57,621 nucleotides of DNA, taken from NCBI GenBank assembly GCA_026706025.1, contig JAPOZO010000021.1:1-57621 (forward strand). Reading direction: 5' to 3'. Below are positions 1-57,621 of this stretch, piece after piece. The notes beneath the pieces are model-generated. The model did no database searches. It saw nothing but the letters and a program-made list of their open reading frames with translations, and had not been told where the DNA came from. How positions within the stretch are numbered: position 1 is the stretch's first letter; each line of letters begins with the position of its first letter. A program made the translations under genes and the position numbers. Source of the stretch: Candidatus Poribacteria bacterium. Its GTDB lineage: Bacteria > Poribacteria > WGA-4E > WGA-3G.

Positions 1-1326
1 ACCTTGAAAATCAACGAAGGTGATGTCATAATTATCGGTAAGGTGATTATCACTGGACTCGAAAAAACCAATGAACACGTCGTTAAACGCGAATTGGATT
101 TTTTGGGGATCGAGTCCGATGAACTCTTAGACGTGAAATCTTTGCGAAAAGCACGCCAGCGTTTGTTCCAGATGGGGTCTTTCATCCGGGCTGTTGACTT
201 TGTGCCGAGTGATACTGATGAAGAAAATCGAAAAGATTTAAGGGTGAATATCGCTGAAACACCGCGAACCGGAATGCTGAGCCTTGGCGGCGGTTATGGC
301 AGCGAAGGCGGGATCTTTGGCACTGCTGAGGTCGGACAAAACAATCTCCTCGGACGCGCCTATCGGATCCACCTGAAAGGTGAATTAGGCACGCGGGACC
401 ATCATACAGCCGAACTCAGTTTTGGAACGCCTTGGGTTTTTGGGACACCCACCCGGCTTAACGCACGCATCTACGATAATCGACGTTTCCGACGCTATTA
501 CGGAACCGTCGGGGCTTTATATAACCGAGCAAATCCTAATTATCGATACGATAGATACGTTTGGGGGCGACGCGGCGCGTCCGTAACACTGGGGCGTCCA
601 ATCGCCTATGATATTGATCTGTCCGTCCGGCTTCGGAATGAACATGTTGAAGCGCATAACCCCGATGCCGAATTGATTAACCGCTCTACGCGGAGTATTC
701 TCTTTGCCGTTGGCAGAGATACTCGGGACTATCGAACCTCTTTGTATGATCCGACAGCGGGCGCATCCCATACACTCTCCTATGAGTACTCGGGCGGAAT
801 CTTAGGCGCAGATAATGAGTTCCAGAAATACTCCGCAGATACCAGTTGGTTCTATAGCGGTTGGTGGAACCATGTCATTGCTGTACATGCACGCGCTGGC
901 TATATGGTCAGTAAAAGCACTGATTCCTACTTCTTATTTTATGAACGCTTTTTCCTCGGCGGCGTAGATACCGTTCGCGGCTACGAAGACTATGAAATTT
1001 ACCCTGATCCTAAGAAATCGGATGACCCTAATAAACCCGAAGCTTATAATCCTTACGGTGGTAATAAAGTCTTCTTCGCGAACTTTGAGTATCGGATTCC
1101 GGTTTCACAGCAGCTCACAGCAGCCCTATTTTTCGATATAGGACAAGTGTGGGATGAAAATGTGCCAAATCCGTTTAGTCAAATTAACATGAAAAAAGGC
1201 CTCGGCGTTGAAGCCCGACTCAACATGTTCGGCATGTTAGCCCGGTTAGGGTGGGGCTACGGTTTAGATCGCCTTGGCGGGGAACCGGCAGGTAAATTCC
1301 ATTTCACGATCGGGCCCGGGTTCTAA
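1..1326 (+). CDS. bamA: BamA/Omp85 outer-membrane assembly factor, C-terminal part (5' end outside window)
   Basis: BamA folds and inserts beta-barrel proteins in the outer membrane. The frame is open to the window edge, so this is the C-terminal 440 or so residues of a longer protein. Residues about 10-85 form a POTRA repeat (GKVIITGLEKTNEHVVKREL, then LRKARQRLFQMGSF). The rest is a 16-strand-type barrel rich in alternating aromatic residues. It carries the family's loop-6 motif VRGY near residue 324 and ends in a C-terminal Phe, as barrel proteins do. The downstream ompH and lpxD genes are the usual partners of bamA in Gram-negative genomes, which supports the call. The TTG at position 4 is only the first possible start inside the window and is not the true start. 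Family assignment is firm; a TamA-like paralogue is unlikely given the neighbours. Confidence 0.92.
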   Translation, partial: TLKINEGDVIIIGKVIITGLEKTNEHVVKRELDFLGIESDELLDVKSLRKARQRLFQMGSFIRAVDFVPSDTDEENRKDLRVNIAETPRTGMLSLGGGYGSEGGIFGTAEVGQNNLLGRAYRIHLKGELGTRDHHTAELSFGTPWVFGTPTRLNARIYDNRRFRRYYGTVGALYNRANPNYRYDRYVWGRRGASVTLGRPIAYDIDLSVRLRNEHVEAHNPDAELINRSTRSILFAVGRDTRDYRTSLYDPTAGASHTLSYEYSGGILGADNEFQKYSADTSWFYSGWWNHVIAVHARAGYMVSKSTDSYFLFYERFFLGGVDTVRGYEDYEIYPDPKKSDDPNKPEAYNPYGGNKVFFANFEYRIPVSQQLTAALFFDIGQVWDENVPNPFSQINMKKGLGVEARLNMFGMLARLGWGYGLDRLGGEPAGKFHFTIGPGF

Positions 1327-1514
1327 ATAGTTTGAGTAGTAATATTGAGCAGAATAGAAAAATTTCGGATAGATACACTATCTGTCTAAACGCCTCGCTA
1401 ACGAGAGTGGGGTACTTATAGGCAAGCTTATAAACTTAAATAGTTGGCGGCAAATGCCAGAAATTAAGGAGATAAGCCTACTAATTTCTTTCTCAAAGGA
1501 AGGGATCTTACATT

Positions 1515-2078
1515 ATGAAGTCATTTCGGTTGGGTGCTTGTAGAGCACATCTAACTATATTAATTATCTCTATCGCCGCTTTCTGCTTTAGTCCTGGAAG
1601 TATTGGACAGGAAGCCTTCAAAATCGGGGTCGTGAACACAGAAGAGGTCCTAAAAGGATCTGCAGCAGCCACGAAGGCAACCGAAACGCTCAGAGCAGCA
1701 GGCGAAAAACTTCAGAAAAAGTTGGAAAAAATAGGCCAAGAAATCGTTATCCTGCAAGAGAAGAAAACCAAAACGGAACTCTTCGTTGAAGAAGCACAGA
1801 CTGCGGATTTAAACAACGAAATCCTCCAGAAACAGCAGGAGTACCAACGCGAACGAGAAGTGGGTCAACAAGCACTCCTTGAAAAAGAGCGGGAATTGCT
1901 GGAACCCATTTACAAAAGTCTTGAAGACCTGATTATCAAAGTCGGTAAAGACGACAACTATGACATCATTCTCGAAAAACGGCTCATCACGCTTTATGTG
2001 AAAGAAGAATACGATCTAACAAAGCGGTTAACCGACTTAATGAATGAAGATGGCGAAAATGGCGAAAATCCTGAATAA
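1515..2078 (+). CDS. OmpH/Skp-like periplasmic chaperone
   Basis: 187 aa. An N-terminal signal peptide has a hydrophobic core (LTILIISIAAFCFSPGSIG) and probable cleavage before about residue 32. It is followed by the family's opening beta strand (FKIGVVNTEEVLKGSAAA) and a long charged coiled coil rich in Lys and Glu, the tentacle of Skp. A C-terminal strand (YDIILEKRLITLYVKEEYDLT) closes the body domain. Skp holds unfolded barrel proteins in the periplasm for the BAM complex. Length and position directly after bamA and before lpxD match the family. The start is the ATG preceded by AAGGAAGGG about 8 nt upstream. Confidence 0.88.
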   Translation: MKSFRLGACRAHLTILIISIAAFCFSPGSIGQEAFKIGVVNTEEVLKGSAAATKATETLRAAGEKLQKKLEKIGQEIVILQEKKTKTELFVEEAQTADLNNEILQKQQEYQREREVGQQALLEKERELLEPIYKSLEDLIIKVGKDDNYDIILEKRLITLYVKEEYDLTKRLTDLMNEDGENGENPE

Positions 2079-2158
2079 CGCTACACGCATCGCCTCAACT
2101 CCGTAGTATGAATGTAAAACGAATCAAATCCACGGAGAAAGGATTAGGGTAAGTACCT

Positions 2159-3205
2159 ATGAAACTCAAAGAAATTTGTGAACACCTCAATGGAGATCTC
2201 TCTGGCGATGGTGAGATTGAAATTACAGGAGTTTCTGGAATCAAAGAGGCACTCCCGACTCAGATTACTTTTGTTGCCAATCCGAAGTATCTCGCCGCTA
2301 TAGCGACAACCCAAGCCGCTGCTATTATTATTGGGCACGGTGTATCCGGCAATGGAAAGCCGACGATCCGGGTAGATAATCCTTACTGGGCTTTCGTTAA
2401 AGTTTTGGAAATGTTCTCATGGGACAAAAACCCTCGCGCACTTCCAGGAGTTGATGAGACAGCAATTTTAGGTGAGAACGTCAAACTCGGTGAGCGCGTC
2501 TCAATTCAAGCGTTTACTTACATTGCTGACAATGTTGAGATCGGCGATGATACCGTCATTCAACCGTTCGTCTATATCGGCGAAGGCACTAAAATTGGGG
2601 CTGATGGGCTTATCTATCCGCACGTTAATATTCGAGAAGAGGTAACCATCGGCGATCGCGTGATTATCCATTGTGGGGCTGTTATCGGGAGTGACGGTTT
2701 TGGGTTCGCACCCGTCAGCAACCGACATCACAAAATTCCGCAGATTGGGACTGTCGTTATTGAAGATGATGTTGAAATTGGTGCCAATACTACCATTGAT
2801 AGAGCAACGCTTTCTGAAACGCTCATCAAACGTGGCACAAAGTTAGATAATCTTGTCCAAATCGCACACAACGTTGTGATCGGTGAGGACTGCTGTCTCG
2901 CCGCACAAGTTGGAATCGCGGGGAGTACAACGCTCGGAGACCGGGTCAATATCGCAGGACACGGCGGTGCTGCAGGACATCTGACGCTCGGGGATGATAG
3001 CGTCGTTTACGCGAAATCCGCAGTTACAAAGGATATGCCTGCCGGGAGCCATCTCTCTGGATTTCCAGCGCGACCCCATAAACAGGAATTACGAATTCAC
3101 GCCGCAACTCGAAAACTGCCAGACCTGCTCCCTGAATTCGCAAAACTCCAGAAACGCGTAGAAGAACTCGAAGCAAAAATTCAAGAATTGGAGGACGCAT
3201 CGTAG
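2159..3205 (+). CDS. lpxD: UDP-3-O-(3-hydroxyacyl)glucosamine N-acyltransferase LpxD
   Basis: 348 aa, the usual length. LpxD adds the second hydroxyacyl chain to UDP-glucosamine in lipid A synthesis, in the cytoplasm. The N-terminal uridine-binding domain (residues 1-95) includes the typical GVSGIKEA and TFVANPKY segments. Residues about 100-310 are a left-handed beta helix of hexapeptide repeats (VEIGDDTVIQPFVYIGEGTK and following). The HNVVIGEDCCLAAQVGIAG region carries the catalytic His of the family. A C-terminal helix rich in Lys and Glu ends the protein. It shows that the organism can make lipid A-type lipopolysaccharide, which matters given the archaeal-type lipid genes just downstream. 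Confidence 0.95.
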   Translation: MKLKEICEHLNGDLSGDGEIEITGVSGIKEALPTQITFVANPKYLAAIATTQAAAIIIGHGVSGNGKPTIRVDNPYWAFVKVLEMFSWDKNPRALPGVDETAILGENVKLGERVSIQAFTYIADNVEIGDDTVIQPFVYIGEGTKIGADGLIYPHVNIREEVTIGDRVIIHCGAVIGSDGFGFAPVSNRHHKIPQIGTVVIEDDVEIGANTTIDRATLSETLIKRGTKLDNLVQIAHNVVIGEDCCLAAQVGIAGSTTLGDRVNIAGHGGAAGHLTLGDDSVVYAKSAVTKDMPAGSHLSGFPARPHKQELRIHAATRKLPDLLPEFAKLQKRVEELEAKIQELEDAS

Positions 3206-3478
3206 CGGCATTTTTGATCTATGAAGCCTGCTCATTTTTTCAAAATACGCCGCGTACCTCACCCATATCCTGCTGTCAGGTACACTTGGGTTTCCCTGCT
3301 CTGTACGCCCCTACCACCTAAAACAGATACCCATTGCCAAATTGATGTGAAAATGCTCTCGGTTCGGGTAGTGTTCTCTTTTCATCTAATCTTCGGGTTA
3401 GCTATCCCTGTCTTCAGGTAGGGAGGAAAGCCCATTTCCATAAATACACTCGCTCACTGACGATCAAGGATCTAAAAA

Positions 3479-4327
3479 ATGAAAACGCTGTTCGCGTATC
3501 TTGAACTGGCGCGTCCTCTTAACGGAATTATCGCTTTTATCTCCGCGTGGCTTGGCGGGATGTTCGCCAACCAAGGCACGATCGAAAATCTTGTTGACAT
3601 TCGGCTTTGGTTGGTTTCTATCGCCGCATTCGTCATGCTTTCGGCGGGAAACGCCATAAACGATTATTGCGATTATAAGATTGACCAAATTAATCGTCCA
3701 CGGCGACCACTACCTTCTGGACGCATTCGGCGCGTAGATGCCCTGATTTTCGCTATTATCCTTGTTATCATCGGCATCTATTTGGGAACGCTTATTAATA
3801 GAAACGCAACAGCGATTGCTATTCTCGTATTCGTCGCACTCGCAAGTTACGCGATTTGGCTGAAACGTATACCGTTTATCGGTAACTTAGTCGTCAGCGG
3901 TTTAACCGCTTTAACCTTTATCTCTGGTGGTGTCGCTATAGAATCAGGGCAAGGGACACTGATTCCAGCAATCTTTGCCTTTCTGTTCACAGCGGCCCGG
4001 GAAATCATCAAAGACCTTGAAGATACAGAAGGCGACTTGAAAAACAGTGTGAAAACACTCGCGATTCTCAACCCGAAACTCGCTGTAAAGACTGCTATCG
4101 GTTTCATGGTGTTGGTTATTCTATTCAGTCCGATCCCTTATCTATTTGGGGCGTACTCTTGGCATTATCTGTTGGTAGTTGTACTCGGAGTTGATTTAGT
4201 CCTTATCGGATTGGTAATTCGCTTATTGCGGGACGCTTCCAGAGAAAGTTGTGCCGCCATCCAACGCTGGATGAAGTGGGATATATTTGTCGGACTCGGC
4301 GCAATCTACCTCGGAACGTTTTTATGA
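3479..4327 (+). CDS. UbiA-family prenyltransferase, digeranylgeranylglyceryl-phosphate synthase-like
   Basis: 282 aa polytopic membrane protein with about eight hydrophobic segments. Two Asp-rich prenyl-diphosphate/Mg sites are present: NDYCDYKIDQINRPRRPLPS (about residues 60-80) and REIIKDLEDTEGD (about residues 164-176). The NRPxRPLPSG and REIIKDxED signatures are those of the DGGGP synthase branch of UbiA, which adds the second geranylgeranyl chain to geranylgeranylglyceryl phosphate. Other UbiA enzymes (menaquinone, heme O, chlorophyll) share the fold, so substrate is inferred. The inference is strengthened by a GGGP synthase family gene 1.4 kb downstream. The stop overlaps the next gene's ATG (ATGA at 4324-4327), implying translational coupling. 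Confidence 0.8.
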   Translation: MKTLFAYLELARPLNGIIAFISAWLGGMFANQGTIENLVDIRLWLVSIAAFVMLSAGNAINDYCDYKIDQINRPRRPLPSGRIRRVDALIFAIILVIIGIYLGTLINRNATAIAILVFVALASYAIWLKRIPFIGNLVVSGLTALTFISGGVAIESGQGTLIPAIFAFLFTAAREIIKDLEDTEGDLKNSVKTLAILNPKLAVKTAIGFMVLVILFSPIPYLFGAYSWHYLLVVVLGVDLVLIGLVIRLLRDASRESCAAIQRWMKWDIFVGLGAIYLGTFL

Positions 4328-5544
4328 TAAACTATGATAAAATCATCGCTTTCTTAGAAAGAGAAAACTCGGATGCTGAGGAAGTCTCTCGCTTTAAACA
4401 GGCGTACCATACCTTTTCTAAGACAGGTGAATGGCACCGTCCGTATCAGGTACTTACCGCAGGTTGGCAGAAACTTGATGGCGTTTTACTGATGACCCCA
4501 GAGGATGTCTTTGATGCCGATTATCGGGTCTACCTCACTGCTACAACCGAACGAAGTTTGAGAGAACTACTCTTGGCTTTTCCAAGACGATACACTGGAA
4601 TGTTCCACCCAACAGAAAAGTGGATGGACAACGGAATACACGATGTCTTAGAAGGTGAGTTTGTTCATACGGATGATGGCACATTTTATCAAGGTGTTAA
4701 ACGAGGGAGTGGGGCAGTCGTAGAACAACGGACGATCTCTAAACGCAAAGATGCAATTGCTGCGGATATGCGTAAATTAGCCACCTTGAAGGGGAAACTT
4801 GAGTCTTCGCAATTTGTTGTTGAAGGAGATCTGATGGTAGAACGAGCAGTTAAAGACGGTTTGCCTATCGAGAAAATCCTTTATACGACTGCCCTACTTG
4901 AAGCATCGGAAGGACAAAGCCTTTTAAAGAGCGCATCTGCCGATAATATTTCCTGCTATCAAGTTAACGATGGTGTGATGGGTTCAGTCACTACAACCCG
5001 TCCCGTGCCACCAGTTATCGCATCGGTATACTTTAACTTTCGGGACTTTTTGTCAGAATCAGGTAAATCTAATTTCCACTTTAATCCGGGATGCACAATG
5101 CTCATTGCGGAGAACATCGCGAACCCAGACAATTTAGGTATGACATTACGGACAGCAGATGCAGTCGGAGTGTCTGCTGTCTTGCTGAGTCGTATAGGCG
5201 CAAGCCCGTTCCATAAAAATTGTGTACGCGCGTCACGGGGCGCGGTTGGACGTTTGCCGTTGTACCATGCTACAGATATCGGTGCCGCGATTGAGACACT
5301 GCGTCTCTCCGGTTGGAATGTGTTAGGTGGAACATCTAATGCTGAGAAAGATCTCTACGCTATGAAGTTCTCACTACCTACCGCTATCGTTGTTGGCAAT
5401 GAAAATACAGGGGTGTCTATAGAAACGCGAGCATCTTGCACAGAACTCGTCCGTATTCCGATGGCATCTGGACAATCATCGCTCAATGTAGGGGTCGCAG
5501 CAGGTGTGCTTCTCTATGAGTTAGCGCGACAGCGTAGCATTTGA
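4324..5544 (+). CDS. TrmH/SpoU-family RNA 2'-O-methyltransferase with extra N-terminal domain
   Basis: 406 aa. Residues about 1-150 are an extension I do not recognise. Next comes a small SpoU substrate-binding domain (SQFVVEGDLMVERAVKDG, about 160-240). The C-terminal SPOUT knot domain (about 258-406) has the diagnostic NIANPDNLGMTLRTADAVG, the VVGNENTGVS loop and PMASGQSSLNVGVAAGVLLY, which bind SAM and RNA. It probably methylates a ribose in rRNA or tRNA; the target cannot be told. The start chosen is the ATG that overlaps the UbiA gene's stop. A longer reading from 4249 would run 79 bases into that gene. Typical TrmH-like proteins are 240-280 aa, so the 150-residue N-terminus is unusual. 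Confidence 0.87.
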   Translation: MINYDKIIAFLERENSDAEEVSRFKQAYHTFSKTGEWHRPYQVLTAGWQKLDGVLLMTPEDVFDADYRVYLTATTERSLRELLLAFPRRYTGMFHPTEKWMDNGIHDVLEGEFVHTDDGTFYQGVKRGSGAVVEQRTISKRKDAIAADMRKLATLKGKLESSQFVVEGDLMVERAVKDGLPIEKILYTTALLEASEGQSLLKSASADNISCYQVNDGVMGSVTTTRPVPPVIASVYFNFRDFLSESGKSNFHFNPGCTMLIAENIANPDNLGMTLRTADAVGVSAVLLSRIGASPFHKNCVRASRGAVGRLPLYHATDIGAAIETLRLSGWNVLGGTSNAEKDLYAMKFSLPTAIVVGNENTGVSIETRASCTELVRIPMASGQSSLNVGVAAGVLLYELARQRSI

Positions 5545-5569
5545 CAAATCGCCAAAAATATGGTACAAT
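5541..5569 (+). promoter_or_regulatory. Sigma-70 promoter for the GGGP synthase gene
   Basis: TTGACA (5541-5546), 17-nt spacer, TACAAT (5564-5569) with an extended -10 TGG just upstream. The -35 overlaps the stop codon of the methyltransferase gene. The predicted transcript start near 5577 gives a leader of about 200 nt that carries a MITE-like repeat before the TTG start. Confidence 0.75.
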
Positions 5570-5635
5570 TCTAAAAGAGTCGGCTGCGCGCAAACCCGTA
5601 AAAAAATACCAGTTTGCAAGCCAAAATTTAACGAT

Positions 5636-5761
5636 TGTGGTGAAGCCTATAAATAAGTGGACATCTTTGTAGCATAAACTGTTAGTTTGTGCCAGTCTGA
5701 ATGCCTGTTATAGGTATTCAGACTGTTTGAAAGTGCCCTATTAATTATAGGTTTTACTATA
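5636..5761 (+). repeat. MITE-A copy 1
   Basis: About 126 bp. The right end is GGTTTTACTATA; the left end is an imperfect inverted match best seen in the copy at 29391 (TATAGTGAAGCC). Inside is a strong hairpin: CAGTCTGAATGCC, loop TGTTATA, GGTATTCAGACTG. It also carries the 28-bp core beginning TTTGTAGCATAAACTG. The same element recurs at 12580-12676 (truncated) and 29391-29522. No coding capacity. Confidence 0.8.
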
Positions 5762-5776
5762 AATGAAAAGGACACA

Positions 5777-6529
5777 TTGCATTTGAGGTCAAATTGGGTT
5801 CTGGACCACTTTAACGAAGTACTGAAAAAGCATAACGCTGGCTATTTTGTTTTAATCGATCCGGAGCAGTGTGAGGTCGCTAAATGCGCTAAACTCGCAC
5901 GGGAGATTGAGAAGGCTGGCGCAGATGCAATTTTGTTAGGCGGCAGTTTTTTAACCAACGATTTGCATCCAATTGCGAAAGCACTTAAACAGGAGACAGA
6001 ACTCCCTGTTGTGCTTTTCCCCGGTGATTCAATGCACCTTACGCCGCATGCAGACGCGATTCTCTATATCAGCCTGATCAGTGGACGCAACCCTAACTAT
6101 CTCATTGGCGAACAAGTTAAGGCAGCACCGTGGATACTGCGCTATGCCCTTAAACCTATCCCGACCGGCTATATGCTTATTGAGAGTGGTAATCGAACCA
6201 CTGTTGAATTTATGAGCGGGACGGCACCTATTCCGCGTGATAAGCCAGATATCGCCGGACCGCATGCATTAGCTGCAGAATACCTCGGCATGCAGATGGT
6301 GTATTTAGAGGCTGGCAGCGGCGCAGCACATGCTGTGCCAGACGAGATGATCTCCGCAGTGAAAAACCAAATTAGTATCCCATTAATCGTTGGTGGCGGT
6401 ATCCGCACACCGAAAATCGCTGGAAAAAAAGTAGAGGCTGGTGCTGATTTCATCGTCACTGGCAATGTACTTGAAGAAAATGGTTCCTTTGAATTGATGA
6501 GAGATTTTGCCAACGCTGTTCACGGTTAG
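5777..6529 (+). CDS. Geranylgeranylglyceryl-phosphate synthase family protein (GGGPS)
   Basis: 250 aa TIM-barrel prenyltransferase of the PcrB/GGGPS family. It joins a polyprenyl diphosphate to sn-glycerol-1-phosphate, the first committed step of archaeal-type ether lipids. Family motifs: FVLIDPEQ near the N-terminus, GGSFLT, LFPGDSMHLTPHADAILY, SLISGRNPNYLIGEQVKAAP, YLEAGSGA (phosphate and prenyl site), VGGGIRTP and TGNVLEEN. The length matches the bacterial/archaeal group with about 250 residues rather than the 230-residue Bacillus PcrB. The start is TTG at 5777 with AAAAGGA upstream; TTG at 5783 is an alternative and no in-frame ATG precedes it. It sits near the DGGGP-synthase-like gene, so the two probably act in sequence. 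Chain length of the substrate cannot be read from sequence. Confidence 0.9.
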   Translation: MHLRSNWVLDHFNEVLKKHNAGYFVLIDPEQCEVAKCAKLAREIEKAGADAILLGGSFLTNDLHPIAKALKQETELPVVLFPGDSMHLTPHADAILYISLISGRNPNYLIGEQVKAAPWILRYALKPIPTGYMLIESGNRTTVEFMSGTAPIPRDKPDIAGPHALAAEYLGMQMVYLEAGSGAAHAVPDEMISAVKNQISIPLIVGGGIRTPKIAGKKVEAGADFIVTGNVLEENGSFELMRDFANAVHG

Positions 6530-6592
6530 AATATAGTTTTACGCGTGCTTTTCAAACACGCATTTAAAGTAAAACCCGAAAATATGTTTACA

Positions 6593-6623
6593 CTTGTAGC
6601 ATAGGAGACCGTTAGCCTGTGCC
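6593..6623 (+). repeat. Solo copy of the TTTGTAGCAT core repeat
   Basis: A variant of the 28-bp core (CTTGTAGCATAGGAGACCGT, then TAGCCTGTGCC) without the rest of MITE-A or MITE-B. It lies in the leader of grpE, 52 bases before its start. A hairpin-like GCGTGCTTTTCAAACACGC is at about 6543-6561. Confidence 0.6.
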
Positions 6624-6674
6624 GTGACAAGTTCACATACTGAATCTACTACAAAAAAATAAAGGGAAGTCATA

Positions 6675-7526
6675 ATGGCTGAAGTTAAAGAGATACACAT
6701 AAAGGCGGAAGTGGAAGAGGCTTCAGATAACGATTCCACCGACAATAAAGAGACTAAAGAAAAAACGCTTGTCACGCGCATGCGAGAAATCGCGGAGGTG
6801 GCTCTTGATACGATCAAGTCGGAAGTCAAACAAGAAATCGAAGAACGTATTTCTCCTGTTGAAGAGACTGCTACCAATCTTACATCGGAGGTAAAGAAAG
6901 AGGTAGAGGCAATTGTCCAACGCGTTCGGGATCAATACGAAACGGAGCGCGAAGAACTATTGCGTGCAGAAATTGATAAAGAGGTAGAAGCAGCCGTACA
7001 AGCAGTTCATGAAGAATACAAAGGCGAACGTGATCGGCTGCTACGGACAGCGGCAGAAGCTGAGAATACCAAAAAACGCTTACAAACCGATTATCAGCGG
7101 CAACTTAAGTTCGCGAACGAAGGGATACTTGAGGGGATGGTCCCGGTGTTGGATAGCTTGGATGCCGCAATTAAAAGCGTGACTGAGAAAGTTCAAGAAA
7201 ACACTGTCTCACCGGCGTTCACAACCTTTAATGAGGGGGTGCAACTGGTTCACAAACAGTTGCTGGATGCACTCAAAATCCACGGATTAGTGCCAATCGT
7301 AGCCGTTGGTGAAACATTTGATCCAAATCAGCACGAGGCACTCCTTGTTACCCCATCAGATGATGTGCCCGAGGGGAAAGTGATTGAAGAGTTCCGGGGC
7401 GGTTATATGTTACATACCCGTGTGCTACGCGCCTCACAAGTAGTCGTTTCACAGGGACCGGCTAAAGAAGAAGAAACATCGAACGAAACCGCGGACGATA
7501 CGCATGAAACTGACGCTGCCGAATAG
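6675..7526 (+). CDS. grpE: GrpE nucleotide exchange factor with long N-terminal coiled coil
   Basis: 283 aa against about 170-210 for typical GrpE. The conserved GrpE core lies in the last 165 residues: TKKRLQTDYQRQLKFANEGI helix, VPVLDSLDAAI, then the beta domain with GETFDPNQHEALL and the family's closing GYMLHTRVLRASQVVVS. GrpE releases ADP from DnaK in the chaperone cycle. Residues about 1-115 are a highly charged coiled coil containing a near repeat of 28 residues (KEVEAIVQRVRDQYETEREE at about 74, then KEVEAAVQAVHEEYKGERDR at about 102). The gene is 18 bases upstream of dnaJ, so the two are surely co-transcribed. DnaK itself is not in the window. Confidence 0.93.
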   Translation: MAEVKEIHIKAEVEEASDNDSTDNKETKEKTLVTRMREIAEVALDTIKSEVKQEIEERISPVEETATNLTSEVKKEVEAIVQRVRDQYETEREELLRAEIDKEVEAAVQAVHEEYKGERDRLLRTAAEAENTKKRLQTDYQRQLKFANEGILEGMVPVLDSLDAAIKSVTEKVQENTVSPAFTTFNEGVQLVHKQLLDALKIHGLVPIVAVGETFDPNQHEALLVTPSDDVPEGKVIEEFRGGYMLHTRVLRASQVVVSQGPAKEEETSNETADDTHETDAAE

Positions 7527-7544
7527 AGCATAGGAAGGATAGTT

Positions 7545-8666
7545 ATGATGCAAAAACGCGACTACTATGAGGTTTTGGATGTCAATCGAGATGCTGACGA
7601 GGACGACATAAAAAAGGCTTATCGTAAACTCGCCATCCAATTTCACCCAGATAAAAATCCTGACAACAAAGAAGCCGAAGATAAATTCAAGGAAGCAACA
7701 GAGGCTTATGAAGTCCTCCGTGATGCTGAGAAACGGCAGCAGTACGATAGATTCGGTCATGCTGGACTCGAAGGTATGGGAACCGATTTTGGTGGCGTCG
7801 GTGTGAATTTGGATGATATTTTCGGCGATGTTTTTGGCGACCTCTTCGGTGGACTCGGTGGCAGGCAACGCACCCCGAAACGTGGACGCAGTTTACAATA
7901 TAACCTTGGGGTAACACTCGAAGATGTCATTCATGGTAAGCAGGTCACGCTTCAGGTGCCACGTGTTGAAAACTGCACGGAGTGCGATGGCAGCGGGGCG
8001 AAGAAGGGAACACGAGCCATAACCTGTCCGCAATGCCACGGCAGAGGGCAAATCAGTCAATCGCAAGGCTTCTTTACTATGTCCCGTACCTGTTCACAGT
8101 GTCGTGGCGAAGGTGAAATCATTCAAGAACCCTGTCCAGCTTGCAGGGGGCAAGGACTTGTCCGAAATACGCGCGATATTAAACTCAATATTGACAAAGG
8201 GGTTGATAGCGGTTTTAAATACCAATTGCGCGGTGAAGGCGAGGTGGGTGCCAACGGCGCACCCCCCGGCGACCTATTTGTTGTCATCAACGTTGCTCCG
8301 CACGAACGCTTTGAACGCGACCGAAACGACCTCATTACATCCGCCAAAATTTCGTTCGTCCAAGCCACGCTCGGTGGGAAAATTGATGTTGAAGGTATTG
8401 ATGGACGCGAAGAGTTGCATATCCCACCGGGGACACAGTACGGGGCACAACTACGTATTCCCAACAAAGGCATCCCACATTATAAACGCTCCTATTCAGG
8501 TGATCTGGTGGTCGAAGTAGAAATTGAAACCCCAAAAAATCTCAACAGTGAGCAGCGTAGGAAGTTAGAAGAATTTGCGAAGTTACGCGGTGAATCCTTT
8601 CAGCACGAACACGGTGGATTTTGGGATAAACTGCTTGGGCGTCATGAAGACGAAGAACCCGAATAG
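7545..8666 (+). CDS. dnaJ: Chaperone DnaJ
   Basis: 373 aa, full length. The N-terminal J domain has the HPD motif (FHPDKNPDN, about residues 34-42) that triggers DnaK ATPase. A Gly-rich linker with [13 protein letters not shown] follows. Four CxxCxGxG zinc motifs come next ([32 protein letters not shown]), then the C-terminal client-binding domains. This is a type I (class A) DnaJ. Two adjacent ATGs (7545 and 7548) are possible starts. It follows grpE and precedes prmA, the same order as in many heat-shock operons. Confidence 0.97.
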
Positions 8667-8701
8667 AACGGATCGCTCAGTTTTTGAGGGGTACGTGAAA
8701 A

Positions 8702-9598
8702 ATGGACTGGGCAAGAATTACTGTAACCACTTCTCAAGAGGCATCCGAGGCGGTCTCGAACTCTCTCTTTGAGATGAACGCGGTTGGCGTTGAGTTCAAG
8801 GAAAACGCTGACACTGAAGTAGATATCATCGCCTATTATCCTTTAGATGATAGGGTTGGCGCGCGAATGCAAAAACTCCGAGATTTCCTCGCGGAACTTC
8901 CAACCTGGAACATCCACCCGGGCCCGGCAACTATCGATTTACAACACGTCAAATCTGAAAAATGGGAAGAAGCGTGGAAAGCCGCTTTCCCACCGCAACG
9001 GGTCGGAAAACGGATGCTTATCACACCGACATGGCACGATACCCCTCACAATGAAACAGACATCTTGATTCAACTCGACCCCGGCATGGCGTTTGGCACA
9101 GGCTATCATCCGACCACCCGACTTTCCCTTGAACTGTTAGAACACACCATTGAACCGTATTACCACATTGCAGACATCGGGACCGGTTCCGGGATATTAA
9201 CCATCGCTGCTGTCAAGTTAGGCGCGAAACGGGTTGACGCTATTGAACTTGATCCGACAGCAATACCTATCGCAGCAGCAAATTTCCAAACAAATACTGT
9301 GACACCGCACGTGTGCTTATCTCAAGGCGATGGACTCAAAGATGTAGAAAGAAAATACCATCTCATCGTCGGAAACATTCTGACCAAGGCGATTCTACCG
9401 ATTATTCCGGAGTGTCCATCGCGGCTACATCCTGCGGGGATTGTCATCTTTTCTGGTATTTTGGAGACTGAACTCGCACAAGTTGAATCGGTTTTAGGGG
9501 CAAATCAGTTTGAATGTCTTCAGGTCATAAGCGAAGCAGAAGACAATATCACTTGGGTAGGAATTAAAGCGAGACTCCGATCTCAAACCGCACCATAA
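8702..9598 (+). CDS. prmA: Ribosomal protein L11 methyltransferase PrmA
   Basis: 298 aa. PrmA uses SAM to trimethylate lysines and the N-terminus of ribosomal protein L11. The N-terminal L11-recognition domain (MDWARITVTTSQEASEAVSN) is followed by the linker segment DPGMAFGTGYHPTTR, diagnostic for PrmA. The Rossmann methyltransferase domain has IADIGTGSGILTIAA (motif I) and VGNIL, the family's NIL motif. The C-terminus closes with the expected strand-rich segment. It lies 35 bases after dnaJ, and dnaJ-prmA linkage is common in bacterial chaperone operons. Confidence 0.95.
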   Translation: MDWARITVTTSQEASEAVSNSLFEMNAVGVEFKENADTEVDIIAYYPLDDRVGARMQKLRDFLAELPTWNIHPGPATIDLQHVKSEKWEEAWKAAFPPQRVGKRMLITPTWHDTPHNETDILIQLDPGMAFGTGYHPTTRLSLELLEHTIEPYYHIADIGTGSGILTIAAVKLGAKRVDAIELDPTAIPIAAANFQTNTVTPHVCLSQGDGLKDVERKYHLIVGNILTKAILPIIPECPSRLHPAGIVIFSGILETELAQVESVLGANQFECLQVISEAEDNITWVGIKARLRSQTAP

Positions 9599-9872
9599 GC
9601 GTCAATTTTAGAAAAATAACCATCCGGTTCCCCAGGTCCGGTAGGTTCGGTTTCCCAACCGAACCGGATACTCTGCGGAACCCTTGAATACTTCAAAAAA
9701 CCTCTTGAATTCCGTAGGGTTTATTTGCTTGGGTGTTTCTTCAGTATCTGTGTAGAAAAACGGGACCTCACACACCTAAGCCCCAGAGGAGGTTTTTGAT
9801 AGGGTGTTTCTGCAGCATTTGTAGGGATGCTCCTATAAGATACAGCGAAAACTCCCTAAATTGACACCTATG
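9599..9872 (+). repeat. MITE-D copy 1, composite repeat filling the gap after prmA
   Basis: The left end (GCGTCAATTTTAG at 9599-9611) and right end (CTAAATTGACACCTATG at 9856-9872) are near-perfect inverted repeats, giving a 274-bp non-coding element. The left part has a hairpin-forming GGTAGGTTCGGTTTCCCAAC then CGAACCGG. The right half carries pieces of another repeat (TTTGCTTGGGTGTTTCT and TTTTTGATAGGGTGTTTCTG) also seen near 31117, 38543 and 42260. A second left end lies at 28410. This accounts for most of the 340-bp gap; 9873-9938 shows nothing else. Confidence 0.65.
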
Positions 9873-9938
9873 CTGCGATTTGAAACCGCACCGGATTATA
9901 AAGAAGGATTTAAAATTAAATCACAGACTACCAATCAC

Positions 9939-10229
9939 TTACTCTTGTTTCTCCTCCTTCGATAACCCATGGCAGAGGTTGCACCTACCGAGATTCAGAT
10001 GCGGCATCGTCGGCGATTTTTCATCGCCTCTTAGATGGCATTTCAAACACTCCGCATCTTCGTTTGAAGCGCGATGCACCTCAATATTGGAACGCGCAGG
10101 TGCAGCGTTAAAAAAGAGGATCACCATAACAATCGCAAAGATAAGACCGATAACGCAGACAATATACATAAGCGTCTTGGCACTGGCTTGTTCTGTTGGC
10201 ATGTATTTAAGACAAAACTCCTTATTCAA
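9939..10229 (-). CDS. Small membrane-anchored diheme cytochrome c
   Basis: 96 aa. An N-terminal membrane segment (LMYIVCVIGLIFAIVMVILF, about residues 20-39) is followed by a periplasmic domain with two CxxCH heme sites (CLKCH and CNLCH). The second is close to the C-terminus. It resembles short tethered cytochromes that shuttle electrons between a membrane complex and periplasmic enzymes, but I cannot name a family. Its ATG lies 8 bases inside the end of the upstream PIG-L gene on the same strand, so translation is probably coupled. A functional link to that deacetylase is not obvious. Confidence 0.8.
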   Translation of the reverse strand: MNKEFCLKYMPTEQASAKTLMYIVCVIGLIFAIVMVILFFNAAPARSNIEVHRASNEDAECLKCHLRGDEKSPTMPHLNLGRCNLCHGLSKEEKQE

Positions 10230-11037
10230 AAAATGGGAAAAGGGTCGGTATATTTTCTGTTGTTAGCGAGGTCCCATATTCGCATCCTTCAAATGCCTCA
10301 GCATATTGGATGTGTGTGCCTGATGCCTCGCCGTAGAGTGTTATGAGCAAGTCGCGATACTTTTCGGCTGTAGCACTGAACCGATTTAAAAGCCGTTCAG
10401 CGAGCCATGTCCGTCGCGCCGAAGTATCTGAAGGGACAGCAGCCAACGTGCCACTGTTATAGGGAAGCCATTCATAGAACTGCGATACGTGGCAGTGGAG
10501 CATGTCAATCTTTTGCTCAACGACAGCGTCAATACCGACAACCACATCCGGCGTGAACGGGTAGGGCTTCATGAAACCATCACTCAAATAGACGATAACA
10601 GGATTTTTCTCCAGATGGGGCGTAAGCGCGCAGATATTCGGGACCGTAACCATATACGCCGCATCTTGCACCAAAATTGACGTATACCGATGATCCGGAT
10701 GGTAATCGTTGGGACGGTGGGTCATAATCAAATCCGGATGGAACTCGCGAATCGTGCGGATAATCTGATACCGGTTTTCTAACGTCGGCATCAGTTCACC
10801 ATCGTGATTGTCTAAAAGTTCATATTCAATACCGATAACTTCGGCTGCGGCTTGTGTTTCTGCATAACGTCGCTGTGCCAAAGAACCGCCACCCATTTCG
10901 TGGTGTCCAGCATCACCGTTTGTAACAGAGACAAACTTAACGCGATGTCCTTGTTGCACATACCGCGCCGCGACACCACCTGCTTTAATATCACAATCAT
11001 CGGGATGTGCCCCGAAAACTAATATATTTAATGACAT
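10222..11037 (-). CDS. PIG-L (LmbE-like) N-acetylglucosaminyl deacetylase family protein
   Basis: 271 aa zinc-dependent deacetylase. The metal motif AHPDDCDIKAGG is at residues 10-21 and the second His motif is HRPNDYHPDHR at about 106-116. Enzymes of this family remove acetyl groups from GlcNAc-type sugars (GlcNAc-PI, mycothiol and bacillithiol precursors, diacetylchitobiose). The substrate here is unknown. It has no signal peptide, so it acts in the cytoplasm. The 3' end overlaps the start of the diheme cytochrome gene. The divergent + strand gene starts 126 bases away, so the gap 11038-11162 should hold both promoters. Confidence 0.9.
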   Translation of the reverse strand: MSLNILVFGAHPDDCDIKAGGVAARYVQQGHRVKFVSVTNGDAGHHEMGGGSLAQRRYAETQAAAEVIGIEYELLDNHDGELMPTLENRYQIIRTIREFHPDLIMTHRPNDYHPDHRYTSILVQDAAYMVTVPNICALTPHLEKNPVIVYLSDGFMKPYPFTPDVVVGIDAVVEQKIDMLHCHVSQFYEWLPYNSGTLAAVPSDTSARRTWLAERLLNRFSATAEKYRDLLITLYGEASGTHIQYAEAFEGCEYGTSLTTENIPTLFPFFE

Positions 11038-11093
11038 AATGTTCTGTCCATTTCAAATCAGCTACTTTTTTCTTATGAAAACGTAATTTCAAT

Positions 11094-11121
11094 TTGACTT
11101 TATCTCAACTTTTTATACAAT
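11094..11121 (+). promoter_or_regulatory. Promoter upstream of the tandem PurS-like gene
   Basis: TTGACT (11094-11099), 16-nt spacer, TACAAT (11116-11121). An inverted repeat, CTCAA (11104-11108) with TTGAG (11120-11124), spans the -10 and could bind a regulator. The start codon is 42 bases downstream of the -10. Confidence 0.6.
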
Positions 11122-11162
11122 TGAGAAAAGCGTGTTAATATAGACAAAGGAATTTCTATTTT

Positions 11163-11630
11163 ATGGATAATTGGAAAGTTGAAGTCTCCTATAAACCTGA
11201 AGTCCCCGATACCGTTGGGCAAGGCATCCTTGAAGATATTGCTGACCTCGGTATCAGTGATGTTGATTCCGTCCGTACCGCCACAGTCTACTGGATTGAA
11301 GGCACTCTTGACACACAAAGTATTGACCGAATCGGTTCAGAGCTCCTCGCCGATCCGATTACACAGACATACACCTTTGCTACGCAAAATGACGCTGCAA
11401 AAAGTTGGACGCTTGAAGTACAATTCAAACCCGGCGTTACCGATGCAGTTGGCGATAGCACTGTCAAAGGTATCAACGATTTAGGCATCACCGGTGTCAC
11501 CACCATCCGTACCGGACATAAGTACTGGCTAACCGGTGCCTTAAACGCTGAAGTTGTTGAGACTATTGCACAACGTCTCCTCATGAACGATGTCATCCAG
11601 ACGTTCTCTTACCAAAAACCCTCATCATAA
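11163..11630 (+). CDS. Tandem PurS-like protein (two PurS domains in one chain)
   Basis: 155 aa made of two homologous halves of about 75 residues. Half 1 has VEVSYKPEVPDTVGQGILED, LGISDVDSVRTATVYWIEG. Half 2 has LEVQFKPGVTDAVGDSTVKG, LGITGVTTIRTGHKYWLTG. This matches PurS, the small subunit of phosphoribosylformylglycinamidine synthase in purine synthesis, normally a single domain of about 80 aa that works as a dimer bridging PurL and PurQ. Here a fused dimer may replace two chains. No PurL or PurQ gene is in the window. PurS similarity is from recognised motifs (KPGVxDxxG, VRxGxxxxxxG) and is convincing but not proven. A monocistronic gene with its own promoter. Confidence 0.75.
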   Translation: MDNWKVEVSYKPEVPDTVGQGILEDIADLGISDVDSVRTATVYWIEGTLDTQSIDRIGSELLADPITQTYTFATQNDAAKSWTLEVQFKPGVTDAVGDSTVKGINDLGITGVTTIRTGHKYWLTGALNAEVVETIAQRLLMNDVIQTFSYQKPSS

Positions 11631-11649
11631 GGAACATTATGCATTCCTT

Positions 11650-11684
11650 CTTAAAGTCCCTGATAAGGGGGATTTAGGGGGTTC
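11650..11684 (+). repeat. Dispersed CCCTGATAAGGGGGATTTAGGGGG repeat, copy 1
   Basis: CTTAAAGTCCCTGATAAGGG then GGATTTAGGGGGTTC. A partial palindrome (CCCTGATAAGGG) is at its core. Related copies: 28258-28330 (inside MITE-C), 31083-31116 and 40816-40852. It sits between two convergent genes and might act as a terminator hairpin. Confidence 0.7.
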
Positions 11685-11709
11685 TGGCAAATAGCTTATG
11701 AGACACACA

Positions 11710-12534
11710 TTAACTCGCATACACCCGAATCACTGTGCCTAAGTGAAACCGAACTAACGCGGCAGTCGCTGCTTGGCGAAGCGCGAAACGGAGACTTGTT
11801 ATTGGGCTAACGCGCTTCGGTCTACCCAACGTAACGTTATGAAACCCGTGCTTCCGCAGCAACTTCGGCAAAGAATGTGCTGAAAAATAATAGAGATGGT
11901 CGTGCGGATGGACGTAAGGCCAATCCGCTTTCTGAAGCCGACTCTGTAGACTCTCACCATTCGGCACTTCAATAACTAAGGTGCCTGTTCCCGGTTTCAA
12001 AACGCGACGTAACTCACTAAGGAACGGATTTAATTCGGAAATATGTTCTAACACATGATAAAGCACAATCGCGTCAAAGGACGCAGACGGGAAGTCTGCT
12101 TCAAAAATATCCGCGCATTGGACATCAAGTTTATACTTCTCTTGCGCAAATGCGCTTCCACTCTTGGAAGGATCAATGCCTTGCGGGTCCCATCCGTGTT
12201 CGCGAGCGAGTGAGAGAAAAGTACCAATCCCGCAGCCTACATCTAACAGTCGTCCTTTGCTTCGGTGTTGTTTCTCCAATTCTGTGAGGCGTTCAGTCAT
12301 CTGCAACCACTCCATGCTATCCGTCTCGATGCGTTCCACTTTATCAGGTGGATAATAGGACTCGGTATACGCCGCCTCAAGCGTCTGACGGCTAATTCTC
12401 GGATTCACATAACGTAACTGGCACCGCTTGCAGATAACCACCGACAAGGAATCTTTATCAAAAAGCAGTTCCGTCGCATCCTGTTCACATATAGGGCAGT
12501 CAATATGTTCTAAAGTACGCATCAACACCACCAC
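11710..12534 (-). CDS. Class I SAM methyltransferase with N-terminal zinc finger
   Basis: 274 aa. A four-Cys zinc ribbon (CPIC ... CKRC, residues 13-38) is followed by a Rossmann methyltransferase. Motif I is LLDVGCGIGTFLSLA (about 97-111), then the acidic GIDPSK, the motif FDAIVLYHVLEHI and LKPGTGTLVIEVPN. This architecture is common in enzymes that methylate sugars or polyketide-like metabolites and is often found in polysaccharide loci. The acceptor is unknown. The ATG at 12522 (MRTLEHIDCP) is an equally good start. It stands alone, convergent with the PurS-like gene. Confidence 0.85.
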   Translation of the reverse strand: MVVLMRTLEHIDCPICEQDATELLFDKDSLSVVICKRCQLRYVNPRISRQTLEAAYTESYYPPDKVERIETDSMEWLQMTERLTELEKQHRSKGRLLDVGCGIGTFLSLAREHGWDPQGIDPSKSGSAFAQEKYKLDVQCADIFEADFPSASFDAIVLYHVLEHISELNPFLSELRRVLKPGTGTLVIEVPNGESLQSRLQKADWPYVHPHDHLYYFSAHSLPKLLRKHGFHNVTLGRPKRVSPITSLRFALRQAATAALVRFHLGTVIRVYAS

Positions 12535-12551
12535 TTTTCAAAGGGTCTCTT

Positions 12552-12580
12552 CTGTAGGGTCGAGCTGTGCTCACGATTTT
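12552..12580 (+). repeat. REP-like palindrome, degenerate copy
   Basis: TGTAGGGTCGAGCTGTGCTC then ACGATTTTT, a diverged form of the TGTAGGAGCGAGCTGCGCTC unit best seen at 17615. It is joined directly to the truncated MITE-A copy. Confidence 0.55.
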
Positions 12581-12676
12581 TTTGTAGCATAAACTGTTAG
12601 TTTGTGCCAGTCTGAATGCCTGTTATAGGGATTCAGACTGTTTGAGAGTGCTCAATTAATTATAGGTTTTACTATA
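12580..12676 (+). repeat. MITE-A copy 2, left end missing
   Basis: Matches MITE-A from the TTTGTAGCATAAACTG core to the right end GGTTTTACTATA, including the CAGTCTGAAT hairpin. The left end has been replaced by the REP-like unit. With MITE-B just after it, the 318-bp gap 12535-12852 is almost all repeats. Confidence 0.75.
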
Positions 12677-12678
12677 AA

Positions 12679-12837
12679 TAACCCAAGTTGCCACTTTGTA
12701 GCATAGGAAACCGTTGGTTCCTTGTGGACTTTCGCGCCGAAAATGGCAGGAAACACGCCAAGTTTTCGCAAAAATGACCGCTTTTCACTGAAAAATGGTG
12801 TGCGTGCGCCTAAAATCATAAAGGTAGCAAGTTGGGG
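12679..12837 (+). repeat. MITE-B copy 1
   Basis: About 158 bp with inverted ends: AACCCAAGTTGCCAC on the left and a GTAGCAAGTTGGG-type right end. The interior (CGCCGAAAATGGCAGGAAAC, GCGTGTTTCC-like inverted segments, TTTTCGCAAAAATGACCGC) is about 90% identical to copy 2 at 14094-14246. It also contains the TTTGTAGCAT core. Confidence 0.8.
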
Positions 12838-12852
12838 TATAAATAACCCCGA

Positions 12853-13827
12853 TTAAAAAAGCGGCACACCTTGTGCTTCGACATACACCGAGTAGAGCGA
12901 TTGACTACCCATCATAAACAGCCTGTTCCGTTTCACGCCGCCGAAGCAGAGGTTCGCACAGATTTCAGGAAGGTGGATTTTCCCGATAAGCGTTCCATCT
13001 GATGCAAAGGTATGCACGCCGTCGTAGCCGTCACCAACCCATCCAGCACTCGCCCACAGATTTCCATCAACATCACATCGGATACCGTCGGCAATACCGG
13101 GTGCCATATCACAGAACACCGCTTGCTCGCCCAATCGTTCACCATCTATAACATCATAGACATAGATATACCGCGGGGTTCCTTCTTGGTGTGTAACACC
13201 GGTGTCAACGATATAGAGTTTATCATAGTCTGGAGAAAAGCAGATACCGTTCGGTTTTTCGAGTTCAGCCGTTGCAACAGTTGCTTCCCCAGTATCCGGA
13301 TTGAGGCGATAAACACAAGTCGGCAATTCAAATTCCGCTATATGCCCTTCGTAGTTGAGCATGATACCGTACCCCGGATCCGTAAACCAGATGCCACCAT
13401 CTGGGTGAACTGCTACGTCATTTGGGGCATTGAGTGGCTTGCCATCAAAACTATCCATTAGCACAGTAATCGTTCCGTCGTATTCTGTGCGTGTGACACG
13501 CCGTGCGCCGTGTTCACAACTAATAAGTCTGCCTTGCCGATCGCGGGTATGTCCATTGCTATAGTTTGACGGTTTTCGATAGGTGCTTACCTGACCGGTA
13601 GATTCCTCCCATTTCAGTATCCGGTTATTTGGAATATCGCTCCAGAGTAAGTATCCGCCATCGCCGAACCAGACGGGGCCCTCTGCCCAGCGCGACCCTG
13701 TCCACAACCGTTCAACGACGGAGTTGCCAATCTTATACTTGCCAAAACGAGAGTCTATTACCTCAATCGCCGGATCCGGATAGCGGACAACCGTCCCATC
13801 CCACTTTCTTTCTGGTGGTGTATGCAT
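12853..13827 (-). CDS. SMP-30/gluconolactonase/LRE-family protein
   Basis: 324 aa from the chosen start. Six-bladed propeller lactonase family, hydrolysing sugar lactones such as gluconolactone with one divalent metal. Visible metal and active-site segments: WAEGPVWF (Glu ligand), LNAPNDVAVHPDGGIWFTDP (Asn and Asp), PNGICFSPDYDKLYIVDT (Asn, Asp). No signal peptide, so cytoplasmic. The ATG at 13827 has GGAGG 6-10 bases upstream; the 27-residue upstream extension in frame lacks family similarity and is rejected. The gene is flanked by two copies of MITE-B in the same orientation. Role: probably sugar-acid catabolism. The exact lactone is unknown. Confidence 0.87.
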   Translation of the reverse strand: MHTPPERKWDGTVVRYPDPAIEVIDSRFGKYKIGNSVVERLWTGSRWAEGPVWFGDGGYLLWSDIPNNRILKWEESTGQVSTYRKPSNYSNGHTRDRQGRLISCEHGARRVTRTEYDGTITVLMDSFDGKPLNAPNDVAVHPDGGIWFTDPGYGIMLNYEGHIAEFELPTCVYRLNPDTGEATVATAELEKPNGICFSPDYDKLYIVDTGVTHQEGTPRYIYVYDVIDGERLGEQAVFCDMAPGIADGIRCDVDGNLWASAGWVGDGYDGVHTFASDGTLIGKIHLPEICANLCFGGVKRNRLFMMGSQSLYSVYVEAQGVPLF

Positions 13828-13927
13828 GCAATTTCCTCCAAGTTCTCTGCAAATAGCAAAATGCTTTCGGTTCTGCAATAGTATACCACAAATCCATGTT
13901 TTACGCAAAATCTTGTCACCTCCCGAT

Positions 13928-13955
13928 TGTAGGCGCGAGTTTTGCTCGCGATCTT
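13928..13955 (+). repeat. REP-like palindrome
   Basis: TGTAGGCGCGAGTTTTGCTC then GCGATCTT; stem GCGAG/CTCGC. Same family as 17615-17642, 12552-12580 and the split copy at 42245-42326. It lies in the 455-bp divergent gap 13828-14282, with the promoter and MITE-B copy 2. Confidence 0.7.
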
Positions 13956-14014
13956 CCCAGCAAAGTGCTTGAAAAACCGAAAACTGAATCGCCCTGCTTA
14001 TCCTCTAAAAAAAT

Positions 14015-14043
14015 TTGACACCCGCATAAAACCATAGTATAAT
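14015..14043 (+). promoter_or_regulatory. Consensus sigma-70 promoter of the PLD-helicase gene
   Basis: TTGACA (14015-14020), 17-nt spacer, TATAAT (14038-14043): both hexamers are perfect. The predicted start near 14050 gives a leader of about 230 nt that contains all of MITE-B copy 2. Confidence 0.85.
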
Positions 14044-14051
14044 TATACTAT
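14034..14051. promoter_or_regulatory. 18-bp perfect palindrome over the -10 element (probable operator)
   Basis: ATAGTATAATTATACTAT is its own reverse complement and covers the whole -10 box. A dimeric repressor bound here would block the promoter. The small HTH gene at 17778 is a candidate repressor, by position only. Confidence 0.6.
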
Positions 14052-14093
14052 ACTAAAAACAAGTTAGAAAATATCTTGCATAAAATCCGAAGC

Positions 14094-14246
14094 AACCCAA
14101 GTTGCCACTTTGTAGCATAGGCTGTTAGCCTGTGGCTCTTTGCGCCGAAAATGGTAGGAAACACGCCAAGTTTTCGCAAAAATGACCGCTTTTCACTGAA
14201 AAACGGTGTGCGTGCGTCTAAAATCATAAAGGTAGCAAGTTGGGTT
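14094..14246 (+). repeat. MITE-B copy 2, in the helicase leader
   Basis: 153 bp with ends AACCCAAGTTGCCAC and GTAGCAAGTTGGGTT (inverted, two mismatches). Ends 36 bases before the helicase start codon and lies downstream of its predicted promoter, so it should be transcribed as part of the leader. Confidence 0.8.
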
Positions 14247-14282
14247 AATTAGTGTTTTAGAGCACCACAGGAATGATTTTGT

Positions 14283-17200
14283 ATGTCAAATAAAAACGCA
14301 TCCCTTAAATCTGGTATCCGGGACAACCTCAGCCGAGGAAAAGTCTACGAGTTTTTAGAGCAAGAAATCAAAAACGGCTCAGCACTCTCCATTGTATCCG
14401 CATACTTTACTATCAACGCCTTTGAAGCACTCCAGAAACCATTAAACGAGATAAAAGAACTCCGTTTTTTGTTCGGTGATCCGGATTTCATCAAAAGCCT
14501 TGATCCCACCAACACTGAGAAAAAAGCCTTTAGTATTACGGATACAGGTTTAGAACTTCATAAACAACTTCAGCAGAAACCGATTGCCAAAGCTTGCGCC
14601 GAATGGATAAAAGAAAAGGTTGAAATCCGTTCAACACGAAAATCAAATCTCCTGCACGGGAAAATGTATCATATCGCCAACGACGGTGTTGAAAAGGCGA
14701 TTATGGGCAGCTCCAATTTTACAATGCGCGGCTTAGGCTTGATTCATGAGAGCAGCAACATTGAACTCAACCTTGAGGTGGATAGCGACCGAGATCGCCG
14801 TGACCTGAAAGCGTGGTTCGACGAAATTTGGGATAACGATAAACTCGTTGAAGATGTCAAGAAAAAAGTGATTGCCAAGTTAGAACAGATAGGGAAAGAT
14901 CACGCACCGGAACTCATCTATTACAAAACCCTCTACGAACTCTTCCGGGACGAGATCGAAACCCGAAAAACCAACGACCAAACCCTTGAAGATACACATC
15001 TGTATGATACTAAAGTCTGGGAAACGCTGTACGAATTTCAGAAAGAGGGCGTAAAAAGCGTAATCGCACGTCTGTTGCGTCACAACGGCTGCATCTTGGC
15101 AGACAGTGTGGGGTTAGGAAAAACCTACACAGCACTGGCAGTGATAAAATTCTTTGAGTTACGAAACCAACGTGTCCTTGTGCTATGTCCGAAAAAACTG
15201 CATGGCAATTGGTCACTCTACCCCGTCTACAACTCGCAAGACACCAATCCCTTCCTCGATGACAAGTTCGGTTATACGCTGCTATCGCATACCGACCTTT
15301 CCCGCTACACCGGCGAATCTAACAGTATTAATTTGGAAAATTTCAACTGGCATAATTTTGACCTGATTGTGATTGACGAATCCCACAACTTCCGAAATGA
15401 TACAAAACCCGTCCGTGACTCAGACGGTAAATTTATCCGACACAGTCGCTACACACGGCTCTTGGAAGAAGTTATCAAGGAAGGCACGAAAACAAAAGTG
15501 TTGATGCTGTCAGCGACACCCGTGAATACATCACTCATTGACCTCCGCAACCAAATCTATCTTATGACTGAAAAGCGTGAGGATATCTTCAGCGATAGTC
15601 TCGGGATCAGTAATATTGGTTCACTGCTGCGCCAAGCGCAAAAAGAATTCAAGAAATGGGAAGAAGATAGCGGCGAGAACGGTCAAAGAGAGAAAACGAA
15701 GTTGCTGGAGGCACTCGGTGCCGATTTCTTTCAACTGCTTGGTGGTGTCTCTATTGCTCGCTCCCGACGGCATATTAAGACATTCTACGCTGAAGAGATG
15801 ACACGCATCGGCGAGTTTCCGACACCACAGAAACCCGAAAATTGCCATCCTCCAACAGATTTGACGGGTGAACTCTCCTATAAGGCACTGGCAGACCAGA
15901 TCGGTGAATTCGAGTTAGCCATCTATAGACCTTCCAGTTACGTCATCAGTGAGGCAGCAAAACAGCGACTCGCAAACGAAAAGCAGAGATTCCGTTTCAA
16001 CCAAGCAGACCGTGAACGATTCCTTATCGGCATGATGCAGACCAATTTTCTGAAACGTCTCGAGAGTTCCGCTCACTCACTGTCGGAAACACTTCAACGC
16101 ACCATCGGCAAAATCGACGATATGCTGGAGAAGATTCACCGATACCAACAAAACCCGAATATGCAGAACGCACAAGCCGATGTTTTGCCCGACGACGATG
16201 AAGACGATGAAGAGTTTTTGATCAACCGAGCGCGCAACCCCTATCACCTCCGCGAATTGGATTGTACCCGCTGGAAGAATGACCTTATCAAGGACAAAGA
16301 GACCTTAACCGCTGCATCGGATAACGTTAAAGCTATCACACCGGAAAGGGACGGTAAACTCAAGGCAATTAAAGCACATATTCAGAAGAAGGTACAAAAC
16401 CCCACAACCGACAAAGACGGAAAAATTAATCGCAAGCTGCTGGTTTTCACAACCTTCAAAGATACGGCAGTCTATCTCTATGAAAAACTATCAGACCTTG
16501 CCGATGAATTAAAACTGAACATGGCAATGGTTTCCGGGGACCTGACACAAACCGCCTGTGGACAAAATAACTTCAACGTCATCTTAAACAATTTCGCACC
16601 AAAAGCACGGACTAATATAGATAACGCATCTGACGAAATAGACTTACTCATTGCCACGGACTGCATCTCAGAAGGGCAAAATCTCCAGGATTGTGATACC
16701 ATGCTGAACTATGATATCCACTGGAACCCCGTCCGTATCATCCAACGCTTTGGTCGTATCGACCGAATCGGCAGCCGCAATGCTACAATAAAGATGATTA
16801 ACTACTGGCCCACCGAAGATATGGAAGTCTATCTCCGTTTACAAAGTCGCGTCGCATCCCGTATGGCACTCGCCGATGCAGCCGCAAGCGGCGATGACGA
16901 TCCGTTGAATGAATTCACCTATGAACAGGCACAGATGGAACTCAATTTTCGGGACGCGCAATTGGAGCAGCTTCGCCAAGATGTCCTGGACCTCGACGAC
17001 CTCTCTGATGGTATTGTCATCAGCGACTTTACACTTGATTATTTCTTTGCGCAATTGCTAAAGTATCTCGAAAGAAAAAGAGATGAATTAGAAGCCACAC
17101 CGAAAGGCGCGTATGCCGTCACCTTCAACGAAAACAATCCCACAGAAACCGGTGTCATCTTCTTTCTCCGACAACGCAACATCATCACAGATAAGGAGAA

Positions 17201-17576
17201 AAAGACACCGAGTCCTGTCTATCCATATTACACAGTCTACATCCGCAAAAATGGCGACATCCGTTATGGCTGTGCAAACACCAAACAGGTGTTAGATCTG
17301 TTTGAAGCGTCCGCTATTGGCAAGGACGATGTGTTGTCAGAATTCTGCCTCCAATTCGATCAAGAAACCCAACACGGTGAGAACATGGAAGATTACAACA
17401 AACTCCTGAACGCCGTCATTGCGCACGTCACACGGTCGCATCAAAAGACGCAGGCTAAAAATTTGGGCAGAAGCGGCACGCGCGGTTTCAAACTACCAGC
17501 CGCATCCGAAGCTCCCAGAGACTCCAGCGATTTTGAACTCGTTACATGGCTAATCATCACAACAAGGACTATTTAG
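14283..17576 (+). CDS. PLD-nuclease / SNF2-type helicase fusion, probable restriction component
   Basis: 1097 aa. An N-terminal phospholipase-D-like domain (about 1-190) has one HKD-type motif: HGK at 125, Asp at 134, GSSN at 142-145, as in PLD nucleases that act as dimers. A superfamily 2 helicase of SNF2/HepA type follows: Walker A DSVGLGKT near 274, DESH at 365-368, SATP near 410, and QRFGRIDRIGS near 821. Between the two helicase lobes is a long insert with an acidic run (DDDEDDEEF). The domain order suggests an ATP-driven DNA translocase carrying its own nuclease. Its neighbours, an HTH gene and an Eco57I-type methylase, suggest a restriction-modification or phage-defence role. It does not match the gene set of DISARM (no DrmA/DrmB nearby). 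Family calls are firm; the system role is inferred. Confidence 0.85.
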   Translation: MSNKNASLKSGIRDNLSRGKVYEFLEQEIKNGSALSIVSAYFTINAFEALQKPLNEIKELRFLFGDPDFIKSLDPTNTEKKAFSITDTGLELHKQLQQKPIAKACAEWIKEKVEIRSTRKSNLLHGKMYHIANDGVEKAIMGSSNFTMRGLGLIHESSNIELNLEVDSDRDRRDLKAWFDEIWDNDKLVEDVKKKVIAKLEQIGKDHAPELIYYKTLYELFRDEIETRKTNDQTLEDTHLYDTKVWETLYEFQKEGVKSVIARLLRHNGCILADSVGLGKTYTALAVIKFFELRNQRVLVLCPKKLHGNWSLYPVYNSQDTNPFLDDKFGYTLLSHTDLSRYTGESNSINLENFNWHNFDLIVIDESHNFRNDTKPVRDSDGKFIRHSRYTRLLEEVIKEGTKTKVLMLSATPVNTSLIDLRNQIYLMTEKREDIFSDSLGISNIGSLLRQAQKEFKKWEEDSGENGQREKTKLLEALGADFFQLLGGVSIARSRRHIKTFYAEEMTRIGEFPTPQKPENCHPPTDLTGELSYKALADQIGEFELAIYRPSSYVISEAAKQRLANEKQRFRFNQADRERFLIGMMQTNFLKRLESSAHSLSETLQRTIGKIDDMLEKIHRYQQNPNMQNAQADVLPDDDEDDEEFLINRARNPYHLRELDCTRWKNDLIKDKETLTAASDNVKAITPERDGKLKAIKAHIQKKVQNPTTDKDGKINRKLLVFTTFKDTAVYLYEKLSDLADELKLNMAMVSGDLTQTACGQNNFNVILNNFAPKARTNIDNASDEIDLLIATDCISEGQNLQDCDTMLNYDIHWNPVRIIQRFGRIDRIGSRNATIKMINYWPTEDMEVYLRLQSRVASRMALADAAASGDDDPLNEFTYEQAQMELNFRDAQLEQLRQDVLDLDDLSDGIVISDFTLDYFFAQLLKYLERKRDELEATPKGAYAVTFNENNPTETGVIFFLRQRNIITDKEKKTPSPVYPYYTVYIRKNGDIRYGCANTKQVLDLFEASAIGKDDVLSEFCLQFDQETQHGENMEDYNKLLNAVIAHVTRSHQKTQAKNLGRSGTRGFKLPAASEAPRDSSDFELVTWLIITTRTI

Positions 17577-17614
17577 TTTTAAAAATTCACCTTATATGTG
17601 TCTATATTTTCTTC

Positions 17615-17642
17615 TGTAGGAGCGAGCTGCGCTCGCGATCTT
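17615..17642 (+). repeat. REP-like palindrome, best copy
   Basis: TGTAGGAGCGAGCTGCGCTC then GCGATCTT. The stem GCGAGC/GCTCGC is nearly perfect. It lies 38 bases after the helicase stop and could act as a transcription-stopping or mRNA-end hairpin. Confidence 0.75.
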
Positions 17643-17724
17643 GCGTCGAAAGGTTAACATCTGTCAACCAAAACCAATATCCGAGCCGAAAACTAAATCG
17701 CCCTGTCATCACAACACGACAATC

Positions 17725-17754
17725 TTGACTTTTTATCTTGAGGCATGGTATCAT
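17725..17754 (+). promoter_or_regulatory. Promoter of the small HTH gene
   Basis: TTGACT (17725-17730), 18-nt spacer, TATCAT (17749-17754), preceded by the extended -10 TGG. The ATG is 23 bases further on, with AGAGAGG as ribosome site. Confidence 0.65.
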
Positions 17755-17777
17755 ATTTCAAAAGAGAGGCATAAACA

Positions 17778-18161
17778 ATGAAAATTTATGGAACATGGCA
17801 TGCATTCCTTGTAGAACAACTTAAAGAACAGGATGATGTGAGCGGTTATCTCGATGCAGTCATAGAAGAATATCAGGCCCACGAGAATCTCGCCATAATT
17901 CAGTTGGCACTTCAGTATGTCGTTGAAGCACAGGGCGGAATTTCTGAACTCGTTAAGAAAATAGACATTGAACCACGCCTCCTATCGGAAGTGTTAGATA
18001 GCACGAGAACACCAAAGATTGACACACTTAGAACCGTACTCAGTGCTTTGGGATGCCATCCTTCACTTGCGTCTTTAGAAACTGTCCCGATTACAGTCGC
18101 AACTGACGGATCTGCAGATGCCCCCTTAGATGCCGTAAACCCAAATCATAACCTTGATTAA
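17778..18161 (+). CDS. HTH regulator, addiction-module antidote (HigA/HI1420)-like
   Basis: 127 aa. Residues about 20-95 match the 'putative addiction module antidote' family: a YLDAVIEEYQ helix, a run resembling LALQYVVEAQGGISELVKKI, then the HTH with LLSEVLDSTRTPKIDTLRTV and the closing LSALGCHP. The last 30 residues are low-complexity. Such proteins are usually paired with a RelE-like toxin upstream; none is present here. It lies between the helicase and methylase genes with its own promoter and a terminator after it. It could be a controller protein for the restriction system, or the leftover of a toxin-antitoxin pair. Confidence 0.75.
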   Translation: MKIYGTWHAFLVEQLKEQDDVSGYLDAVIEEYQAHENLAIIQLALQYVVEAQGGISELVKKIDIEPRLLSEVLDSTRTPKIDTLRTVLSALGCHPSLASLETVPITVATDGSADAPLDAVNPNHNLD

Positions 18162-18249
18162 CATCACGTTTCAAGACAGAAAGGAGGGGTACGCGTGAAT
18201 AGGGCAGCGCGAATCGTTAGAACCTATCTCTAAACAATTAAAAATAACA

Positions 18250-18278
18250 GGGGTTGGCACACTGCCACCCCATTTTTT
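18250..18278 (+). terminator. Rho-independent terminator after the HTH gene
   Basis: GGGG(T)TGGCA, loop CAC, TGCCACCCC, then ATTTTTT. It is only 17 bases before the methylase start, so it either separates the HTH transcript from the methylase or attenuates read-through into it. Confidence 0.8.
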
Positions 18279-18294
18279 GTAGGAATACAGCATA

Positions 18295-21200
18295 ATGAAC
18301 AAGGAAGCAATCAAATCTGCGCTCGCAGCAATGTCAACCGGCGATCTTTTAGAAAAATCAAAAGAACTCTTGGCAACAATAGGCTACCGAAGCGAACGCA
18401 CGCTTGAACTCTCCGGCACCGTCCACGACTTTCTTGAAGAATTCCCATCGCTGAACCCGAACACCAGAACCGAACAAGAATTCCGCAAAAACGCCGAATC
18501 CGTGCAAATCGTGTTCCAGTTTACAAGCCACGAAATCGCGGATGACATTCAGCAGACACTTTTCGAGTCAGATGGTTTCGACAAGGGAAATACAGACAGC
18601 TTCCTTTTCTCTGCAGTCGAACTAAAAAACAACAACTATTCCCGAACCAAATACGCCGAATTCACACGAGAAATCAACAAGAGACTGGGCGCGCCGACTG
18701 TCGGACTATTCCGCGTTGCCAACCGTCTAACTATAGGGTTTACCGATCGCCGTCCCCACAAAACTGAAGGGGATCGTGATGTTTTAGGACAGGTTACACT
18801 CATCAAGGACATTCGCTTGGATAATCCCCACCGCGCACATCTTGACATTCTGTCTGAACTCTCATTTGAAGATCGCGTAAACTATATGGATGCCAACAAA
18901 AAAACGAAAAACTTCGACGGTCTACTATCAGCGTGGCTCGCCAAACTGGACACCGAGGAACTCAACAAACAGTTCTATAAAAAACTGTTCGCGTGGTATG
19001 AATGGGCAATAGAGACAGCAATGTTCCCAACAGACGAAAACCGCACTTTACAACCGGAAGAGCATGTCATACGCTTAATCACGCGTCTACTCTTTATCTG
19101 GTTTATCAAGGAAAATGGACTGGTAGCAGATGAATTGTTCAACAAAGCACAAATCCAAGACCTATTGGCAGAGAATGATTTCGACAACGGTGATGCCTAC
19201 TATCGCGCCGTGTTACAAAACCTCTTTTTCGCCACGCTGAACACCGAAATAGACAAGCGAAAGTTCAGCACCGTTGGCTACGCCACAAATCGGGATTTCT
19301 CACGCTATCGCTATAAAGATCAGATGCGCGACCCCGATAAACTGTTAGAGATTTTCGGCAAAACACCCTTCATCAACGGCGGACTGTTCGATTGCTTGGA
19401 TAGCTGGGAAGCGACGGGCAAAGAGAGTTATCGGATAGATTGTTTCTCCGATAATCAGTACCACAAGTTATCCATCCCCAACCACCTCTTTTTTGACACA
19501 CAACAAGGACTCATCCCCCTACTTGAACACTACAAATTCACCGTCGAGGAAAACACACCGATAGAGCAAGAAGTGGCGTTGGACCCCGAACTGCTCGGCA
19601 GAGTGTTTGAAAATCTACTCGCCGCCTATAACCCTGAAACCGGTGCGACGGTGCGAAAACAGACAGGCTCCTACTATACCCCACGCGCTATCGTTGACTA
19701 CATGGTAGAAGAAGCCTTAGTCGCCACGTTATCCCAGAAATGCGACCCAACCGATGACGACACCAAACTGTGGGATGAACGCTTACACTATCTCCTCGAC
19801 TATGCCCAAGCCTTCGACGATGCCAACGAATGGTTTGACGATGCCGAGACAGATGGCATCGTCCGAGCAATTTCTGAACTGAAAATACTGGATCCGGCAG
19901 TAGGTTCCGGCGCATTCCCGATGGGGATGCTCCACAAACTCACGCTTGCACTCCGGCGACTTGATCCAGATAACACCCGATGGGAACAATTACAGAAGGA
20001 ACGCGCCGTCCAACGCACAGAAATCGCCTTTGATACACAAGACGACGAAGCACGCCGTGAAGAACTCGTTGAAATTGACGAAACTTTCAAGCGTTACCGA
20101 GATTCAGACTTCGGGCGCAAGTTATACCTCATCCAAAACAGCATCTTCGGTGTAGACATCCAACCCGTAGCATGCCAGATCGCCAAACTCCGCTTTTTCA
20201 TATCCCTCGCAATTGAGCAGGAACCCGAGCAGAACGCAGAGAATTTCGGTATTAAACCCTTACCGAATTTAGAGACGCGTTTTGTCGCAGCGGATACACT
20301 GATAGGCATAGATTTATCCGAAACAAGGGGATTGTTCCAAGATGATACCGTACAGCAATTGCTAAAAGAGATTGACGGAATTCGTGAAAAGTTTTTTCTT
20401 GCAAATAATCGAACACAAAAACGTAAACTTGAAGAGCAGGAGGAGAAGTGCCGCAAACAATTGGAGAAAGAATTGGAGCGGCAGCGAACAGAATGGATAG
20501 AGAGCCGACAACGAGAAATAGATCAAAAAGTGAACCAACTTCCCACCGCTGAACTGCGTGAACAGTTGCGGGAAAAGGAACAGAAAACCTTTAAAACGCG
20601 TAAGCAGGAATTTGATGCCGAATTTGAAAATGCTCGCAAAATTGTTCGCTGGAAACCATACGACCAGAATGCAAAGACAGATTGGTTTGAACCGGAGCGG
20701 ATGTTTGGCATCAGGGACGGGGTTGATCTGGTACTTGGAAATCCGCCTTATGTCCAATTGCAAAAAGAGAATGGGAGACTTGGAAATCTTTATCAAGACG
20801 CAGGTTTTGAAACCTTTGTCCGCACCGGCGATATTTACTGTTTGTTCTATGAAAAAGCGAACCAACTTTTGAAAAACAATGGACATGCCTGTTTGATTAC
20901 TTCCAACAAATGGATGCGCGCTGGCTACGGTAAAAAGTTGAGAGATTTCTTTGTAACCCTTACCCAACCGATTCAACTGCTGGATATGGGACCAGACGTG
21001 TTTGATGCTACTGTGGATACAAATATCTTGCTGTTCCAAAAAACTGTATCCAATGCTCCTACTGCTTTTGTAGGCGTATCTCTCGGAGCAGATTTTGACA
21101 GACAGACCGACAACATCGCCCGATATTTGAGTGATAATGGCGCAAGTATAGAAATGCCCGCTAAAGGTGAACCGTGGGCGATACTCTCATCTGCTGAACT

Positions 21201-22014
21201 TAACCTGAAACGCAAAATAGAGGATGTCAGCAAACCGCTTAAAGACTGGAATATAAACATCTATCGTGGAATCATAACAGGTTGTAACGAAGCGTTCATC
21301 ATAGACGAAGCAAAACGTGAAGAACTTATAGATCAAGATCCAAAGTCAGCAGAAATCATAAAACCACTTCTGCGTGGACGTGATATTAACCGCTACCATG
21401 CCAAGCAAGCAGGATTATACGTGCTTGCAACTGGTTATGATCTGGATATTCCAAGAAGATATCCAGCAATCTACAAACACCTTGAGACTATAGGGGAACA
21501 GATAGAATTGGGAGAAATAACAGTGAGAGGTAAAGGACTTTTCCATAGAGACGATCAAGGTGAAAATTGGTGGAATCTCAGGGCTTGTGCTTACTACTCC
21601 GAATTTGACAAGAATAAAATCGTATATCCTGATATTTACCGACACCAAAGTTTCACTATAGATACCTCTGCTTCTTACTGTAGTAATACCTGTTATTTTA
21701 TACCTACAGAGGAAACTTGGTTATGCGGTTTGCTCAATTCCAAATCTGTAGAGTGGTATTATTCACGGTTGGCGAACACATTGGGAAGTGGAACTTCTCG
21801 TGGATTCAGTATCTTTATGAAGCAAATCTGTGTTCCTAACATTAACCCCGCTCAAAAAGCCCTTATTACCGATTTTGTCAATAATATCATTGCAACAAAA
21901 GCCGAAAACCCAGACGCTGACACCACAGACTTGGAAAATGAGATTGATAAACTGGTCTATGAATTGTATAATTTAACGGAAGATGAGATTGCGATTGTGG
22001 AGGGGAGTGTCTGA
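18295..22014 (+). CDS. Eco57I-type DNA adenine methylase, probable type II restriction-modification protein
   Basis: 1239 aa. The N-terminal 200 or so residues include VELKNNNYSRTKYAEFTREI, which may be a nuclease-like fold but is not clearly assigned. The SAM-binding motif DPAVGSGAFPMG starts at 533, followed by IFGVDIQPVACQIAKLRFF. The catalytic NPPY of N6-adenine methylases is at 816-819 (LVLGNPPYVQLQ). A charged coiled coil (about 690-780) interrupts the methylase domain. The C-terminal third has a TaqI-type specificity domain (GIITGCNEAFIID, IKPLLRGRDINRY). It should methylate a DNA target to protect self DNA; the target sequence cannot be predicted. The ATG is 17 bases after a terminator and no clear promoter of its own is seen between. 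Confidence 0.9.
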   Translation: MNKEAIKSALAAMSTGDLLEKSKELLATIGYRSERTLELSGTVHDFLEEFPSLNPNTRTEQEFRKNAESVQIVFQFTSHEIADDIQQTLFESDGFDKGNTDSFLFSAVELKNNNYSRTKYAEFTREINKRLGAPTVGLFRVANRLTIGFTDRRPHKTEGDRDVLGQVTLIKDIRLDNPHRAHLDILSELSFEDRVNYMDANKKTKNFDGLLSAWLAKLDTEELNKQFYKKLFAWYEWAIETAMFPTDENRTLQPEEHVIRLITRLLFIWFIKENGLVADELFNKAQIQDLLAENDFDNGDAYYRAVLQNLFFATLNTEIDKRKFSTVGYATNRDFSRYRYKDQMRDPDKLLEIFGKTPFINGGLFDCLDSWEATGKESYRIDCFSDNQYHKLSIPNHLFFDTQQGLIPLLEHYKFTVEENTPIEQEVALDPELLGRVFENLLAAYNPETGATVRKQTGSYYTPRAIVDYMVEEALVATLSQKCDPTDDDTKLWDERLHYLLDYAQAFDDANEWFDDAETDGIVRAISELKILDPAVGSGAFPMGMLHKLTLALRRLDPDNTRWEQLQKERAVQRTEIAFDTQDDEARREELVEIDETFKRYRDSDFGRKLYLIQNSIFGVDIQPVACQIAKLRFFISLAIEQEPEQNAENFGIKPLPNLETRFVAADTLIGIDLSETRGLFQDDTVQQLLKEIDGIREKFFLANNRTQKRKLEEQEEKCRKQLEKELERQRTEWIESRQREIDQKVNQLPTAELREQLREKEQKTFKTRKQEFDAEFENARKIVRWKPYDQNAKTDWFEPERMFGIRDGVDLVLGNPPYVQLQKENGRLGNLYQDAGFETFVRTGDIYCLFYEKANQLLKNNGHACLITSNKWMRAGYGKKLRDFFVTLTQPIQLLDMGPDVFDATVDTNILLFQKTVSNAPTAFVGVSLGADFDRQTDNIARYLSDNGASIEMPAKGEPWAILSSAELNLKRKIEDVSKPLKDWNINIYRGIITGCNEAFIIDEAKREELIDQDPKSAEIIKPLLRGRDINRYHAKQAGLYVLATGYDLDIPRRYPAIYKHLETIGEQIELGEITVRGKGLFHRDDQGENWWNLRACAYYSEFDKNKIVYPDIYRHQSFTIDTSASYCSNTCYFIPTEETWLCGLLNSKSVEWYYSRLANTLGSGTSRGFSIFMKQICVPNINPAQKALITDFVNNIIATKAENPDADTTDLENEIDKLVYELYNLTEDEIAIVEGSV

Positions 22015-22367
22015 ATCGCGGATTTTTGGATATGTTCCCTCCCCTAACTAACTTTCAACTCTGACAAATACTCTCCCATTGACTTCTCCTATTTATAATT
22101 ACCTTGCCAGTTTGGCAGAGTAAGTCAAATTGGCAGAGGAAAAGGTGAATAAAACCCTTTAAATACCTGTTTTTGAGTAGTTTCTATTGGCACGAAAATT
22201 GCTTTGTTGTCTATGTGTACTACTCGTGAAATTTAGTTTTGCGAAAAGCAATGCAAATTTGCCACCTATAGTTTTAAATTTGTTGACTGTCTTAGGTAAT
22301 TGTCCGCTTTTCGTAGGAAAGTAGAAATGAGATTATTGGAGAAATATTGATACGGAGGGACTCTAAA
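22015..22367. other. Gene-free stretch before the TIR operon
   Basis: 353 bp. I see no coding frame, no clear terminator hairpin and no strong promoter. A short direct repeat (TTGGCAGAG) occurs twice near 22114-22140. The region is A+T-rich toward the TIR gene, where the promoter should lie. Confidence 0.5.
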
Positions 22368-23033
22368 ATGGCTAGAAAAATTTTTGTTTCCTATAAACAT
22401 TCTGATGATAGCGTTGAAAACCTTAACGGTGAAACAACTGCCCGTGCTTACGTTGATGAACTAATTGAACTATTTGAAGATGATGAAATCTATAAAGGGG
22501 AAGGTGATGAAGATTTAAGTGAATTCAAAGATGAAACGATTGAAACACATCTGAAAGATAAAATATACGATAGTAGTTTAACGCTTGTCCTAATTTCACC
22601 AAATATGAAAGACGAATCTGAAAATGAGTCTGACCAATGGATTCCTTGGGAAATATCATATTCTTTGAAAGAAATCACACGGAATGATCGGACAAGCCAA
22701 ACCAATGGTATGTTAGCAGTCGTCTTACCGGACGAAGATTCATCATATAGTTATTTTCTTGAAGATGACACATGCTCTGCCTGCAATTGCAGAATCCTAC
22801 ACACGAGTACACTGTTTCAGATACTACGCGATAATATGTTTAATATCAAGGAACCAACATATAGTGATTGCCCTAAACATCTACCCCAGACTGTATACGA
22901 AGGTCATTCTTCTTATATTTATTCAGTTAAATGGTGCGATTTTATCGGGGATACGGATAAATACCTTGATACAGCGGAAGAAATAAGAGATAACAAAGAT
23001 GATTATGACATCACAAAAATAGTGAAAGATTAA
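22368..23033 (+). CDS. TIR-like domain protein 1 (Thoeris ThsB/DUF1863-type)
   Basis: 221 aa. It starts with [12 protein letters not shown], the first strand and BB-loop region of TIR folds. A long acidic stretch follows, then [13 protein letters not shown] and [13 protein letters not shown]. The WIPWE segment (residues 91-95) supplies the W-x-x-x-E glutamate that corresponds to the catalytic Glu of TIR NADases. Bacterial TIR proteins of this type make or cleave NAD-derived signals in anti-phage immunity. Residues about 130-221 hold two Cys pairs (CSACNC) and no domain I recognise. The ATG at 22368 has GGAGGGA 8 bases upstream. First gene of a three-gene set; spacing to the next is 44 bases. 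Activity is inferred. Confidence 0.8.
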
Positions 23034-23077
23034 GCTATAATCGGATATACCTGCCCTTGACGAAGGACGGTAAATTG

Positions 23078-23494
23078 ATGAATAACGCGGAGAGAATCGC
23101 GAAGCATTTGGAAATGACCCAGTCTGTTATAGACCGTATCGGAAGGAACAGTTTTCAGTTAAAAGGCTGGAGTATGACAATCCTTGTTGCAGCAAAGGTT
23201 CTAATTACGAGAACTGATCTACCAAGTCCATTTTTGATCCTAGCACTTATTTTTCCCATCATAGGATTTTGGTTACTTGATGGATACTTTATCAGACAGG
23301 AGCGGTTGCTTCGACACATATATGATGAGGTCAGAAATCAATCTGATACTAACTTTGAGATGGATATTAACAAGCACACGAACAAATCGAACTGTAGGTG
23401 GAGATCCATTTTTTCTTCAATTGTACTTGGTATTTTTTATGGTGTAGAGGCAATCTTTACCATTGTTGTATTTATAATAACTTATTTCTGTTAA
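23078..23494 (+). CDS. Three-TM membrane protein between two TIR genes (candidate effector)
   Basis: 138 aa. After a helical N-terminus (AERIAKHLEMTQSVIDRIGR) come hydrophobic segments at about 30-45 and 53-70, then a charged region (DGYFIRQERLLRHIYDEVRN). A third membrane segment closes the protein (SSIVLGIFYGVEAIFTIVVF). I recognise the GWSMTIL ... GFWLLDGYFIRQERL pattern as a small membrane family often found beside TIR-like genes, without a defined function. Its layout resembles 2TM/3TM effectors of nucleotide-signal immune systems. The ATG at 23078 has AAGGA 10 bases upstream. It lies 14 bases before the second TIR gene, so they form an operon. Confidence 0.8.
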   Translation: MNNAERIAKHLEMTQSVIDRIGRNSFQLKGWSMTILVAAKVLITRTDLPSPFLILALIFPIIGFWLLDGYFIRQERLLRHIYDEVRNQSDTNFEMDINKHTNKSNCRWRSIFSSIVLGIFYGVEAIFTIVVFIITYFC

Positions 23495-23508
23495 ATTTTG
23501 GAGGTAGT

Positions 23509-24000
23509 ATGCGACACGTATTTTTTAGTTTTGATTGGGATGATGTCTGGCGCGTCAACCAAGTCCGACACAGTTGGGTCGCAAAGGGAAGTTATACTGC
23601 AGCGGGTTTTGTTGACAGTGCCCAAATTGAAACGCTGAAAAGAAATACTGATCTTGCCATCAAACGATGGATAGGTAAGCAGATGGATGGTACATCTGTG
23701 ACTTGTGTCTTGATTGGCAGTCAAACTGCTAATAGCAGATGGGTAAAATACGAAATTGAGCAAAGCATTGAAAAGGGAAATGGGTTGCTTGGTGTGTATA
23801 TCCATAATGTAAAAGATAGGCACGGTTGGACATCTACTAAGGGAGCAAGCCCTTTCAGGCAACCCCCATTTAACCTTACACCTACCACCAACACTAATTT
23901 GGTTTATCCTTGTTGCTCATATTACGATTGGGTCAATGACAATGGGCGTGACAACCTTGGCAGTTGGATAGAAAAAGCTGCTCAGCAGGCTGGTAGATAG
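23509..24000 (+). CDS. TIR-like domain protein 2 (Thoeris ThsB/DUF1863-type)
   Basis: 163 aa, essentially one domain. RHVFFSFDWDDVWRVNQVRH opens the fold. Then LAIKRWIGKQMDGTSVTCVL, IGSQTANSRWVKYEIEQSIE and GLLGVYIHNVKDRHG follow, a pattern typical of the ThsB-like TIR family. WVKYE at 78-82 carries the presumed catalytic Glu. In Thoeris the TIR protein senses phage and makes a cyclic ADP-ribose-type signal for a separate effector; here the adjacent membrane protein could be that effector. The ATG has GGAGG 5-9 bases upstream. It is clearly different in sequence from TIR 1, so this is not a recent duplication. Confidence 0.88.
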   Translation: MRHVFFSFDWDDVWRVNQVRHSWVAKGSYTAAGFVDSAQIETLKRNTDLAIKRWIGKQMDGTSVTCVLIGSQTANSRWVKYEIEQSIEKGNGLLGVYIHNVKDRHGWTSTKGASPFRQPPFNLTPTTNTNLVYPCCSYYDWVNDNGRDNLGSWIEKAAQQAGR

Positions 24001-24019
24001 CACATCCCGCTGTTTTTAA

Positions 24020-24260
24020 TCCGCGTCCTCCGTGTCCTCCGCGAAAATCCGCGATTCAGACGAACCCACAATGCAGCCCTCCAATGCTTATTCCGTTCAA
24101 GCCGCGTAATCAACCATTGATCTTGTTTCGTGAAAGTAAATTTTGGATGCACAAAGAACAAAATCCGCGTCATCCGCGATTCAGAAAAGGCGCAACGAAT
24201 TGCGCAACTACAAACAGAAACACTCTTAAAATCCGCGTAATCTATTCAGTCCGTGGTAAT
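24020..24260 (+). repeat. ATCCGCG-type dispersed repeats
   Basis: Several copies of AATCCGCGTCCTCCGTGTCC, AATCCGCGATTCAGA and variants (about 24020, 24166, 24228). The same units occur at 26461 and 27461 after the TPR genes. They fill most of the 359-bp gap 24001-24359. Confidence 0.7.
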
Positions 24261-24283
24261 CTGCGATTCGTATAAAATAGCAA

Positions 24284-24312
24284 TTGACAAACACACCCCT
24301 AAATTGTATAAT
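24284..24312 (+). promoter_or_regulatory. Perfect consensus sigma-70 promoter of the FRG gene
   Basis: TTGACA (24284-24289), 17-nt spacer, TATAAT (24307-24312). The transcript should start near 24319, leaving about 40 nt before the ATG at 24360. It separates the FRG-TPR genes from the TIR operon. Confidence 0.9.
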
Positions 24313-24359
24313 CTGATTAAGGATTGTGGTTGAAGGAACATAGAATCAAGAAATATCGC

Positions 24360-25133
24360 ATGAACACACCGGTAGAAATATCCAGTTTAGCAGACTACAT
24401 CAACCAAATAGACACGATAACCGATCCCGAAAAAAGCTACCTCTATCGTGGTCAGGAAAACGAGACATGGCGTATAACTAGTAGTGCCTATCGTCGCTTG
24501 GTAAGCAGTTCCGAGGATTTGGGACGGGAAGACGATCTTCTGCCTTATCCGTTGCGCGATTTGTACCAAAATTATCTCCTTGAAATTATTGATGAGATTA
24601 AACTGAGGTATCCATCTACATATAGAGACCTGTCCGCTTTAGAGTGCATGGCGCATTTACAGCATAATCGTGTTGCTACAGGCCTAATTGATTTTACCTT
24701 TGCTCCGTTAGTCGCTCTCTGGTTCGCGTGCACTAGTGAGAACATAAATGGCAAGGTTATTGTGCTGGAAAACAATAGTGAGAAAATTGAAGAGATAACA
24801 ACTATTGAACAGCTTCAACAGGATTTGGCAGTATTTTTTCCGATTGATCAAGAAGATTGGTATCTATGGTCTCCGACGCTGGACAGTCAAATAGTGGAAA
24901 CCCAACGGTTGATTATGCAGCAATCGGTGTTCCTATTCGGCTTACCGGAAATAGATACAGAAATGATCACACAAGAAATTACAATCCGTAGCGGTGACAA
25001 AGCAGATATCAAAACGGCGTTAGAAAAAATGGGAATCTCGGAAAAAACCTTATTTTCCGACTTACTCGGTTTTTTTGAAAGAAATAATGCTACACAACCT
25101 TATAACTTATCAGTTGACGCACTTGACTCCTGA
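24360..25133 (+). CDS. FRG-domain protein
   Basis: 257 aa. The FRG signature is visible: YLYRGQENETWRITSSAYRR (about 27-46) and the downstream LQHNRVATGLIDFTFAPLVA (about 102-121) followed by LWFACTS. FRG proteins are a widespread family in mobile and defence-rich regions, often proposed as RNA- or NAD-acting toxins; no activity is proven. The C-terminal 100 residues are unassigned. The start is uncertain: ATG 24360 is chosen, though it lacks a strong ribosome site. TTG at 24324 lies almost at the predicted transcript start. It ends 11 bases before the first TPR gene, so the two are probably one operon. Confidence 0.85.
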   Translation: MNTPVEISSLADYINQIDTITDPEKSYLYRGQENETWRITSSAYRRLVSSSEDLGREDDLLPYPLRDLYQNYLLEIIDEIKLRYPSTYRDLSALECMAHLQHNRVATGLIDFTFAPLVALWFACTSENINGKVIVLENNSEKIEEITTIEQLQQDLAVFFPIDQEDWYLWSPTLDSQIVETQRLIMQQSVFLFGLPEIDTEMITQEITIRSGDKADIKTALEKMGISEKTLFSDLLGFFERNNATQPYNLSVDALDS

Positions 25134-25144
25134 GGGACACTGTT

Positions 25145-26407
25145 ATGAACAACAAATTAACTGATAGGGACGACCTTTTTTCCAAACATTCGCGACGCGG
25201 GAACCAGAGGCTGTTCGCGAGAAAATACGACGAAGCCATTGAAGAATACAGTAGGGCAATAGAACTGAAACCCGATTACGCCCCTATCTATAGTATACGC
25301 GGCTACGCTTATCGCATCAAAGGTGATTTTGAATCTGCCATCAAAGACTATAATAAACTAATACAACTCAGGCCCGATAATGCTGATGCCTATTGTGATC
25401 GCGGGATCGCCTACAGCAAAAAAAGTGAATTTGCGCGTGCCCTTCAGGACTTCAGAAAGGCGATAAAAATTAAACCAAATTTCGCCGATGCCTATAACGG
25501 TCGTGGCTTGACATACCATCAGATGAATCAAGTAGACCAAGCCCTTCGAGACTTCGACAAAGCAATAGAACTCAGACCCGATTTTGCCAAGGCGTATAAC
25601 AATCGCAGCTCGGTTTACAAAGATAAAGGTGATATTGATAAAGCACTTGAGGACACGAGTAAGGCAATAGAATTCCAGCCTAATTTGGCGTATGCCTATA
25701 ATAATCGTGGAAACGCTTACGTTATGAAAGGGATAACAAGTCTCGCTATTAAGGACTTTAACAAAGCGATACGCCTAAATCCTGAACTTGCCGAAGCCTA
25801 TTGCAATCGCGGCGTTGCTTATGAAAATAGTGGTGAACTTGAATGTGCCATCCAAGACTATACAAAAGCGATAGAACTTCAACCTGATTATGCAGTAGCG
25901 TATAACAATCGCGGAGTGGTTCAGAATAAAAAAGATGAGATTGATCTTGCCATTAAAGACTTTGATGCGGCGATACAAATCAAATCAGACTTCGCTGACG
26001 CGTACGGTAGTCGTGGTTACGCTTATTATGCCAAAGGCGAATTTGACCGAGCTATTGTAGACTACAACAAAGCAATAGAACTCAAGCCAAACTTTGCCGA
26101 AGCATATAATAATCGTGGTCTTGTTTACTTAGTTGAAGGTGAGCTGGAACTTGCCATCGACGACATGGGCAAAGCGATTGAATCTAATCCTGATTATGCC
26201 GAAGCATATTACAATCGCGGCGTGGTATGGTCAAGGCTGCAGCAGTGGGAAAATGCAAGATTGGACCTGACTGTTGCGAATATCATAGGAAAAAACAGTA
26301 TCAACGCATTCCACCATATTAACAGAAACATCGTAAATCTTGAAGGGAGCCCCGATGTCAACCCGCCAGAAGACATCGCTGCAATGCTAACTCCCTTGCA
26401 GACATAG
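25145..26407 (+). CDS. TPR-repeat protein 1
   Basis: 420 aa with about 11 tandem 34-residue tetratricopeptide repeats, each close to AYNNRGxAYxxKGExxxAIxDYxKAIELxP. No signal peptide or membrane segment is seen, so cytoplasmic. TPR arrays bind partner proteins or peptides. The final repeat (WENARLDLTVAN) leads into a tail ending PPEDIAAMLTPLQT. The next TPR protein ends in a closely similar tail (PKDITALLTPAQA), so the tail is probably functional. It starts 11 bases after the FRG gene and may be its partner or inhibitor; that is inference. Confidence 0.9.
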   Translation: MNNKLTDRDDLFSKHSRRGNQRLFARKYDEAIEEYSRAIELKPDYAPIYSIRGYAYRIKGDFESAIKDYNKLIQLRPDNADAYCDRGIAYSKKSEFARALQDFRKAIKIKPNFADAYNGRGLTYHQMNQVDQALRDFDKAIELRPDFAKAYNNRSSVYKDKGDIDKALEDTSKAIEFQPNLAYAYNNRGNAYVMKGITSLAIKDFNKAIRLNPELAEAYCNRGVAYENSGELECAIQDYTKAIELQPDYAVAYNNRGVVQNKKDEIDLAIKDFDAAIQIKSDFADAYGSRGYAYYAKGEFDRAIVDYNKAIELKPNFAEAYNNRGLVYLVEGELELAIDDMGKAIESNPDYAEAYYNRGVVWSRLQQWENARLDLTVANIIGKNSINAFHHINRNIVNLEGSPDVNPPEDIAAMLTPLQT

Positions 26408-26506
26408 CAGGAAAACAAAAAACCGCCCGCTCAGCAAATAACTTGATGTTACAGAGTGACAATCCGCGTTCTCCGCGTTCTCCGTGATAATCCGCGATTC
26501 AGACAA
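26404..26506 (+). repeat. Repeat after TPR gene 1
   Basis: The stretch from the TPR stop through CACTTGATGTTACAGAGTG-like sequence and the ATCCGCG units is about 80% identical to 27405-27505 after TPR gene 2. It marks a duplicated gene-plus-tail block. Confidence 0.75.
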
Positions 26507-26604
26507 AAGAGGAATATAGAAGGTTTCAGAGTCGGAACGCAGCCGAAGGAGGAGGTCTTCCAAATCGCTCCATCTCAACCGAGCGACAAAAAGGAGATGT
26601 AAAC

Positions 26605-27408
26605 ATGCAGGCACAAGCAGAACAGACACCTTACGATATCACCATTGAACGTTTTAGCAAAGCAATTGATCGGCGACCCACTTTTGCCGAAGGCTATAAC
26701 TATCGAGGCATCGCTTACGGTAATAAAGGTGAAATTGACCGCGCTATTGAAAATTTTAACACAGCCATTAGGCGCAAGGAGAACTATGCTGAGGCATACA
26801 GCAATCGCGGCGCAGTTTATCGCATGAAAGGTGATTATGATCGTGCTTTTGAAGATTGCAATACAGCCATAAGACTTGACCCAAATTTGCCAGAAGCCTA
26901 TAACAATCGAGGGATAGTTTATAAACGCAAAGGGGAAATAAATCAAGCTCTTGAAGATTATACCAAAGCGATAGAACTCGATCCGGGTTTTGCTTATCCT
27001 TATTACAATCGTGGTATTATTTACTACGAAACAGAGAAATATGATCTCGCAATTATAGATTATACCAAAGCAATAGAACTGAGACCCGACCTTGTCGATC
27101 CTTATAACAATCGAGGGAATGTTTACACTAAAAAAGGTGATTATGAACGTGCCATTAAAGATTACGACGCTGCGATAGAACGCAACACTGATTTAGCAGA
27201 ACCATACTACAATCGCGGTATGATATTTGTACGCTTGCAGAAATGGGAAAAAGCCAAAGAGGATCTTACAACTGCCAGAAACAAACAAGAAAATATCATC
27301 ATTGAACAGTTTCGCAAAGAATACGAAAATGTTGCCGACTTTGAACAGAAATACAATGTCAAACTACCAAAGGACATCACCGCCCTTCTAACCCCCGCGC
27401 AGGCATAG
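26605..27408 (+). CDS. TPR-repeat protein 2
   Basis: 267 aa with about six full and one partial TPR (for example AYNNRGIVYKRKGEINQALE). It ends with WEKAKEDLTTARN and a 40-residue helical tail finishing PKDITALLTPAQA, matching TPR protein 1. It starts at the ATG with AGGAG 8-12 bases upstream, 197 bases after TPR gene 1. It is evidently a shortened paralogue of that gene. No signal peptide. Function unknown beyond protein binding. Confidence 0.88.
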   Translation: MQAQAEQTPYDITIERFSKAIDRRPTFAEGYNYRGIAYGNKGEIDRAIENFNTAIRRKENYAEAYSNRGAVYRMKGDYDRAFEDCNTAIRLDPNLPEAYNNRGIVYKRKGEINQALEDYTKAIELDPGFAYPYYNRGIIYYETEKYDLAIIDYTKAIELRPDLVDPYNNRGNVYTKKGDYERAIKDYDAAIERNTDLAEPYYNRGMIFVRLQKWEKAKEDLTTARNKQENIIIEQFRKEYENVADFEQKYNVKLPKDITALLTPAQA

Positions 27409-27505
27409 CAGTCCAACAAAAAACTGTCCGCTTAGCAAACCACTTGATGTTACAGAGTGCCAATCCGCGTCTTCCGCGTCCTCCGTGCTAATCCGCGATT
27501 TGCGG
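27405..27505 (+). repeat. Repeat after TPR gene 2
   Basis: Partner of 26404-26506: ACTTGATGTTACAGAGTGCC then AATCCGCG units. It runs into GCGATCTGCATTCAGAC (about 27520-27537), a fragment of the MITE-D-associated sequence. Confidence 0.7.
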
Positions 27506-27611
27506 CGTACTCGACCAAATGCGATCTGCATTCAGACAACAGAGAAATCCATTATCTTCACAAAAACACGCATCCCAAACCCTGCCAATTAGAAATTTCC
27601 TACTGAAACAA

Positions 27612-27640
27612 TTGCTAATCAACACAAGTTGTGATATACT
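27612..27640 (+). promoter_or_regulatory. Promoter of the DUF433-DUF5615 pair
   Basis: TTGCTA (27612-27617), 17-nt spacer, TATACT (27635-27640) with an extended -10 TGA. An inverted repeat ACACAAGTTGTG (27622-27633) lies in the spacer and could be the autoregulatory operator. Confidence 0.65.
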
Positions 27641-27672
27641 TTCTTAACCATTTATAGAAAGAGGTGAATACC

Positions 27673-27966
27673 ATGAACGACTATAGAAATATTATTACCA
27701 TTGAACCGGGGAAACGCAGCGGACAGCCGTGTATTCGGGGCATGCGGATTACCGTTTACGATGTCTTTGAATACCTGGCATCGGGTATGACAGTCGCGGA
27801 AGTGCTTCACGATTTTCCCGAGTTGACCGAGACAGATATTCGCGCCTGTTTTGCTTACGCTGCGGACAAAGAAAAATCGCAGATGGTCGTTTACACAGAT
27901 GAAACTTCTATTCGATCAGAACCTATCCGACCAACTGGTGACACTACTGGCGGACCTGTTTCCTAA
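27673..27966 (+). CDS. DUF433 antitoxin-like protein
   Basis: 97 aa. The DUF433 core (residues about 4-70) is clear: ITIEPGKRSGQPCIRGMRIT, VYDVFEYLASGMTVAEVLHD, FPELTETDIRACFAYAADKE. DUF433 proteins are DNA-binding antitoxin-like partners of PIN-like toxins. The last 25 residues, beyond the usual end of the family, are read from DNA that overlaps the next gene by 68 bases in another frame and are probably not conserved. ATG 27673 is preferred (AGAGGTG upstream) over GTG 27664. Confidence 0.88.
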   Translation: MNDYRNIITIEPGKRSGQPCIRGMRITVYDVFEYLASGMTVAEVLHDFPELTETDIRACFAYAADKEKSQMVVYTDETSIRSEPIRPTGDTTGGPVS

Positions 27967-28231
27967 TTCTATCCATGTCAAAACAATAGGGTTAAATACG
28001 GCAGCGGATACCGAGTTATGGGATTACGCCCGTGATAACGACTATCTCATCGTTTCAAAAGATACAGACTTTAGGAATAGGAGCGTTATTCACGGTTACC
28101 CGCCAAAAGTGATTTGGATCAGGATAGGGAATTGTTCGACAAGTGCTGTCGAATACAATTTGAGAAAGCATTTCGCTGATATTAAAGAATTTGCGAGGGA
28201 CGTAAATGCCGGATTATTTATCTTGTGGTAA
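27899..28231 (+). CDS. DUF5615 PIN-like toxin
   Basis: 110 aa. MKLLFDQNLSDQLVTLLADL has the first catalytic Asp (D6) of the PIN-like fold. Then DTELWDYARDNDYLIVSKDT and DFRNR supply the next acidic residues, and PPKVIWIRIGNCST closes the core. Family members are putative RNases paired with DUF433 antitoxins. The start is an ATG inside the DUF433 gene, giving a 68-base overlap. Together they form a type II toxin-antitoxin module. Confidence 0.88.
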   Translation: MKLLFDQNLSDQLVTLLADLFPNSIHVKTIGLNTAADTELWDYARDNDYLIVSKDTDFRNRSVIHGYPPKVIWIRIGNCSTSAVEYNLRKHFADIKEFARDVNAGLFILW

Positions 28232-28239
28232 TTTTGAAT

Positions 28240-28395
28240 AGGACTTACGCATTTCGTCTTAAAGTCCCCCTACCCCCCTGATAAGGGTGGATATGGGGGG
28301 TGTTTCTTCTAAGGGATTTAGGGGGTTTAAAGGGAACCCAATTACCGCTTTTTGCGTCCTAAATACCTGATATTCGCTCAATTTGCGTAAGTCCT
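28240..28395. mobile_element. MITE-C, 156 bp, perfect 12-bp terminal inverted repeats
   Basis: Ends AGGACTTACGCA and TGCGTAAGTCCT are perfect inverted repeats, flanked by TTGAAT on both sides (possible target duplication). The interior holds two diverged copies of the CCCCTGATAAGG...GGGGG repeat. No coding capacity; it must have been moved by a transposase encoded elsewhere. It directly follows the toxin gene. Confidence 0.85.
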
Positions 28396-28409
28396 GTTGA
28401 ATTAAACAC

Positions 28410-28562
28410 CATAGGTGTCAATTTAAGAAAAAATAACCGTCGCGACCTCCAGGCCGGTAGGTTCGGTTTTGCGGTGTACTCACCCAAATTTGGTTTCCCA
28501 CACGCGGAGACCAAATTTTGCTTCGCAGTGAGAATGCTTTACATTGGCGATCTGCATTCCTA
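28410..28562 (+). repeat. MITE-D-related repeat, copy 2
   Basis: Begins with the MITE-D left end (CATAGGTGTCAATTTAAG), then CCGGTAGGTTCGGTTTTGCG, then a segment whose reverse complement is at 53891-53979. With MITE-C it fills the 359-bp gap 28232-28590. Confidence 0.7.
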
Positions 28563-28590
28563 ACCGAACCGAATTTCCTTGTAGAAGCCT

Positions 28591-29097
28591 TTAGTTGTGT
28601 TCACCTTTACCTTCTTGGGCATGTTCACCACGCTCTTCTCCATGACCATGCTCACCCTCGCTTTCCCGGCCATGCTCACCATTTTCTTCCCCATGGCTAT
28701 GTTCACCCTCGCCGACTTCCGGATGTGCAGTCCATCCGTCGAAGTTCGTGCTTGTCGCAGTGAGTAATATCTCTCTCTTTTCGCCGGGAGCAAGGTCACC
28801 CGGGACTGTTGGGCCTAACTCTTTTCCATTTGATAAGTGGACTTCAACTCGAACCTGCTTCAAGGTTTCGTCTGTGGTATTTTCGACCGTGCCTTTGAAG
28901 GCATTACTTTGGGCATCGTACGTTAAAATGAGTCGGGCACCGTTACGAACCTTATCGTATTGCGCGTCCAATGCGAATTCAACATTAGATTCTTCACCGC
29001 CACTGTCAATGGGCACCTCTTTCTTTTTTGAACACCCACTTATACTAACCATCAATATGATAGTACTTGCTGCAAGAACGCCATAAATCGGATTCAT
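28591..29097 (-). CDS. FxLYD-like lipoprotein 1, His/Glu-rich tail
   Basis: 168 aa. Lipoprotein signal peptide with lipobox VSISGC (lipidated Cys at 22). Residues about 45-125 are a beta-sandwich domain of FxLYD type: QYDKVRNGARLILTYDA, FKGTVENTTDETLKQVRVEV, LAPGEKREILL. The last 35 residues repeat short His-Gly-Glu words (GEHGHGEERGEH and similar), with about ten His, which could bind metal ions. First of three paralogues. Function unknown; exported to the envelope. AGAGG lies ahead of the start. Confidence 0.82.
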   Translation of the reverse strand: MNPIYGVLAASTIILMVSISGCSKKKEVPIDSGGEESNVEFALDAQYDKVRNGARLILTYDAQSNAFKGTVENTTDETLKQVRVEVHLSNGKELGPTVPGDLAPGEKREILLTATSTNFDGWTAHPEVGEGEHSHGEENGEHGRESEGEHGHGEERGEHAQEGKGEHN

Positions 29098-29147
29098 GAA
29101 TGTACCTCTTTGTGTAAAGATAGGAATTGCAAACGTTATTTTTTTTT

Positions 29148-29387
29148 ACTAAAGTTTGGACAATTCTCGTCTGATGGTCTGCGTTTTCAAAGGTCTATCT
29201 ATTTTTTTATCAGTTTCCCTCATTCACGGCGCTCGTAGAAAAAACAGACGCTTTTCTGCTGATTGGGGGATTTAGTCTGGGAATAGACTAAATCCATTCC
29301 TTGTATTACATTCCCAACCCCTACGACTCTGTGTTCTTCGTAGGGGGCGGGTCTCCCGCCCCGCTCTAAAATTGTCCAAAACTTAGT
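29148..29387. mobile_element. MITE-E, about 240 bp, inverted ends
   Basis: Left end ACTAAAGTTTGGACAATT (29148-29165) and right end AATTGTCCAAAACTTAGT (29370-29387) are inverted repeats with two mismatches. Inside are two strong hairpins: GGATTTAGTCT/AGACTAAATCC (29268-29295) and GGGGCGGGTCTCCCGCCCC (about 29344-29362). It abuts MITE-A copy 3. A lone, diverged left end recurs at 31015. Confidence 0.75.
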
Positions 29388-29390
29388 TTT

Positions 29391-29522
29391 TATAGTGAAG
29401 CCCATAAATAAGCGGGCATCTTTGTAGCATAGGAAACCGTTGGTCTCCTGTGCCAGTCTGAATGCCTGTTATAGGTATTCAGACTGTTTGAGAGTGCCCA
29501 ATTAATTAGAGGTTTTACTATA
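29391..29522 (+). mobile_element. MITE-A copy 3, complete
   Basis: 132 bp from TATAGTGAAGCC to GGTTTTACTATA (imperfect 12-bp inverted ends), with the CAGTCTGAATGCC/GGTATTCAGACTG hairpin and the core repeat. With MITE-E it fills most of the 533-bp gap 29098-29630; 29523-29630 shows only a GGGAGCAAT/ATTGCTCCC hairpin (about 29560-29585) that may end the upstream lipoprotein transcript. Confidence 0.8.
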
Positions 29523-29630
29523 ACGGCACATTAGGGGTTGGTAGATGCATCTACGAAAAAGGGAGCAATAGGTGTATTGCTCCCTTGACAGAGTCTCCTC
29601 TGAAATTGTATCAGCACTGAAGTGCTTGGC

Positions 29631-30161
29631 TTAATTACCGCCGCCTTCAGCACCTTCGCCGCCTTGGCCGCCATGCTCGCCGCCGCCTTCGGCACCACCT
29701 TCAGCACCGCTTTCGGCACCACCTTCGCCGCCGCCAGCACTTCTGGGACCGACTTCGGGGTGTGCTACCCACTCGGTAAAGGATTGGCTCATGACTGGTA
29801 GTGTGATGGCGTGCGATTCACCGGACATAAGGTCAACATCCGGTGTTGGACCGAGTTCATCGACGGTGACCATACCGTCATATAAATGAACTTCAACGCG
29901 AACTTGCGTTAAAATCGCATTGGTCGTATTTGTAACAGTGCCTGTAAAGGCATCGGTCACTGCATCATAGGATATAATCAGATGCGCACCGTTTCGGACA
30001 TTGTCATAAGTATCGGTAATAGCGAGTCGGACTGCCGACTCTTCGTCATCTGCTACTGGCATCATAGGGATTGTCTGCTGCGTTGTCCGTTCACAACCGA
30101 TAAGCGTCGCCGCCATCAGTATGGCGACCAGTAGCGTGAGGGTTCCAAAATTGCGTTTCAT
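29631..30161 (-). CDS. FxLYD-like lipoprotein 2, Gly/Glu/Ala-rich tail
   Basis: 176 aa from ATG 30161. Lipobox LIGC with Cys at about 23. The domain has TDTYDNVRNGAHLIISYDAV, FTGTVTNTTNAILTQVRVEV and HLYDGMVTVDELGPTPDVDL, closely matching lipoprotein 3. The tail is a run of GGAEGGAESGAEGG-like words. The in-frame extension upstream of 30161 is rejected: the signal peptide starts exactly at MKRNFG with AGAGAGG upstream. Exported; function unknown. Confidence 0.82.
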   Translation of the reverse strand: MKRNFGTLTLLVAILMAATLIGCERTTQQTIPMMPVADDEESAVRLAITDTYDNVRNGAHLIISYDAVTDAFTGTVTNTTNAILTQVRVEVHLYDGMVTVDELGPTPDVDLMSGESHAITLPVMSQSFTEWVAHPEVGPRSAGGGEGGAESGAEGGAEGGGEHGGQGGEGAEGGGN

Positions 30162-30319
30162 GAGTAGGTTCCTCTCTAAAAGCATGAATTGTCTGGATTG
30201 GTATGAATCGATGAAAAATAAAATGTAACTTACTATCGTTTGCCCTATAGCCAAGCGAGCGATTTGGTATATTGCTCGCCTGGAGGCATCCGCTAACATC
30301 GTCCGCTGAAGTGGTTGGC

Positions 30320-30829
30320 TTAACCACCGCCAGCCCCTTCGCCACCTGGGCCATGTTCATGCCCGCCGCCTTCAGCACCTTCACCACCACTGCCAGTGCT
30401 AGGGCCGACTTCGGGGTGTGCTACCCACTCGGTAAAGGATAGGCCCCCGACCGGAAGTGTGACATCGTGCGATTCGCCCGGCGCAAGGTCAACGTTCGGT
30501 GTTGGACCGAGTTCATCAACAGTGACCGTACCGTCATATAAATGAACTTCAACGCGAACTTGCGTTAAAATCGCATTGGTCGTATTTGTAACAGTGCCTG
30601 TAAAGGCATCGGTCCCCGCATTATAGGATATAACCAGACGGGCACCGTTTCGGACATTGTCGTATGTATCGGTAAGACCGTAGCGGACTGACGACTCTTC
30701 GTCACTTGCGCCAGCAGCGATTGGATTTTCTGTAGCGGGAGTTTCTTCATCATTTGAACATCCGGTAATACCGGCTATCAATATCAGCGTAAAAGCGATT
30801 GCTGTGAGAATTCTCAAATGGCTATTCAT
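30320..30829 (-). CDS. FxLYD-like lipoprotein 3, Gly-rich tail
   Basis: 169 aa from ATG 30829 (AGGAAG upstream). Lipobox ITGC with Cys at about 24, then SNDEETPATENPIAAGASDE linker, then the shared domain (LTDTYDNVRNGARLVISYNA, FTGTVTNTTNAILTQVRVEV). About 80% identical to lipoprotein 2 across the domain and more distant from lipoprotein 1, so 2 and 3 are the younger pair. The Gly/Glu-rich tail has a short HEHGPGG. Envelope-located; role unknown. Confidence 0.82.
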   Translation of the reverse strand: MNSHLRILTAIAFTLILIAGITGCSNDEETPATENPIAAGASDEESSVRYGLTDTYDNVRNGARLVISYNAGTDAFTGTVTNTTNAILTQVRVEVHLYDGTVTVDELGPTPNVDLAPGESHDVTLPVGGLSFTEWVAHPEVGPSTGSGGEGAEGGGHEHGPGGEGAGGG

Positions 30830-31012
30830 GATATGCTTCCTTTTTTCTAACTTACGCACATCCTTCGTATTTGTGGACGAAGTTTGAAATTTTAAATCGG
30901 TTTGAGGTGTGTTCCAATTAGGTGTGAAAATGATAATGCTGCAACCTTCACGTGATTGCTTTTATCCGTTTAACTATAACTTGCTAAATTTTGTTTACAT
31001 TACCTTTATAAA

Positions 31013-31160
31013 TTATACTAAAGTTCGGGTAATTCTAATTTCCCCAGGCCCGGTAAGTGCGGTTTTGCGGTGTACTCACCTACCCCTGCCCCCTGATAAG
31101 GGGGGATAAAGGGGCCTGTTTTTGCTTGGGTATTTCTGCGGATTCCTTGTCGCTCGCGAT
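31013..31160 (+). repeat. Mosaic of repeat fragments
   Basis: In order: a MITE-E left end (ATACTAAAGTTCGGGTAATT), a MITE-D-type segment (CCCAGGCCCGGTAAGTGCGG then TTTTGCGGTGTACTCACC), the CCCCCTGATAAGGGGGGATA repeat, TTTTTGCTTGGGTATTTCTG, and half a REP unit (GTCGCTCGCGAT). It makes up most of the 472-bp gap 30830-31301; 30830-31012 is A+T-rich with nothing I can name. Confidence 0.65.
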
Positions 31161-31223
31161 ACCACCGCGAAAATGATGAAAAAAACCGACAATTGAATGC
31201 CTCTGGGAAACGAAAACAAACGC

Positions 31224-31252
31224 TTGAAAAAAATCATCAAATGTGGAATAAT
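31224..31252 (+). promoter_or_regulatory. Possible promoter of the first Gfo/Idh/MocA gene
   Basis: TTGAAA (31224-31229), 17-nt spacer, AATAAT (31247-31252). Weaker than the others in the window. The start codon at 31302 has AAGGAG 11 bases before it. Confidence 0.45.
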
Positions 31253-31301
31253 ATAAAGTGGGACTAAAACATCTTATTTTCAAAAGGAGAAAATACGCAA
31301 G

Positions 31302-32474
31302 ATGCCACTGGATAGGAAAATACGTTATGGCATGGTAGGTGGCGGACCGGATGCGTTCATCGGTGCCGTCCATCGTAAAGCTGCGGCTCTTGACGGAGAA
31401 ATTGATCTCGTCGCTGGCGCGTTCTCATCATCACCCGAAAAGTCGCGTCAACAAGGGAGCGAACTCTTTCTCGACGCAAACCGAGTCTACGGCTCTTATA
31501 AAGAAATGGCGGAAAAGGAGAGTCAACTGCCCGAAGGCGAACGTATCGATTTCGTCTCAATCGTGACACCGAATCACGTCCATTTTGATGTCGCCAAAAC
31601 CTTTATTGAAGCCGGGTTCCACGTCGTCTGCGATAAACCGATGACGACAACGGTTGCCGATGCCGAGACACTCTGTAGCCTCGTCAAACAGCACGATGTT
31701 GTCTTCGCACTCACACACAACTACACGGGATACCCGATGGTGAAGCAGGCACGCGAACTCGTGAAAGCGGGGAAACTCGGAACGCTTCGGAAAATCGTTG
31801 TAGAATACCCACAAGGTTGGCTCGCCACATTCTTGGAAGACGAAGGCGCGAAACAAGCCGTCTGGCGCACTGATCCTAAGCAGGCAGGCGCGTCCTCGTG
31901 TATCGGGGACATCGGTTCACACGCCGAGAACTTAGCACACTATATCACGGGACTGGAAATCGAAGAAATCTGTGCAGACATGACGACTTTTGTAGAGGGA
32001 CGGCTCTTAGAAGATGACGGGAATTTATTAGTCCATTATCAAAATGGGGTCCGCGGTGTCCTGTACGCATCACAGATTTCTGTAGGTGAAGAGAACAACT
32101 TACGCATCCGCGTTTACGGCACCGATGCCTCACTCGAATGGCACCAAGAGAACCCGAATTATCTCTCCGTCCGTTTCCCAGACGGTCCCGAGCAAGTTTA
32201 CAAACGCGGCAACGACTATTTGGCAGAGGTTGTCCAGCACAACTCACGGATACCTTTCGGACATCCAGAGGCTTTTATTGAGGCATTCGCAAATATCTAT
32301 GTCAACGCCGCACGCACCATCGCTGCAAAAATCGCAGGCGAAACTCCGACTGAGTTTGACACGGATTTCCCGACCGTCCAAGATGGAGCCCGCGGTGTGC
32401 ATTTCATCAACGCGGCTGTAGAAAGCGGCAAACAACGTGCATGGATTGACGCGAGTTACACACCGCCCGCGTAA
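31302..32474 (+). CDS. Gfo/Idh/MocA-family oxidoreductase 1
   Basis: 390 aa. The NAD(P)-binding Rossmann start is YGMVGGGPDAFIGAVHRKAA. The family's second motif appears as CDKPMTTT (Lys at about 111) in place of EKP. The C-terminal substrate domain has the HAENLAHYITG segment with the active-site His. Such enzymes oxidise or reduce sugar and inositol derivatives; the substrate is not evident. The spacing of 127 bases to a sugar isomerase suggests a shared pathway, such as inositol- or keto-sugar breakdown. Cytoplasmic. Confidence 0.9.
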   Translation: MPLDRKIRYGMVGGGPDAFIGAVHRKAAALDGEIDLVAGAFSSSPEKSRQQGSELFLDANRVYGSYKEMAEKESQLPEGERIDFVSIVTPNHVHFDVAKTFIEAGFHVVCDKPMTTTVADAETLCSLVKQHDVVFALTHNYTGYPMVKQARELVKAGKLGTLRKIVVEYPQGWLATFLEDEGAKQAVWRTDPKQAGASSCIGDIGSHAENLAHYITGLEIEEICADMTTFVEGRLLEDDGNLLVHYQNGVRGVLYASQISVGEENNLRIRVYGTDASLEWHQENPNYLSVRFPDGPEQVYKRGNDYLAEVVQHNSRIPFGHPEAFIEAFANIYVNAARTIAAKIAGETPTEFDTDFPTVQDGARGVHFINAAVESGKQRAWIDASYTPPA

Positions 32475-32479
32475 TTTTA

Positions 32480-32590
32480 GGTTGGCAGTCAGCAGTCAGG
32501 GCGTTCGCTACGCTCATTCTCAGCAGTCGGTGAGAGGTCTCTGATTAAGTCTACTGAAAACCGATAACCGACAGCCGACAGCCAGAAAAA
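32480..32590 (+). repeat. CAGTCAGCAGTC / CCGATAACCGACAGCC intergenic repeat
   Basis: GGCAGTCAGCAGTCAGGG, TTCGCTACGCTC, then CTGAAAACCGATAACCGACA. A shorter relative (CTGAAAACTGAAAACCGATA then ACTGATAACTC) lies at 34815-34852. Both stop just before a ribosome site AAAAAAGGAG. Confidence 0.6.
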
Positions 32591-32601
32591 AGGAGATTAT
32601 T

Positions 32602-33600
32602 ATGGCAAGACCTGTAACACTCTTTACAGGCCAATGGGCAGATTTAACACTCGAAGAATTAGCAGAAAAAGCAAGCAGTTGGGGCTATGACGGCTTAGAA
32701 CTCGCCTGTTGGGGCGACCACTTTGAAGTCGATAAAGCACTCGCAGATGACAGTTACTGCCAAGGCAGGCACGACCTACTCGCGAAATACGGACTAAAGG
32801 TCTGGTCCATCAGCAATCACCTCGTTGGACAAGCCGTCTGTGATAATATTGATAGCCGACATCAGGGTATTTTGTCTGAGGCTATTTGGGGCGATGGCGA
32901 TCCCGCAGGCGTTCAAGAACGCGCAGCGGAAGAGATGAAAAACACCGCACGCGCCGCCGCGAAACTCGGTGTAAGCGTCGTCAACGGTTTCACTGGCAGT
33001 TCGATCTGGCATCTCCTCTACTCTTTTCCACCCACCGCGCCAGAGCAGATTGATGCCGGTTTTGAAGATTTCGCCAATCGCTGGAACCCAATTTTCGATG
33101 TCTTTGACGAAGTTGGTGTTAAGTTCGGACTTGAAGTCCATCCGACTGAAATTGCCTTCGACATCGTCACTGCCGAGCGCGCAATCGAGGCAGTCAACGG
33201 CAGAGAAGCGTTTGGATTCAACTACGATCCGAGTCATCTCGGTTATCAGGGCGTTGACTACGTCGCCTTCCTTGAACGGTTGAGCGACCGGATTTATCAT
33301 GTCCACATGAAGGATGTCTGGTGGGCAGATACACCGCGGTTAGCCGGTGTATTCGGTGGACACCTGAACTTCGGCGATGCGCGAAGAAACTGGGATTTCC
33401 GATCCATCGGTCGCGGTAATATTAACTTTGAAGAAATCATCCGGGCACTGAACAACATGGGATATGACGGTCCACTTTCCATTGAATGGGAAGACAGCGG
33501 TATGGATCGAGAACACGGTGCCAGTGAATCTTGTGGGGCTGTCAAAGGCTACGACTTTGAACCCTCCGCTGTGGCGTTTGATGCTGCCTTTGAAGAATAG
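32602..33600 (+). CDS. TIM-barrel sugar phosphate isomerase/epimerase
   Basis: 332 aa of the xylose-isomerase-like TIM barrel family (AP endonuclease 2 superfamily). Metal-site segments in order: [12 protein letters not shown] (Glu), [12 protein letters not shown] (Asp, His), [11 protein letters not shown] (His) and LSIEWED (Glu). Family members isomerise keto sugars or inosose. The preceding Gfo/Idh/MocA gene is the classic partner, as in inositol and related pathways. AAAAAAGGAG lies ahead of the start. No signal peptide. Confidence 0.88.
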
Positions 33601-33658
33601 GACCTTTACACACCGTTTCGGCGGGCATTTATGTCCGCCGACTTTATAGGATATACGC

Positions 33659-34762
33659 ATGGCGAAAGGCACAGTCCGCCCTTCGGAATCTCGAACTTTT
33701 TATGACCGAGGCACAGGGACACGTATCAGGCAGGTCACGACCGCGTCCGCGCATCATCATCACCCCTTCTTTATCATACCTGCGTATGATGACGCGATGC
33801 AGCGGCTGATTTTTGTCTCTAACCGAACCGGGGCACCGCAAATATTCGCAGAAGAACGGGCTACCGGTGAACTGCGCCAATTGACAGACAGATCTGACCT
33901 CGCAGAATCGGAATGGTCTGTGCATCCATCACATAATGGTCAGGCAGTCTTTTTCACCGCTGGTACAAGTGGATGGCGACTCGATCTGGAGACCTTGGAG
34001 GAACGAGAACTCGTGAACTTCACGGCGACAGCAATGAAAGAAAAAGGCATGGTCGCTGCCGCTATGGGAACAACCGCGCTCAGTCACGACGATCAGTGGT
34101 GGGCAATCAGATTTAAAATCGGGAAGGCATCTGCCCTCGCTATCGTAGATACAGACACCGGCGAGCACGACATCATCTTGCAAAGGGACAGTATTGCGCA
34201 CCTTCAATTCTGCCCTGATGATGCTAATTTGCTCTATTACGCAGGGCCTCTCACCGACCGTGTGTGGGTAATTCATCGTGATGGCAGTGCCAATCGTCGT
34301 CTCTACGCACGGAATGTCGAAAAGAATGAGTGGATTACACACGAAACTTGGATTCCGGGAACCCGTGAACTCGCTTTTGTCGATTGGCCCCGAGGGGTCA
34401 GGTGTATCAATGTTGACACGGGAGCAGAACGACAGGTGACGACCTTCAACGCTTGGCACGCTATTAGCAATCCCGCTGGCACACGTATGGTCGCAGATAC
34501 GAACTTCCCGGACATTGGTATCCAGATTTTCGATGTGCTTGATGGGATCGGCGAACCGCAGACTTTATGTTACCCCGGGGCTTCGTCTCTCGGTGAACAT
34601 TGGAACGGACCCTTCCCTTATGAAAACGGCCCTGTTCAGGTGTATGCCCCTCAACATACACATCCACATCCATCTTTCAGTCCCGACGGACAACATGTCG
34701 TATTCACATCTGATCGAAGCGGGTATGCCCAAATTTATGAGGCAACCATCAATAACACATAA
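33659..34762 (+). CDS. Oligogalacturonate-lyase-like beta-propeller (PD40-type) protein
   Basis: 367 aa without signal peptide. Beta-propeller blades of TolB/PD40 type are visible (MQRLIFVSNRTGAPQIFAEE, FSPDGQHVVFTSDRSGYAQI at the end). A His run near residue 35 (SAHHHHPFF) and HTHPHPSFSPDG near the end resemble the metal-binding His residues of oligogalacturonate lyase, a cytoplasmic enzyme that splits pectin disaccharides. That function is plausible for this sugar-catabolic region but unproven; a generic propeller is the alternative. Confidence 0.65.
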   Translation: MAKGTVRPSESRTFYDRGTGTRIRQVTTASAHHHHPFFIIPAYDDAMQRLIFVSNRTGAPQIFAEERATGELRQLTDRSDLAESEWSVHPSHNGQAVFFTAGTSGWRLDLETLEERELVNFTATAMKEKGMVAAAMGTTALSHDDQWWAIRFKIGKASALAIVDTDTGEHDIILQRDSIAHLQFCPDDANLLYYAGPLTDRVWVIHRDGSANRRLYARNVEKNEWITHETWIPGTRELAFVDWPRGVRCINVDTGAERQVTTFNAWHAISNPAGTRMVADTNFPDIGIQIFDVLDGIGEPQTLCYPGASSLGEHWNGPFPYENGPVQVYAPQHTHPHPSFSPDGQHVVFTSDRSGYAQIYEATINNT

Positions 34763-34869
34763 ACAAGAGTTTGGAAACCTTGATAGCAAAGAAACAGTAT
34801 TAAAATGAAACTCTCTTTTACTGAAAACTGAAAACCGATAACTGATAACTCACAAAAAAGGAGAAAAAA

Positions 34870-36261
34870 ATGCCAGTCGTCGTACCGCGCCTCATTGTTG
34901 AAATATTCCAACATACAAACTTCCGAGGTAGAATGGGTTATGTTGTGGAACCCGTTCCATTTACGGCACACATCGGATTTCAAGACAATATCTCTTCGCT
35001 TCGGGTCTATAAGGGGCCAAATTTCTCATCAAATCCGAACTATAAGGTAATCCTTCACCAACATCGGGACTTCCGCGGTAAAAGGTTGGCACTCGGTCCC
35101 GGGTTTTATCCGAACCTGCATGATACCGCTTTCAACTTCGCGGACAGAATCTCATCAATCAATTTCGGGTCATCCTTAGATGTCGCTGGACCTGAGTGGG
35201 GTACGATCCCACTGATTGTTGACTGTTATGAGCACGTCGAATTCCGCGGAAAAAAAATCACTATCCTCCGTGACATCGCTAATCTGCGGGATCCGCAAGG
35301 TGGAACATGGTTTGAAGACAGAATTTCATCGATCCGTATCTTTAAAGGACCCGATTTCCCACGGGACGGCGCGGAGGTCGTCTTTTACGAACACCCAGAG
35401 TTTGAGGGAGCCAGCATACCGATCCGTATGGAACCGAGTGAATATAAAAAAGAGTTGCCGAACCTCCATCTACTCCCTCAAAACTTCGGAGATTCTATCT
35501 CCGCCATCAAGATTGAGGGCTGGGCATCCTCTGGTGAGTTCACTGAACTCGTGTTTGAAGATGAGTTTATTGGCAATCGTATGCGGCCAGAGTGGCGATG
35601 GGAAGACCCGCAAGGCGGAGGGGCGTGGGCAGAACGGCAAGGCTACCTGGAAATGCGGACCGACCCCGGGCAAGACCTTTGGCACGGAAATGGGAGTGGT
35701 GGTGATATGAGCGCGCCACGCCTCCTTATGAGAGTACCTGGAGACTTCGCCATTGAAACACGTATGCGAATTACACCACAGCTCAGAGAACACGGCGGTT
35801 TATTGGTTTGGAAAAACGCTAACCGATTCCTACGGCTTGAAAAAACCTCAGGACCGCACGCCTTCAGAGGCGATGTCCGATTTGAACGGCACGTCGGGCG
35901 TTCTTTTAATCTACGCGGGCGCGGTGCCGGACTTAGAAACGTCCGGGAATTGTTCCTACGTTTGGAACGTCGAGGGAATCAATTCTCATCTTTCGCGAGT
36001 GCAGATGGTATCCAGTGGAAAAGCTGCGGGCAAACCAATGTCGGTATGGGAGAAGCAGCCGATGTTGGCTTACATGCATTGTGTCCCGGAAACATTCCAC
36101 CAACCTTAACCCGTTTCGACTATTTCCGTGTATTCAAGCGGAGAAGCGAAGTCGCCGAATACCGTCCCGTTATTGCCGAACAGACCGGTCAGATATCTGA
36201 TGAAGAACGCGAACGCCGAGACGCTGACAGACGTGAGCGTGCTATGCGCGACATGTTTTAA
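34870..36261 (+). CDS. Four beta-gamma crystallin motifs fused to a DUF1349/LamG-like domain
   Basis: 463 aa. Residues 1-220 hold four Greek-key beta-gamma crystallin motifs. Each opens with an aromatic-rich strand (VEIFQHTNFRG, VILHQHRDFRG, VDCYEHVEFRG, VVFYEHPEFEG) and closes with a D-x-I-S-S/A element (DNISSL, DRISSI, DRISSI, DSISAI), the calcium-binding pattern. Residues about 225-425 look like a DUF1349 jelly roll (VFEDEFIGNRMRPEWRWEDP, FASADGIQWKSCGQ), found in carbohydrate-binding proteins. The tail is highly charged (DEERERRDADRRERAMRDMF). No signal peptide is visible, which is odd for such domains. Probably a calcium-dependent glycan- or surface-binding protein. Confidence 0.78.
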   Translation: MPVVVPRLIVEIFQHTNFRGRMGYVVEPVPFTAHIGFQDNISSLRVYKGPNFSSNPNYKVILHQHRDFRGKRLALGPGFYPNLHDTAFNFADRISSINFGSSLDVAGPEWGTIPLIVDCYEHVEFRGKKITILRDIANLRDPQGGTWFEDRISSIRIFKGPDFPRDGAEVVFYEHPEFEGASIPIRMEPSEYKKELPNLHLLPQNFGDSISAIKIEGWASSGEFTELVFEDEFIGNRMRPEWRWEDPQGGGAWAERQGYLEMRTDPGQDLWHGNGSGGDMSAPRLLMRVPGDFAIETRMRITPQLREHGGLLVWKNANRFLRLEKTSGPHAFRGDVRFERHVGRSFNLRGRGAGLRNVRELFLRLERRGNQFSSFASADGIQWKSCGQTNVGMGEAADVGLHALCPGNIPPTLTRFDYFRVFKRRSEVAEYRPVIAEQTGQISDEERERRDADRRERAMRDMF

Positions 36262-36397
36262 GACCTGACCGCGCTTCTTTTGCTGTAGTGTGATGTGCTT
36301 GTGTGTTGTATCATTGTGAATTGAAGTTGTAATAGGAAACTGGCGGTTTCCATCCTCGGTTTCCTTACACCATGTTATCAGATACAAGGGGGACATT

Positions 36398-37273
36398 ATG
36401 TACATAAAAAAGAGCGTCCATTCCGAGCAAAGATATTTTCTGAAAAACCCGCAATTCCTCACAATAATCCTTATCCTGCTTGTGATGCAAGTGTGGAGTG
36501 CACAACCTGTTAACGCACGTGTTGGGGCAGTTGAAAACGGTTTAGTCGCTTACTGGTCCTTCAACAAGGATACAGTAAAGATTAAAACAGAGGCTGCGGA
36601 TGTCTTATCAGGACTTGTTGCAGCCGTACACGGTGATCCTGAACTTGCACCCGCCTCCGATTGCAAGGTCGGCGAGTGTATCCTTTTTGATGGCAGTGTT
36701 GATCGCTTCCTTGTCGAAGATTCAAAACCGCCAAAAATCGACCGAGATTGGGATGAGATTACTTTGGAATGCTGGGTCTATATCACTGCCTTGGATGACA
36801 GTTGGAACCGGATTATCTCACTCGACGATATGCCTACGAACAGTGCAGTTGCCAGCCTTTACTACGACGATGATGATAACCAGCACGGCTTTTTCGTCAG
36901 AGCAGGCGGTCAATCAACCCAGGCGGCAAAGGACAATGTTTTAGAAGATATTCCGCTTGAACAGTGGCTACATCTCGTTGGCACTTATGACGGCGCAACA
37001 GTTCACTATTATGTGAACGGAAAACAGGAGAAAAAGTACGCCATGAAGGGCGGTAAAATCACTAAAGGTGGACTTCTCCTCGGTATTGGTGACCGGTCCG
37101 ATGGATGCGATTGTGATACAATCCAAGGCTATCTTGACGAGTTCCGAATTTACGATCGAGTCCTCAGCGCGGCAGAAGTTCAGAACAACATGGAAGCCAC
37201 AGGACTTGATGTCAGCCCCTCGGCAAACCACTTGAGTACTACATGGGGACACATCAAAGCAAGGCGGAGATAG
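36398..37273 (+). CDS. Secreted LamG-like (concanavalin-type) protein with conserved C-terminal tag
   Basis: 291 aa. The signal peptide core is LTIILILLVMQVWS, preceded by an unusually long 20-residue N-region. A LamG/LamGL jelly roll follows (ENGLVAYWSFNKD, CILFDGSVDRFLV, LECWVYITALDDSWNRIISL, YLDEFRIYDRVLSAAEVQNN). An acidic run (YYDDDDNQ) may bind calcium. It ends SANHLSTTWGHIKARRR, nearly matching the end of the LamG protein at 54016 (ADKLSTTWAKVKRGY). Extracellular or periplasmic, sugar-binding by family. Confidence 0.85.
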   Translation: MYIKKSVHSEQRYFLKNPQFLTIILILLVMQVWSAQPVNARVGAVENGLVAYWSFNKDTVKIKTEAADVLSGLVAAVHGDPELAPASDCKVGECILFDGSVDRFLVEDSKPPKIDRDWDEITLECWVYITALDDSWNRIISLDDMPTNSAVASLYYDDDDNQHGFFVRAGGQSTQAAKDNVLEDIPLEQWLHLVGTYDGATVHYYVNGKQEKKYAMKGGKITKGGLLLGIGDRSDGCDCDTIQGYLDEFRIYDRVLSAAEVQNNMEATGLDVSPSANHLSTTWGHIKARRR

Positions 37274-37423
37274 ACAACCAAAGCGTGTAAGCCCAAGCAT
37301 CGCACCGGGCTGAATATATGTTTCGGAACGTTTTTATCAACCCCCTCTAAACGAACCGCAAGGAAAATTAAAAGTAGTTTTTCTTTTCTTCATAAGTTCT
37401 AAATCGCAAGGAAAATTAAAAAT

Positions 37424-38431
37424 ATGGAAACGATTGGAGTTGGTGTTATCGGATGCGGTGGGATGGGCAGAAGCCTTGCCACCAGTGCACACGCAGTTGA
37501 GGGAATAGAGGTTATCTGCGTCAGCGATTTGCAGGAAGCCTTAGCGGAAAAACTGGCTGCAGACCTCAATGCATCCTATGTATTGGACTACCACGAACTA
37601 CTCGCTGATGATCGGATTCGCGCCGTACTGATTGCGGCACCGCCATTTATGCACGCACCGATCGCTGTTGATGCCGCGAAAGCAGGGAAACACGTCTTTT
37701 CCGAAAAACCGATGGCACCAACCCTATCCGATTGCGATGCGATGATCGCTGCTGCTGAGGCAAACGGTGTTAAACTCACCATCGGTTTGGTATGTCGTTA
37801 CCACGCGACACATTCCGCAGTTCGCGGAATTGTCCAAAGTGGTGAACTTGGTGCCCCGGCGTGTATGATGGTACATCGGATCGGCGGACCTTGGCGTAGT
37901 GGCGGGAGTTATGTCCCGTGGCGACTCGAACGCGCGAAATCCGGTGGAAGTCTCATGGAAATCAATGCCCACGAAATTGATTTTATGCGTTGGACCTGTG
38001 GTGACGTTACCTCTGTCTACGCTGCTGGTGGACAGTATGTGCAAGAAGAATCCGACTATCCTGATGTTGTTCTTGCGTCCTTGCAGTTCGCGAACGGCGC
38101 AATCGGTTTACTCCACTCCAGCCACATTTCCGCTATCGGTGGATATGGCGGGCGCGTTGATTGCGAAGGCGGCTCTATCTATTTCCCACAGACTTGGGGT
38201 GGGAACGCAACTATCCAGATTAAACCTTTTGAAGGCGAAGGACGACAGATCAAAATTTCAGACATTGAAGTGCCACCGCCGGTGCAAGAGGAGATTCGCG
38301 TTTTCGTAGATGCAATCCGCAACGATACACCCCCGCCGATTACAGGGTTAGACGGTCGCGCTGCGGTCGAAATCGCGCTTGCCGCATATCAATCCGTTGA
38401 GAGCGGGCAACCCGTTCCATTACCTCTTTAA
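37424..38431 (+). CDS. Gfo/Idh/MocA-family oxidoreductase 2
   Basis: 335 aa, the common length. Rossmann start GVGVIGCGGMGRSLATSAHA; EKP motif in FSEKPMAPT (Lys about 94); C-terminal domain with GGSLMEINAHEIDFMRW containing the active-site His. NAD(P)-dependent oxidoreductase acting on a sugar or cyclitol; substrate unknown. The ribosome site CGCAAGGAAAATTAAAAAT is the same sequence that precedes the isomerase at 38849 and that is reiterated in the 110-bp tandem repeat. Confidence 0.9.
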   Translation: METIGVGVIGCGGMGRSLATSAHAVEGIEVICVSDLQEALAEKLAADLNASYVLDYHELLADDRIRAVLIAAPPFMHAPIAVDAAKAGKHVFSEKPMAPTLSDCDAMIAAAEANGVKLTIGLVCRYHATHSAVRGIVQSGELGAPACMMVHRIGGPWRSGGSYVPWRLERAKSGGSLMEINAHEIDFMRWTCGDVTSVYAAGGQYVQEESDYPDVVLASLQFANGAIGLLHSSHISAIGGYGGRVDCEGGSIYFPQTWGGNATIQIKPFEGEGRQIKISDIEVPPPVQEEIRVFVDAIRNDTPPPITGLDGRAAVEIALAAYQSVESGQPVPLPL

Positions 38432-38457
38432 TGGCAAGTGGGATAAGTAGGTGTCTC

Positions 38458-38490
38458 TTTTGTAGAATAACCTGTTAGTTTGTTCCGCAT
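38458..38490 (+). repeat. Core repeat, TTGTAGAATAACCTG variant
   Basis: TTTGTAGAATAACCTGTTAG then TTTGTTCCGC. Paired with the copy at 42411, which continues similarly (TGCTACGCATTTCGCGAAG against TGGCTACACATTTCATGAAA). Confidence 0.6.
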
Positions 38491-38605
38491 GGCTACACAT
38501 TTCATGAAACCGCTATTATAAGCCCATGGTGAAATAGAGGGTGTTTTTGCTTAAGTATTTCTTCATAGCTACGGCGGCGGGTGTGAATGCTTAACCCTCT
38601 TCATC

Positions 38606-38848
38606 GAACCGCAAGGAAAATTTTATTTTTCTTTGTAGACACTAAATGGCAAGCCCGTAATGTAATGGAGGGCGACTCTACAGAAAGGCATGTCAATTTG
38701 CTAATTACGCCCATTGAACCGCAAGGAAAATTTTATTTTTCTTTGTAGACACTAAATGGCAAGCCCGTAATGAAATGGAGGGCGACTCTACAGAAAGGCA
38801 TGTCAATTTGCTAATCACGCTCGTTGAACCGCAAGGAAAATTAAAAAT
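38606..38848 (+). repeat. Two 110-bp tandem repeats plus a partial third that supplies a ribosome site
   Basis: Unit 1 (38606-38715) and unit 2 (38716-38825) are almost identical, each starting GAACCGCAAGGAAAATTTTA and containing CACTAAATGGCAAGCCCGTA. A partial third unit (38826-38842) starts the same way and then becomes AAGGAAAATTAAAAATATG, the ribosome site and start of the next gene. With 38458-38490 it occupies most of the 417-bp gap 38432-38848. Confidence 0.9.
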
Positions 38849-39787
38849 ATGAAAATTTCAGTCTGGGATGGTGGACTTTCAGAGAATTATCTTAAACAAG
38901 TTACGCAACTCGGTGCGGACTGCATCGACTTTGGGAATGGTGGGGCTTTCCCCGGTGTTAACGAACAGGGTTATCCCGATTTGGACGAGCTACTGAAAAT
39001 CAAAAAACGTATCCGTTCTTGGGGACTCGACATCAACCGTGTGACGCTCCCGAACATCACTGAGAAATTTATGACAGGACAACCCGACGGCGAAAAGGAA
39101 CTCGAGAACACGTGTAACGCACTCCGTGTCTTCGCTGAAGCCGGTGTGCCTATCGCACGCCAACGGTTCTGGGGAGATACGTTTGACTATCTCATGACGC
39201 GCTATTCTTCTGTTCACAGAGGTGGGTATACCTCACGTGGCGAAAGCCGTGCCGCAACGAAGAATCCGCCAGACACACCGACGATGGAAGCACTTGACGA
39301 GTGGTGGAAACGTTTTATCGAGGTCTACGGCGCACTCGTCCCTATTGCCGATGAGCACGATATTAAACTCGCTATCCATCCGTCAGATGTCCCGAATCCA
39401 GACACCCCACTCGGTAGCCTCGGTTTCCACCGGGTCATTGACGCGTTCCCAAGCAAGAACGTCGGTTACCTTTACTGCTGCGGCACCCGTGCTGAAGCCG
39501 GTGGCAGCACCATCGTCCTTGATGAAATTAATAACTACGGACGGAAAGGGCGTATCTTCATGGTTCACCTGCGGAATGTCCGCGGAAGCCTCGCGACTGC
39601 TGGGGCATTTGAAGAGGTACTCCTTGACGACGGTGATATGAACGCCTTCAAAATCGTCCGAGAATTACAGAAGGTTGGATTTGACGGATGCATCAACGCC
39701 GATCACATTCCGAGATTAGAAGGCAATGTAGGATTAGCCTATTCCGTCGGTTACATCAAGGCGTTGTTCGCGGCGTTGGTCGTATAG
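38849..39787 (+). CDS. Mannonate dehydratase (UxuA)-like TIM-barrel protein
   Basis: 312 aa. It resembles UxuA, which converts D-mannonate to 2-keto-3-deoxygluconate in uronate breakdown: MKISVWDG start, KLAIHPSDVPNPDTPLGSLG, YLYCCGTRAEAGG (UxuA Cys-Gly motif), GRIFMVHLRNVRG and DDGDMNAFKIVRELQKVGFD. It is shorter than the usual 340-390 aa, so a related dehydratase or isomerase is possible. With the pectin-lyase-like protein upstream it fits uronic acid use. A ribosome site is provided by the 110-bp repeat. Confidence 0.8.
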   Translation: MKISVWDGGLSENYLKQVTQLGADCIDFGNGGAFPGVNEQGYPDLDELLKIKKRIRSWGLDINRVTLPNITEKFMTGQPDGEKELENTCNALRVFAEAGVPIARQRFWGDTFDYLMTRYSSVHRGGYTSRGESRAATKNPPDTPTMEALDEWWKRFIEVYGALVPIADEHDIKLAIHPSDVPNPDTPLGSLGFHRVIDAFPSKNVGYLYCCGTRAEAGGSTIVLDEINNYGRKGRIFMVHLRNVRGSLATAGAFEEVLLDDGDMNAFKIVRELQKVGFDGCINADHIPRLEGNVGLAYSVGYIKALFAALVV

Positions 39788-39801
39788 CCTTCAAGCTGCG
39801 T

Positions 39802-40809
39802 ATGTATACGGTAGAACCCCTTACCCCTCAAAATCAGGACAAGTGGGATGTTGTCTTTCAGCAATGCCCAAACACGACTGCCTTCCAAAGTCTCGCGTGG
39901 CGAGATGCCTTGGCGAGTGCATTCAAACAACTCACTCCGGTCTATATGCTCGTTAAGCAACAAGATGTAGTGATCGGGGGGCTGCCTGCTTTCATTTTTC
40001 AACCGATACCGGGTATCCGTTTGTGGCACTCGATGCCGTGGAATCTTTTCGGCGGTATACATCTTACAGATACCTCGCACCTAAATCGCGAAGCATTGAT
40101 AACATCCATTGAAACTGCTGCAGTGGAAAAAGGGTGGTGTGAAATCCGTTGGACCTTGTCTCCAGAGCATACCACAACCTACGGCGATGTCTTCATTGAA
40201 ACTGGATACGAACGGACGGATCATTTCACACATCTTTTAAAAACGAACCAAAATGTTGATGCCCTCTGGTACGCCTACAACAAAAGGGTGCGTGGTGCCG
40301 TTCGGAAGGCGGAAAAATCTGGGGTAGAGGTTACGGATACAGATAGTGAAGAGGCGTTATCTACATTTTACGATATGTATCTCATGACTGTCAAACGGTT
40401 AGCCGGCACGCCGAAACCGAGAGTACTCATGCAGACGCTCCTCCAGCGGAAAATAGCCAAACTTGCCATCGCTACATATCGGGACACAATCATCGCCGGA
40501 CTCCTCTACCTACATTTCAATCGGACGGTGACGTTGTGGTGTGAGGCTTCTGTGCCAGCATTCCTGAAATACCGTCCCAACAATGCGATTTTCCACTATA
40601 TCATCAGACAAGCGTGTCATGAAGAATACGAATGGGTCGATTTTGGCGCGTCACCGCCGGAGAACGCAGGGTTAATTGCGCACAAAGAGCAGTATCGAGC
40701 AACCCAAACAGATTTCGCCAGTTATACAAAGGTCATTTCACCCTTCAAAAGGGCGTTGTGGACCCAAAGCGAAGGCGCACTCCGTCAAATTTATACCTGG
40801 ATGCAGTAG
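39802..40809 (+). CDS. FemAB-like acyl/peptidyl transferase (GNAT fold)
   Basis: 335 aa. Two linked GNAT-like halves of the FemAB/'FemAB-related, PEP-CTERM system-associated' kind: TAFQSLAWRDALASAF, then RVRGAVRKAEKSGVEVTDTD, and finally NNAIFHYIIRQACHEEYEWV then DFGASPPENAGLIAHKEQY. Such proteins attach amino acids or acyl groups to wall precursors or exopolysaccharides. The ATG at 39802 is 14 bases after the previous stop; a longer frame from 39688 would overlap that gene by 100 bases and is rejected. Acceptor unknown. Confidence 0.83.
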   Translation: MYTVEPLTPQNQDKWDVVFQQCPNTTAFQSLAWRDALASAFKQLTPVYMLVKQQDVVIGGLPAFIFQPIPGIRLWHSMPWNLFGGIHLTDTSHLNREALITSIETAAVEKGWCEIRWTLSPEHTTTYGDVFIETGYERTDHFTHLLKTNQNVDALWYAYNKRVRGAVRKAEKSGVEVTDTDSEEALSTFYDMYLMTVKRLAGTPKPRVLMQTLLQRKIAKLAIATYRDTIIAGLLYLHFNRTVTLWCEASVPAFLKYRPNNAIFHYIIRQACHEEYEWVDFGASPPENAGLIAHKEQYRATQTDFASYTKVISPFKRALWTQSEGALRQIYTWMQ

Positions 40810-40815
40810 CGAATT

Positions 40816-40852
40816 CTTAAAGTCCCCCTGATAAGGGGGATTTAGGGGGTTC
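40816..40852 (+). repeat. CCCCCTGATAAGGGGG repeat supplying a ribosome site
   Basis: CTTAAAGTCCCCCTGATAAG then GGGGATTTAGGGGGTTC fills the whole 49-bp gap; its GGGGG lies 9-13 bases before the sulfatase ATG, so the repeat provides the Shine-Dalgarno-like sequence. Confidence 0.75.
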
Positions 40853-40858
40853 AGAAAT

Positions 40859-42217
40859 ATGGAAACCACTCGTAAACCCAATCTAATTTTTGTCTTTGGT
40901 GACCAGCACCGTCAATGTGATGTCGGGTGTGCAGGCAACCCACAAGTGCAAACACCTGCGATGGATCAACTCGCACAGGAGGGGATGTTTTTCCCGAACA
41001 CCTTCACTAACGTCCCGATATGTGTGCCTGCGCGTGGATGCCTCATGACAGGCAAGTATCCTTTGAACCATAAGGCTGTTTCCAACGATCTGCCGCTTCC
41101 GTTGTCCGAAACAGGTGTAGCGGAGGTCTTTAGGGATGCTGGCTACGCAACTGGTTACATCGGTAAATGGCATCTCGGTGGGATGCCGAGAGATAAGTTT
41201 ATCACACCTGAGATGCGCTTCGGCTTTGATCATTGGATCGGATGGAATTGCCACCATAACTATTTCAACGCGCCTTATCACGACTCTGATGGAAATCAGA
41301 TGCAGATTGAAGGCTACGAACCGGATTTCCAAACCGATCAAGCGATTCAATACTGCCGCGAACACGTTGATGAACCTTTCTGCCTCTATATGAGTTGGGG
41401 ACCGCCACATAATCCTTATGAACACGTCCCTGAACGCTACAAGGAGATGTACCCGCCGGAGGAGATTCAGTTACGTCCGAATGCTGTAGACACACCCGCA
41501 ACACGGAAAGACCTCTCTGGATACTACGCCCATATCACAGCGTTAGATGAAAACCTCGAACGCTTGATGCAAGCACTCGACGAACTCGGTATTGCAGACG
41601 ATACCATTCTCGTTTATACATCCGATCACGGGGATATGCTCGGCAGCCACGGACACGTCCGAAAAGAACGACCATGGGAGGAATCAAGCCGTATTCCTTT
41701 TATGATCCGCTGGCCCCGCAGAATACCCGCAGGCGTTACCCGCGATACCTTGCTCAGTCTCGTTGACTTCATGCCGTCAATGCTGTCTTTATGTGACCTA
41801 CCTATCCCTGATGGTGTTGAAGGTCTTGACCTCTCAAGAGCGATGTTCGGTGAAACGGTTGATGAACCAGAGTCCGTGCTGCTTGGGGTGCCTTTACACG
41901 GGAGCGAAGGTTTCCACTTCGGTATCCGCGAGTGGCGCGGTGTCCGAACACATCGCCACACTTATGCACGCCATTATGATGGCACAGGTTGGCTCCTTTA
42001 CGATAACGATAACGATCCCTACCAGCTGAACAACCTCATAGACGACACCGACTCACAGGGACTTCGTGCAGAATTAGAGACGGAACTTCAGCAATGGCTA
42101 ACCCGAGTAAACGATCCATTCCTACCCGGAATTGAACACATCCGACAACTCGGTCTATCTGAACTCTGGAATATCAGTGAGCAGCGATTCGGCGGTGGAA
42201 AACCCCGCTGGGCATAA
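40859..42217 (+). CDS. Cytoplasm-start sulfatase (type I, Cys-type)
   Basis: 452 aa. Sulfatases hydrolyse sulfate esters. The signature CVPARG (Cys 55, Arg 59) matches C-x-P-x-R and the Cys is converted to formylglycine. Metal and substrate residues: NLIFVFGDQHR (Asp), GYIGKWHLG, YTSDHGDMLGSHG (Asp-His) and KERPWEESSRIPF. No signal peptide, unlike most exported sulfatases, so it may act inside the cell on imported sugars, or the annotated start is too short. Sulfatases are abundant in sponge-associated Poribacteria, acting on sulfated host or algal glycans. Confidence 0.93.
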   Translation: METTRKPNLIFVFGDQHRQCDVGCAGNPQVQTPAMDQLAQEGMFFPNTFTNVPICVPARGCLMTGKYPLNHKAVSNDLPLPLSETGVAEVFRDAGYATGYIGKWHLGGMPRDKFITPEMRFGFDHWIGWNCHHNYFNAPYHDSDGNQMQIEGYEPDFQTDQAIQYCREHVDEPFCLYMSWGPPHNPYEHVPERYKEMYPPEEIQLRPNAVDTPATRKDLSGYYAHITALDENLERLMQALDELGIADDTILVYTSDHGDMLGSHGHVRKERPWEESSRIPFMIRWPRRIPAGVTRDTLLSLVDFMPSMLSLCDLPIPDGVEGLDLSRAMFGETVDEPESVLLGVPLHGSEGFHFGIREWRGVRTHRHTYARHYDGTGWLLYDNDNDPYQLNNLIDDTDSQGLRAELETELQQWLTRVNDPFLPGIEHIRQLGLSELWNISEQRFGGGKPRWA

Positions 42218-42244
42218 TTTCGATTATGCTGATGGGTATTGGCT

Positions 42245-42326
42245 TGTAGGAGCGAGTGTTTTTGCTTGGGGTATTTGATAGGGTGTTTCTGCGGATTTCT
42301 GCGGATTTCTTGTCGCTCGCGATCTT
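42245..42326 (+). repeat. REP-like palindrome split by an inserted repeat
   Basis: Left half TGTAGGAGCGAG (42245-42256) and right half GTCGCTCGCGATCTT (42312-42326) are the two arms of the REP unit. Between them is about 55 bp with TTTTTGCTTGGGGTATTTGA and a tandem TTTCTGCGGA pair. Confidence 0.7.
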
Positions 42327-42380
42327 GATGTCATAAACTATTACCGAAATATCTACGTGTTTTATGCTTTACCACGAAGC

Positions 42381-42496
42381 TAATACCATTTTTGTTAATA
42401 AACCTCTTTATGTAGGATAAACTGTTAGTTTGTTCCGCAGTGCTACGCATTTCGCGAAGACCGGTAATGTGATAACATTATTGGTAAATGGTATAA
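42381..42496. mobile_element. MITE-F with core repeat inside
   Basis: Ends TAATACCATTT (42381-42391) and AAATGGTATAA (42486-42496) are inverted with one mismatch. Inside is the core TGTAGGATAAACTGTTAGTT. The element ends 17 bases before the PhyH start. With the split REP it covers most of 42218-42513. Confidence 0.65.
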
Positions 42497-42513
42497 CATA
42501 GGAGACTCAACCT

Positions 42514-43314
42514 ATGACTGATGAAGAAAAATTTCGATTTGACTTAAGTGGATTCCTCGTGCGTCCCGCGATCCTTGAGCGCGACGAAGTAGAGGCAATC
42601 GTTGAGCAGATTGACCGGATACATCATAACAAAGAATCCTTACCGCCGGAACACCGTGCTGTACCGGGTGGTCCCGCGAGCGTGCTGATTGATCACCCCA
42701 AAGTCCTTGATGTCCTACACGAAATCATCGGACCCGAGGTCCGGTTAGAGAGCACCTTCTCCGTCTGGCGCGAAAAAGGGCGGAGACACGGTGAACTCCA
42801 CGGGGGTGGACCGAGACAGGCAGATCCGATCTTCGGGTATCGCGTCAACAACGGACAGATCCATGCTGGCATGGTGCGCGTCGTCTTTGAACTGACAGAT
42901 ATTTCTAAAAACGATGGAGCGACGCACTTTATAGCCGGGAGTCACAAGTCTAACTTCCCGATGCACCCTGACCACATGTCGTTAGAGGAGGGGAAGCGTA
43001 GTCCGTTCCTAATGACCTACGAATGCCCCGCTGGCAGTGCAATCTTCTTCACGGAAAACCTGTGTCACGCCGGTCCCGTATGGCAACGAGAGACACCGCG
43101 TGTGGCAGTGCTAAACGCTTATGCACATCTCGCAACACATTGGCACCGGCTACGGATTCCGCCTGCAGTGCTATCCGCTTTACCGCGTGAAAAGCAGGCG
43201 TACTTCCGGGAACCATGGGTTGCAGATTTCCGGACGCGACCGGCAACGCGAAACACAATTGAGCGGTTCCTTGACAACGACGAACCGCCTGTTAATACCG
43301 ATCACAAGCCGTGA
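42514..43314 (+). CDS. Phytanoyl-CoA dioxygenase (PhyH) family protein
   Basis: 266 aa Fe(II)/2-oxoglutarate oxygenase family, double-stranded beta helix. FDLSGFLVRPAILERDEVEA opens the domain; GGATHFIAG-type segment appears as DGATHFIAGSHKSNF; the distal His is in ENLCHAGP. The proximal metal motif is less clear: HGELHGGG has His-x-Glu or His where H-x-D is expected. This family is strongly expanded in Poribacteria, with unknown substrates. It is 13 bases upstream of a phosphodiesterase, so probably co-expressed. Confidence 0.85.
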   Translation: MTDEEKFRFDLSGFLVRPAILERDEVEAIVEQIDRIHHNKESLPPEHRAVPGGPASVLIDHPKVLDVLHEIIGPEVRLESTFSVWREKGRRHGELHGGGPRQADPIFGYRVNNGQIHAGMVRVVFELTDISKNDGATHFIAGSHKSNFPMHPDHMSLEEGKRSPFLMTYECPAGSAIFFTENLCHAGPVWQRETPRVAVLNAYAHLATHWHRLRIPPAVLSALPREKQAYFREPWVADFRTRPATRNTIERFLDNDEPPVNTDHKP

Positions 43315-43327
43315 TCTAAAATAAAAT

Positions 43328-44713
43328 ATGAAGAAGCGAGTACTCATTATCGGTTGGGATTGCGCAGCACCTGAACTCGTCTTTGAAGCGTTTAAAGACG
43401 ACATGCCAAATACACATCGCTTGATGTCAGAAGGTACGTATGGCGGACTGGAAAGCACTATCCCGCCTATCACCGTGCCTGCCTGGATGTGCATGATGAC
43501 CAGCCGCGATCCCGGTGAACTTGGTATCTATGGCTTTCGGAACCGCAAAGACTACTCCTACGATGCTTTGACGATTGCTAACGCACACGCCATAAAAGTA
43601 CCAACGCTCTGGGACTTGTTAGGGCAAGTTGGAAAGAAATCGGTCGTTCTTGGAGTGCCGCTCACCTATCCCGCCAAGCCGTTCCTGGGTTGGATGGTCA
43701 CCAGTTTCCTCACACCTGACCGCAATCCGCAGTGGACGTTTCCAAGGCGACTATCGCGGGAAGTTGATCAGGTCGCAAGCGACTACATGATTGACATTCC
43801 CAACTTCCGAACCGACCGGCGCGCCGAACTGGAACAACAACTTCTCAAGATGACCACCGAACGCTTTAAACTCGCACGTCATCTGATTAAGACAAAAGAT
43901 TGGGATTTCTTTACGATGGTCGAAATGGGTTCTGATCGACTCCATCACGCCTTCTGGCGATTTTGGGATACAACGCATCGGGAATATGAGCCGAATTCGC
44001 CGTTCTCTGAGACGATGCGGAACTACTATCGCGTTCTCGACGCAGAACTCGGAGAGACATTAGCATGTGTAGACGAGAATACCACTGTCATAGTCGTCTC
44101 CGACCACGGGGCAAAACGGATGGACGGCGGGATTTGCGTCAACGAATGGCTCCAAAAACACGGTTACCTAACGCTTAAAACTGAACCACAAGAGATTACA
44201 CGATGGACACCGGATATGGTGGATTGGCAAAAAACAAAAGCGTGGGGAGAAGGTGGATATTACGGGCGGATTTTTATAAATGTTGAAGGCAGAGAACCTC
44301 ACGGAACCGTTAGCGCGGGAGATTATGAAAACGTCCGAGATGAATTAAAGGCACAACTTGAAGCCATCGTAGACGAAGACGGAAATAACATCAACACGCG
44401 GGTCTTCAAACCCGAAGCAGTCTACCGAGAATGCCGAAATATCGCACCAGATCTTATTGTCTACTTCGGCAACCTCTTTTGGCGTTCCGTAGGAAGCGTC
44501 GGATACAACAGCATCTATACCTATGAAAACGATACTGGACCTGATGATTGTAACCACGCAGAAATGGGCATTTTCATTCTCAAGTCTCCGTCTCATTCCT
44601 CTGTAGGAGCACCCTCCGGGTCGCGACAACAGAGTATATACGACATTGCCCCAACGGTACTCAATGAATTCGGCATCAACATCCCCGAAGCGATGCAAGG
44701 AAAACCAATTTAG
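43328..44713 (+). CDS. Alkaline-phosphatase-superfamily phosphodiesterase (nucleotide pyrophosphatase-like)
   Basis: 461 aa. Type I phosphodiesterase fold: VLIIGWDCAAPELV (metal Asp), ITVPAWMCMMTS (Thr or Ser nucleophile region), GSDRLHHAFW (Asp, His) and VVSDHGAKRMDGG (Asp-His metal site). These enzymes cleave phosphate diesters of nucleotides or lipid head groups. Its stop overlaps that of the convergent P1 peptidase gene by 3 bases. No signal peptide. Substrate unknown. Confidence 0.88.
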   Translation: MKKRVLIIGWDCAAPELVFEAFKDDMPNTHRLMSEGTYGGLESTIPPITVPAWMCMMTSRDPGELGIYGFRNRKDYSYDALTIANAHAIKVPTLWDLLGQVGKKSVVLGVPLTYPAKPFLGWMVTSFLTPDRNPQWTFPRRLSREVDQVASDYMIDIPNFRTDRRAELEQQLLKMTTERFKLARHLIKTKDWDFFTMVEMGSDRLHHAFWRFWDTTHREYEPNSPFSETMRNYYRVLDAELGETLACVDENTTVIVVSDHGAKRMDGGICVNEWLQKHGYLTLKTEPQEITRWTPDMVDWQKTKAWGEGGYYGRIFINVEGREPHGTVSAGDYENVRDELKAQLEAIVDEDGNNINTRVFKPEAVYRECRNIAPDLIVYFGNLFWRSVGSVGYNSIYTYENDTGPDDCNHAEMGIFILKSPSHSSVGAPSGSRQQSIYDIAPTVLNEFGINIPEAMQGKPI

Positions 44714-45630
44714 GCAGTTACAGCGTTCACAATCGCCTCCGCGACAACTTCTGCTGCTAAGATTCCAACAGTATTTACACCGCTTCCAGTGTGTGCCCCT
44801 GTAGCGAGCGAAAAAAGCGTATCCCCATCAAACATCGTATGTGACGGTCGGACCGCACGCGCCATGCCATCGTGTGCCATCTCTGCGACTCGGTTCACCT
44901 CCGCAGGCGTAAGTGTTGCATTTGTAGCGACAACACCGATCGTCGTGTTTGTCCCCGGAACCAAATTCGCATCCAACAGCCGTTCTGTGATGTCCACAAA
45001 ACTATCATCTTCTTTCCCGCCTGCGAGAATTTCACCCGTATTTGGGCACACAACATTTCCCAACGCATTGACAACTGTAATCGCGGCGACAATCAAACCC
45101 GAATCAAGATATTTACACGCCGAACCAATCCCCCCCGGAGAAGACATAACGCCAGGAGCCTTGCCGACGGTAGCACCCGTGCCAGCACCAATAGCACCCA
45201 TCGCTACGGGTTCATCTGTGGCGTTAAGACACGCCTGATACCCCATCTCACAGTCAGGACGCACCTGTGCATCTCCGACACCCAAATCGAAAATCACAGC
45301 AGCCGGAACAATCGGTACGCGAACGGGACCCGCAGGAAAACCGATATTCTGTTCTTCAAGGTATTGGACGACACCCCCAGCAGCATCCAAACCGAACGCA
45401 CTTCCACCGGTCAATAGCACCGCGTGGGCTTTCTGTACCAAGCGTCCCGGACGGAGTGCTTCCGTCTCGCGCGTCCCCGGTGCAGCACCGCGCACATCAA
45501 CCCCTGCTGTCGCACCTGCTGGACAGAGGACAACGGTACATCCTGTCCGAGCAGTTGCGTCGGTTGCGTGGCCTACTGTAAGACCTTCTATTGCCGTGAG
45601 TGTTTGGTTCATCGATTGCATAAGCTGCAT
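44710..45630 (-). CDS. P1-family (S58, DmpA-like) peptidase
   Basis: 306 aa. Ntn-hydrolase-fold aminopeptidase family (L-aminopeptidase/D-esterase). Motifs: GLTVGHATDATARTGCTVVL, PGTRETEAL, LLTGGSAFGLDAAGGV, VGKAPGVMSSPGGIGSA and VNALGNVVCPNTGEI. Family members cut themselves into two chains and hydrolyse N-terminal residues of short peptides. A second start (ATG 45612, MNQTLTAIEG) fits as well. It is convergent with the phosphodiesterase; stops overlap. Confidence 0.9.
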   Translation of the reverse strand: MQLMQSMNQTLTAIEGLTVGHATDATARTGCTVVLCPAGATAGVDVRGAAPGTRETEALRPGRLVQKAHAVLLTGGSAFGLDAAGGVVQYLEEQNIGFPAGPVRVPIVPAAVIFDLGVGDAQVRPDCEMGYQACLNATDEPVAMGAIGAGTGATVGKAPGVMSSPGGIGSACKYLDSGLIVAAITVVNALGNVVCPNTGEILAGGKEDDSFVDITERLLDANLVPGTNTTIGVVATNATLTPAEVNRVAEMAHDGMARAVRPSHTMFDGDTLFSLATGAHTGSGVNTVGILAAEVVAEAIVNAVTA

Positions 45631-45682
45631 GCCGTTTTAGGTTTCTGAAGATTACTATAACAGATTCCGATTAAATCCGCTA

Positions 45683-45758
45683 CTGGTTTGTAGTAGGGCA
45701 ATTTATTGCCCGTTATACACGCTTGTCCTGGTTTGTAGTAGGGCAATTTATTGCCCGT
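45683..45758 (+). repeat. Two copies of a 31-bp palindromic repeat
   Basis: CTGGTTTGTAGTAGGGCAAT then TTATTGCCCGT occurs at 45683-45713 and 45728-45758; the hairpin is GGGCAAT/ATTGCCC. Together with the promoter at 45818 this covers the 302-bp gap 45631-45932. Confidence 0.85.
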
Positions 45759-45817
45759 CAAACATGCTTTTAGAATATGTGATGAATCGCACGACTACAA
45801 ACGCACTTCAGACAATA

Positions 45818-45847
45818 TTGACAATTTCTACCACAAGATGCTATAAT
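45818..45847 (+). promoter_or_regulatory. Sigma-70 promoter of the LRR genes
   Basis: TTGACA (45818-45823), 18-nt spacer, TATAAT (45842-45847), both hexamers perfect. Leader of about 78 nt to the first LRR start at 45933. Confidence 0.85.
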
Positions 45848-45932
45848 CCAATCAACATCAAACAAATTGCCTCTTAAAGTTCTAATTCACTTTAGTGGAC
45901 ACCATGTTCCGCAATTAATAGGATCTAATGCT

Positions 45933-47411
45933 ATGAAACATTTTTCCCTTCTTTTCCTGATTCTTACCGTTTTTCTCGGTTGTTCACTTGTAAAACCGAA
46001 AGTAATACCTGATAAGAACTTAGCCGCTGCCGTGCGAGAACAACTCGATTTAGATCCAAACGAACCTATCTCAGAAGAAGATTTGAGGGAATTAAACTTC
46101 CTGATGGCTGTGGGTAGAGGAATCAAAAAACTCGATGGTTTGGAAAAAGCCACAAATTTAATGACTTTGTGGCTTGAGCAGAACGAAATTAGAGACATCT
46201 CGCCCCTTGCTGATTTGACTGAACTTGATAGGTTGATCCTTCCCAACAACAAAATAGAGGACATTACACCCATCGCAGGGTTAAAACAGCTCACGCACCT
46301 TGAACTTGAGCAAAACAAGATCAAGGACATCACACCGCTTACAGGGTTAAAACATCTTACGCATCTTGAACTTCAACAGAATCAAATCAGCGATACGACG
46401 CAGCTTTTTGCAGTGCTTAAGACATTGACAGCCCTTTCACACCTAAAACTTGAACTAAACCAAATCACGGATGTTACGCCACTCACGGGATTAACACAAC
46501 TTACAGCACTATGGCTCTACAACTGTCAAAATGCCGACCTCACACCGCTCACCGAAATGAAGCAGCTCACTCAGTTATCACTTTATAACTGTCAAATTAC
46601 GGATACCACACTGTTTGCTGAAATGCCCCAACTTACAGATTTACTACTTGACAAAAATAAAATTAATGACATTACCCCTATCGCCGAATTAACGCAGCTT
46701 AAAACATTAAGCCTTGGTGGTAATGAGATTATTGACATTACGCCGCTCACAGGATTGACACAGTTGACTTTCTTATCACTTGGGTATAATCATATTCATG
46801 ATTTAACGCCTCTTAGTGAGCTAAAGCAGTTGACCCACCTAATACTTAGGTATAACCCAATCAAAGACATAGGCCCCCTTGGTGAGCTAAAGCAGCTGGA
46901 ACACCTATCCCTTGAGAACAATCAAATCAGCGATATTGCGCCACTTGCCCGGATGACAAAGCTCGAGTTCCTATTACTTAAAAATAATCAAATCAGCGAT
47001 ATTGCGTCACTGAGCGGGATGACAGCACTTGGGAGTGTATTACTTGAGGGGAATCAAATCAGTGATATCGCGCCATTGAGCGGGATGACAACACTTGAGG
47101 GTGTATCACTTGAGGGGAATCAGATCAGCGACGTAGCACCTCTCGCAAATTTGACACAACTGACGTACTTAATACTCGCGGATAATCAAATTAGTGACAT
47201 CGCGCCACTTAATAAATTGACGAGACTTAAAGCTTTATGGCTTCAACATAACCAAATTAGCAATATCAGTATTGTTGAAAACTTTAAGAATCTCACACAT
47301 TTAAATATCAAGGAGAACCCTATTCGGGATATGACACCTATTCGCAGACTCCGTAAACAGATTCCGCATTTGGAACTGAACACGGAAAATATCTACTTGA
47401 CTGAGCGTTGA
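45933..47411 (+). CDS. LRR lipoprotein 1 (internalin-type repeats)
   Basis: 492 aa. Lipoprotein signal with a LGC lipobox (Cys near 17; VFLGCSLVKPK). A short helical cap (IPDKNLAAAVREQLDLDPNE) is followed by about 17 leucine-rich repeats of 22 residues, of the LTxLxLxxNQISDITPLAGL type as in internalins. The end is a cap (LNIKENPIRDMTPIRRLRKQ). LRR solenoids bind proteins; being lipid-anchored, this one is likely exposed at the outer membrane and may contact host or prey cells. The start is ATG 45933; the upstream 22-residue extension lacks the signal peptide. First of three related genes. Confidence 0.88.
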   Translation: MKHFSLLFLILTVFLGCSLVKPKVIPDKNLAAAVREQLDLDPNEPISEEDLRELNFLMAVGRGIKKLDGLEKATNLMTLWLEQNEIRDISPLADLTELDRLILPNNKIEDITPIAGLKQLTHLELEQNKIKDITPLTGLKHLTHLELQQNQISDTTQLFAVLKTLTALSHLKLELNQITDVTPLTGLTQLTALWLYNCQNADLTPLTEMKQLTQLSLYNCQITDTTLFAEMPQLTDLLLDKNKINDITPIAELTQLKTLSLGGNEIIDITPLTGLTQLTFLSLGYNHIHDLTPLSELKQLTHLILRYNPIKDIGPLGELKQLEHLSLENNQISDIAPLARMTKLEFLLLKNNQISDIASLSGMTALGSVLLEGNQISDIAPLSGMTTLEGVSLEGNQISDVAPLANLTQLTYLILADNQISDIAPLNKLTRLKALWLQHNQISNISIVENFKNLTHLNIKENPIRDMTPIRRLRKQIPHLELNTENIYLTER

Positions 47412-47425
47412 AAAACACAGAGGAT

Positions 47426-47566
47426 ATGAATATGGAAACCAAGTTAGCAATAAATCGTGGCGAACCTATCGTCAAAGACGGCTTAGAGAAAAGCTGGTCC
47501 ATTTTCGACGAAACTGAAGAGAACTCACCTTTAGAAACCTTAATCCAACTAACATCAACCGAATAG
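47426..47566 (+). pseudogene. Truncated copy of the DegT aminotransferase 5' end
   Basis: Encodes 46 aa starting MNMETKLAINRGEPIVKDGL, nearly matching residues 1-40 of the intact aminotransferase at 50030 (METKLAINGGEPVVKGGLGK). It then diverges and stops at ISQLTSTE-like sequence (LIQLTSTE). No PLP site is included. It marks a duplication breakpoint between LRR genes 1 and 2. Confidence 0.88.
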
Positions 47567-47578
47567 GGAACTAATGTT

Positions 47579-49042
47579 ATGAAGCGTTTTTATCTACTTT
47601 TCCTGATTCTTGCTGTTTTCCTCAACTGTTCACTTGTAAAACCGAAAGTAATACCTGATAAAAACTTAGCCGCTGCCGTGCGAGCAGAACTCGGTTTGGA
47701 CCCAAACGAACCTATTTTAGAAGAAGATTTGAGAGCGTTAAAACGTCTGATGGCCATGCATAGAGGCATAAAAGATCTGACCGGCTTGGAAAAAGCAACA
47801 AATTTAGGAAGTTTATGGCTTTCCAACAACAAAATAGATAATATTACACCCCTCGCAGCGTTAAAACAACTCACAGACTTAGAACTCAGTCGTAATGAAA
47901 TTAGCGACATCACCCCGCTCACTGGTTTGACTAAACTTAACAGATTACGACTTTCCAACAACAAAATAGATAATATTACACCCCTCGCAGCGTTAAAACA
48001 ACTCACAGACTTAGAACTCAGTCGTAATGAAATTAGCGACATCACCCCGCTCACTGGTTTGACTAAACTTAACAGATTACGACTTTCCAACAACAAAATA
48101 GATAATATTACACCCCTCGCAGCGTTAAAACAACTCACAGACTTAGAGCTCCAACGGCATCAGATTAGTGACGCAACGCATATCTTTAGCGTACTCACAG
48201 AATTGCCCGAACTTACGGAGTTAAAGCTTGAACTAAATCAAATCAGTGACATTGCGCCAATCACAGGTTTGACGCAGCTGACGAGTTTATTACTTAATAG
48301 CAACCAAATTGTGGATATTACACTGTTCACTGAAATGGCACAACTCACAAAGTTGTCACTTCGGAACTGCCAAATTACAGACCTCACGCCGATTGCTGAA
48401 ATGCCGCAACTCATAGAATTAACGCTCGCAAATAATCAAATTAGCGACATTACCGCCATCGCTGAATTAACGCAGCTTAAAAAGTTATGGATCGGGCGTA
48501 ATCACATTCGGGACACTACGCCAATTGCAAGACTAATGCACTTGGAATCCTTAGGTGTCAGTGATCAGCGAATCAAAGATATAAAATTTTGCAGCGAATT
48601 GCAGCAGCTGAGATCTCTATCACTCACCAATAGTCATACCAGCGATATAGAGCCTCTCGCTGGACTAAAGCATCTCAGTTTTTTGGCTCTTGACCGTAAT
48701 CAAATTAGCGATATTTCGCCACTTGTGGGGATGGCAAAACTTAAGCGGCTATCACTTGTGAATAATCAAGTCAGTGATATTTCACCACTTGCGGGGATGG
48801 CAAAACTTACAGAGTTATATCTTTCGGATAATCAAATCAGCGATATTTCACCACTTATTGGCTTGACAGAACTTATAGCGCTGTCACTCAGGAATAATCA
48901 AATCAGCGACATCAGCGTCCTTGGAAATCTTAAGAATCTCGGATATTTAAATATCCAAGAGAATCCGATTCAAAATATGAAATCGATCCGTGAACTCCGC
49001 AAACAGATCCCAAATTTGCAAATTATAGAATTTAATCGCTAA
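47579..49042 (+). CDS. LRR lipoprotein 2, with a recent 44-residue internal repeat
   Basis: 487 aa. Signal peptide and lipobox (LAVFLNCSLVKPK, Cys about 17), helical cap nearly identical to LRR 1 (KVIPDKNLAAAVRAELGLDP), then about 17 repeats of 22 residues and the C-terminal cap (IQENPIQNMKSIRELRKQIP). DNA units of 132 bp (44 aa, two LRRs: LSNNKIDNITPLAALKQLTD and LELSRNEISDITPLTGLTKL) occur at 47819 and 47951, with half a unit at 48083, essentially identical at base level. Surface-anchored, protein-binding by family. Confidence 0.88.
   Translation: MKRFYLLFLILAVFLNCSLVKPKVIPDKNLAAAVRAELGLDPNEPILEEDLRALKRLMAMHRGIKDLTGLEKATNLGSLWLSNNKIDNITPLAALKQLTDLELSRNEISDITPLTGLTKLNRLRLSNNKIDNITPLAALKQLTDLELSRNEISDITPLTGLTKLNRLRLSNNKIDNITPLAALKQLTDLELQRHQISDATHIFSVLTELPELTELKLELNQISDIAPITGLTQLTSLLLNSNQIVDITLFTEMAQLTKLSLRNCQITDLTPIAEMPQLIELTLANNQISDITAIAELTQLKKLWIGRNHIRDTTPIARLMHLESLGVSDQRIKDIKFCSELQQLRSLSLTNSHTSDIEPLAGLKHLSFLALDRNQISDISPLVGMAKLKRLSLVNNQVSDISPLAGMAKLTELYLSDNQISDISPLIGLTELIALSLRNNQISDISVLGNLKNLGYLNIQENPIQNMKSIRELRKQIPNLQIIEFNR
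47819..48148 (+). repeat. 132-bp exact tandem repeat inside LRR gene 2 (2.5 copies)
   Basis: Start points CTTTCCAACAACAAAATAGA at 47819, 47951 and 48083 are exactly 132 bp apart. The units are identical to the base as far as I can compare, including third codon positions, so duplication is very recent or maintained by gene conversion. The reading frame is kept (132 = 3 x 44). Confidence 0.93.
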
Positions 49043-49069
49043 TCAAGGGATTAAAAAGGGGTCAGCATT

Positions 49070-50002
49070 ATGAAACATATTTGCGTGCTTTTTGCCTTTT
49101 TCACCGTTTTCATCAGTTGTTCGCCACCGGAACCTGTAGATATCCCCGATGCCAACTTAGCTGCAGCTGTGCGGGAGGTGTTAAACTTAGACCCCAACGC
49201 ATCTATCACGGACAGGAATTTGAAAAAATTAAAATCTCTGCGTGTTAACTCAAGTGGTATCACAAATTTAACTGGACTCGAAAAAGCGACAAATTTAAGA
49301 TACTTAAATCTTCACACTAATCAAATTGTAGATATTACACCACTCGCTCGTTTACCCCGTATTAGAACCTTGATACTTCCGGATAATCAAATTAGTGACA
49401 TTCCACCCCTCACCGGATTAAAACAACTTCAGTCTTTATTCCTTCACAAGAATGAAATCAGTGACATTAGCCCTATTGCAGATTTGACGAAGTTGCGCGA
49501 GTTATCACTTTCTAATAATCCAATTAGCGATATTACACCACTGATTAGGTTAACTCAACTTAGAGTTTTATTCATTGAGAATAATCGGATAAGTGATATA
49601 AAACCCTTAGCCAGTATGACAAAACTCGACTACCTAACTCTCAGTAATAATCAGATAAGCGATATAAAACCCTTAGCCGGTATAACAAAACTCGAATACC
49701 ACCTAAATCTTAGCAATAATCGGATAAGCGACATAGAACCCTTATCGGGTATGACAAAACTTCGGATTTTAAATCTCGAAAACAATGGAATCAGTGATAT
49801 AAAACCTCTCGAAGGGTTGACAAAACTTTATCAATTATGGATCGGTCAGAACCAAATTATGGATGTTAAACCTCTCGAAGGATTGACAAGACTCCATCAA
49901 TTATGGATCGGTCAGAACCCAATTGAGGATATGGCACCAATACAGAGGCTTCGTAAACAGAGACTGAATTCATTAGAGGTAGATATAGAAGATGCCCAGT
50001 AA
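49070..50002 (+). CDS. LRR lipoprotein 3
   Basis: 310 aa. Signal peptide with lipobox (VFISCSPPEPV, Cys about 17), a cap (IPDANLAAAVREVLNLDPNA) and about ten 22-residue LRRs (LTLSNNQISDIKPLAGITKL). The cap segment ends in MAPIQRLRKQR. Shorter and more diverged than LRR 1 and 2. It is 27 bases after LRR 2 and 27 bases before the aminotransferase start, so all may be one operon from the promoter at 45818. Confidence 0.88.
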   Translation: MKHICVLFAFFTVFISCSPPEPVDIPDANLAAAVREVLNLDPNASITDRNLKKLKSLRVNSSGITNLTGLEKATNLRYLNLHTNQIVDITPLARLPRIRTLILPDNQISDIPPLTGLKQLQSLFLHKNEISDISPIADLTKLRELSLSNNPISDITPLIRLTQLRVLFIENNRISDIKPLASMTKLDYLTLSNNQISDIKPLAGITKLEYHLNLSNNRISDIEPLSGMTKLRILNLENNGISDIKPLEGLTKLYQLWIGQNQIMDVKPLEGLTRLHQLWIGQNPIEDMAPIQRLRKQRLNSLEVDIEDAQ

Positions 50003-50029
50003 ATAGGGACAAAAAAGGAGAACGTGGAC

Positions 50030-51223
50030 ATGGAAACCAAGTTAGCAATAAATGGCGGTGAACCTGTCGTCAAAGGTGGTTTAGGAAAAGGTTGGCCCAT
50101 CTTCGATGAAACCGAAGAAAACGCGCTTTTAGAAACCTTACAAAGTGGTGCCTGGAACCGACGCGAGAAAGTCGATGAAGCCGGTGAAAAATTCGCCGCG
50201 TTTCAGGACGCAAAATATGGAATCCCGCTCGCCAACGGCACCGTAGCATTGCAGTGCGCGCTAAAGGCTGCTGGCATCACGGCAGGCGACGAAGTCATCG
50301 TTCCTGCGCTGACATTTGTGGCGACAGGGACATCCGCTGTCTGCGTCAACGCCGTTCCGGTAATCGTTGATATTGATCCACTCACCTATAACATCGCCCC
50401 TGACGCGATTGAGAAAGCCATCACACCAAGGACACGGGCAATCATTCCAGTACACAACGGCGGCTATCCGGCAGATATGGATGCCATCATGGAGATTGCT
50501 GAAACGCACAATCTCAAGGTGATTGAGGATTGCGCGCATGCACACGGTTCACAATGGCGTGGAAAAGGGATGGGTTCCATAGGACACCTTGGCGCATTCA
50601 GTTTCCAGATGGGAAAGACGCTGACTTGTGGCGAAGGCGGGATGGTGATAACAAACGACGAGGAACTCGCAGGAAAAGCAGGCAGCTTCGCACAGTTGAA
50701 CATGCGGATGACAAACTTCCAAGCGACACTTCTGTTGTGTCAGCTCGAACGGTTTGAGGAACAGGTCGAGACGCGCGAACGAAACATCGCCTATCTTTCC
50801 AAAGGCATGGAAGCGATAGAGGGACTCCATCCGATCCCGCGCGACGCGCGTGTCACACGCTGGTGTTTTTACTATTGGGATTTCCGATTCGTCTCCGAAG
50901 AATTTGGTGGTATCTCACGCGGAAGGTTCATGGAAGCACTCAGTGCAGAGGGAATCTCATGTGGTGTCGGTGCGCATGGGGAGCCTATCTATAACGAGGG
51001 ACCCTTCGGTAACCCAGAATTATTTGATCAGTTAGGCTTGCCCCGCAAATATCTCGGTGACCAAGCGATCGACTACAGCACGCTCAACTGTCCAGAGGCA
51101 GAACGCGTTTATCGCGAAGAGGTTTGCAGTTTCAGCCACGCCATGTTTTTAGGCGATACAGACGATATGCAACTGATTTTAGACGCTTTTCAAAAAATTC
51201 GGACACATGTTGATGAACTGTGA
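50030..51223 (+). CDS. DegT/DnrJ/EryC1/StrS-family PLP aminotransferase
   Basis: 397 aa. These PLP enzymes transfer an amino group to keto sugars for antibiotics or surface polysaccharides. The PLP-forming Lys is in SFQMGKTLTCGEGGM (K196). Other motifs: NGTVALQCALKAAGI, GDEVIVPALTFVATGTSAVC, VIEDCAHAHGSQWRGKG (Asp binding the PLP pyridine). The ATG at 50030 has AAGGAG 9 bases upstream and is preferred to GTG 50024. The 5' end has a broken copy at 47426. Substrate unknown; no sugar nucleotide genes nearby. Confidence 0.93.
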   Translation: METKLAINGGEPVVKGGLGKGWPIFDETEENALLETLQSGAWNRREKVDEAGEKFAAFQDAKYGIPLANGTVALQCALKAAGITAGDEVIVPALTFVATGTSAVCVNAVPVIVDIDPLTYNIAPDAIEKAITPRTRAIIPVHNGGYPADMDAIMEIAETHNLKVIEDCAHAHGSQWRGKGMGSIGHLGAFSFQMGKTLTCGEGGMVITNDEELAGKAGSFAQLNMRMTNFQATLLLCQLERFEEQVETRERNIAYLSKGMEAIEGLHPIPRDARVTRWCFYYWDFRFVSEEFGGISRGRFMEALSAEGISCGVGAHGEPIYNEGPFGNPELFDQLGLPRKYLGDQAIDYSTLNCPEAERVYREEVCSFSHAMFLGDTDDMQLILDAFQKIRTHVDEL

Positions 51224-51356
51224 CTTGTGGCAGCTGCTCAAAAATCGACGTTGAAGATACTTATCGCAGGAGCGTAGAAAACAGGAAGAAACCGCCTAAA
51301 TTTCTTTTATCAGGAGGTTTATCCTTATCTCAACGCACCTGTCCTAAACCGCGGAC

Positions 51357-52169
51357 TCAGTTTGTGGTAGACATTTTCCAGATACCTAAGAGCGCGAGGA
51401 GCGATAGATTTGGAAAGAGAAGTGGCGCGAACAGAGGCGCGCCATAGAGAAATTTATCTATCTGCGTAACACCTGGGGCTTGCAGATCTACCGTCAGGTG
51501 GAAGAAGAACCCCGCAATACCCACGATGAAGTTGATGCCTAAAACAACGGCACAGAATCTAAGGAAAGTGGGGCGGTGAGGCACAAGAAATAGCGTTGTC
51601 AAACAACCGACAGCGATAGCACTCGTAAACACGGGCAACCATTCAGATGGATTGAAGAACCCGTTCTGCGCGTGGTCGAAAACCGAGAGAATAAAATTAC
51701 CACACCACCCGAAACCCGCCATAAGCACAACCCATTGTGCCCATTCTAAATCCGTATCGCGGATCATACCGTTCATGATTAAAAGCAGCCCTACCCCTGT
51801 AAAAGCCAGTGGTGCTACAAACGGAGCTGTGTAGACAAGGTTCTTGAGGGTCAAGTCGGAGAAGAATTCGCTGCCGAGATGAAAAAACATGCCGAAGATG
51901 CCGATACAGATAGCACCCCACCCAACACCAAACCGACACCACGCTCGCCACCGCCCTTTTTTTCTAAAAAGTATGAGCGCGAGCAGGACGGACGCACCTA
52001 ACGAGAAGTAGAAAGGAATCCATTCCGCAGGATGTGCAAATGCGTTGACGGAGTGCGCTAAAAACACATCAAGTGCTAAAAACGCAAGGTTCGCAACTAT
52101 AAAAAAGTCGAGCAGTCTGGCAGCCAACCCTTTACGGTTTCGCAGCGTTTTCTCTGAGTTCTCCGGCAA
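51357..52169 (-). CDS. 8-TM membrane protein with internal duplication
   Basis: 270 aa, about eight membrane segments in two homologous halves. Half 1 has AFAHPAEWIPFYFS, GMFFHLGSEF, NLVYTAPFVAPLAF; half 2 has GFFNPSEWLPVFTS, GFFFHLTVDL, KFLYGAPLFAPLLF. The repeated His in FFHL is a possible heme or quinone ligand. The first 38 bases overlap the end of the octaheme cytochrome gene upstream, so they are an operon. I do not recognise a named family; a membrane quinone-linked partner for the cytochrome is plausible. Confidence 0.8.
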   Translation of the reverse strand: MPENSEKTLRNRKGLAARLLDFFIVANLAFLALDVFLAHSVNAFAHPAEWIPFYFSLGASVLLALILFRKKGRWRAWCRFGVGWGAICIGIFGMFFHLGSEFFSDLTLKNLVYTAPFVAPLAFTGVGLLLIMNGMIRDTDLEWAQWVVLMAGFGWCGNFILSVFDHAQNGFFNPSEWLPVFTSAIAVGCLTTLFLVPHRPTFLRFCAVVLGINFIVGIAGFFFHLTVDLQAPGVTQIDKFLYGAPLFAPLLFPNLSLLALLGIWKMSTTN

Positions 52170-53370
52170 TTCTTTTCAACTCCGTCATCTTCAACAAAAT
52201 CTCATAATTTCCGTGCCACTGAACAAAGTCCGCGCCCCCCATGAACGCGCCATGTTTTGCCGTCCGTCCGTAATAGTGCCACAGATCAAAGTAAAGAAAT
52301 TCGATAGGTTCATCAAAAGGTGTTTCCGTCAGCAATCCATCTTCACGAAGCGATTTCATCAGGGTAACTGCTTCCGAAATTTTGCGGTTGGTATCAGCCA
52401 CAACACCTTCAGCCTCCTGATAGTAAACCTCTACCTGTGAACTTGCATGGCATTTTAAGCACGTCTCTTTCATCGCGTCTTGACCTTGTTGGTAGGTCGG
52501 ACGCTTCTCAGAGACCGCCGCAAACAGCCAATACGAGAGTCGTTCGGTTGTATCGTGCGTCACATTCAAGCCATCCAAGCCGCTCAAGTGGCACGTCACG
52601 CATGTCGGTACTGTCATATCTGCTGTCGTGAGTGCTTTCGGTGGTGCTTTGAGATTCATCTCCGATTTTTGCGCATTGTAAAGCACACCGTGCTTGGATT
52701 CATGGTAAATTTCGATCTGTGAATGGTCGGGTCCCATGTGGCACTGCCCACAGGTTTCCGGCTCCCGCGCCAGCGCAACCGAACTTGAATGCCGCGCATG
52801 GCAGGCTGTGCACGTCCCAATAGAACCATCCGAATTGGGTTTACCTATATCATGGCAACCCAAGCATCCAACATCAATAGCACTCTCACCCTCTGCCATC
52901 GCTAAGGGGTTCACAGGACGCTCCACTGCACCCTTGTGATACCTTTCAGCGAAGGTGATCTGTTCTGCTGTAAAATCTTTCGCACCCCATACCGCTGCCC
53001 AAGCCGGTGCAGCGTGTCGGCTTCGGAGAAACTGTGTATACTCGGTCGTATGGCACTCGCTACAATTTTTTGCCGTGAGATGTTTCGCGATTGTAAAGCT
53101 CCGGTGTGCTTGCGTTTCCTGATTTTCTACGGCTTTATGGCAATCCAAGCAACTTACGCCGTGCTTTGCATGCTCACTCCGTTCATATTGATGGACAACC
53201 GCAGACGTTTCCCGGCGATGACACTCCGCACACTTCCCCGTCGCCCGCACAAAATCAGCACTCGGCTGCTCTACTTCCATTGCCGGACGCCTTGCATTCA
53301 GGATTAACACAACAGTAATCAGGACTGCTCCCAGGAATACCGAAATGAAGATAGATTTAAATGACATCAT
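52132..53370 (-). CDS. Octaheme c-type cytochrome of the hydroxylamine oxidoreductase (HAO) family
   Basis: 412 aa. An N-terminal membrane anchor (IFISVFLGAVLITVVLIL) is followed by eight CxxCH heme sites: CAECH, CLDCH, CSECH, CLGCH, CTACH, CGQCH, CVTCH, CLKCH. The segment CHMGPDHSQIEIYHESKHGV is the HAO-family signature, and HGAFMGGADFVQWHGNYEIL is its conserved C-terminal segment. Such enzymes oxidise hydroxylamine or hydrazine, or reduce nitrite to ammonia. Which direction applies depends on a Tyr cross-link I cannot place without alignment. ATG 53370 (or 53367) is used; the frame's extension to 53427 would overlap the cupin gene. Confidence 0.9.
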   Translation of the reverse strand: MMSFKSIFISVFLGAVLITVVLILNARRPAMEVEQPSADFVRATGKCAECHRRETSAVVHQYERSEHAKHGVSCLDCHKAVENQETQAHRSFTIAKHLTAKNCSECHTTEYTQFLRSRHAAPAWAAVWGAKDFTAEQITFAERYHKGAVERPVNPLAMAEGESAIDVGCLGCHDIGKPNSDGSIGTCTACHARHSSSVALAREPETCGQCHMGPDHSQIEIYHESKHGVLYNAQKSEMNLKAPPKALTTADMTVPTCVTCHLSGLDGLNVTHDTTERLSYWLFAAVSEKRPTYQQGQDAMKETCLKCHASSQVEVYYQEAEGVVADTNRKISEAVTLMKSLREDGLLTETPFDEPIEFLYFDLWHYYGRTAKHGAFMGGADFVQWHGNYEILLKMTELKRIAGELRENAAKP

Positions 53371-53404
53371 ATCAGCGTATTGACTCCAATTATGCTTCGA
53401 CGTT

Positions 53405-53794
53405 CTAATGAGATACTTTACCCCCAATCACAATTAGGAATGCGCTATCTTCGCTGGCATGGACCGAGTGAAGGACATCGCCTGTAAAGGTAACCCCCTC
53501 ACCCTGTTCGAGCGTTATCTTGTCAGCACTTGATGTAAATATGATCTTTCCGTCAAGCATAACGACCACTGCGCCAGCAGGGGCTGAATGCTCCTCCAAT
53601 GTCGTTCCGGCTTTCATAACGACCAGAACGAGTGTCAGTTCATCTCCTCGGGCTAACGTCAACGAAGCTCGACCCGACGTGGCGAATTCGGCTTCTTCCA
53701 TGAGATTTTCAGCCATAGACATAAATGGAAACGCTTTGGTTAATGTCGTATTCAAATCTACCGGTCTGTACGGTCTTTCATAGGATGTATTCAT
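53405..53794 (-). CDS. Small cupin protein
   Basis: 129 aa. One cupin barrel: MKAGTTLEEHSAPAGAVVVM (motif 1, His/Glu metal ligands) and GEGVTFTGDVLHSVHASEDS (motif 2, His). Function is not specified by family; such small cupins bind a metal and often sense or isomerise small molecules. GGAG lies 8 bases before ATG 53794; ATG 53806 is an alternative. It is 34 bases upstream of the octaheme gene on the same strand, so probably its operon partner. Confidence 0.85.
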   Translation of the reverse strand: MNTSYERPYRPVDLNTTLTKAFPFMSMAENLMEEAEFATSGRASLTLARGDELTLVLVVMKAGTTLEEHSAPAGAVVVMLDGKIIFTSSADKITLEQGEGVTFTGDVLHSVHASEDSAFLIVIGGKVSH

Positions 53795-53890
53795 TGTGTT
53801 CTCCATGATTTGACGGTGAAAGTAAGTATGAAGGACATTTTATTTTATTTTTATCATATCTATTATAGTTAGGTGGGCGAGACTGGAAGG

Positions 53891-53979
53891 CAGATCGCAA
53901 ATGTAAAGCATTCTCGCTGCGAAGCAATTTGGTTTCCGCGTGTGGGCAACCAAATTTGGGCGCGTGCGCCGCAAAACCT
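53891..53979 (-). repeat. Inverted copy of the 28466-28554 repeat
   Basis: Read on the - strand it starts GGTTTTGCGGCGCACGCGCC and continues CAAATTTGGT, CCCACACGCGG, GAATGCTTTACATTTGCGAT, matching 28466-28554 at about 85-90%. Lies between the LamG and cupin genes. Confidence 0.75.
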
Positions 53980-54015
53980 CGCCAGCGAGAGAGATGACAT
54001 GCCCTTGTGATTTTA

Positions 54016-54843
54016 TCAATAGCCACGTTTTACTTTTGCCCAAGTCGTTGAGAGTTTGTCTGCTGGATCAACAGCAAATGTGCCGCCAATGTTTTGGTTG
54101 ATTTCTGCTTCGCTGAGTGCTTTATCATACGCTCGGACGATTGCAAATGATCCGTTAAAAGTTCGACGGCGTTCATCGTAAGAATTCGCACCGATTGAGA
54201 TGTCGTTTATCGGTAACTTCTTGTCGAATTCAAAACCGGCTTGTTCGCTGACCTTTTTACCGTCTTGATACGCGATAATCGACTTGCCGCTTGTGCCAAC
54301 AATTGCTATCCAGGTCCATACACCTTCCTCAAGTTTAATGTTAAGGGGTTGCACGCCTTGCTTGCCGCCCTTGGCATGGATAGAGGTGTCCAGATTCTGA
54401 CCGCCAACGATCCAGAGCCGAATCCCCTGCTTGCCTTCCCTTGGACTGTTCTGAAAACCGGCGAAATGATGTTCCTCAACAAAAAAGTCACCATTGCGCC
54501 TACAAAGAAACTCTAACGTCCAGTCCTGAAAAAACAGCGGTGTGTTTTTGGCGGGTGGCCCTCCGAAAGTTTGCAGTGATTCTTTGGTTGTGTAGTATTT
54601 CACATTCTGTTCGTTGATACCGAGTGCTGGAATTTTAATTGCGCCTTCTTCGAGTTCGGGTGCTGTATCTGCTTCAAGTAATTCACCACCTTCAGTGCCG
54701 AGATTTTTCCAAGCTTTTGGATGAGCAGGGTTATCAGCAGCATTAAGATACAGGACGGGATCAGCAACAACATTCGCAAATGCGACGGTGCACGCTATTG
54801 ATACGAAAAACAGTGTGGTGCAAATTGAAACAATATGTCTCAT
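54016..54843 (-). CDS. Secreted LamG-like protein with the LSTTW C-terminal tag
   Basis: 275 aa. Signal peptide (VSICTTLFFVSIACTVAFA, cleaved after about 23). A LamG-like jelly roll has LFFQDWTLEFLCRRNGDFFV, WTWIAIVGTSGKSIIAYQDG and SFAIVRAYDKALSEAEINQN. The end is ADKLSTTWAKVKRGY, matching the LamG protein at 36398. Exported to the envelope; likely carbohydrate-binding. Has its own - strand promoter at 54914. Confidence 0.85.
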   Translation of the reverse strand: MRHIVSICTTLFFVSIACTVAFANVVADPVLYLNAADNPAHPKAWKNLGTEGGELLEADTAPELEEGAIKIPALGINEQNVKYYTTKESLQTFGGPPAKNTPLFFQDWTLEFLCRRNGDFFVEEHHFAGFQNSPREGKQGIRLWIVGGQNLDTSIHAKGGKQGVQPLNIKLEEGVWTWIAIVGTSGKSIIAYQDGKKVSEQAGFEFDKKLPINDISIGANSYDERRRTFNGSFAIVRAYDKALSEAEINQNIGGTFAVDPADKLSTTWAKVKRGY

Positions 54844-54913
54844 TTTAGGTGCCTCCTATGAATAGGGGTGGACTAAGGTATGGTAAGAGTTGTAGAACAA
54901 ACGGTCAAATACC

Positions 54914-54942
54914 AGTATAGCAAGGAAGAACCTATTTGTCAA
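54914..54942 (-). promoter_or_regulatory. Sigma-70 promoter of the LamG gene (- strand)
   Basis: On the - strand: TTGACA (54942-54937), 17-nt spacer, TATACT (54919-54914). About 70 nt before the ATG at 54843. Confidence 0.8.
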
Positions 54943-55049
54943 ATTAATTTGAGCGGTGAGTGTGTAAAATTTTGGGCGTGAATCGACTCAAATTGCTACC
55001 TACAAGCGGTATTGCATTTAGTCCCAGCCGGACAACATCTGTGTAGAAA

Positions 55050-57365
55050 CTATGGCAATTCTAAGAGAACATCCAAAGTCTCCGGGAACAGACACTCAGT
55101 GTCGTTACACGGCTGATAGGTGAGTTTGAGTGTGATTGGGACGTTTTTCTTCTGCGTTACATTCGGTTTCTGTTTTAAACGTAGCGGGATCGTCAGACTT
55201 TTTTCATAAATATTCAAAGGCTGGTCGCTAAACTCAAAACGCGTGGATCTACCTTTCGGATATGCTATATCGACAATCTCTACCGGAGCGTTCACATCCA
55301 CTGTAACAGTTGTCGGAATCAGATTATCTTGTCCCGCAGGGTTGGCGTTAATGTGCCAACCTGCAGCGATTTTAAGCTGAAGTTCCACGTTGAAAACTGC
55401 ATCGGCTTTCTCTTTAACTTTAGCCGTTGCGGTTACTGTTGATGATCCGGAGGTATCTTGGTCCTCTTCCAGTGTTAGGTAGTCGTTAAGGGCAAAGTGC
55501 ATATACATGAAAGATGATGGACTTTGTCCCATGGACTCTGCAAAAATGCGTAATGTTTTCTCAGCATAATCCCGATAGTCTGCTCCAAGTGCTAACAGAT
55601 TTTTAACAGCGACAGCGTTACCAGACGGAATGGCGGAGTCATAAGGTTTCTTGGTACGTACAATAAGATGTTTCGCATCCGCTTTCGTGTAATAGAAACC
55701 ACCGTTTTTATCGTCCCAGAAAAGTTGGATCATCTTATCGGTAAGTGTACGTGCCGAATCTAACCACTGATTCTCATCCATCGCCTCATACAATCCGAGC
55801 AGGCCACGGACAAAGAAGGCGTAGTCATCAAGATACGCATCCTGCTTGACAACACCAGCCGTATAGGTATGCCATAACTCACCATCGGGTTTTCTCAAGG
55901 CGTCAAGAATAAACCGAGCAGCCTTCGATGCTGCGGCGAGATAACGTTCCTCACCAAGCACTTGATAGCCGTAGGCGAGCGCGTCTATCATCAAACCGTT
56001 CCAGTTGACAATGATTTTTGTGTCCAACAACGGATATTCGCGTTCAGAGCGTGCTGTCAAAAGTTTTTCGCGTGCTGTTGACAATCTTTTCACAGAACTC
56101 TCTACTGCTGACCCTTCAGGGACATAAAGAACGTTTTTACCTTCAAAATTGGGTCCCTTATTCACGCCATAAACTTCGTTGAAGTCGGACGTGTCTTTTG
56201 GGTTTCCGAGAATCTTCTGGATTTCAGCAGCTGTCCAGACATAGTATTTCCCTTCTTCGGCATCCGTTTCAGCATCCAATGCCGAATAGAAACCGCCTTC
56301 GGGTGCCGTCATCTCCCGGAAAATGAAACTGAAGATTTCTTCGGCAACGCGTCGGTAACGCGGTGCTTGTGTCAATTGATAAACCTGAAGATATACTTTC
56401 GCCAATTGCGCGTTATCGTAAAGCATCTTCTCAAAGTGTGGGATGAGCCATTTCGCGTCAACGGAATATCGATGAAACCCGCCGCCGACTTGGTCATACA
56501 TACCGCCGTAAGCCATCATATCCAGCGTCCGTGTCACCATTTTCAATAACGATTCGTCTTTTTCGGGAGAGGTTTGTATCCCCGATTCTCTCTGATATTC
56601 ACTCAGTAGGAATTCGAGATTAGCCGGACTCGGAAATTTCGGTGCTGTGCCAAACCCACCATAAGCTTGGCTATAGTTCGTCCGAAGGTAATCCAAGGCA
56701 CCAGTAATGAGCGTTCTATCCAGTACTCTCGCGTTAAGTGCGGTGAACCCACGGCTGGTTGCCATCTCAATGGTATTTGAGATTTGGTTTGCGGATTCGA
56801 TGACCTCTGCCTCTCGCGTTACCCACGCTTCCTGAACAGCATCAAGGATCGTTGGGAACCCGGGTCTGCCCGGCATATCTGCCGGTGGGAAATAGGTGCC
56901 AGCGTAAAAGGGTTTTAGGTCAGGCGTGAGGAAAACGGAATTGGGCCAGCCTCCACGTTGCACCAGCAGTTGCGTCGCGGTCATATAGATTTCGTCAAGG
57001 TCTGGGCGTTCTTCTCTGTCAATCTTGATATTGATGAAATTCTTGTTCATTACCGCGGCGATTTCTGGATTTGAGAAGACCTTTCGTTCCATCACATGAC
57101 ACCAATAGCACGTAGAATAACCGACCGAGAGAAAAATTATTTTGTTTTCTTTCTTCGCGAGTGCCACTGCTTCATCACCCCAGGGGTACCATTCTACAGG
57201 GTTATGTGCATGAAGTAGTAGATACGGACTGGTTTCATGGATAAGCCGATTCGTCCATTTCCATGAACCGTCTGGATTTTTAAGTGCTGCTTCATCGGCA
57301 CTTACTATCCACATAAAATTAAGTAAGATTAGAACAACAAGAATTTTCTGTATAGTGTTTTTCAT
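55050..57365 (-). CDS. Exported YyaL/DUF255 thioredoxin-like protein fused to a DsbD-type N-terminal domain
   Basis: 771 aa. Signal peptide ([16 protein letters not shown]). The YyaL/DUF255 domain has the thioredoxin part with CYWCHVM (about residue 87) and [20 protein letters not shown], then an alpha/alpha-barrel ([34 protein letters not shown]). Residues about 660-771 look like the DsbD alpha domain: [20 protein letters not shown] and a Cys pair in [13 protein letters not shown]. DsbD domains pass reducing equivalents across the envelope, so the fusion suggests a periplasmic thiol-redox protein. Typical YyaL proteins are about 680 aa and cytoplasmic. Confidence 0.83.
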
Positions 57366-57417
57366 AGTAGCAACCTCTGCTATTGAACATAACGTGTGAA
57401 GATGTCATATAGCACGG

Positions 57418-57621
57418 TTATTGCACAAGTGCCTGCTGCGCGATCGTACGTCCGTGTTCTGTTAAAGCCAACTGCGTCTCTTTTCGCGAGACATATTGGT
57501 TGTTCAGCGCGTATTTCACGACTTGGTTTGTAAAAATGGGATCCCAACTGAGATGCTCATGGAGGTCTGCAATCGCCGATTCCGTTTCTGCTTCAGGAAG
57601 TCCTTCGTGATTAAAGAGGTG
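57418..57621 (-). CDS. C-terminal end of a metal-dependent regulator or metal ABC permease fused to one (partial)
   Basis: The last 67 residues only; the rest lies beyond the window. HLFNHEGLPEAETESAIADL, LNNQYVSRKETQLALTEHGR and TIAQQALVQ look like a DtxR/MntR-type winged-helix segment (VSRxxxQLALTEHGRxxA), as found at the end of some manganese/zinc ABC transporter permeases. It is below the limit for a confident call. The frame is closed by TAA at 57420-57418. Confidence 0.45.
   Translation of the reverse strand, partial: HLFNHEGLPEAETESAIADLHEHLSWDPIFTNQVVKYALNNQYVSRKETQLALTEHGRTIAQQALVQ

Follow-up and report, generated by a model that had tools for sequence, protein, structure and literature searches.

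Mixed archaeal/bacterial membranes bear on the divergence of the two membrane types, and the locus described here raises the question whether a bacterium that makes lipid A also makes archaeal-type ether lipids. The idea of archaeal lipid genes in bacteria, i.e., of a crossing of the 'lipid divide', has been published before (PMC7852524, PMC6431249). Here, we studied a window of 57,621 nt, by which we mean the whole stretch of DNA analysed (contig JAPOZO010000021.1 of assembly GCA_026706025.1, forward strand, 1-57,621). Its source is a sponge-type Candidatus Poribacteria bacterium (WGA-4E; WGA-3G). We consider it likely that this locus forms the central part of an inherited ether-lipid pathway of archaeal type, which would yield diether phospholipids of the archaeol type in addition to lipid A and bacterial lipids. 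At the sequence level, this reading is carried by family membership, catalytic residues, co-inheritance and co-localisation.

The gene pair and its surroundings

A first-pass annotation had reported a GGGPS and a UbiA protein with DGGGPS signatures within 3 kb, directly after bamA-skp-lpxD. This is borne out, and both open reading frames lie where it had put them. The features are, all on the + strand:

1..1326, +, C-terminal part of bamA, cut by the contig start (PF01103, PF07244; context)
1515..2078, +, skp/OmpH (PF03938; context)
2159..3205, +, lpxD, lipid A biosynthesis (TIGR01853 374 bits, over cut-off; context)
3479..4327, +, UbiA-family prenyltransferase, probable DGGGPS (PF01040; best PDB match MjDGGGPS 6m31)
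4324..5544, +, SpoU-family RNA 2'-O-methyltransferase (PF00588 E=6e-34)
5541..5569, +, sigma-70-like promoter, consensus match (TTGACA-17-TACAAT, TG before the -10; 11/12 matches)
5667..5693, +, 27-base repeated element upstream of GGGPS, hairpin-capable (repeat count; fold)
5777..6529, +, GGGPS, group II (TIGR01769 226.7 bits, above cut-off; catalytic residues)
6675..7526, +, grpE, conserved downstream neighbour (PF01025; synteny)
7545..8666, +, dnaJ (sequence reading; synteny; context)

Since lpxD and bamA are present, we regard the cell as outer-membraned. The UbiA and GGGPS reading frames are separated by 1.4 kb and flanked by bamA-skp-lpxD on one side and grpE-dnaJ on the other. The gap holds the SpoU gene, which the first-pass annotation did not list. 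Its ATG start at 4324 overlaps the UbiA stop by 4 bases (ATGA), and it occupies the same place in most relatives in a synteny comparison; it is a housekeeping neighbour outside the lipid pathway. The strong promoter at 5541..5569, a consensus match of a kind whose number is in line with shuffles (no excess), could allow GGGPS to be transcribed on its own. The 27-base element occurs in 5 copies in the window (0 expected); an Rfam scan of the window gave no matches.

Judged by its sequence, the product of 5777-6529 is a group-II GGGPS, with a predicted transfer of GGPP to G1P. The protein (250 aa, TTG start) matches PcrB in a profile search (PF01884, E=3e-45) and exceeds the cut-offs of TIGR01769 'phosphoglycerol geranylgeranyltransferase' (226.7 vs. 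161.6 bits) and NF003198 (290.8 vs. 247 bits). Its closest solved structure is the archaeal MtGGGPS from Methanothermobacter (4mm1, E=4e-55), with which it aligns by sequence over nearly the full length and shares the catalytic Tyr/Tyr/Glu; it differs in its bacterial host, in Leu88 for Val86 and in an overall similarity that is moderate. Among 14 poribacterial sequences, the catalytic Tyr132, Tyr176 and Glu178 are invariant and Thr228 is kept in at least 90%. Such a Thr, replacing Asn in the phosphate site, is the mark of group II (PMC9385802). The aromatic anchor is Phe145. Leu88 is at the chain-length position, i.e., it aligns with Mt Val86 (Ile90 in Fj); what limits chain length in group II is poorly defined (PMC9385802). 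A loss of G1P-site residues, which the first-pass annotation had named as counting against its proposal, is not seen; those with a catalytic role are intact.

With regard to the UbiA protein (282 aa; PF01040, E=6e-43), the NCBIfam models that score best on it are PRK12884 (221 bits) together with two for DGGGPS, PRK12882 (205 bits, cut-off 296) and PRK12883 (175 bits, cut-off 353). As the protein stays below the strict cut-offs of all three, we term it a probable DGGGPS (digeranylgeranylglyceryl phosphate synthase) and not a certified member. The closest structure is MjDGGGPS from Methanocaldococcus (6m31, E=4e-38), matched by sequence over nearly the full length; the window protein differs in its bacterial host, and overall similarity is moderate. 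Both Asp-rich motifs are common to the two, i.e., the equivalents of Mj N62/D66/D70 and D180/D183/D187 are kept (6/6), including the REIIKDLEDTEGD motif. Where the window UbiA has Asp at the D180 position, the other UbiA proteins in the comparison have Thr or Ala.

These residues also bear on whether the enzyme acts on a quinone, the refutation foreseen in the first-pass annotation, or, more generally, belongs to the prenyltransferases of quinone, heme or chlorophyll type and lies near GGGPS by chance. The superfamily is the same, and the quinone-type protein L008 has most of the Asp motif residues. Nevertheless, we hold this to be very unlikely: the genome encodes L008 (MqnP/UbiA-type) and L009 (which exceeds the cut-off for heme O synthase) separately, both without the DGGGPS-type Asp kept here; models of other named UbiA functions (e.g., EboC, ChlG) reach at most 81 bits, i.e., at least 120 bits less; and the gene co-occurs with GGGPS.

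Inheritance across Poribacteria

We compared GGGPS/UbiA presence in 85 genomes and found a distribution of 72/1/2/10 (both in 72, neither in 10; Fisher p=2e-10). One deletion can remove neighbouring genes together, which limits what co-loss tells; the joint retention also holds where the genes are unlinked, i.e., on different contigs or far apart. The two lie at most 10 kb apart in 47/56 poribacterial loci, and the order bamA-skp-lpxD-UbiA-SpoU-(GGR)-GGGPS-grpE-dnaJ is kept phylum-wide. In deep poribacterial families, the GGR gene sits between UbiA and GGGPS, adjacent to the latter. A binning artefact was rejected, given that dozens of poribacterial assemblies obtained independently, some of them single-contig chromosomes, show this gene order.

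In the GGGPS tree, the poribacterial sequences form one group (SH-aLRT 83), which fits vertical descent, and this group falls with KSB1, Marinimicrobia, Zixibacteria and others. The first-pass annotation had pointed to homologues in FCB-group bacteria; the host itself belongs to the Poribacteria, not a classical FCB phylum. The enzyme shares the bacterial group-II clade of the FCB-wide homologues of Coleman et al. (PMC6431249); in the parts of that study cited here, the list of FCB phyla does not include Poribacteria and a conserved gene linkage is not described. For the UbiA tree, we draw no inference on placement relative to archaeal DGGGPS because the outgroups are on very long branches. 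Taken together, the GGGPS-UbiA pair is an ancestral, inherited phylum-wide trait in Poribacteria.

This pattern is also relevant to the idea that only a monoether is made, i.e., that GGGP is dephosphorylated or modified, as for the heptaprenylglyceryl lipids of Bacillus, and that UbiA prenylates another substrate. Bacilli are described in the cited sections of PMC9179154 and PMC9385802 as making such lipids with group-I PcrB, UbiA enzymes are functionally diverse, the window UbiA scores under the equivalog cut-offs and the source genome lacks a GGR. We nonetheless consider a monoether end product unlikely, since GGGPS and UbiA are kept and lost jointly even if unlinked, the D180-type Asp is lacking in the genome's other UbiA proteins, and the deep families have GGR between the two genes.

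Precursors and later steps

Following the diether reading, GGGPS would couple geranylgeranyl diphosphate with glycerol phosphate, preferably G1P, to form GGGP, to which the neighbouring UbiA would attach another geranylgeranyl chain, yielding DGGGP. Endogenous CDP-diglyceride synthase and head-group enzymes would complete the phospholipid, assuming that they accept ether substrates. GGR would saturate the chains in poribacteria that retain one; in the source organism the chains are probably unsaturated. Next to fatty-acyl lipids and lipid A, the product would contribute to the membrane as a minor or mixed component. Reactions, products, stereochemistry and cellular location are all inferred.

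For the first substrate, the polyprenyl synthase L232 has a Trp five residues upstream of an uninterrupted DDxxD, which is the archaeal type-I GGPPS pattern (PMC9385802). The G1P dehydrogenase that the first-pass annotation suggested to look for has a partial answer: L002 is the only EgsA-like protein in the genome and aligns with the Asp/His/His metal-site motifs, but it is divergent (136.5 bits vs. a cut-off of 413) and does not track GGGPS. Its gene adjoins a dipeptidase-like gene. An EgsA-like gene is missing in 37 GGGPS-bearing genomes and found in 2 without GGGPS, and coupling of the two is not supported in the 85-genome comparison (p=0.06). Among the other candidates, L003, L005 and L006 are ordinary iron alcohol dehydrogenases; L004 and L007 are, by reading, AroB-like and PurE-like, respectively.

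Many poribacteria are without a convincing G1P source. For FCB bacteria lacking G1PDH, the cited part of PMC6431249 raises the reverse direction, i.e., breakdown of archaeal lipids acquired from the environment. We regard this reading as very unlikely, given that the genes are fixed in a cell-envelope/chaperone block and not in a catabolic cluster and that the reductase clustered in deep families fits synthesis. A variant compatible with diether synthesis would start from G3P instead of G1P, combining archaeal-type chains with a bacterial backbone. It is a possibility of some weight, though clearly the lesser one: Cloacimonetes GGGPS uses G3P in vitro (PMC7852524) and no GGGPS-coupled G1PDH is seen here, but G1P selectivity in E. 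coli was strong in vivo even without a known G1PDH (PMC7852524), and both the intact catalytic residues of the G1P site and the metal-site motifs of L002 speak for G1P.

The suggested search for a geranylgeranyl reductase came out negative for the source genome, which was covered by targeted searches (no match at E<=1e-25). The best TIGR02032 match, L044, is below cut-off, has no PVRCAEG motif and by reading resembles flavin halogenases. Co-occurrence of GGGPS and GGR across genomes is not significant (p=0.10) because GGR was lost in most of the window's family. CarS (CDP-archaeol synthase) was not found in the source genome either; the only candidate, L012, is CdsA, which in its bacterial form can stand in for CarS (PMC7852524). 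The proposal of archaeal-like ether lipids together with lipid A thus gains from the kept catalytic residues, co-loss, GGR linkage in relatives and lpxD/bamA, and loses from the absent GGR and from L002 as the sole, divergent EgsA-like protein.

The closest precedent is Candidatus Cloacimonetes of the Black Sea (Villanueva et al., PMC7852524), where GGGPS and DGGGPS are likewise co-localised in an uncultured bacterium, CarS is absent and CdsA is the assumed substitute. Its homologues yielded archaetidylglycerol in E. coli (PMC7852524). Phylum and neighbourhood differ (here bamA-skp-lpxD ... grpE-dnaJ), and the Cloacimonetes MAGs are without egsA/araM and with GGR, whereas the source genome has an EgsA-like gene and no GGR that we found. 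Deep poribacterial relatives further differ by a GGR inside the cluster, a probable selenoprotein in one order. Published work described such bacterial co-localisation as confined to Cloacimonetes; a linked, vertically kept, phylum-wide pathway in a second bacterial phylum would extend the evidence, and Poribacteria offer sponge-associated organisms with complete chromosomes for lipid searches.

A candidate selenoprotein reductase in related species

The best PDB match of the poribacterial GGR is the Thermoplasma acidophilum DGGGP-lipid reductase (3oz2, E=6e-84), aligned full-length including the Cys45 motif PVRCGEG. In contrast to the archaeal gene, the codon at this site is TGA in 14 poribacterial genomes: in 14 full-length GGRs, spread over 8 genera, an in-frame UGA occupies exactly the position of the catalytic flavin cysteine, i.e., the PVR(U/C)AEG residue that equals TaGGR Cys45 and SaGGR Cys47 (PMC6309074, PMC10821996). 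From its sequence, this third pathway enzyme appears to be a selenoprotein in these related species. A pseudogene or sequencing error was rejected since the codon is common to the 14 genomes and dN/dS is about 0.02-0.05 on both sides of the UGA (four pairs).

On balance, we favour the view that Poribacteria inherit a complete diether-lipid cassette (DGGGPS-GGR-GGGPS) in an outer-membrane block, with a saturating enzyme that in one order is a selenoprotein, using Sec for the flavin-facing catalytic Cys. We found no selenoprotein GGR in the text of an inventory of prokaryotic selenoproteins from 2026; if true, this would be a new selenoprotein family outside the inventory searched, would tie selenium to ether-lipid saturation and would offer a test of why selenium should serve in a flavin enzyme that saturates lipids. 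Annotation pipelines cut such genes at UGA, and therefore 'GGR' absences in other bacteria merit a new search with UGA read-through.

Downstream of the UGA, a SECIS-like hairpin with a 7-bp stem spans bases 17-33 (numbering starts at the T of TGA). Its stem has 96.7% of cells paired, and its covariation of 0.478 compares with at most 0.205 when slid and is reached in 0/500 shuffles. Using thresholds of at least 70 bits for tRNA-Sec and more than 480 bits for SelA, both are present in 12/14 UGA genomes, and the remaining two have one each. Genomes G004 and G005, which are without a full SelA match, carry Cys in their GGR.

Enzymes of the GGGPS-UbiA locus

The first-pass annotation had placed genes for GGGPS (geranylgeranylglyceryl phosphate synthase) and for a UbiA protein resembling DGGGPS (digeranylgeranylglyceryl phosphate synthase) near lpxD. 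We found both in place, between bamA, skp and lpxD on the 5' side and grpE, dnaJ and prmA on the 3' side:

3479-4327, UbiA protein, DGGGPS-like; nearest solved structure: Methanocaldococcus DGGGPS
4324 (ATG), SpoU-family RNA methyltransferase between UbiA and GGGPS; 4-base overlap with the UbiA stop
5777-6529, GGGPS; passes curated GGGPS models; nearest solved structure: Methanothermobacter GGGPS

The catalytic residues of GGGPS are two Tyr and one Glu, and the group-II phosphate-site residue is Thr (PMC9385802). When aligned, the window protein shows Tyr132, Tyr176, Glu178 and Thr228 at these positions, the first three being invariant in 14 poribacterial sequences. Residues were assigned by alignment; the MtGGGPS numbers in PMC9385802 disagree with the 4mm1 chain index. 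The chain-length position holds Leu88 (vs. Val86 in Mt), which is compatible with, but no proof of, a C20 chain length. The aromatic-anchor position is occupied by Phe145 (Trp141 in Mt) and thus suggests a hexamer. With regard to UbiA, all six Asp/Asn residues important in MjDGGGPS are kept. The equivalent of MjDGGGPS D180 is Asp in the window protein and Thr or Ala in the other UbiA proteins of the window's genome (G000), as also in a second, divergent UbiA-like protein of deep Poribacteria. The gene of the latter is flanked by lpxD and the DGGGPS-like gene (L098:5053-6042, L102:6733-7650, L114:5907-6869), and no close named family matched it.

A hairpin-forming repeat, TTGTAGCATAAACTGTTAGTTTGTGCC, occurs at 5667-5693, 12582-12608, 14110-14136, 38460-38486 and 42410-42436 of the window, with 5/5 copies on the + strand. 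It is also present in some other poribacterial loci and has no match in Rfam. The window further contains a defence island (14283-25133) with an HKD+Snf2 helicase, a type IIG restriction-methyltransferase, two different ThsB-like TIR proteins and an FRG-domain PDC-S15-like protein. By reading only, two proteins of the same genome (L043:3515-4600 and L135:716-1741) have an RRXRR/RuvC look of IscB or IsrB type, each upstream of unrelated genes.

Distribution and gene order

Of the relatives with names, Candidatus Poribacteria match best (GGGPS 95% identical). Full-scale matches were found in 73/85 phylum genomes for GGGPS and in 74/85 for UbiA. Scoring only strong matches as positive, both genes occur in 72 of the 85 genomes, GGGPS only in 1, UbiA only in 2 and neither in 10 (Fisher 2e-10). 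Linkage alone does not explain this association, since several genomes of one genus (e.g., G031, G040, G041, G044, G047) keep both genes unlinked. Poribacterial GGGPS form a single group in a tree built by a quick method (SH-aLRT 83), a grouping that fits vertical descent. Five genomes (G018-G022) are without GGGPS, DGGGPS-like UbiA and geranylgeranyl reductase (GGR), whereas their sister G023 of the same genus has all three, i.e., the cassette was jointly lost (or gained).

We also compared 56 poribacterial loci with flanks of up to 10 kb. UbiA is part of the GGGPS locus in 47/56; in four of the remaining nine, the contig ends upstream. Within the stretches examined, 0/24 loci of KSB1, Marinimicrobia, Zixibacteria, TA06, Calditrichota and others contain a UbiA of the window type, and GGR adjoins GGGPS in one of them (TA06, L117). 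Co-localisation in bacteria was seemingly restricted to Cloacimonetes (Villanueva et al., PMC7852524); Poribacteria are a second case of this published pair. With its archaeal lipid genes in an FCB-like bacterium, the window locus belongs to a kind already published; new here is the GGGPS-UbiA linkage in Poribacteria. In deep families, the gene directly upstream of GGGPS encodes a homologue of DGGGP-lipid reductase (L097, L098, L101-L106, L114).

The remaining pathway in G000

From homology, residues and context we infer the following reactions. GGGPS would convert GGPP and G1P (or G3P) to GGGP, UbiA would combine GGGP and GGPP to DGGGP, CdsA would provide CDP activation and bacterial enzymes the head group, while GGR, where present, would saturate the chains.

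For GGPP, two polyprenyl synthases are available (L231, L232). At the fifth position before DDIED, L232 has Trp, the archaeal type-I GGPPS pattern (PMC9385802), and L231 has Ala. The check for a G1P dehydrogenase (G1PDH, EgsA) yielded a single EgsA-like protein (L002). It scores 136.5 bits with the G1PDH model, against a cut-off of 413, and 71 bits with that of glycerol dehydrogenase. Aligned with solved G1PDHs, L002 has an Asp and two His in the metal-site motifs, these residues being the zinc ligands. By reading, the gene is flanked by a dipeptidase-like gene and a gene of no assigned kind. Across the phylum, 37 genomes with GGGPS have no EgsA-like gene, and two genomes lacking GGGPS do have one. 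Given the divergence of L002 and a distribution not matching GGGPS, G1P supply in G000 is unproven, as it is in Cloacimonetes. No CarS (CDP-archaeol synthase) was found in G000, CdsA being present instead, and the search for GGR returned none of poribacterial type; the chains in the window's species probably stay unsaturated or are reduced by an enzyme not recognised. Among the genes examined in G000, only lpxD speaks directly for acyl-lipid chemistry. The suggestion of archaeal-like ether lipids together with lipid A is partly supported.

The other UbiA genes of G000 are L008 (MqnP/UbiA type), L009 (heme O synthase) and L011, with a broken first motif. In L011 (G000:C43:17265-17960), which adjoins a sulfatase-like gene, motif 1 has His as its second residue, where Mj has D66.

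A UGA-containing reductase in relatives

The GGR query matches in 25 genomes of the phylum. Fourteen full-length genes (L142, L143, L145-L148, L150-L157; e.g., L114:8920, L098:8882, L097:7940) are open but for one TGA, the one of G070 having TAG too; in a fifteenth, split gene the TGA lies in the N-terminal piece. The same TGA is found in named records, e.g., JAPPIK010000008.1, JAJDTR010000073.1, JAPPKS010000027.1, PAQF01000002.1, DTUY01000324.1 and JADFGN010000039.1. In 14/14 full-length genes it is residue X of PVRXAEG/A, which is Cys in those homologues without TGA whose site was read. In alignment, this Cys takes the position of Cys45 in T. acidophilum GGR. Its counterpart in S. acidocaldarius GGR is Cys47, described as located behind the flavin and essential for catalysis (PMC10821996, PMC6309074). 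The FAD-binding GxGxxG is in the part preceding TGA, and dN/dS is about 0.02-0.05 before and after TGA alike (four pairs), so the two parts both seem to be translated and required.

With the T of TGA as base 1, bases 17 to 33 form a hairpin with a 7-bp stem and a 3-base loop. Here, 96.7% of the cells pair, and 12 cells are changed on both sides with the pair kept. The covariation score is 0.478; none of 500 shuffles reached it, and slid versions gave 0.205 at most. Cys homologues show a less consistent fold at this site, two retaining part of the hairpin. Strong tRNA-Sec and SelA matches occur phylum-wide; both are present in 12/14 UGA-GGR genomes and one each in the remaining two. G004 and G005 are without a full SelA match, and their GGR has Cys. 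UGA genes are confined to the order of the window's organism, where they span four families and eight genera; the readable Cys genes all lie outside it.

Judged from these sequence features, the UGA-containing GGR is probably a new selenoprotein family. It was found neither in the text of a 2026 inventory of prokaryotic selenoproteins nor in the deep-Sep paper (PMC12013277), and full-text searches gave no report, a novelty check limited by its coverage of open-access literature only. With its probable selenocysteine reductase, the conserved cassette is a new form of a known gene set and would surprise a specialist.

Three genomes of the window's genus keep a UGA-containing GGR (G064:C1, G065:C67, G070:C136). 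In these, the GGR gene and selA share a contig and are about 12-16 kb apart, in contrast to the lpxD-grpE location of GGR in deep families.

Follow-up and report, generated by a model that had tools for sequence, protein, structure and literature searches.

A PLD-nuclease/SNF2-helicase gene and a gamma-class methylase gene as a putative two-subunit restriction-modification system in a Poribacteria genome

Overview

In a MAG of Poribacteria, a sponge-symbiont bacterium, the analyzed window (the whole stretch of 57,621 nucleotides) carries a PLD-nuclease/SNF2-helicase gene (P0001) and an N6-adenine methylase gene (P0003). To judge from sequence comparison, the two likely encode an ATP-dependent, sequence-specific two-subunit restriction-modification (R-M) system analogous to type ISP but divided over two genes. 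The motor/cutter and marker genes would probably act jointly against foreign DNA that lacks the mark, and destroy it. This reading is based directly on the domains, the intact motifs, the linkage of the genes, the covariation of the helicase with the N-terminal half of the methylase, the swapping of target-recognition domains (TRDs) and the retention of the HKD site only with a gamma-methyltransferase (MTase) partner. A restriction-like defense module had been proposed here in a first-pass annotation of the window, and this is supported overall: neither a consistent absence of linkage in other genomes nor inactive catalytic residues in close homologues was found.

Gene layout and the helicase P0001

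The three open reading frames placed by that annotation between positions 14283 and 22014 were recovered with the same coordinates and strand (Table 1). The promoter-like site upstream of the helicase is weak evidence, because the region holds 13 promoter-like sites against 13.0 in shuffles. The terminator-like hairpin between the HTH and methylase genes occurs once in the whole genome.

Table 1. Features of the helicase-methylase locus in the window
Feature	Position	Strand	Basis
Promoter-like TTGACA-17-TATAAT, about 240 nt 5' of helicase start	14015..14043	+	12/12 consensus match
P0001, PLD-nuclease/SNF2-helicase, putative restriction (R) subunit, 1097 aa	14283..17576	+	Pfam, PADLOC, alignment A1
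HKD-type active site of P0001, H125-x-K127 ... GSSN 142-145, codons	14655..14717	+	helicase alignments
Walker A DSVGLGKT, residues 274-281 of P0001	15102..15125	+	invariant in 20 rows of alignment A1
Promoter-like TTGACT-18-TATCAT, directly 5' of HTH gene	17725..17754	+	conserved in several relatives (alignment A4)
Predicted last codons of deleted HI1419-type toxin gene (..RHKQ stop), overlapping HTH start	17765..17781	+	alignment; frame 17620..ERHKQ
P0002, predicted HI1420-type antitoxin (HTH) without its toxin here, 127 aa	17778..18161	+	sub-threshold family matches; relatives carry a toxin 5' of it
Terminator-like hairpin then T6, between HTH and methylase	18249..18278	+	-16.8 kcal/mol, z -2.37
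P0003, N6-adenine methylase of the gamma class, TaqI-type specificity domain at the C-terminus, putative M/S subunit, 1239 aa	18295..22014	+	Pfam, alignment A2
SAM-binding motif DPAVGSGAF, residues 533-541 of P0003	19891..19917	+	DP..GSGAF invariant in 18 rows of A2
Catalytic NPPY, residues 816-819 of P0003	20740..20751	+	invariant in 18 rows of A2
Variable target-recognition region, about residues 820-1190 of P0003	20752..21864	+	ten TRD classes among 21 pairs

The PLD plus SF2-helicase architecture claimed for P0001 was confirmed by Pfam matches to PLDc_2 (8.6e-10), ResIII/SNF2-rel_dom and Helicase_C (5.8e-14), and the HKD residues fell in the alignment where they had been placed (HGK 125, GSSN 142). 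D274 and K280 were present in all rows of the full-length helicase survey (ORFs of at least 900 aa). The PADLOC profile C3a139, 'HKD+Snf2', matched residues 33-1055 (1.3e-105); which system this label denotes was not found in the literature searched.

Foldseek matches of the P0001 model included the solved structure of SauUSI, an ATP-dependent PLD endonuclease (E 2.4e-10); the model is poor (pLDDT 64) and the match partly reflects the common SF2 core. SauUSI, a type IV enzyme, is like P0001 in having a helicase-like ATPase; it translocates and cleaves DNA as a dimer, which its nuclease domains hold together (PMC7913695, available text). Unlike the window pair, it lacks a methylase partner and recognizes methylated DNA through a TRD of its own. 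The presence of a PLD-helicase for methylated targets among the matches (PMC7913695) would suit a methylation-dependent, type IV-like enzyme, with modified DNA as the target of the PLD helicase and some other role for the methylase. This is hardly credible, since no modified-base reader domain was recognizable in P0001 with Pfam, P0001 is tied to a methylase, and the cutting of its own partner's methylated sites would presumably be suicidal.

The methylase P0003

Pfam matches of P0003 were Eco57I (7.4e-34), N6_Mtase and TaqI_C (8.9e-15, residues 1023-1167), so that it presents a gamma-MTase with a C-terminal TaqI-like TRD (PF07669, PF12950); together with the alignment, these agree with the 1239-aa methylase with NPPY at 816 and a TaqI-type domain that had been annotated. 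A PD-(D/E)xK nuclease of its own, suggested by ELK at residues 109-111, was considered and dropped. The site reads KLR, DLT, ELT, SLN or ELN in relatives, and no conserved ELK was found across the 22 helicase-linked and 20 non-linked methylase N-termini compared. With an AlphaFold model of residues 1-332 (pLDDT 73), Foldseek found nothing at E <= 0.001, and a second structural comparison returned mixed folds at Z of about 3-5, some of them Holliday-junction resolvases. Because the ELK is not conserved, the PLD domain of P0001 is the sole recognizable nuclease of the pair.

The HTH gene

P0002 matched the HI1420-type antitoxin family below threshold, with 23.3 against 27 bits in Pfam and 26.8 against 53.7 in NCBIfam. 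In three relatives (L013, L014 and L024) a complete HI1419-type toxin is present. From these comparisons P0002 is predicted to be the antitoxin half of an HI1419/HI1420 toxin-antitoxin pair embedded in the locus, the toxin having been deleted in this genome, and the orphan antitoxin may now regulate the methylase. Its reading as a restriction control (C) protein was rejected as first choice because HTH relatives sit behind a RelE-type toxin. The three-gene set originally proposed is thus reduced: the helicase and methylase stand as a pair, and the HTH gene does not stand as a conserved third part, since 14 of the 26 loci examined have no recognizable gene between the two and it is an antitoxin where present.

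Linkage of helicase and methylase in relatives

A methylase lies just downstream of the helicase in 52 of the 67 helicase homologues listed from 97 related genomes (long, at least 47% identical, and compared with 112 listed methylase rows, second pieces of one methylase being excluded), and 12 of the remaining 15 run off the contig within about 1.2 kb. By tblastn, the methylase was linked at 25 of 39 helicase loci. The pair therefore recurs, as the first-pass annotation had expected of a real module, and chance association of the genes is excluded because they are linked in relatives. Linked pairs were also present at loci in Chlorobiota, Chloroflexota, Cyanobacteria, Spirochaetota and Atribacterota. 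In four distant plasmid pairs, all with H.K..GS.N kept, the genes are adjacent in Parabacteroides and Lactococcus, and other genes intervene in Nostoc and Deinococcus.

The helicase and methylase might instead be two independent defenses sharing a neighborhood, an autonomous type IIG enzyme and a stand-alone PLD-helicase. PADLOC labels P0003 a type IIG enzyme (3.6e-127), and P0003-type methylases do occur alone, with no helicase ORF in 20/20 regions chosen for its absence. Against this, the order and strand of the pair are conserved, the gap is 18-50 bp in 18 of the 52 listed pairs, the helicase covaries with the MTase N-half (see below) and the MTase N-terminus has no conserved nuclease motif. 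Independence is, on balance, distinctly improbable.

Helicase remnants were found at the same site in three genomes (G011, G016 and G018); these copies are degraded, and therefore the system is often lost. Short PLD-only ORFs were rejected as a split nuclease: two (L077 and L078) end at contig ends and three (L076, L079 and L094) look like remnants. The remnants, the solo methylases and the deleted toxin would fit an operon that no longer restricts in this genome, the methylase being an orphan epigenetic enzyme and the remainder decaying. We consider this very improbable, as P0001 and P0003 are both full length in the window with every tested motif intact.

Co-divergence and exchange of the specificity region

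In 21 pairs, which mix near relatives, helicase divergence was correlated with that of MTase residues 1-728 (Mantel r 0.75, P 2e-4) and not with that of the TRD (r 0.15, P 0.13). One pair of loci (L015/L041) combines 94% helicase identity with 17% TRD identity. These patterns indicate that the N-terminal half of the methylase diverges in step with the helicase and that TRDs are swapped. A point on the other side is that, in the 17 pairs with a helicase at least 70% identical to that of the window, the TRD too showed a weak correlation with the helicase (r 0.23, P 0.02).

In the two-subunit R-M reading, P0003 would be the M/S subunit, its TRD recognizing an asymmetric site of which one adenine is methylated. 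At an unmethylated site, P0003 would engage P0001, the R subunit, whose SNF2/SF2 motor would be loaded there and translocate on double-stranded DNA. The PLD domain would then cut at a distance; with one HKD half-site, it is expected to act as a dimer, as in SauUSI. The idea that the PLD-helicase cuts while translocating, already put forward in the first-pass annotation, is likewise something that we infer for the pair, along with complex formation, methylation and phage defense.

Comparison with known systems

The architecture of the pair is already in print, and the system is therefore not unprecedented. Lactococcus lactis pLd8 orf33-orf34 was described in 2018 as a putative R-M pair, in which, as in the window, a PLD, SNF2 and Helicase_C protein lies beside an N6-MTase, labeled 'type IIG', that has TaqI_C but lacks a nuclease domain; its authors suggested PLD as the cutter and remarked on a likeness to class I DISARM domains (PMC6098607). 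The likeness to the window pair is one of description, the plasmid homologue (L119, pUCCL635A) being distant (31% MTase identity). For the pLd8 pair, the available text of PMC6098607 does not mention a switch of partner, a loss of HKD or an exchange of TRDs, and that of PMC6458302 names no motif methylated by the Lactococcus pair.

Type ISP enzymes LlaGI and LlaBIII likewise bring together a nuclease, an SF2 motor, a gamma-MTase and a TRD (PMC4872093, PMC3874165, available text). They are, however, one polypeptide with an Mrr nuclease, and the window has two genes with PLD; the pair is ISP-like and not ISP because its two ORFs are separate, with a third between. Type ISP as a class is further marked by translocation driven by ATP and by collision cleavage between head-to-head sites. 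BREX-related Type-2 BR systems (Hma relatives) share an N-terminal HKD nuclease fused to an SNF2 helicase plus an N6-MTase, but carry a DUF499 ATPase and DUF3780 (available text of PMC12839542). DUF499 (PF04465) had no match anywhere in the genome (control positive in 1/14), and DUF3780 had none among the neighbors scanned with Pfam. Neither PglZ nor BrxC of BREX is in the locus, the two PglZ matches in the genome lying on contigs C95 and C14.

The earlier exclusions of DISARM and of a standard type I system hold as far as tested. DrmB-type PF09369 was absent genome-wide (control positive in 8/14), and the 10 PADLOC-scanned local ORFs gave no DrmA or DrmB (DUF1998/MZB), apart from the helicase, which itself cross-matched a DrmA profile weakly. 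No separate HsdS (Methylase_S) was found among the scanned neighbors, the TRD being fused to the MTase. Type III Mod (N6_N4_Mtase) and Res were not among the neighbors of P0001 and P0003; only distant helicase relatives sit with them. The pair thus fits no tested definition of type I, ISP, III, DISARM, BREX or Hma, yet it is found again on plasmids and in several phyla. The locus is also a warning that a 'type IIG' call made from profiles may overlook the real nuclease in the adjoining gene.

HKD site and partner type

The SNF2 helicase linked to type III genes (DUF4391-Mod-Res) is homologous to P0001 (about 36-40% identity), has the same gene size and precedes a methylase, but differs in its partners and in its HKD site. 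Among 122 full-length helicases (ORFs of at least 900 aa, HMM score >400, limits that leave out broken copies; the set does not include the four distant plasmid pairs, L118-L121), the HKD site was intact in 32/32 methylase-linked proteins, which bears out the catalytic residues first annotated, and lost in 74/74 linked to DUF4391/Mod/Res. HKD state therefore goes with the partner in every one of the 106 linked proteins, a count that mixes near relatives; after clustering at 70%, the split was 13 against 30 clusters, none mixed. In a tree with one row per 70% cluster, the window row and the four distant plasmid rows, there is a single change of HKD status and a single change of partner (the two groups having support of 65-74), so the correlation represents one evolutionary event.

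The type III-linked clade retains its motor motifs without HKD, and the motor must therefore have some nuclease-independent role. A BREX/DISARM-like blocking mechanism could draw on this: the methylase would mark self, the SNF2 motor would halt phage replication by translocating or remodeling, and PLD cleavage would be accessory. The nearest SNF2 family profiles to P0001 are the PLD anti-phage helicase (158 bits) and DrmD (149 bits), both far below cut-off, and the PLD protein DrmC is dispensable in DISARM (PMC9142583, available text). Blocking is nevertheless unlikely, given the strict retention of HKD in methylase-linked copies and a genome without DUF499 or DrmB-type PF09369, with PglZ only on other contigs.

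Retention of the cutting site seems to be confined to systems that lack another cutter. Tentatively, with slightly less than even confidence, we propose that the helicases of this family are transferable restriction motors that switch from one methylase partner to another, with PLD kept only where there is no other nuclease: active with gamma-MTase/TRD subunits, and dead but still a motor with a type III system having Res. No description of such an HKD/partner switch was found in the literature searched. The tracking of HKD state with partner offers a direct test of how restriction types share one motor subunit. If the proposal is true, many so-called type IIG enzymes would be nuclease-less M/S halves of two-gene ATP-dependent systems. 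These would make up a split-ISP class of their own, in which TRDs are freely swapped and a cargo slot gathers toxin-antitoxin, RhuM, ORF6N or ATPase/DUF4276 genes.

Organization of the locus

The three open reading frames reported in the first-pass annotation were all present at their positions, and alignment confirmed its motif assignments (HGK 125 and GSSN 142 in the helicase P0001, NPPY 816 in the methylase P0003). The source genome comprises 6.27 Mb in 103 contigs, of which the window is C21, and carries one full-length copy of each of the two large genes. By Pfam, P0001 consists of an N-terminal PLD domain followed by an SF2/SNF2 motor, and P0003 of a gamma-class methyltransferase (MTase) with a C-terminal TaqI-type domain. 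The nearest named homologues of P0001 belong to Candidatus Poribacteria MAGs, one at 95% identity, so that the genome almost certainly belongs to this group. Together with the genes at 22347-25133, the module forms a defense island. Two PglZ-domain proteins on C95 and C14 (L203 and L204, with open frames 552 and 589 aa long) represent possible BREX-like loci elsewhere in the genome.

Features of the module, its neighbors and related loci
Feature	Position	Remark
P0001, PLD-nuclease/SNF2 helicase	14283-17576 (+)	1097 aa
P0002, HTH gene	17778-18161 (+)	127 aa
Hairpin with T-run	18249-18278	Ends 16 nt 5' of methylase start
P0003, methylase	18295-22014 (+)	1239 aa
P0003 insert, ~residues 731-800	20485-20694	Charged, coiled-coil-like
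ThsB/TIR-like gene	22347-23033	Immediately downstream of module; PADLOC, candidate defense gene
PDC-M50A/PDC-M50B pair	23057-23494, 23398-24000	PADLOC, candidate defense genes
FRG-domain gene	24324-25133	After PDC-M50A/PDC-M50B pair; TPR genes beyond
AAA ATPase (weak match, MADS MAD3) and DUF4276	L028 11249-13253	Between helicase and methylase
In-frame helicase fusions	L080 5606-6619; L081 59-1240	Motor missing

Linkage of helicase and methylase

Helicase and methylase matches were found in 80 and 81 of 97 related genomes, respectively. Linkage in other genomes had been proposed as a check on the module, and it was observed widely: of the 67 helicase homologues listed for these genomes, 52 were followed in the same orientation and no more than 5 kb away by a P0003-type gene, with gaps of 18 to 4070 bp (50 bp or less in 18/52). 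For 12 of the other 15, the contig ends within ~1.2 kb. Methylase pieces were detected directly 3' of the helicase in G062:C53 and a methylase fragment upstream in G057:C15; no methylase was found for G059:C10 among the matches listed. The methylase was also downstream at 25 of 39 genome loci with a helicase homologue, including Chlorobiota, Chloroflexi, Cyanobacteria, Spirochaetaceae and Atribacteria, the rest showing type III genes, an early contig end or broken copies.

Much more distant pairs occur on named plasmids. The two genes are directly adjacent in Parabacteroides distasonis and Lactococcus; in Nostoc and Deinococcus the methylase comes first and other genes intervene. In all four helicases a PLDc_2 domain is present and the H.K...GS.N motif is intact. 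Methylases of the P0003 type also occur without a helicase (L056-L075); several occupy the same housekeeping neighborhood in different genomes (L067/L070, L068/L069 and L071/L074), so these are probably vertically kept orphans.

The intervening gene

The HTH gene had been counted as part of a restriction-like three-gene set, a reading that did not hold, since no recognizable gene was found in the interval in 14 of 26 loci examined. Three loci carry an HI1419-type toxin followed by a P0002-type antitoxin, and five, the window among them, the antitoxin alone; RhuM, ORF6N, an AAA ATPase with DUF4276 and a GxxExxY protein appear once each. In the window, the terminal toxin codons survive and overlap the antitoxin start, with a promoter-like site ahead. 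Because these codons persist and relatives hold the full pair, P0002 is the antitoxin remaining from an embedded toxin-antitoxin pair.

Division of labor and specificity turnover

The SAM motif and NPPY were invariant in 18/18 aligned methylases. An N-terminal ELK of P0003 was considered as a PD-(D/E)xK site and rejected, as it varies among linked and non-linked methylases: it is replaced by KLR, DLT, ELT, SLN or ELN in L017, L029, L036, L038 and L048, and its conservation was also absent in 20 methylases without a linked helicase. The predicted structure of P0003 residues 1-332 (pLDDT 73) returned no Foldseek match at E <= 0.001, and a further comparison gave only Z about 3-5 to mixed folds, Holliday-junction resolvases among them. 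Since the ELK is unconserved, the PLD domain is, as judged from sequence, the sole recognizable nuclease of the two-gene module. PADLOC labels P0003 as type IIG, as REBASE did the Lactococcus orf34 methylase (PMC6098607). In the methylase alignment, P0003 shares the ~731-800 insert only with L016 and L040, the latter with a different TRD class.

Across 21 linked pairs, helicase distances correlated with methylase distances over the N-half (r 0.75, P 2e-4), a correlation to which shared host ancestry contributes too, but not with distances over the TRD (r 0.15, P 0.13). These pairs contain ten TRD classes, and L015 and L041 have helicases 94% identical and TRDs 17% identical. In a narrower set of 17 pairs, whose helicases share 70% identity or more with P0001, median identities were 74% (helicase), 71% (N-half) and 26% (TRD). 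The decoupling was only partial in this set, because the TRD correlation was r 0.23 (P 0.02), versus r 0.51 (P 2e-4) for the N-half. Such TRD turnover is as expected for a recognition subunit.

A second partner and loss of the HKD site

Helicase relatives at ~36-40% identity precede DUF4391, type III Mod and Res genes in Clostridia, Muribaculaceae, many plasmids and viral-collection contigs. The full-length helicases found across 202 loci (n = 122) were all classed by partner and active site. Intact catalytic residues in homologues, another check proposed initially, were found in all methylase-linked helicases (H125, K127, G142-S143 and N145 kept in 32/32), whereas 0/74 type III-linked helicases passed the HKD test. 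The 16 helicases without a classed partner, mostly at contig ends, were intact in nine cases and not in seven. The motor residues checked were retained throughout the 122, except that one row has E instead of D365.

Clustering at 70% gave 13 gamma clusters, all HKD intact, versus 30 type III clusters, all lost, with none mixed. The contrast is sharp, yet it rests on one evolutionary switch, because a helicase tree excluding the PLD part (49 rows; modest support of 65-74, distant rows on long branches) needs a single change for each label. The intact HKD of the distant plasmid pairs suggests that the site may have been lost after the helicase joined type III genes, among which Res is present. 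On plasmids, an extended type III layout with the order HTH, HKD-less SNF2 helicase, DUF4391, Mod and Res is widespread (L051-L055, L199-L201).

Proposed mechanism and known systems

Given the observed anatomy, conservation, linkage and swapping, a mechanism may be proposed in which every activity is predicted: P0003 would recognize and methylate the target site and recruit P0001, which would translocate, driven by ATP, and cut at a distance with its PLD domain. In its components the module corresponds to type ISP (PMC4872093, PMC3874165), with a PLD motor similar to SauUSI (PMC7913695), but it is not a member of type ISP, having two genes. By the features tested, the module lies outside type I, type III, DISARM, BREX and Hma/BR, in agreement with its initial separation from DISARM and standard type I systems.

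The same architecture has already been published for Lactococcus pLd8, where it was described as a putative R-M pair (PMC6098607); Type-2 BR combines HKD-SNF2 and an N6-MTase with DUF499 (PMC12839542). Literature searches found no account of a broad DUF499-free class, of partner-dependent HKD loss or of the toxin-antitoxin slot.

Genomic site and degraded copies

The same gluconolactonase-like gene flanks the module in the window and repeatedly in genus members. Only helicase remnants were present at this site in G011, G016 and G018, and at 11 of 18 sites examined the flanking gene bordered, on the module side, on 2.9 kb or more of sequence free of helicase. The module is therefore polymorphic at a fixed genomic site. 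The L080 and L081 fusions, from two genomes, join the first ~127 helicase residues to the C-terminal ~200-270, and are either remnants or reduced proteins with their own role. L082 is a split version, and an antitoxin gene follows the helicase-derived frames in L080 and L082.
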